Source: Oscillospiraceae bacterium (lineage in GTDB: Bacteria; Bacillota; Clostridia; Oscillospirales; Oscillospiraceae). From it: a stretch of DNA of 13,470 nt. The first letter of the stretch is position 1. Every line of letters starts with the position of its first letter. Shown piece by piece: positions 1 to 13,470 of this stretch. The stretch is from contig JAFSFK010000145.1 in NCBI GenBank assembly GCA_017435245.1, positions 1-13,470 on the forward strand, given 5' to 3'. The notes under the pieces are model-generated. The model searched no databases and was not told the origin of the DNA. It saw only the letters and a program-made list of their open reading frames with translations. A program made the translations under genes and the position numbers.

Positions 1-156
1 CACGGGGAGGGCGGCTTTGATTGCGGGAGCAATCAACTCAGCGCCTCACCGTGTCGCCTCTTTGCCTACTTTCTTGGCGAAACAAGAAAGTAGGTCGCCT
101 ACGGCGAAATCATTTGTACGCAGCATATAACTGCTCGATAACCCGGAATTTAAATT
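1..156. repeat. Partial intergenic hairpin repeat R1 (right end only)
   Basis: Noncoding stretch downstream of the minus-strand operon. It holds three perfect stem-loops: 17-36 (arm TTGATTGC, loop GGGA), 65-94 (12-bp arm CCTACTTTCTTG, 6-nt loop) and 95-107 (TCGCC-TAC-GGCGA). About 135-155, read on the minus strand, gives AATTCCGGGTTATCGAGCAG, the border sequence shared with the other repeats in this window. The left end lies outside the window. No T-tract terminator follows the operon, so these hairpins may serve as its 3' end; that is inference. Confidence 0.7.
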
Positions 157-165
157 TATCACCTA

Positions 166-1119
166 TTATTTCAGCACATAAGGGCAATTTTCGCCCTTTA
201 ATACATCGATGGCATTCCGGACGCTCATCAGACCCATATTGGACACCGCCTCGGCGGTGTGGGCACCGCTGTGGGGCGTGAAGATGACTCTGGGCAGACC
301 CTTCAGAGGAGAATCCAGCAAAGGCTCCTGCTCGAAAGCATCCAGACCCAGACCGCCCAAGTGACCGGACTGAATAGCCTCGGCAGCGGCAGCCTCATCG
401 ATGAGACTGCCACGGGCGGTGTTGATGATGATCACACCCTTTTTCATCTTTTCGATCCGCTCCCGGCTGATCATATGCCGGGTACTGTCGTTGAGAGGCA
501 CGTGCAGAGAAACCACATCGGCGCTCTGCAGCAGCTCCTCCAGCTCCATACGGCGGATGCCGTGTTCGGCTGCAAAGGCTTCGTCAAAGTAGGGGTCGTA
601 GGCCACCACATCCATCTCGAATGCCTTGGCCCGAAGGGCCAGCCGCTTGCCGATGGCACCCATACCCACGATGCCCAGGGTACGCCCGGCCAGCTCCACG
701 CCCTCACTTCTGGGCCACAGGCCGTCAGTGACTGCCTGGTGCAGCTGGGGGATGTTCCGGCAAGCGCAAAGCATCAGCGCAAATGCCAGCTCGCACACGG
801 CGGTGGAGTTGGCGCCGGGGGTGTTGCACACGGCGATGCCCTTGGCCTTGGCAGCCGCCAGATCCACCCGGTCCACGCCCACACCGTAGCGGGAAATGAC
901 CTTAACGCAATCGGGCATTTTCTCGATCACATCGGCAGTGATGTAGTCCAGACCTGCCACATAGGCATCGCAGCCCTGAATGCGCTCCAGGATCTGCTCG
1001 CCAGCCAGAGGCACGCCCAGATCATTGTAAACGATCTCATCAAAGAAGCTCTCCAGCAAGGCTTTGGCCTTGGCGTTCTGGGGCTTTAAGAAAGAAGTGG
1101 AAGTAACCAGCGCTTTCAT
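166..1119 (-). CDS. D-2-hydroxyacid dehydrogenase (phosphoglycerate dehydrogenase-like, no ACT domain)
   Basis: 317-residue NAD-dependent 2-hydroxyacid dehydrogenase, a family that interconverts 2-hydroxy and 2-keto acids in the cytoplasm. Visible features are the Rossmann motif GIVGMGAIG at 149-157 and the catalytic set Arg236 (NTARG), Glu265 (EQEP) and His283 (TPH). The 29-residue Arg-to-Glu spacing equals that of E. coli SerA. It ends without the ACT regulatory domain of serine-biosynthetic SerA, so it need not make serine. The ATG at 1119 was chosen over an in-frame start at 1236 because GAGGAAAC precedes it and the longer form would run deep into the upstream gene. It is the last gene of the operon, 7 nt after the isomerase-like gene, with its ribosome binding site over that stop codon. 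In this context it may reduce or oxidise a 2-keto/2-hydroxy sugar acid (inference). Family is confident; substrate is unknown. Confidence 0.9.
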   Translation of the reverse strand: MKALVTSTSFLKPQNAKAKALLESFFDEIVYNDLGVPLAGEQILERIQGCDAYVAGLDYITADVIEKMPDCVKVISRYGVGVDRVDLAAAKAKGIAVCNTPGANSTAVCELAFALMLCACRNIPQLHQAVTDGLWPRSEGVELAGRTLGIVGMGAIGKRLALRAKAFEMDVVAYDPYFDEAFAAEHGIRRMELEELLQSADVVSLHVPLNDSTRHMISRERIEKMKKGVIIINTARGSLIDEAAAAEAIQSGHLGGLGLDAFEQEPLLDSPLKGLPRVIFTPHSGAHTAEAVSNMGLMSVRNAIDVLKGENCPYVLK

Positions 1120-1126
1120 AGTTTCC

Positions 1127-1729
1127 TCACTTCCAGTTGGGGTTATCGATGATGGCAGGCTTACCGTCCCGCTCCACCAGCAGCTTGCGGTAGCCCTTGG
1201 TCTCGATGGTACCGTAGTCATGACCGGCATCGGCACGGAACACGAAGAAGGTCACCAGCTGCTCATCAGCGCTGACGTTGATGCTGCGGTGGGCGTAACG
1301 CTTGGGAACATAAACCGCCTCGCCGGGACGCAGCTCCTGGGCAGACCAGTCACCCTCGGGATTTTCCATCAGCATATAGCCGTGGCCCTTCAGGCAGTAG
1401 TAGACTTCGCCGGTCTCCAGAATGGTGTGGAAGTGACCCTTGGTGAAGTAGTACTCGTCACCCACCTTGCCGGGATTGACGATGGAGCAGCCGAAGGCCA
1501 GGTCGCCCTCGTGCTCGGGGACGGGCAGGCCGTGGAACTCGTAGATGATCTCGTCATTTTCAGCAACCTTTGCCTGCAGAGCAGCTTCATCTGCGAACAT
1601 GCCGCTCATCTGGCTTAAGTACCGCTTGCCGGTCTGCACAGTCTTGGACAGACCCGTCTTGGGGTCAAAATCGATGGTGCAGCCACGGATAAAATCCAGT
1701 GCCTTTTCAGAAACATTAAATCCAGCCAT
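1127..1729 (-). CDS. Cupin-type (archaeal-type) glucose-6-phosphate isomerase homologue
   Basis: 200-residue single cupin resembling the metal-dependent glucose-6-phosphate isomerases first described in archaea (PF06560 type), unrelated to the usual bacterial Pgi fold. The metal ligands are visible: His99 and His101 in GHFH, Glu108 in GEVYY, and His147 in KRYAHRS. Their spacing matches the Pyrococcus furiosus enzyme (H88, H90, E97, H136) with a constant offset of 11. Members interconvert fructose-6-phosphate and glucose-6-phosphate with Fe, Mn or a similar metal. The ATG at 1729 follows a near-perfect AAGGAGGAGA, 13 nt after the preceding stop. Beside a sugar kinase and several dehydrogenases it probably isomerises a phosphorylated aldose/ketose pair of the operon's substrate rather than acting in central glycolysis (inference). 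Confidence 0.88.
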   Translation of the reverse strand: MAGFNVSEKALDFIRGCTIDFDPKTGLSKTVQTGKRYLSQMSGMFADEAALQAKVAENDEIIYEFHGLPVPEHEGDLAFGCSIVNPGKVGDEYYFTKGHFHTILETGEVYYCLKGHGYMLMENPEGDWSAQELRPGEAVYVPKRYAHRSINVSADEQLVTFFVFRADAGHDYGTIETKGYRKLLVERDGKPAIIDNPNWK

Positions 1730-1742
1730 TTTGATCTCCTCC

Positions 1743-2687
1743 TTAGTTCACTTCCGCAGCGATGCGGGACATTTCCTTCAGCCGCTCGCCCAAAATTTCA
1801 GTGTGGAACACATCGGCGATGACCTGAGTCCAGCCGTAAATGAAGTACATCCAGCCATCGATGACTGTCACGCCACGGCTGTCTGCCTGTGCCAGTGCCT
1901 GGTGCATAAACTTCCGTTCGCCCCGGTAGTTGAGCTCCCAAACCAGGGCATTTTCCGGGAATACGGCGGCATCGGTCAGCGGCGAACCGGGACGGTCCTT
2001 GCCCAGGCCGGTGGCGTTGATGACCAAAGATCCCTTACCCATCTTGGCCATCTGCGCATCGTTCTGACCCGGTTCAGGCGTTAAGTAATACTCGGCGGGA
2101 ATGGTGCCGGGATAGAACTTGTCATTGATGTGCTGCAGTTCCTCCAGGCGGGCCCGGCTGCGGTTGCAGACCACGATCTTGGCAGGAGAATTCTCCTTGC
2201 TGAAGTTTCTCATATAGTAAGAGCACATGCTGATGCAGCTGCCGCCCGCACCCATAATGAACACGCCGGCCTCAGGATTGTTCTTCCAGTAGTTCTCGGG
2301 AACATATTCTTCCATCGCCATACCGCAGGTGATGGGATCCTTGGCATCGCAGCAGAACTTATCGCCGTCCTTGTAAATAGAGGAGATCTCGCCGAACTGC
2401 TTGGCGTAAGTGCCTTCCACGTCAAACAGATCGTGGGCAGCGTTGTACAGGTCGATTTTGTGGGTGGTGACCAGCGCACCCAGGGACAGAGGATCGTCCT
2501 TGAGGAACTGGACCACTTCCCGGTAAACCTCCGGCTTTTCGTGGATAGCGATATCGATGCCCTTCATCACAGCGTTTTCAAAGCCCAGCGCCTTCGCCCA
2601 CTTGGGGAACACCTTCATAATGGAAGAAGATCCGGTGGTAACGCCGATAAAATACATAGTCGGCTGGGTTGCTTTTTCCAGAATCAT
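1743..2687 (-). CDS. Shikimate dehydrogenase-like (AroE-family) oxidoreductase, divergent
   Basis: 314 residues with the AroE two-domain plan: an N-terminal substrate-binding domain (about 10-125) and a C-terminal Rossmann domain (about 135-290). Family marks are Lys77 in VTTHK, the expected catalytic lysine; Asp117, the best match to the catalytic aspartate; GAGGS at 146-150; NRSR at 175-178, an arginine pattern that usually favours NADP; and NATGLG at 224-229. It departs from true shikimate dehydrogenases: the usual NTD around the catalytic aspartate is AKD, and the late DG..M...QG block reads DGWMYFIYGW, without the substrate-binding glutamine. The operon has no other shikimate-pathway gene, so a polyol, cyclitol or keto-sugar acid is more likely than shikimate (inference). 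The start is 1 nt after the hydrolase stop, with AGGAGG inside that gene's last codons, implying translational coupling. Confidence 0.82.
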   Translation of the reverse strand: MILEKATQPTMYFIGVTTGSSSIMKVFPKWAKALGFENAVMKGIDIAIHEKPEVYREVVQFLKDDPLSLGALVTTHKIDLYNAAHDLFDVEGTYAKQFGEISSIYKDGDKFCCDAKDPITCGMAMEEYVPENYWKNNPEAGVFIMGAGGSCISMCSYYMRNFSKENSPAKIVVCNRSRARLEELQHINDKFYPGTIPAEYYLTPEPGQNDAQMAKMGKGSLVINATGLGKDRPGSPLTDAAVFPENALVWELNYRGERKFMHQALAQADSRGVTVIDGWMYFIYGWTQVIADVFHTEILGERLKEMSRIAAEVN

Positions 2688-2688
2688 T

Positions 2689-3630
2689 TTATTTTCCTCC
2701 TAGGCACAAAATCTGTGCAGCATTTGTTTCATACATTTTCCGAATGCTTTTCTCCGGTATTCCGGCAGAAATCAGCATATTTTTGTAATCTTTTAATAGA
2801 TAATCAAGGCCCATATCGGCAGCACCGTAACTGCGCAGCCGGGCGGCAGTGGTGTCCAGACTCAGCACGATTCTTTCGTCAAGACCTGCTTCGCACATTT
2901 TGCCGATCAGCGCCAGCTCCTGAGCGTGGGATACATATTTGAGCCGGTTCACGCTGTCGTAGCACAGGTAGCACCCGGCAGCCATCACTTCCTTATGCAG
3001 TCCGGGATCGGGGATCGTCCTGTCCAGATGGCAGATGAGGATCCGGTGGGCAGGAACGCCGCAGCCTTCAAAAAGCTTCAGCATCCGGGTAAGGTCGGTG
3101 TCCTTCTCCGTATGGATCAGCACCGGGGCACCGGTCTGAGCAGCAGTTGCCGCCACTGCGGAAAAGAGTTTTTGGTTTACATAATCTTCCAATCCCCCAT
3201 CGTCCCAAGCAGCCTTCACCATACCGGCCTTGGCACTGCCGCACTCGGTCATGCCCTCGGTGATCTCCCGGCAGAACCGATCCACCAGCGCAGTTTCGGT
3301 CAATGCCCCCAGATCTTCTTCAGCAAAGGCCTTTTTGTGAAAACCGGTAACGGCGACGATGTTCACACCACTGTCTTTACTCAGCCGCAAAAGCTTTTCT
3401 GCATCCCGTCCAAAACCGCCGGGCTGGGCATCTACGATGGTAGCGCCCCCGGCAAGGCGGTAGTCCTTTAGCTCCTGCAAAGACTTATTGTAATCGTCCA
3501 TACACAGGGCAGGATTCAGTTCATATCCCGGACCCTTGCGCAGCCAGATATGCTCGTGGCACTGGATGTGTCCCAGCTGCTCCGCCGGCAGATCGCCGGT
3601 CACCGTGCGGATCTTAGAATTCGATAACAT
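2689..3630 (-). CDS. Phosphotriesterase-family metallohydrolase, probable sugar lactonase
   Basis: 313-residue TIM-barrel hydrolase of the phosphotriesterase family (PF02126). The full binuclear metal site is visible: His25 and His27 in the N-terminal HEH, Lys139 as the expected carbamylated bridging lysine in GMVKAAWD, His173 in LIHTEKD, His201 in ICHLD and Asp259 in LSLDTT. Despite the family name, several bacterial members from sugar operons hydrolyse sugar lactones, including phosphorylated ones. Here the neighbours supply two sugar dehydrogenases that could make the lactone and a kinase that could add the phosphate, so lactonase is the favoured role (inference). The start at 3630 is preceded by AAGGG at 8 nt and overlaps the dehydrogenase gene by 17 nt. 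An upstream in-frame start at 3657 lacks a ribosome binding site. Confidence 0.87.
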   Translation of the reverse strand: MLSNSKIRTVTGDLPAEQLGHIQCHEHIWLRKGPGYELNPALCMDDYNKSLQELKDYRLAGGATIVDAQPGGFGRDAEKLLRLSKDSGVNIVAVTGFHKKAFAEEDLGALTETALVDRFCREITEGMTECGSAKAGMVKAAWDDGGLEDYVNQKLFSAVAATAAQTGAPVLIHTEKDTDLTRMLKLFEGCGVPAHRILICHLDRTIPDPGLHKEVMAAGCYLCYDSVNRLKYVSHAQELALIGKMCEAGLDERIVLSLDTTAARLRSYGAADMGLDYLLKDYKNMLISAGIPEKSIRKMYETNAAQILCLGGK

Positions 3631-4651
3631 GCTTGATACCCTTAGCCTGGCGGGCATTCTCGAAGGCGGTGAGAACGTCCTTCAGCTGGTAGCGGTGGGT
3701 GATCATCTCGTTGACGTTCAGCAGACCCAGGGAGACGAACTCCAGCGTCTTGCGGAACTGAGAGATGGAGGACCGGGTGGAGCCGGTAACGTACAGCTCC
3801 CGGTAGTGGATCAGGTTGGTGTCGATGGCAACAGGCTGCTTGGCAGCGGGGATACCGCCGAAGTAGTTGACACGGCCGCCGTAGTTCATCATAGGCAGCA
3901 CGGATGCCTGTACCGCAGGTACAGGGCAGGCGGTGATGGCAATATCCAGACCTCTGCCATTCGTCCACTTCTTGACGAAACCGGCAAGGTCGTCGCCGCA
4001 ATAGGTTTCTACGAAAGGCAGCTTTTTCTTGACCGCTTCCAAACGCTCAGCGGAGATATCGTTCATCAGCACCGCAGCGCCTGCCATATGTAAAAGCATG
4101 GCGTGGCAGAAACCGATGGGACCTGCGCCCACCACCATGGCGTATTCGCCGGGGTGCACAAAACACTTGGTAAAGCCGTTGTAGGCGCAGCTCAAAGGCT
4201 CAGTGACCGCAGCCTCAGCGGGGCTAACGCCCTTGGGCAGAACCATCAGATTGCCCCGGGTGACGGCGTCGGCAGGGATCTTCACATACTCGGCGAAAGC
4301 ACCGTCCATATTGATACCGAATGCCCGGTACTCGTCGCACAGGTGGAACTTACCGTCCACGCAGCGGTCACAAATACCGCAGCCGATATTGGGCTGCATC
4401 GCCACCTGCATACCCTCTTTGTAGAAGGGAACATTCTTGCCCACCTTCACGATGGTACCGGCAAACTCGTGGCCCAGGATCAGGGGATGCTCCGCATCCA
4501 CGCCCGTCTGGCCGTTTTGCCACATACGCACGTCGGTGCCGCAGACGGCGGCGGAGTCGGTTTTCAGCAGGATCTCATCATCATTGATCTGGGGAACGGG
4601 GACCTCCTCCAGGCGAATATCCTGAGGACCGTAAAGTCTGAGTGCTAACAT
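3614..4651 (-). CDS. Zinc-dependent medium-chain alcohol/polyol dehydrogenase
   Basis: 345-residue member of the medium-chain dehydrogenase/reductase family (sorbitol/threonine dehydrogenase-like), which oxidises a secondary alcohol of a polyol, sugar or hydroxyacid with NAD(P). The catalytic zinc site is intact (Cys37, the GHE motif with His61/Glu62, and Glu151), and so is the structural zinc lobe (Cys91, Cys94, Cys97, Cys105). The nucleotide fold shows GAGPIG at 175-180, with Asp198 after the second strand, which usually means NAD rather than NADP. ATG 4651 is preferred over an adjacent TTG at 4654 because AAGGAGG sits 7 nt upstream. The gap to the preceding gene is 12 nt, with the ribosome binding site over its stop codon. 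Likely the second oxidation step of the pathway (inference). Confidence 0.92.
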   Translation of the reverse strand: MLALRLYGPQDIRLEEVPVPQINDDEILLKTDSAAVCGTDVRMWQNGQTGVDAEHPLILGHEFAGTIVKVGKNVPFYKEGMQVAMQPNIGCGICDRCVDGKFHLCDEYRAFGINMDGAFAEYVKIPADAVTRGNLMVLPKGVSPAEAAVTEPLSCAYNGFTKCFVHPGEYAMVVGAGPIGFCHAMLLHMAGAAVLMNDISAERLEAVKKKLPFVETYCGDDLAGFVKKWTNGRGLDIAITACPVPAVQASVLPMMNYGGRVNYFGGIPAAKQPVAIDTNLIHYRELYVTGSTRSSISQFRKTLEFVSLGLLNVNEMITHRYQLKDVLTAFENARQAKGIKHVIEF

Positions 4652-4663
4652 CAATTTACCTCC

Positions 4664-5686
4664 TTATCTGACGGTAACGATCTTCTTCTCGGTAATGGAG
4701 CAGTTGCCTGCCTCCACGGTGGCAACAGCCATACGGCCATCCACACCACTGACTTCCACGGGGGTGTCATTGAGAACGGCATTCACAAAGGAAGTATCCT
4801 CTGCCAGATAAGCATCGATGAACAGGGTCATCCAGCTGTTGATAAACGGCGTATTGGTGCCGTTTTCCACGGTGGTGCAGTGGACAAATTCCTTGTCGGA
4901 GCGGCCCACATTGATCTTTCCCTTGGTACCGATGATCTCCATCTTGGAGTCATAGCCGTACTGGACATAGGCAGCGCCGTCAATACAGAAGTGAACGCCG
5001 CTCTTCAGCGTGCCGTTCATCAAGACGCTGTCATAGTAGTCGGGATACTGCTCCTTTGCCTCGGGGTTGCGGAAATTTCCGGCAACAGCGTAAACGCTCT
5101 CGATGTCACTGCCGGCCATCCAGCGGACAGCATCGATATCGTGGCTGTTGACCTCTGCCAGGATGCCGTTGGACATCTTGATATCGTACATCCAGGGACG
5201 GGGCTTGCTGGGACCACGGGTGTTGGAGTGGATCTGCACCAGCTCACCGATGGCACCGCTGTCCACCAACCGCTTAGCCTCCCGGAAGCTGGCGTCGAAA
5301 CGGCGCATAAAGCCGATCTGCAGCTTGACCTCGGCCTTGTCGCAGGCTTCGATCATCTCATCGCATTCCTCTACGGTCATAGCCATAGGCTTCTCGCAGA
5401 AGATGTGCTTGCCGGCGGCGGCGCAGTCGATGACGATTTGCTTGTGCAGGTCTGTGGGTGCAACTACCACAACCGCATCCACCTGGGGATCGTTTAAAAT
5501 TTCGTGATAATCGGTGTAGTATTTGTCAATGCCCATTTCCTCGGCAGCAGCCTTGGCAGCAGCCTCTACTGCGTCAACGCAGGCCACCATCCGGGCATTT
5601 TCGATCTTATTTTTGTAGTTTCTTGCGTGGATCATACCGGCACGACCGCAGCCGATGAGGCAGATGCCCAGTTTCTTCTGTTCCAT
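4664..5686 (-). CDS. Gfo/Idh/MocA family sugar or inositol dehydrogenase
   Basis: 340-residue NAD(P)-dependent dehydrogenase with an N-terminal Rossmann fold (GCGRAG at 12-17) and the C-terminal alpha/beta domain of glucose-fructose oxidoreductase and myo-inositol 2-dehydrogenase (IolG). The catalytic EKP lysine is Lys99. The family's Asp-x3-His pair appears as Glu178-x3-His182 in EVNSHDID, a conservative Asp-to-Glu change. Members oxidise a ring or side-chain hydroxyl of sugars, inositols or sugar acids. ATG 5686 was chosen because GGAGG lies 8 nt upstream; an ATG at 5692 is only 2 nt from it. It is the second gene, 23 nt after the kinase. IolG-like inositol dehydrogenase is one candidate role, but other inositol genes are absent from the window. 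Confidence 0.9.
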   Translation of the reverse strand: MEQKKLGICLIGCGRAGMIHARNYKNKIENARMVACVDAVEAAAKAAAEEMGIDKYYTDYHEILNDPQVDAVVVVAPTDLHKQIVIDCAAAGKHIFCEKPMAMTVEECDEMIEACDKAEVKLQIGFMRRFDASFREAKRLVDSGAIGELVQIHSNTRGPSKPRPWMYDIKMSNGILAEVNSHDIDAVRWMAGSDIESVYAVAGNFRNPEAKEQYPDYYDSVLMNGTLKSGVHFCIDGAAYVQYGYDSKMEIIGTKGKINVGRSDKEFVHCTTVENGTNTPFINSWMTLFIDAYLAEDTSFVNAVLNDTPVEVSGVDGRMAVATVEAGNCSITEKKIVTVR

Positions 5687-5709
5687 AATCATATCCTCCA
5701 AAATCTAAA

Positions 5710-7218
5710 TTACAGTTTATTCAGCTTGGCGTACAGATCCTTCATCTGGACGGTTGCTTCTTCGTAAAGGTCCACATAGGGCACATATGCCTTGTGGACG
5801 GCTTCATCGGGGGTGAATACCTTGCCGGTCTGTATATTGGCCCGGGCAGCTTCCTTGATGTCCGCCACCGCACCGGTTCCGGCAGCCGCCAGCAGCGCCG
5901 TGCCCCACAGGGCCACATCGCTGCGGCTCAGGAGCGCAAAGCCGTGACCGGTAACATCTGCCAGGATCTGGGGCCAGACAGCAGATTTGGCACCGCCGCC
6001 AATGAGCTTGATGGTCTGTCCCTTTAAGGAGCTGTAATTGCTTTCCAGGCTCCGCAGAGTCAGCGCCAGATCATAGCTGAAGCCCTCCAGCAGACTGCGA
6101 TAGAAATGGCCCTTGTGGTGATTCCAGGTGTGCCCCATGATCAGCCCCTTCTGCTCCGAGTCAAAGGGCATAGCGCTGCCCCCCAAAAGACCGATATTCA
6201 GCATATTGCCGCTGCCCAGCGGTGCTTTAGACGCAAGCTCCTCTGCCTTTTGGAAATCCTTGTCCATAAAGGTCTCCACAAACCAGTCGATGGCGATGCC
6301 GGAGCCCTGGATATACTTATGGGCGTAATAGCCGGAGGAATCCATAGCGCCGATCACATCGTAGTTGCGTTTTTTCTCATCCAGCTTCACATCCTCCACC
6401 ATAGCGCTGACAGCGCCGTAGGAGCTTGCCTCGAAGATCATATCGCCATCGTCAAAGACCGCCGAGCCGATGCATCCGCTGACCTTGTCACCGGCACCGG
6501 CAACCAGAGGAATGCCGGATTTCAGCCCCAGCTGCTTTGCCATCTCATCACTTAAGTAGCCACCCACATCGGTACCGTTCACGATCCTGGGCAGCAGCGC
6601 TTTATCCACGCCCATTTTTTCGCAAAGCTCCTGGGACCAGCTGCGGCTGCGGATATCCGCCATCCCTGTCCAGGTGATGAGGGAATTGTCCATACAGGCA
6701 TCTGCCACCGGGATCCCGGAGAGCTTACCGATAACATAGCCGTTTAACATCACATATTTTGCGATGCGCTTATGCTCCTGGGGAAACTCGTTTTTAAACC
6801 AGTCGTACTTGGCGCACATCACCGGGGCGTTGGTGCCGCAGATGGAGAACAGATCGTCGGCAAACAGCTCTCTCTGCCGGTTGGCGTAGGGAAGATACCG
6901 GCTGTCCAGAGAGCAGGACCAGGTGGTCACATCCTCCCAGTTCTCATCCACCCCCATCGCACCGGCCATCTGACCGGTAAAGGCCACGGCGCACACATCC
7001 TCTGCCCTTTCCCCCAGCTGGACAGCACTCTTGCGGATGCAGCGCAGAACGCTGCCGTAAAGCTCCGGTCCGTGCTGTAGGAAAATACCGGGTCCCGGAC
7101 GCTCATCCGGCACCGGCTCGCTGGCCATCGCCAGGCAGTTTCCCCCAAGATCGTACACACCGGTCTTGATGAAGCTGGTTCCCAGATCCACCGCCATAAA
7201 CAGCTTGGAACCTCTCAT
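5710..7218 (-). CDS. FGGY-family carbohydrate kinase (xylulokinase/gluconokinase-like)
   Basis: 502-residue ATP-dependent carbohydrate kinase of the two-domain FGGY family, which phosphorylates ketoses, sugar acids or polyols. Visible features are the N-terminal phosphate-binding DLGTS at 11-15, TGQM at 81-84 as in xylulokinases, the expected catalytic base Asp244 in AGAGDKVSG, and the C-terminal ATP-binding GGGAKS at 407-412 followed by ILADVTG. Length is normal for the family. ATG 7218 has AAAGGGG about 7 nt upstream; the longer reading frame back to 7407 crosses the promoter and an intergenic palindrome and was rejected. It is the first gene of the operon, with a leader of about 40 nt carrying tandem 10-bp repeats. 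The substrate cannot be read from sequence; a keto-sugar or oxidised polyol made by the neighbouring dehydrogenases is plausible. Confidence 0.92.
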   Translation of the reverse strand: MRGSKLFMAVDLGTSFIKTGVYDLGGNCLAMASEPVPDERPGPGIFLQHGPELYGSVLRCIRKSAVQLGERAEDVCAVAFTGQMAGAMGVDENWEDVTTWSCSLDSRYLPYANRQRELFADDLFSICGTNAPVMCAKYDWFKNEFPQEHKRIAKYVMLNGYVIGKLSGIPVADACMDNSLITWTGMADIRSRSWSQELCEKMGVDKALLPRIVNGTDVGGYLSDEMAKQLGLKSGIPLVAGAGDKVSGCIGSAVFDDGDMIFEASSYGAVSAMVEDVKLDEKKRNYDVIGAMDSSGYYAHKYIQGSGIAIDWFVETFMDKDFQKAEELASKAPLGSGNMLNIGLLGGSAMPFDSEQKGLIMGHTWNHHKGHFYRSLLEGFSYDLALTLRSLESNYSSLKGQTIKLIGGGAKSAVWPQILADVTGHGFALLSRSDVALWGTALLAAAGTGAVADIKEAARANIQTGKVFTPDEAVHKAYVPYVDLYEEATVQMKDLYAKLNKL

Positions 7219-7244
7219 ACCCAATCCCCTTTCAATTTTCGGTT

Positions 7245-7264
7245 GTTTTCGTTTGTTTTCGTTT
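7245..7264 (-). promoter_or_regulatory. Tandem 10-bp direct repeat, putative operator over the transcription start
   Basis: On the minus strand AAACGAAAAC occurs twice back to back, with a third copy (AACCGAAAAT, two mismatches) at 7235-7244. The period of about one helical turn and the position directly after the -10 box, across the expected start site, fit a repressor operator. TTTCGTTT-like half-sites are common for DeoR-family sugar regulators, but the regulator here is unknown. Confidence 0.5.
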
Positions 7265-7293
7265 ATTGTAGCATTTAACAAAATAAAAATCAA
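7265..7293 (-). promoter_or_regulatory. Sigma-A promoter of the seven-gene operon
   Basis: On the minus strand the -35 box TTGATT (7293-7288) and the -10 box TACAAT (7270-7265) are separated by exactly 17 nt. The expected start is near 7258, leaving a leader of about 40 nt before the kinase ATG. Confidence 0.75.
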
Positions 7294-7294
7294 T

Positions 7295-7310
7295 ACGCAA
7301 ACACGCAAAC
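7295..7310 (-). promoter_or_regulatory. Tandem 8-bp direct repeat just upstream of the -35 box
   Basis: GTTTGCGT is repeated twice without a gap on the minus strand, 1 nt upstream of the -35 box. Its reverse complement, ACGCAAAC, differs by one base from ACGAAAAC in the repeats beyond the -10 box, so the promoter is bracketed by inverted pairs of similar half-sites. An activator or repressor site is likely; the protein is not encoded in the window as far as I can tell. Confidence 0.45.
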
Positions 7311-7321
7311 CTGAAAACAAA

Positions 7322-7390
7322 TTCCAGTTTATCGAGCTGTCAAAGCCTCCCCTGTGTAAGGGGAGGCTTTGACAACTCGATAAACCGGAA
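7322..7390. repeat. Near-perfect 69-nt palindromic repeat R2
   Basis: Two 31-nt arms (7322-7352 and 7360-7390) are reverse complements at 29 of 31 positions around the 7-nt loop TGTGTAA. The outer part of each arm is the shared border (about TTCCGGTTTATCGAG). The inner part is a GC-rich hairpin with CCTCCCC/GGGGAGG. It lies between the divergent operon and transporter promoters. ACAAA occurs next to the left arm and 3 nt beyond the right arm, too weak to call a target-site duplication. No coding potential. Confidence 0.85.
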
Positions 7391-7413
7391 CCTACAAATT
7401 TCGCCAAATTCCG

Positions 7414-7442
7414 TTGTAATCACACAAACTATATGCTATGAT
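7414..7442 (+). promoter_or_regulatory. Sigma-A promoter of the ZIP transporter gene
   Basis: The -35 box TTGTAA (7414-7419), a 17-nt spacer and the -10 box TATGAT (7437-7442) with an extended TG at 7434-7435 point to a plus-strand promoter. The expected start is about 20 nt before the AGGAGG of the transporter gene. No clear metalloregulator palindrome was recognised. Confidence 0.7.
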
Positions 7443-7471
7443 AATTTAAATAACACACAGGAGGCACAACT

Positions 7472-8311
7472 ATGGGTGTGATTGAAACCTTGATCGTCAC
7501 CACGGCACTGGCCGGCGTACTGGGCACCGGTCTTGGTGGTCTTGTGGGGGCCCTGCTTCAGAAGGACTCCAACCGAATGGTCAGCCTGCTTTTAAGCTTC
7601 GCCGGCGGCGTAATGCTCAGCGTTGTATGCTTTGACCTTGTGATCGAAGCCATTGAAACCAATGCAGGTCTGTGGGCAGTGGCACTTTCTATTATCCTTG
7701 GCGTGACAGTGACCTATATTCTCAATTATCTCATTGACCGGAAGACCAATCCGGAGGTGCCTCATATCGACGCCAGCCACCCCAAAACGGCAGACGATCT
7801 GGACGAGCTGATCCACAGTGACCATTTGGAACAGCACTACGCCAAGCACGACGGCAAGCTGGGCCTGTTCATCGCCGGTATCGTGATGGCCTGTGCCATT
7901 GCGCTGCACAATGTTCCGGAGGGTATGACCATCGGCGCATCCTATGCCAGCGACAACGGTGTGATGGGCAGTGCCGCTCTGGCGCTGGCGATCCTCATTG
8001 GTCTGCACAACATCCCCGAGGGCATGGCGGTTTCCGTACCTCTGATCAGCGGCGGTATGAAGAAATGGAAAGCGGTGCTGATCACCGCCTGTTCCGGAAT
8101 CCCCACCATTTTGGGCGCTCTGCTGGGTTATGTGCTGGGTGAGATCGGACCCATGGGTCTGACGGTCAGCCTGGGTTTTGCCAGCGGCGCAATGCTGTAT
8201 GTGGTTTTTGGCGAGATCCTTCCTCAATCCATACTGATGTACCACAGCAAGCTCCCTGCCTTCTCCACCATCGTCGGCATTCTGGTGGGTATGCTCATCG
8301 TATTTCTGTAA
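7472..8311 (+). CDS. ZIP-family divalent metal transporter (ZupT/GufA-like)
   Basis: 279-residue integral membrane protein with about eight hydrophobic segments. A cytoplasmic-type loop rich in His, Asp and Glu (about 95-130) separates the third and fourth segments, as in ZIP transporters. The two metal-binding helices carry the signature HNVPEG (about 146-151) and HNIPEG (about 182-187). The family moves Zn, Fe, Mn or related ions into the cytoplasm. The ATG at 7472 is preceded by AGGAGG at a good distance. It has its own promoter and terminator and is a single-gene unit divergent from the catabolic operon. That operon encodes several metalloenzymes (zinc dehydrogenase, binuclear hydrolase, cupin), but no functional link is shown. 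Which metal is carried cannot be told from sequence. Confidence 0.92.
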   Translation: MGVIETLIVTTALAGVLGTGLGGLVGALLQKDSNRMVSLLLSFAGGVMLSVVCFDLVIEAIETNAGLWAVALSIILGVTVTYILNYLIDRKTNPEVPHIDASHPKTADDLDELIHSDHLEQHYAKHDGKLGLFIAGIVMACAIALHNVPEGMTIGASYASDNGVMGSAALALAILIGLHNIPEGMAVSVPLISGGMKKWKAVLITACSGIPTILGALLGYVLGEIGPMGLTVSLGFASGAMLYVVFGEILPQSILMYHSKLPAFSTIVGILVGMLIVFL

Positions 8312-8318
8312 AACGCAC

Positions 8319-8354
8319 AAATCGCCTCGCAGCCAAAACTGCGAGGCGATTTTT
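8319..8354. terminator. Bidirectional intrinsic terminator between convergent genes
   Basis: A 14-bp stem (8319-8332 with 8339-8352; GC core TCGCCTCGCAG) and 6-nt loop run into five T residues (8350-8354) for the plus-strand transporter gene. On the minus strand the same stem follows the hydrolase stop, with a weaker interrupted T run. Confidence 0.88.
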
Positions 8355-8359
8355 ATCTG

Positions 8360-10132
8360 TTACTTTGCGTAGTCTTCCCCGTACATATCCGCAACCGCCT
8401 GGTGGGCAGCCAGCTGCAGCTGGGCAGCCAGGTCCGCATCCAGCTCGTATGTCAAGCCGGTGGAAATATTGCCAACACAGCTCTTGCCCAGCAGTGTCTC
8501 ATAGAACACGCAGGCGTTGAGGTAGCGGCCGCCGGTGGTGGTTCCGGCGTGGAAGTGGTCGGTCAGGCAGGGATCCTCCGTCACCAGGGGATTGGCTCTG
8601 GCGATCTGCCAGGCATCGCCGCAGGGGATCTGAGGCACGCCGTTCTGCTGGGCAAGATAGTCGGACACTGCCTTGATCTGGTTGTACTGATTGGTCTGTA
8701 CCGCTTCCGTGCCGATGCTTGCATGGGCGGTGCTGTATGCCCAGGTCTGATACCAATAAAGCTGGGCATCGGGATTATTCTGCTTGAAGTGATCGAACAG
8801 GTTCTTCACATAGGGCGTACAGGAATTCAGTGCCGCCTCATAAGTGCCGGTACGTTCCGGAGAGAAGTGCTGCTGCAGAGTGATGATCTCCCAGTCCTCA
8901 GCCTCCAGAGCAGCGCTGAGGGTGGTAATGCCGTAGTCCGTCCAGCGGCCCAGAGCGTTATGGACATAATATTCATAGTTGGGGGTATCGTCCTGGAGCC
9001 AGGTCCAGTGCTGCTCCACATTGCAGCCGCCGTAGTACAGGTTTGCAACGAACAGCTCTTCGCCATTGGCCTGCGCCATCTTGTGCAGCTCCTCACCCAG
9101 CCGCAGGCTGAAGGAGTTGCCCACCAGCAGGATCTTTTTGCCGGACTGCTGGATGTTGGTGCTCCAGTGGTTCAGATCTTTGTAGGTAATATCCCCCACC
9201 GTCACAGTGGCTTTCTGAGAGTCATACCCCAGCATATTTCCGGTGTAGGGGATCGCCACAGAGGTGTTGGGAGAGGCTGCGTAGGAGTAGACCTCCACAT
9301 TCTCTCCGATGTTGACCTGACCCATCGTGCAGCCGCTGGCGCAGCCGAAAATGGTACCGGTAGCGCCGTTTTTATTTTTGGAGCTGATCAGTGTGGAATT
9401 ATCCACGCTGACGCTCATTGCGCTATAGTCAGTGTTGCTCATATGGAAGCTGAAACAGACGTAATTTTCCGCAATCAGGGTAGAACCGGTGATCCGGCTC
9501 TGATAAGCGGCATTTTTCTCGTAGACCGTGACACAGGGACCTGCCAAAGCTCGCACCGTCATATTTTCCACCACGATAGCACCCTTAGCCACCCGGATGC
9601 CCACATCATAGTGGACCAGTGTGCCGTTTTTGACGGTAGCCGTCTGATTTTCCGTACCGGCGGCCTGGATCTGAATACCATAGCCGGTGGTAAGATTGGT
9701 CTGGACGGTGTAGCCGTTCAGATCAAAGGTACAGGAATAGGGCAATACGATGGGCGCATCGGTGGTAATATCCTTGCGCAGGGTGATAACGGTATTGCCG
9801 GTAGAGGATACCGCCGCTACCATATCTGCCACAGAGGAAACCTGGGTGGTGATGGCTCCGTTTTGCACCAGAGCGATGGTATTTTCAGAGGTCCCCGGCT
9901 CTCTGTCCAGGACCTGGTCCAGCACATCTTCAATGCCGGCATTGCCTTTGCCTTCCAGCTGCTCCGCAGTCAGATTGCGCAGTCCCAACTGTTCTTCCAC
10001 CAGCATTTGGGCATCGAAAACCGTGACCTTGCCGTCACCGTTCACATCGCCCAGCACCGCAGCGGCAACACCCAGAGCCAATCCCAGGATCAGTACAATG
10101 CTTACGGACCAGACAATTATCTTTCTGTTCAT
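8360..10132 (-). CDS. Exported protein: dockerin-like repeat, beta-helix-like region and SGNH/DUF4886-like hydrolase
   Basis: 590 residues. Residues 1-27 form a signal peptide or signal anchor (Arg3, Lys4, then a hydrophobic run ending near VAAAV). Directly after it comes one complete dockerin-type calcium loop, DVNGDGKVTVFD at 29-40, then a degenerate second half (about 60-76) without the loop acids. Residues about 85-320 are Gly/Asn/Thr/Val-rich with spaced short strands, suggesting a parallel beta-helix. From about 332 an SGNH-hydrolase fold begins: GNSFS with candidate nucleophile Ser340, and Asp525/His528 in LTDHFHAG as the Asp-x2-His pair. Together these suggest a surface esterase or carbohydrate-modifying enzyme, substrate unknown. 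Dockerin repeats usually lie at the C-terminus, so the N-terminal position is unusual. The start at 10132 has GGGAGG upstream. It forms a single-gene unit with its own promoter. Confidence 0.85.
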   Translation of the reverse strand: MNRKIIVWSVSIVLILGLALGVAAAVLGDVNGDGKVTVFDAQMLVEEQLGLRNLTAEQLEGKGNAGIEDVLDQVLDREPGTSENTIALVQNGAITTQVSSVADMVAAVSSTGNTVITLRKDITTDAPIVLPYSCTFDLNGYTVQTNLTTGYGIQIQAAGTENQTATVKNGTLVHYDVGIRVAKGAIVVENMTVRALAGPCVTVYEKNAAYQSRITGSTLIAENYVCFSFHMSNTDYSAMSVSVDNSTLISSKNKNGATGTIFGCASGCTMGQVNIGENVEVYSYAASPNTSVAIPYTGNMLGYDSQKATVTVGDITYKDLNHWSTNIQQSGKKILLVGNSFSLRLGEELHKMAQANGEELFVANLYYGGCNVEQHWTWLQDDTPNYEYYVHNALGRWTDYGITTLSAALEAEDWEIITLQQHFSPERTGTYEAALNSCTPYVKNLFDHFKQNNPDAQLYWYQTWAYSTAHASIGTEAVQTNQYNQIKAVSDYLAQQNGVPQIPCGDAWQIARANPLVTEDPCLTDHFHAGTTTGGRYLNACVFYETLLGKSCVGNISTGLTYELDADLAAQLQLAAHQAVADMYGEDYAK

Positions 10133-10176
10133 ACCGCTTCCTCCCTAAAAAATTCCGATAGTATTCTTAGATTGTA

Positions 10177-10204
10177 ATTATAAAACATTCCGGGAAAAAG
10201 TAAA
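10177..10204 (-). promoter_or_regulatory. Probable sigma-A promoter of the exported hydrolase gene
   Basis: On the minus strand TATAAT (10182-10177) is preceded by TTTACT (10204-10199) with a 16-nt spacer. The -10 box is a consensus match and the -35 box is 4 of 6. The gene's ATG lies about 44 nt beyond the -10 box. Confidence 0.65.
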
Positions 10205-10212
10205 GAAAAAAG

Positions 10213-10282
10213 CATCTTCAAAGTCCAGTTTATCGAGCAGTCAATGTAGGGGCGAGCATCGACAAATCGAAATTTGAAGATG
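10213..10282. repeat. Inverted-repeat element R3, with hairpin-rich flank to about 10376
   Basis: CATCTTCAAA (10213-10222) and its reverse complement (10273-10282) bound a 70-nt element. Extending the arms to 24 nt gives 19 matching positions and includes the shared border (CCAGTTTATCGAG). The rest of the noncoding stretch to 10376 holds a GAGCGGT/ACCGCTC pairing (10293-10326) and a TGTCC-GCCG-GGACA hairpin (10333-10346). A degenerate border copy on the minus strand (AATTCCGATTTGCCGG) lies near 10352-10372, so the element may be compound. No gene was seen in 10133-10510. Confidence 0.65.
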
Positions 10283-10459
10283 TAACGATACCGAGCGGTA
10301 ATCCACCGGTTATCGCCGCACCGCTCACGAATTGTCCGCCGGGACATCCCGACCGGCAAATCGGAATTTTGTTTCCAGAATCTGTGTATTTTTCCGAAAA
10401 GAAACAGGGTTAATGTTTCTTTTGCGGGCAAAACTAGCCTTGCGGAAAGAAAAAGTGTG

Positions 10460-10491
10460 CTTTCTTCGGAAAGTACATCTTTCCAAGAAAG
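10460..10491 (+). promoter_or_regulatory. Stem-loop in the leader of the spore protein gene
   Basis: CTTTCTT-c-GGAAAG (10460-10473) pairs with CTTTCCAAGAAAG (10479-10491) as a 13-bp stem with one bulged C and the 5-nt loop TACAT. The AAGGAG ribosome binding site starts 5 nt after the stem. A further inverted repeat, AAAAGAAAC/GTTTCTTTT, lies at 10397-10423. It could stabilise the mRNA or modulate translation. No convincing sporulation-sigma promoter was identified upstream. Confidence 0.55.
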
Positions 10492-10510
10492 CAAAAAGGA
10501 GAGAATCATT

Positions 10511-10705
10511 ATGAAGAGCAATAACCAGATCAACATTCCCCAGGCACGTCAGGCAATGGATCAGTTCAAGATGCAGGCAGCTCAGGAAGTCGGCGTGAAC
10601 CTGACCAACGGCTACAATGGTCACCTGACCTCCCGTGAGGCCGGCTCCGTCGGCGGCCAGATGGTCAAGAAGATGATCGAGGCTTACGAGCAGGGTCTGC
10701 AGTAA
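10511..10705 (+). CDS. Small acid-soluble spore protein, alpha/beta type
   Basis: 64-residue alpha/beta-type SASP. These proteins coat DNA in the spore core, protect it from UV and heat, and are degraded at germination. Family blocks are visible: QAMDQFKMQAAQEVGVNL (15-31 region) and the DNA-contacting SREAGSVGGQMVKKMI (about 41-56). At the site corresponding to the germination-protease motif EIASE this protein reads MQAAQE, so the first glutamate of the usual motif is glutamine. ATG 10511 was chosen because AAGGAG precedes it by 9 nt; the frame stays open upstream but that part crosses the leader hairpin. It is the best evidence in the window that the host forms endospores. Expression late in the forespore is expected from family knowledge. 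Confidence 0.95.
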   Translation: MKSNNQINIPQARQAMDQFKMQAAQEVGVNLTNGYNGHLTSREAGSVGGQMVKKMIEAYEQGLQ

Positions 10706-10711
10706 CTGACC

Positions 10712-10738
10712 AAGGGCATCGGTACCGCCGATGCCCTT
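10712..10738 (+). terminator. Stem-loop after the spore protein gene, probable terminator
   Basis: AAGGGCATCGG (10712-10722) and CCGATGCCCTT (10728-10738) form a perfect 11-bp stem with a 5-nt loop, 6 nt after the stop codon. Only a weak T-rich tail (TTACATATT) follows, so termination may be incomplete. Confidence 0.65.
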
Positions 10739-10743
10739 ACATA

Positions 10744-10772
10744 TTGCAAAACCGGAAGTTCTATGGTATACT
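10744..10772 (+). promoter_or_regulatory. Sigma-A promoter of the metalloregulator gene
   Basis: TTGCAA (10744-10749), a 17-nt spacer and TATACT (10767-10772). The start codon lies 29 nt after the -10 box, giving a short leader. Confidence 0.65.
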
Positions 10773-10801
10773 AATTTCAGAAATCACGAGAGGTGATACC
10801 T

Positions 10802-11164
10802 ATGCGCATTCAGGAATCCGGTGAAATGTATCTGGAGACCATTCACGTTCTGTCTAAGAAGAACGGTCACGTCCGTTCTGTGGATATCAGCGAGCATATG
10901 GGCTACTCCAAACCCAGTGTCAGCCGGGCAGTAGGTCTTTTGAAAAACGGCGGCTATATCGAGGTGGATCCCAACGGTTATATCACGCTGACGGATGTCG
11001 GTCTTGCTACGGCGCAGAAGATCTACGAACGGCACACAGTGCTGACTCAGTTTTTGATCGGTTTGGGCGTAAAAGCGGAAACTGCCGCTGAGGATGCCTG
11101 CAAACTGGAACACGCCATCAGCGACGAATCTCTGTCAGCCATCAAAGCATTTATTAAAAGATGA
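10802..11164 (+). CDS. DtxR/MntR-family metal-dependent transcriptional regulator
   Basis: 120 residues. An N-terminal winged helix-turn-helix (about 5-65; SVDISEHMGYSKPSVSRAVGLL) is followed by the helical metal-binding and dimerisation domain (about 66-120). The likely primary metal ligands are Met9, Cys100, Glu103 and His104 (DACKLEHAISDE). This set corresponds to Met10, Cys102, Glu105 and His106 of DtxR/IdeR, whereas Bacillus MntR has Asp8 and Glu99 at the first two. An ancillary-site histidine is kept (His78), but the position of DtxR His98 is Ala. There is no C-terminal SH3-like domain. The ATG at 10802 follows GAGGTGAT; a GTG at 10793 lies inside that ribosome binding site. It is a single-gene unit with its own promoter and a strong terminator. 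It may control metal uptake genes such as the ZIP transporter 2.5 kb away, which is inference. Confidence 0.9.
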   Translation: MRIQESGEMYLETIHVLSKKNGHVRSVDISEHMGYSKPSVSRAVGLLKNGGYIEVDPNGYITLTDVGLATAQKIYERHTVLTQFLIGLGVKAETAAEDACKLEHAISDESLSAIKAFIKR

Positions 11165-11170
11165 ACCTAT

Positions 11171-11202
11171 CCGGGGAGGGCACTTGCCCTCCCCGGTTTT
11201 TT
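11171..11202 (+). terminator. Strong intrinsic terminator after the metalloregulator gene
   Basis: Perfect 11-bp GC-rich stem CCGGGGAGGGC/GCCCTCCCCGG (11171-11181, 11186-11196) with the loop ACTT, followed by six T residues. Confidence 0.95.
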
Positions 11203-11216
11203 ACCCCACGCCCCCA

Positions 11217-11460
11217 CTTCCGGTTTATCGAGCTGTTATGCACCGCACCCAAAGGCTTCCCCTTGAGGGGAAGCTGTCAAAAATCTTCGATTTTTGACTG
11301 ATGAGGTGTGCTGGAAATCTTACGATTACACATTGGTTTTTGGCGAATTCGTAGTATTTTACTGTCCACCACATCCGTCACGCCTACGGCGTGCCACCTT
11401 CTCCTCAAGGAGAAGGCTTTGACAAGTGCATCAATCAAACAGCTCGCTAAATTCGGAATT
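11217..11460. repeat. MITE-like repeat R4 with inverted ends and two inverted hairpin modules
   Basis: The left end (TTCCGGTTTATCGAGCTGT at about 11218-11236) and the right end (TTCCGAATTTAGCGAGCTGT read on the minus strand, about 11439-11458) form imperfect terminal inverted repeats. Inside are four perfect hairpins: 11255-11274 (GCTTCCCC, loop TTGA), 11276-11298 (GTCAAAAATC, loop TTC), 11379-11393 (CACGCC-TAC-GGCGTG) and 11397-11416 (CCTTCTCC, loop TCAA). Hairpins 1-2 and 4-3 form two modules in opposite orientation, each ending in a GATG(A/T)GGTG-like tail. No transposase or credible ORF is present. The rest of the intergenic space, 11461-11615, holds nothing I recognise. Confidence 0.75.
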
Positions 11461-11615
11461 TAAAGGGCGGATGCAAAGCCCCATCCATCCGTTCCACAGA
11501 GGAAACCCATAAATACATCCCCTGCAACGCTCCGTCAAACTGCCTGATACATAGAATTGTGGCAGGCTTTGCCAAAAACGCAAGCTTACACAACCGGTGG
11601 CAGCAAGTTTCCGAG

Positions 11616-11644
11616 TTGACGTACAGATTTCTTTTCAGTATAAT
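11616..11644 (+). promoter_or_regulatory. Strong sigma-A promoter of the double amidohydrolase gene
   Basis: TTGACG (11616-11621), a 17-nt spacer and a consensus TATAAT (11639-11644). The start codon is 30 nt further on. Confidence 0.88.
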
Positions 11645-11674
11645 TTGGGTATCAAGATCACGGAGGCAATGCTT

Positions 11675-13273
11675 ATGATCAGCCCCTATTACATTAATCT
11701 GCAAGGTAAATACGGCAACCGGATGGAAGAGTATATCGGTCTTGTGGACCTGCTTTCTCATATGGACCGGCTGGGCATTTGGCAGACCACCGCCACCTGT
11801 ATCCGCACCAACGCCCGGGAGTCTAACCTCTGCCTGCTGGAGGATCTCAAAAACACCCCCGGTGCCAAGGGGCGTGTGATCCCCGCTTTTCTGGCAGAGC
11901 CCCATATCTATGTTTCCAAGGGCGAAATGGAGCACCTTGAAATGTGCCTGCGGGACTGTGGCCCTGCCTGTATCCGGCTGATCCCCACCAAGGGAGGCTA
12001 CCGGCTGAAGGAAATGGAGCAGGTGCTGCTGCGGCTGGAAGAATATCAGCCCATCATCCTCATCGACCGCAAGGATATGGACACCGACGCAAACTATGAC
12101 GATCTGGTGTTCCTTGCCCAGCGGTTCCCGTGCCTTAAATTTGTGGTACAGCGGGTATTCTGGTCCAGAATGCACTATGTTTTCGATGCAATGCAGCGGG
12201 CAGGCAATATTTATATTGACACCGGCTGGCTCCACACGGAGCGGGGTACGGAAATGCTCTGCGAGCAATTCTCCCCGGAGCGGGTGCTGTTCAGTCTGGG
12301 ACTGCGCTCCAACAACGGTGCGGCCATCGCCGGCCTGTGCTACGCTGACCTGTCCCAGAAGATCAAGGACGCCATTGCCTGGGATAATTTTGCCGCTCTG
12401 TTCGATGAAAAAAATCAGGAAATACTACGGACCAACCGTCACTCTATCCCCAACAAGGTTGCCAACAGCTACTGGAACCGGTATCTGGAGGAAAAACCTA
12501 TCGGCACCCGGATCATCGACTCCCACGCCCACATCTCCCCCCATATCGCCGGCTGGTTCGCTCCCAATAACGATATAGTGGAGGCCACTCCCCTGTTCTA
12601 TCAGAAGATGGAGCGGCTGGGTATGGAAAAGGCCATTGTATCCCAGCCAGCGGCGGTGTACGAGGATCCCCGTCAGCCCAACACCCACCTGCTGGAATGC
12701 ACCCGGGAATACGCAGATAAAATCAGCGGCTACCTGTCCTATATTCCCTTCGGCAGTGATCTGTACACCAAAGAATATATGGACAAAATGTTCGCCACCG
12801 GATTCTTCATCGGTTTTAAGACTATGCCCGGCTACAACGGCATCGGTCTGGGGGACGAGCGCTATATCCCAATGTTCGAATATGCCAAAAAGCACGCTCT
12901 TCCCATCCTGCTCCACACCTGGGGAGCAAAGGATATCCGCAGCTTTGCAGAGGTTTCTGCCCGGTGGCCGGGGGTGAAGATCATTCTGGGACACTCCGGC
13001 GGTCTGGAGGACGGCCGGCAGGAATGCCATAAGGTAGCGCAGGATCCCAAGTATCCCGACTTGTATTTCGAGTTCTGCGGCAGCTTCTTCAGCACCGTTT
13101 CCTGGAAGGATTCCCTGAAATTTATCGACTATCGCCGTGTTCTCTTCGGCACCGATGCCAACCTGCACGATGCTGCCTGGGAGCTGGGCCGCCTGCTCAG
13201 CGAGGATATTCCCGACGAACAGCTGGATGCCATCCTCAGCGGCAACGCAGTCAATCTTTTTGGTCTTAAATAA
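11675..13273 (+). CDS. Tandem-domain amidohydrolase (PF04909-like), N-terminal domain catalytically dead
   Basis: 532 residues forming two copies of an amidohydrolase-2 TIM-barrel. The C-terminal copy (about 278-532) keeps the metal site: HAH at 284-286 (IIDSHAH), His414 (ILLHTW), His440 (IILGHSGG) and Asp494 (VLFGTDANLHD). The N-terminal copy (about 1-250) has matching landmarks but no ligands: the start reads MISPYYINLQ instead of DSHAH, LKFVVQRVFW replaces VKIILGHSGG, and VLFSLGLRSN replaces VLFGTDANLH. The family includes metal-dependent hydrolases and non-oxidative decarboxylases; the substrate here is unknown. The dead half may be a structural partner or allosteric domain (inference). 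ATG 11675 was chosen because GGAGG lies 8 nt upstream; ATG 11669 is too close, and the frame open from 11597 would overlap the promoter. Single-gene unit with its own terminator. Confidence 0.88.
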   Translation: MISPYYINLQGKYGNRMEEYIGLVDLLSHMDRLGIWQTTATCIRTNARESNLCLLEDLKNTPGAKGRVIPAFLAEPHIYVSKGEMEHLEMCLRDCGPACIRLIPTKGGYRLKEMEQVLLRLEEYQPIILIDRKDMDTDANYDDLVFLAQRFPCLKFVVQRVFWSRMHYVFDAMQRAGNIYIDTGWLHTERGTEMLCEQFSPERVLFSLGLRSNNGAAIAGLCYADLSQKIKDAIAWDNFAALFDEKNQEILRTNRHSIPNKVANSYWNRYLEEKPIGTRIIDSHAHISPHIAGWFAPNNDIVEATPLFYQKMERLGMEKAIVSQPAAVYEDPRQPNTHLLECTREYADKISGYLSYIPFGSDLYTKEYMDKMFATGFFIGFKTMPGYNGIGLGDERYIPMFEYAKKHALPILLHTWGAKDIRSFAEVSARWPGVKIILGHSGGLEDGRQECHKVAQDPKYPDLYFEFCGSFFSTVSWKDSLKFIDYRRVLFGTDANLHDAAWELGRLLSEDIPDEQLDAILSGNAVNLFGLK

Positions 13274-13280
13274 AAAGCGC

Positions 13281-13309
13281 TGCCCGGTGGGTCCCCCACC
13301 GGGCATTTT
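13281..13309 (+). terminator. Intrinsic terminator after the amidohydrolase gene
   Basis: Perfect 11-bp stem TGCCCGGTGGG/CCCACCGGGCA (13281-13291, 13295-13305) with the loop TCC, followed by TTTT. It lies 7 nt after the stop codon. Confidence 0.9.
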
Positions 13310-13310
13310 G

Positions 13311-13470
13311 ATCTTCAAATTCCGGTTTGTCGAGTAATCAATGTAGGGCGGGGCCTTGGTCCCGCCGCCCAATAATTTACACATAAATTATTGGGATTTC
13401 CGAAGGAAATAACCAATTATCACCTACGGTGATATGATTTTGTTTTACAAAATCATCGGCGGCAGCAAGC
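13311..13470. repeat. Partial hairpin-chain repeat R5 (left end only)
   Basis: It begins with the border ATCTTCAAATTCCGGTTTGT (13311-13330, then CGAG), followed by TCAATGTAGGG as in R3. A row of stem-loops comes next: GGCGGG/CCCGCC (13347-13366), CCCAATAATTTA/TAAATTATTGGG (13368-13395), ATTTCC-GAA-GGAAAT (13396-13410), TATCACC-TAC-GGTGATA (13418-13434) and ATGATTTTGT-TTT-ACAAAATCAT (13434-13456). The right end is outside the window. The last part resembles R1 beyond its CCTACGG hairpin. No gene was seen here. Confidence 0.75.

Follow-up and report, generated by a model that had tools for sequence, protein, structure and literature searches.

Gene order and expression signals

The window analyzed here, a stretch of 13,470 nucleotides of DNA from an Oscillospiraceae bacterium (described as a gut-type bacterium), carries seven co-directional, intact genes on its minus strand between positions 7218 and 166. 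Each gene starts with ATG and is open, without an internal stop codon, and motifs of the respective family are present in all seven proteins. Read 5' to 3' on the minus strand, the order is FGGY, GFO, ZADH, PTE, AroE-like, cupin and HADH, preceded by a promoter-like site:

7265..7293, minus strand: promoter-like site, TTGATT-17-TACAAT with extended TG; a consensus match only, with 46 nt between its end and the first ATG
5710..7218, minus strand: FGGY-family carbohydrate kinase, 502 aa, first gene (Pfam FGGY_N/FGGY_C)
4664..5686, minus strand: GFO, IolG-like Gfo/Idh/MocA dehydrogenase, 340 aa (TIGR04380; EKP and SHDID motifs)
3614..4651, minus strand: ZADH, Zn-dependent medium-chain dehydrogenase, 345 aa (Pfam ADH_N, ADH_zinc_N)
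2689..3630, minus strand: PTE-family metal-dependent hydrolase, probable lactonase, 313 aa (Pfam PTE, 159 bits)
1743..2687, minus strand: AroE-like NAD(P) oxidoreductase, 314 aa (hhalign to AroE/YdiB)
1127..1729, minus strand: cupin of the phosphoglucose isomerase family PF06560, 200 aa (Pfam GPI, 107 bits against a cut-off of 20.7)
166..1119, minus strand: HADH, PGDH-like D-2-hydroxyacid dehydrogenase, 317 aa, last gene (motifs GMGAIG, NTARGS, DAFEQEP, TPHSG)

A preliminary description of this DNA had proposed a seven-enzyme carbohydrate operon, an outline borne out by the intact reading frames, tight spacing and family motifs. Intergenic gaps, in gene order, are 23, 12, -17, 1, 13 and 7 nt; the spacing of 1-23 nt given earlier describes five junctions but not the one at which the PTE start lies inside the end of ZADH, a 17-nt overlap. 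Purine-rich Shine-Dalgarno-like stretches precede six of the seven starts, and three of these extend over the stop codon of the preceding gene; the ribosome binding sites said to overlap stop codons are thus found for three genes, but the PTE start has no clear Shine-Dalgarno sequence at all. Scans of positions 1-7600 found three promoters (shuffled mean 4.6) and seven terminators (shuffled mean 7.1), no excess in either case, and because neither scan rises above its shuffles, transcription of the seven genes as one unit is something that we only infer. As first described, the operon itself contains no permease, aldolase, dehydratase or regulator gene. Scans for Rfam families and tRNAs found nothing in the window.

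The encoded enzymes

Eighty of 109 confirmed related loci were used, many of them parts of contigs. Their open reading frames were called by a mechanical script, which may overlook genes or place their starts wrongly; presence counts are therefore approximate and vary slightly between counts. Cluster counts cover 79 relatives and the window (L078 was dropped, its AroE-like gene being uncalled), and the window's own cupin is missing from them owing to a score-per-length filter. Twenty carrier genomes were also searched: 16 from behind the 80 loci, chosen for spread, and four others that include the genome of origin; a number of them are metagenome assemblies, possibly incomplete. E-values and associations are not corrected for phylogeny.

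The proteins may be divided into a putative feeder (FGGY kinase, GFO and ZADH) and a putative core (PTE, AroE-like, cupin and HADH). The kinase scores below the NCBIfam cut-offs for XylB (204 bits, cut-off 380) and GntK (168, cut-off 649), and its best solved relative is the gluconate kinase 3gbt (E 3e-35). GFO scores 288 bits against the inositol 2-dehydrogenase model TIGR04380, below the cut-off of 355, with the next family at 168. Its best solved relatives are 3ezy (titled 'Dehydrogenase', which we take to be T. maritima IolG) and the inositol dehydrogenases 4mkx/4n54, and it is nearer to inositol dehydrogenases than to sugar or polyol enzymes. For ZADH, IolM (201 bits, cut-off 450) is nearly tied with threonine dehydrogenase (196, cut-off 380).

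The best NCBIfam model for PTE is the phospho-furanose lactonase NF045706 (134 bits, cut-off 630), and its best PDB matches are 3msr/3ovg and 3pnz. It has the motifs HEH, VKAA (with its Lys), IHTEK, CHLDR and SLDTT, which mark the binuclear metal site of PTE enzymes. In other phyla a UlaG-like metallo-hydrolase occurs instead of PTE, and the two are mutually exclusive, being co-present in none of the 80 loci. The one UlaG-like protein scanned matched a generic metal-dependent hydrolase (66 bits) and then L-ascorbate-6-phosphate lactonase (37, cut-off 306). Since the best named models of both hydrolases are phospho-sugar lactonases, though neither passes its cut-off, the lactone seems more likely to be phosphorylated than to be made from a free sugar or cyclitol, and the order first suggested, with the lactone formed from the free compound, appears less likely.

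The AroE-like protein scores only 29 bits against the NCBIfam aroE model TIGR00507 (cut-off 200) and 38 bits against the best NCBIfam model of the AroE kind (cut-off 295); no Pfam family matched up to an E-value of 5, and hhalign aligned it to AroE/YdiB with E 7e-8. Lys65 and Asp102 are the catalytic pair of AroE. By hhalign, Asp117 of the AroE-like protein (in AKDP) aligns with Asp102, and Lys77 is paired with Lys65 by motif only; Lys77 and Asp117 are invariant across 68 AroE-like sequences. A separate AroE-type match of 142-246 bits is found in 19 of the 20 carrier genomes, the exception being the genome of L037; it is over the cut-off in 14 of the 20, and that of the genome of origin (152 bits) is below it. 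A role in the aromatic pathway was therefore dropped. Judged from sequence, the label 'shikimate dehydrogenase', borne by the AroE-like protein in 8 of 15 plasmid records and by all 4 of the named proteins among 120 homologues listed, is a misannotation. Homologues number 7,993 at E <= 0.001, perhaps not all of the same family. An AroE-cupin fusion (P0054) occurs on at least 11 contigs and is 77% and 83% identical to the window's AroE-like protein and cupin, respectively; among viral contigs no AroE-like relative was found.

The best solved match of the cupin is the glucose-6-phosphate isomerase 4lta (E 2e-52), and the metal ligands His-x-His, Glu and His are kept (GHFH, GEVY, YAHR). By spacing, we place Tyr152 and His158 of PfPGI on a YPADAGH-type motif, at which the window cupin has Phe and His, respectively. 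The presumed Tyr152 position is Phe in 53 of 55 readable locus cupins (66 examined, 11 unreadable), and the presumed His158 position is Gln in five of six plasmid cupins. PMC6627849 describes Tyr152 and His158 as proton-transfer residues. A housekeeping phosphoglucose isomerase role for the cupin was dropped because PF00342 proteins are present in 18 of the 20 carriers.

HADH falls below the NCBIfam cut-offs for PGDH (TIGR01327, 301 bits, cut-off 454) and for glyoxylate reductase (231, cut-off 455). The genome of origin, which is 63% complete, encodes two Pfam Aldolase (Eda) proteins (224 and 123.5 bits). Both genes lie on contigs other than that of the operon, and the ORF after each resembles, by eye, a KDG kinase. 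In the main Eda type (n = 42), Glu45, Arg49, Lys133, Thr161 and Gly162 are present in all 42, Thr73 in 40 and Ser184 in 32, with Thr at the last position in 10. Six Edas of a second type, outside this count, carry other residues at the Arg49 and Ser184 positions, and a further position, Arg17, was left out, as it is Val in E. coli Eda. The main type thus looks like an ordinary KDPG aldolase, an enzyme that wants a 3-deoxy substrate, and its residues give no sign of a hydroxypyruvate pocket.

No Edd was found in the 63%-complete genome of origin, and Edd is over the cut-off in three of the 20 carriers, all Alphaproteobacteria; a canonical Edd elsewhere that feeds the aldolase is accordingly unlikely outside the sampled Alphaproteobacteria. 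No conserved dehydratase was found near the core in related loci. A divergent sugar-acid dehydratase may be encoded elsewhere, since 18 of the 20 carriers have one to seven ILVD/EDD-family proteins. Alternatively, the cupin or the AroE-like protein might itself remove water from a phosphosugar, with a dehydrogenase and the lactonase turning the 3-deoxy product into KDPG. The canonical catalytic positions of the main Eda type, the restriction of Edd to those three genomes, the replacement of the presumed Tyr152 in the cupin and the Gln at the presumed His158 position in plasmid cupins agree with such a cryptic dehydration. We nevertheless consider it distinctly unlikely: no dehydratase acting on hexose phosphates is known among cupin PGIs or AroE-type enzymes, the second dehydrogenase would be left without a clear job, and the ILVD/EDD-family proteins leave room for a divergent dehydratase.

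Recurrence and co-variation

Parts of the gene set recur from Clostridia across several bacterial phyla to one Asgard archaeon (a Lokiarchaeon). Clusters around the AroE-like gene (79 relatives and the window) include the cupin in 58 cases, HADH in 53, Eda in 38, PTE in 34 and a UlaG-like gene in 14, and HADH is associated with both Eda and PTE (p 4e-5 each, uncorrected for phylogeny). The AroE-like gene stands immediately before the cupin in 42 of 80 loci, ZADH is present in 16 of 17 GFO-bearing clusters, and AroE-like, cupin, HADH, a lactonase and a KDPG-type aldolase are found together in 30 of 80 loci. All seven families lie somewhere in the locus, not always in one operon, in only three of 80 loci, or five when either lactonase type is counted, and the kinase is not seen in the available stretch of 28 (some end at contig ends). 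The seven genes are therefore not a fixed set, which refines the preliminary description.

Protein distances of the five families AroE-like, cupin, HADH, Eda and PTE are rank-correlated at 0.57 to 0.79, and each of the ten pairs exceeds all 200 permutations. GFO and ZADH correlate at 0.80; ZADH correlates with the core at 0.01-0.19, values that are low partly because of mixed paralogues. GFO reaches core-like levels with AroE-like (0.57) and cupin (0.66) but only 0.22 with HADH, and kinases of the window's type correlate with the core at 0.42-0.50 and with GFO at 0.17. With GFO and the kinase tracking some of the core proteins, feeder and core are not cleanly separated. It is highly improbable that these are unrelated metabolic genes sharing one transcript. 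Gene content does differ between loci, but the recurrence in several phyla, the gene fusion and the co-variation contradict such an explanation, and the ZADH-GFO pairing, the AroE-like-cupin order and the core co-variation are associations above chance.

The statement that aldolase, permease and regulator are absent applies to this operon and not to its relatives, of which 43 of 80 have Eda somewhere in the locus and some have regulators (GntR by Pfam, DeoR-like by eye). The linked transporter for which a neighborhood search had been proposed is represented there by sugar transporters (by annotation and Pfam). Some loci have a D-psicose 3-epimerase, a fucose-isomerase-like protein or ribose-type sugar-binding proteins near the core.

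Also near the core are a levoglucosan-dehydrogenase-like protein (342 bits, cut-off 650; 6 of 80 clusters) and a TIM-barrel protein weakly like IolE (7 of 80). Together with the AroE-cupin fusion and the fact that the substrate of shikimate dehydrogenase is a ring ketone, these proteins could point to a salvage pair, in which the AroE-like protein would reduce a 3-keto-hexose-6-phosphate to a hexose-6-phosphate that the cupin passes to glycolysis, with HADH, lactonase and Eda forming another branch. We find this improbable, as HADH, PTE and Eda co-vary with the AroE-like protein (0.57, 0.74 and 0.74) about as tightly as the cupin does (0.61), which argues for a single pathway.

A proposed route

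Degradation of an uncommon sugar, sugar alcohol or inositol is the most likely function of the operon, with a KDPG-type aldolase, the sugar-splitting enzyme of the Entner-Doudoroff pathway, probably acting last. Our preferred reading, held tentatively and at somewhat less than even confidence, is a catabolic operon for a rare hexose, hexitol or cyclitol, in which a feeder would supply an Entner-Doudoroff-like core lacking the canonical dehydratase; hexitols or ketohexoses and inositols lead the candidate substrates. We infer each reaction, substrate and the order of steps as follows, along with the feeder/core split. GFO and ZADH would oxidize or reduce the compound taken up, giving a ketose for the kinase to phosphorylate. 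The cupin would then interconvert ketose-6-phosphate and aldose-6-phosphate, and the AroE-like protein would oxidize the product to a phosphorylated lactone. PTE (in other phyla, the UlaG-like hydrolase) would open the lactone to a phosphoaldonate, a 2-hydroxy acid. HADH would turn this into a 2-keto acid, which a KDPG-type aldolase from another part of the genome would split into glyceraldehyde-3-phosphate and a three-carbon keto acid. The lactone step, isomerization and single phosphorylation suggested earlier remain plausible. In favor of the scheme are the clustering and co-variation of the core genes, the AroE-cupin fusion, the alternation of PTE with UlaG-like proteins and the best named models of both, the residues of the main Eda type, and the D-psicose 3-epimerase, fucose-isomerase-like and ribose-type sugar-binding proteins seen near some cores.

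Against this scheme, a 2-keto aldonate produced by HADH would force the aldolase to take a 3-hydroxy substrate and to yield hydroxypyruvate. The blurred line between feeder and core, the lack of a conserved dehydratase near it, the aldolase genes on other contigs, the loci in which no kinase is seen and the likeness of GFO to inositol dehydrogenases also weigh against it. The core could even be a widespread, unrecognized, dehydratase-free counterpart of the Entner-Doudoroff pathway (AroE-fold oxidation, PTE/UlaG-type opening, PGDH-type C2 oxidation, and aldol cleavage to glyceraldehyde-3-phosphate and hydroxypyruvate), a common lower route into which many rare hexitols, ketoses and cyclitols would be channeled, each by feeder genes specific to it. 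This is an unlikely possibility, and the lack of a hydroxypyruvate-pocket sign in Eda counts against it.

An inositol route of the Thermotoga type is also rather unlikely, if a little less so. GFO would give scyllo-inosose and ZADH a diketo-inositol, the PTE-family protein would take over from IolN and open the ring hydrolytically to a 5-keto-hexonate, which AroE-like, cupin, HADH and kinase would convert to KDPG. The closeness of GFO to inositol 2-dehydrogenase and 3ezy, IolM as the best NCBIfam model of ZADH, the ZADH-GFO pairing and the co-variation of GFO with AroE-like and cupin all favor it, and routes from 5-keto-L-gluconate to KDPG are known (PMC12632266). The threonine dehydrogenase score of ZADH is, however, almost equal to that for IolM; IolN is over the cut-off in three of 20 carriers (the L040, L061 and L067 genomes), none with GFO in the locus; many PTE clusters lack GFO; and clusters such as L013, L025 and L075 have GFO and ZADH but neither PTE nor a UlaG-like protein.

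Relation to known pathways

Like the Entner-Doudoroff pathway (kinase, Pgi, Zwf, Pgl, Edd, Eda), the operon would have a kinase, an enzyme of the phosphoglucose isomerase type, a dehydrogenase and a probable lactonase, to which relatives add a KDPG-type aldolase. Its dehydrogenase and lactonase would be of unrelated families, however, and in place of Edd it has a 2-hydroxyacid dehydrogenase. The inositol pathway of Thermotoga maritima is IolG-IolM-IolN-IolO, and the adjacent IolG-like and weakly IolM-like dehydrogenases are common to both; the operon lacks IolN and IolO and adds the FGGY kinase, AroE-like, cupin, HADH and PTE-family proteins. The 63%-complete genome of origin had no IolN match and, for the classical iol dehydratase IolE, only a 19-bit partial match; IolE is over the cut-off in three of 20 carriers.

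D-altritol/galactitol catabolism in Agrobacterium relies on a PfkB kinase together with a PF08013 epimerase and is not known to include such a core. In common with it, the alphaproteobacterial core clusters have ABC sugar importers and often polyol-type dehydrogenases. The binding protein of one such importer is close to 4ry9, whose ligand we take to be D-talitol; a literature search on 4ry9 found no paper. The Luteolibacter LG18 L-glucose/L-galactose pathway (PMC12632266) resembles the operon in its upstream dehydrogenases, one kinase and terminal KDPG aldolase. What sets it apart is the altronate dehydratase LguB, along with a C4 epimerase and a KDG kinase that consumes PPi; in the text of the paper 'cupin' occurs 0 times, and the enzymes listed there, on which the comparison is based, include no AroE-like or PTE protein (PMC12632266). 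None of the classical iol, Thermotoga inositol and LG18 L-glucose pathways fits all the genes, nor is the altritol pathway known to do so.

Literature searches for the gene combination gave nothing relevant among the matches listed, and the earlier impression that the set fits no characterized pathway stands within those matches. The recurring enzyme set is probably that of an undescribed pathway for unusual sugars. Resolving this pathway would correct the annotation of many AroE-like homologues, would extend the activities known for the shikimate-dehydrogenase fold, and would reveal which diet- or plant-derived sugar or inositol the carriers use.

The seven-gene operon

A carbohydrate operon of seven genes had been proposed in the preliminary description, and the genes prove to be real, intact and co-directional, each with an ATG start and its family motifs (7 of 7):

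7218-166, minus strand: FGGY carbohydrate kinase, Gfo/Idh/MocA dehydrogenase (GFO), zinc-dependent dehydrogenase (ZADH), PTE-family probable lactonase, AroE-like oxidoreductase, cupin, 2-hydroxyacid dehydrogenase (HADH)

The spacing of 1-23 nt given in that description applies to five junctions (23, 12, 1, 13 and 7 nt along the operon) but not to one, between the 12- and 1-nt gaps, which is -17 nt. A promoter-like site lies upstream of the first gene, but the promoter scan overall was no richer than shuffled sequence, and co-transcription is therefore inferred from spacing and conservation.

Searches with Pfam and NCBIfam place the kinase in the FGGY family and the cupin in the phosphoglucose isomerase family, and describe HADH as PGDH-like. 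By NCBIfam, GFO is an IolG-like dehydrogenase (288 bits versus a cut-off of 355), ZADH is a medium-chain zinc dehydrogenase (201 bits for IolM, 196 for threonine dehydrogenase), and the top model for the PTE-family hydrolase is a phospho-furanose lactonase, at 134 bits against a cut-off of 630. Pfam gives no match for the AroE-like protein, and the NCBIfam aroE model scores it at 29 bits. In a profile comparison it matched E. coli AroE and YdiB at E 7e-8, its invariant Asp117 aligning with Asp102. All seven proteins miss the cut-off of every NCBIfam model listed, so that membership of a named equivalog is established for none of them.

Other features of the window

7322-7390: palindrome upstream of the operon, nearly perfect, with arms of 32 nt
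130-154, 10214-10281 and 13311-13348: related dispersed palindrome copies with a TTTATCGAG core, in other intergenic gaps
7472-8311, plus strand: ZIP-type transporter (ZupT 141 bits, under the cut-off of 252)
8360-10132, minus strand: 590-aa protein carrying a DUF4886 domain; close to its N-terminus a dockerin-like stretch scores weakly, under the cut-off
10457-10705, plus strand: 82-aa ORF that reads, by eye, like a small acid-soluble spore protein
10793-11164, plus strand: iron-dependent-repressor family regulator
11663-13273, plus strand: 536-aa amidohydrolase, its first half without a Pfam match (ORF as listed: start 11597, 558 aa)

The palindrome and its copies constitute a dispersed palindromic element. 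The dockerin-like stretch makes the DUF4886 protein possibly a secreted one, and the 82-aa ORF suggests that the host is a spore former.

Distribution

AroE-like matches at E <= 0.001 occur in 10 of 300 genomes of the window's family, seven of them strong (E < 1e-100, own genome counted) and three weak and partial. At E <= 1e-60, the gene is found in 4 of 398 genomes of a phylum sample, own counted, and GFO, among 101 genomes of the genus, solely in that of the window. Such sporadic occurrence is what would be expected of a horizontally moved accessory pathway. Named species genomes yielded 109 confirmed relatives, from which 80 loci were retained, with titles that include Clostridia, Planctomycetes, Hydrogenedentes, Spirochaetes, Alphaproteobacteria, Chloroflexi, one Lokiarchaeon and others. 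The gene is also carried on 15 plasmid records, for the most part of Rhizobiaceae, where it is annotated "shikimate dehydrogenase" in eight.

Proposed core and feeder genes in relatives

Counted anywhere within the available stretch of each of the 80 loci, the families read as core are cupin (65), HADH (55), KDPG-type aldolase (43), PTE (33) and UlaG-like hydrolase (15), and those read as feeder are FGGY kinase (52), ZADH (30) and GFO (19). Neighborhood analysis thus qualifies the notion of a conserved seven-gene set: all seven families are present in only 3 loci (L021, L053, L066), but AroE-like, cupin, HADH, a lactonase and an aldolase occur jointly in 30. PTE and the UlaG-like hydrolase share no locus of the 80 in either of two counts, with lineage as a confounder. 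The commonest adjacency is AroE-like followed by cupin (42 of 80), and one listed homologue, P0054, is a fusion of the two on 11 contigs listed.

Protein-distance correlations are 0.57-0.79 among AroE-like, cupin, HADH, Eda (the KDPG-type aldolase) and PTE, 0.80 for GFO with ZADH, and 0.01-0.19 for ZADH with the core. Counting against a clean feeder/core split are the correlations of GFO (0.57 with AroE-like and 0.66 with cupin, but 0.22 with HADH) and of the window-type kinase (0.42-0.50 with core members, but 0.17 with GFO), and the mixture of paralogues in the ZADH cluster. What chiefly supports the split is therefore which genes a locus has, GFO being missing from most core loci.

The likeness of GFO points to inositols as substrate. 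Hexitols and ketohexoses are suggested by the psicose epimerase and the proteins of the fucose-isomerase family encoded nearby, and by a binding protein close to 4ry9; we take the ligand of 4ry9 to be D-talitol, for which a literature search gave no supporting paper. A shared core with exchangeable feeders would reconcile these clues.

Genes beside the core

The absence of permease and aldolase noted for the operon itself does not extend to all its relatives, where an aldolase and sugar transporters can lie beside the core. A 213-aa neighbor protein is Eda, keeping the catalytic positions of KDPG aldolase; a second Eda type, in 6 loci, has two of those positions altered. Two Eda genes are present in the window's genome, both on other contigs and each followed by an ORF reading like KDG kinase; one shares 66% identity with the Eda of relative L035. 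Four of six alphaproteobacterial plasmid regions examined (L092, L093, L094, L097) have the order cupin, Eda, "shikimate dehydrogenase", PGDH-like and MBL hydrolase, and close by they encode an ABC sugar importer, a kinase of FGGY or xylulose type and, in three, SDR or glycerol-dehydrogenase-type enzymes; of the other two, L095 is without Eda there and L096 has a different order. In Bythopirellula (L072) the order is GFO, ZADH, FGGY, AroE-like, cupin, HADH, Eda, MBL, a TIM epimerase that clusters with a protein exceeding the D-psicose 3-epimerase cut-off, a fucose-isomerase family protein and a sugar transporter.

A conserved 446-aa family without significant Pfam match also lies near the core (L013:3767-5107, L025:13208-14548 and 10 other loci); one of two members tested shows a weak resemblance (E 0.006) to the C-terminal domain of fucose isomerase. 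In Shinella (L096:14470-15813) the UlaG-like hydrolase carries a fused low-molecular-weight phosphatase domain, hinting at a dephosphorylation adjoining the lactone step.

Proposed chemistry

The family chemistry of the lactonase, HADH and Eda, and the association of their genes, lead us to propose that a phosphorylated lactone would be opened to a 2-hydroxy acid, which would be oxidized to a 2-keto acid and then undergo aldol cleavage. Phosphorylated intermediates are suggested by the kinship of the cupin with PGI, the kinase, Ser/Thr at Eda position 184 (presumably anion-binding), and the models that the two hydrolases match, the match of the UlaG-like hydrolase to its phospho-sugar lactonase model being weak. 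PTE matches structures 3msr/3ovg and 3pnz, whose activities, we assume, support the same argument.

The aldolase is the weak point of this chain, as its canonical active site leads one to expect KDPG as substrate. Canonical Edd (phosphogluconate dehydratase) is above cut-off in only 3 of 20 carrier genomes, of which 16 were picked for spread and four, the window's own included, came from the family search; ILVD/EDD-family proteins are found in 18, and no conserved dehydratase was found near the core. Either the aldolase would accept a 3-hydroxy substrate, or a core enzyme would dehydrate, or a divergent dehydratase would act from elsewhere. Split transketolase-like subunits, named by eye, lie near the core in four loci (L039:8265-10053, L013, L042, L073); transketolase can use hydroxypyruvate, and these subunits would suit the dehydratase-free model. 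For a cryptic dehydration, the cupin is a candidate for the enzyme removing water. Of 66 locus cupins examined, 55 could be read, and 53 of these have Phe at the position taken as PfPGI Tyr152; at the one taken as His158, Gln stands in 5 of the 6 cupins from plasmids. The roles of both residues are as given in PMC6627849.

Among the open-licence papers listed by literature searches (in one case 20 of 185), none describes this gene combination. The route in PMC12632266 differs, as it concerns 5-keto-L-gluconate and employs a dehydratase. The proposed route would belong to a known kind, the breakdown of sugar acids with a KDPG-type aldolase as last enzyme.
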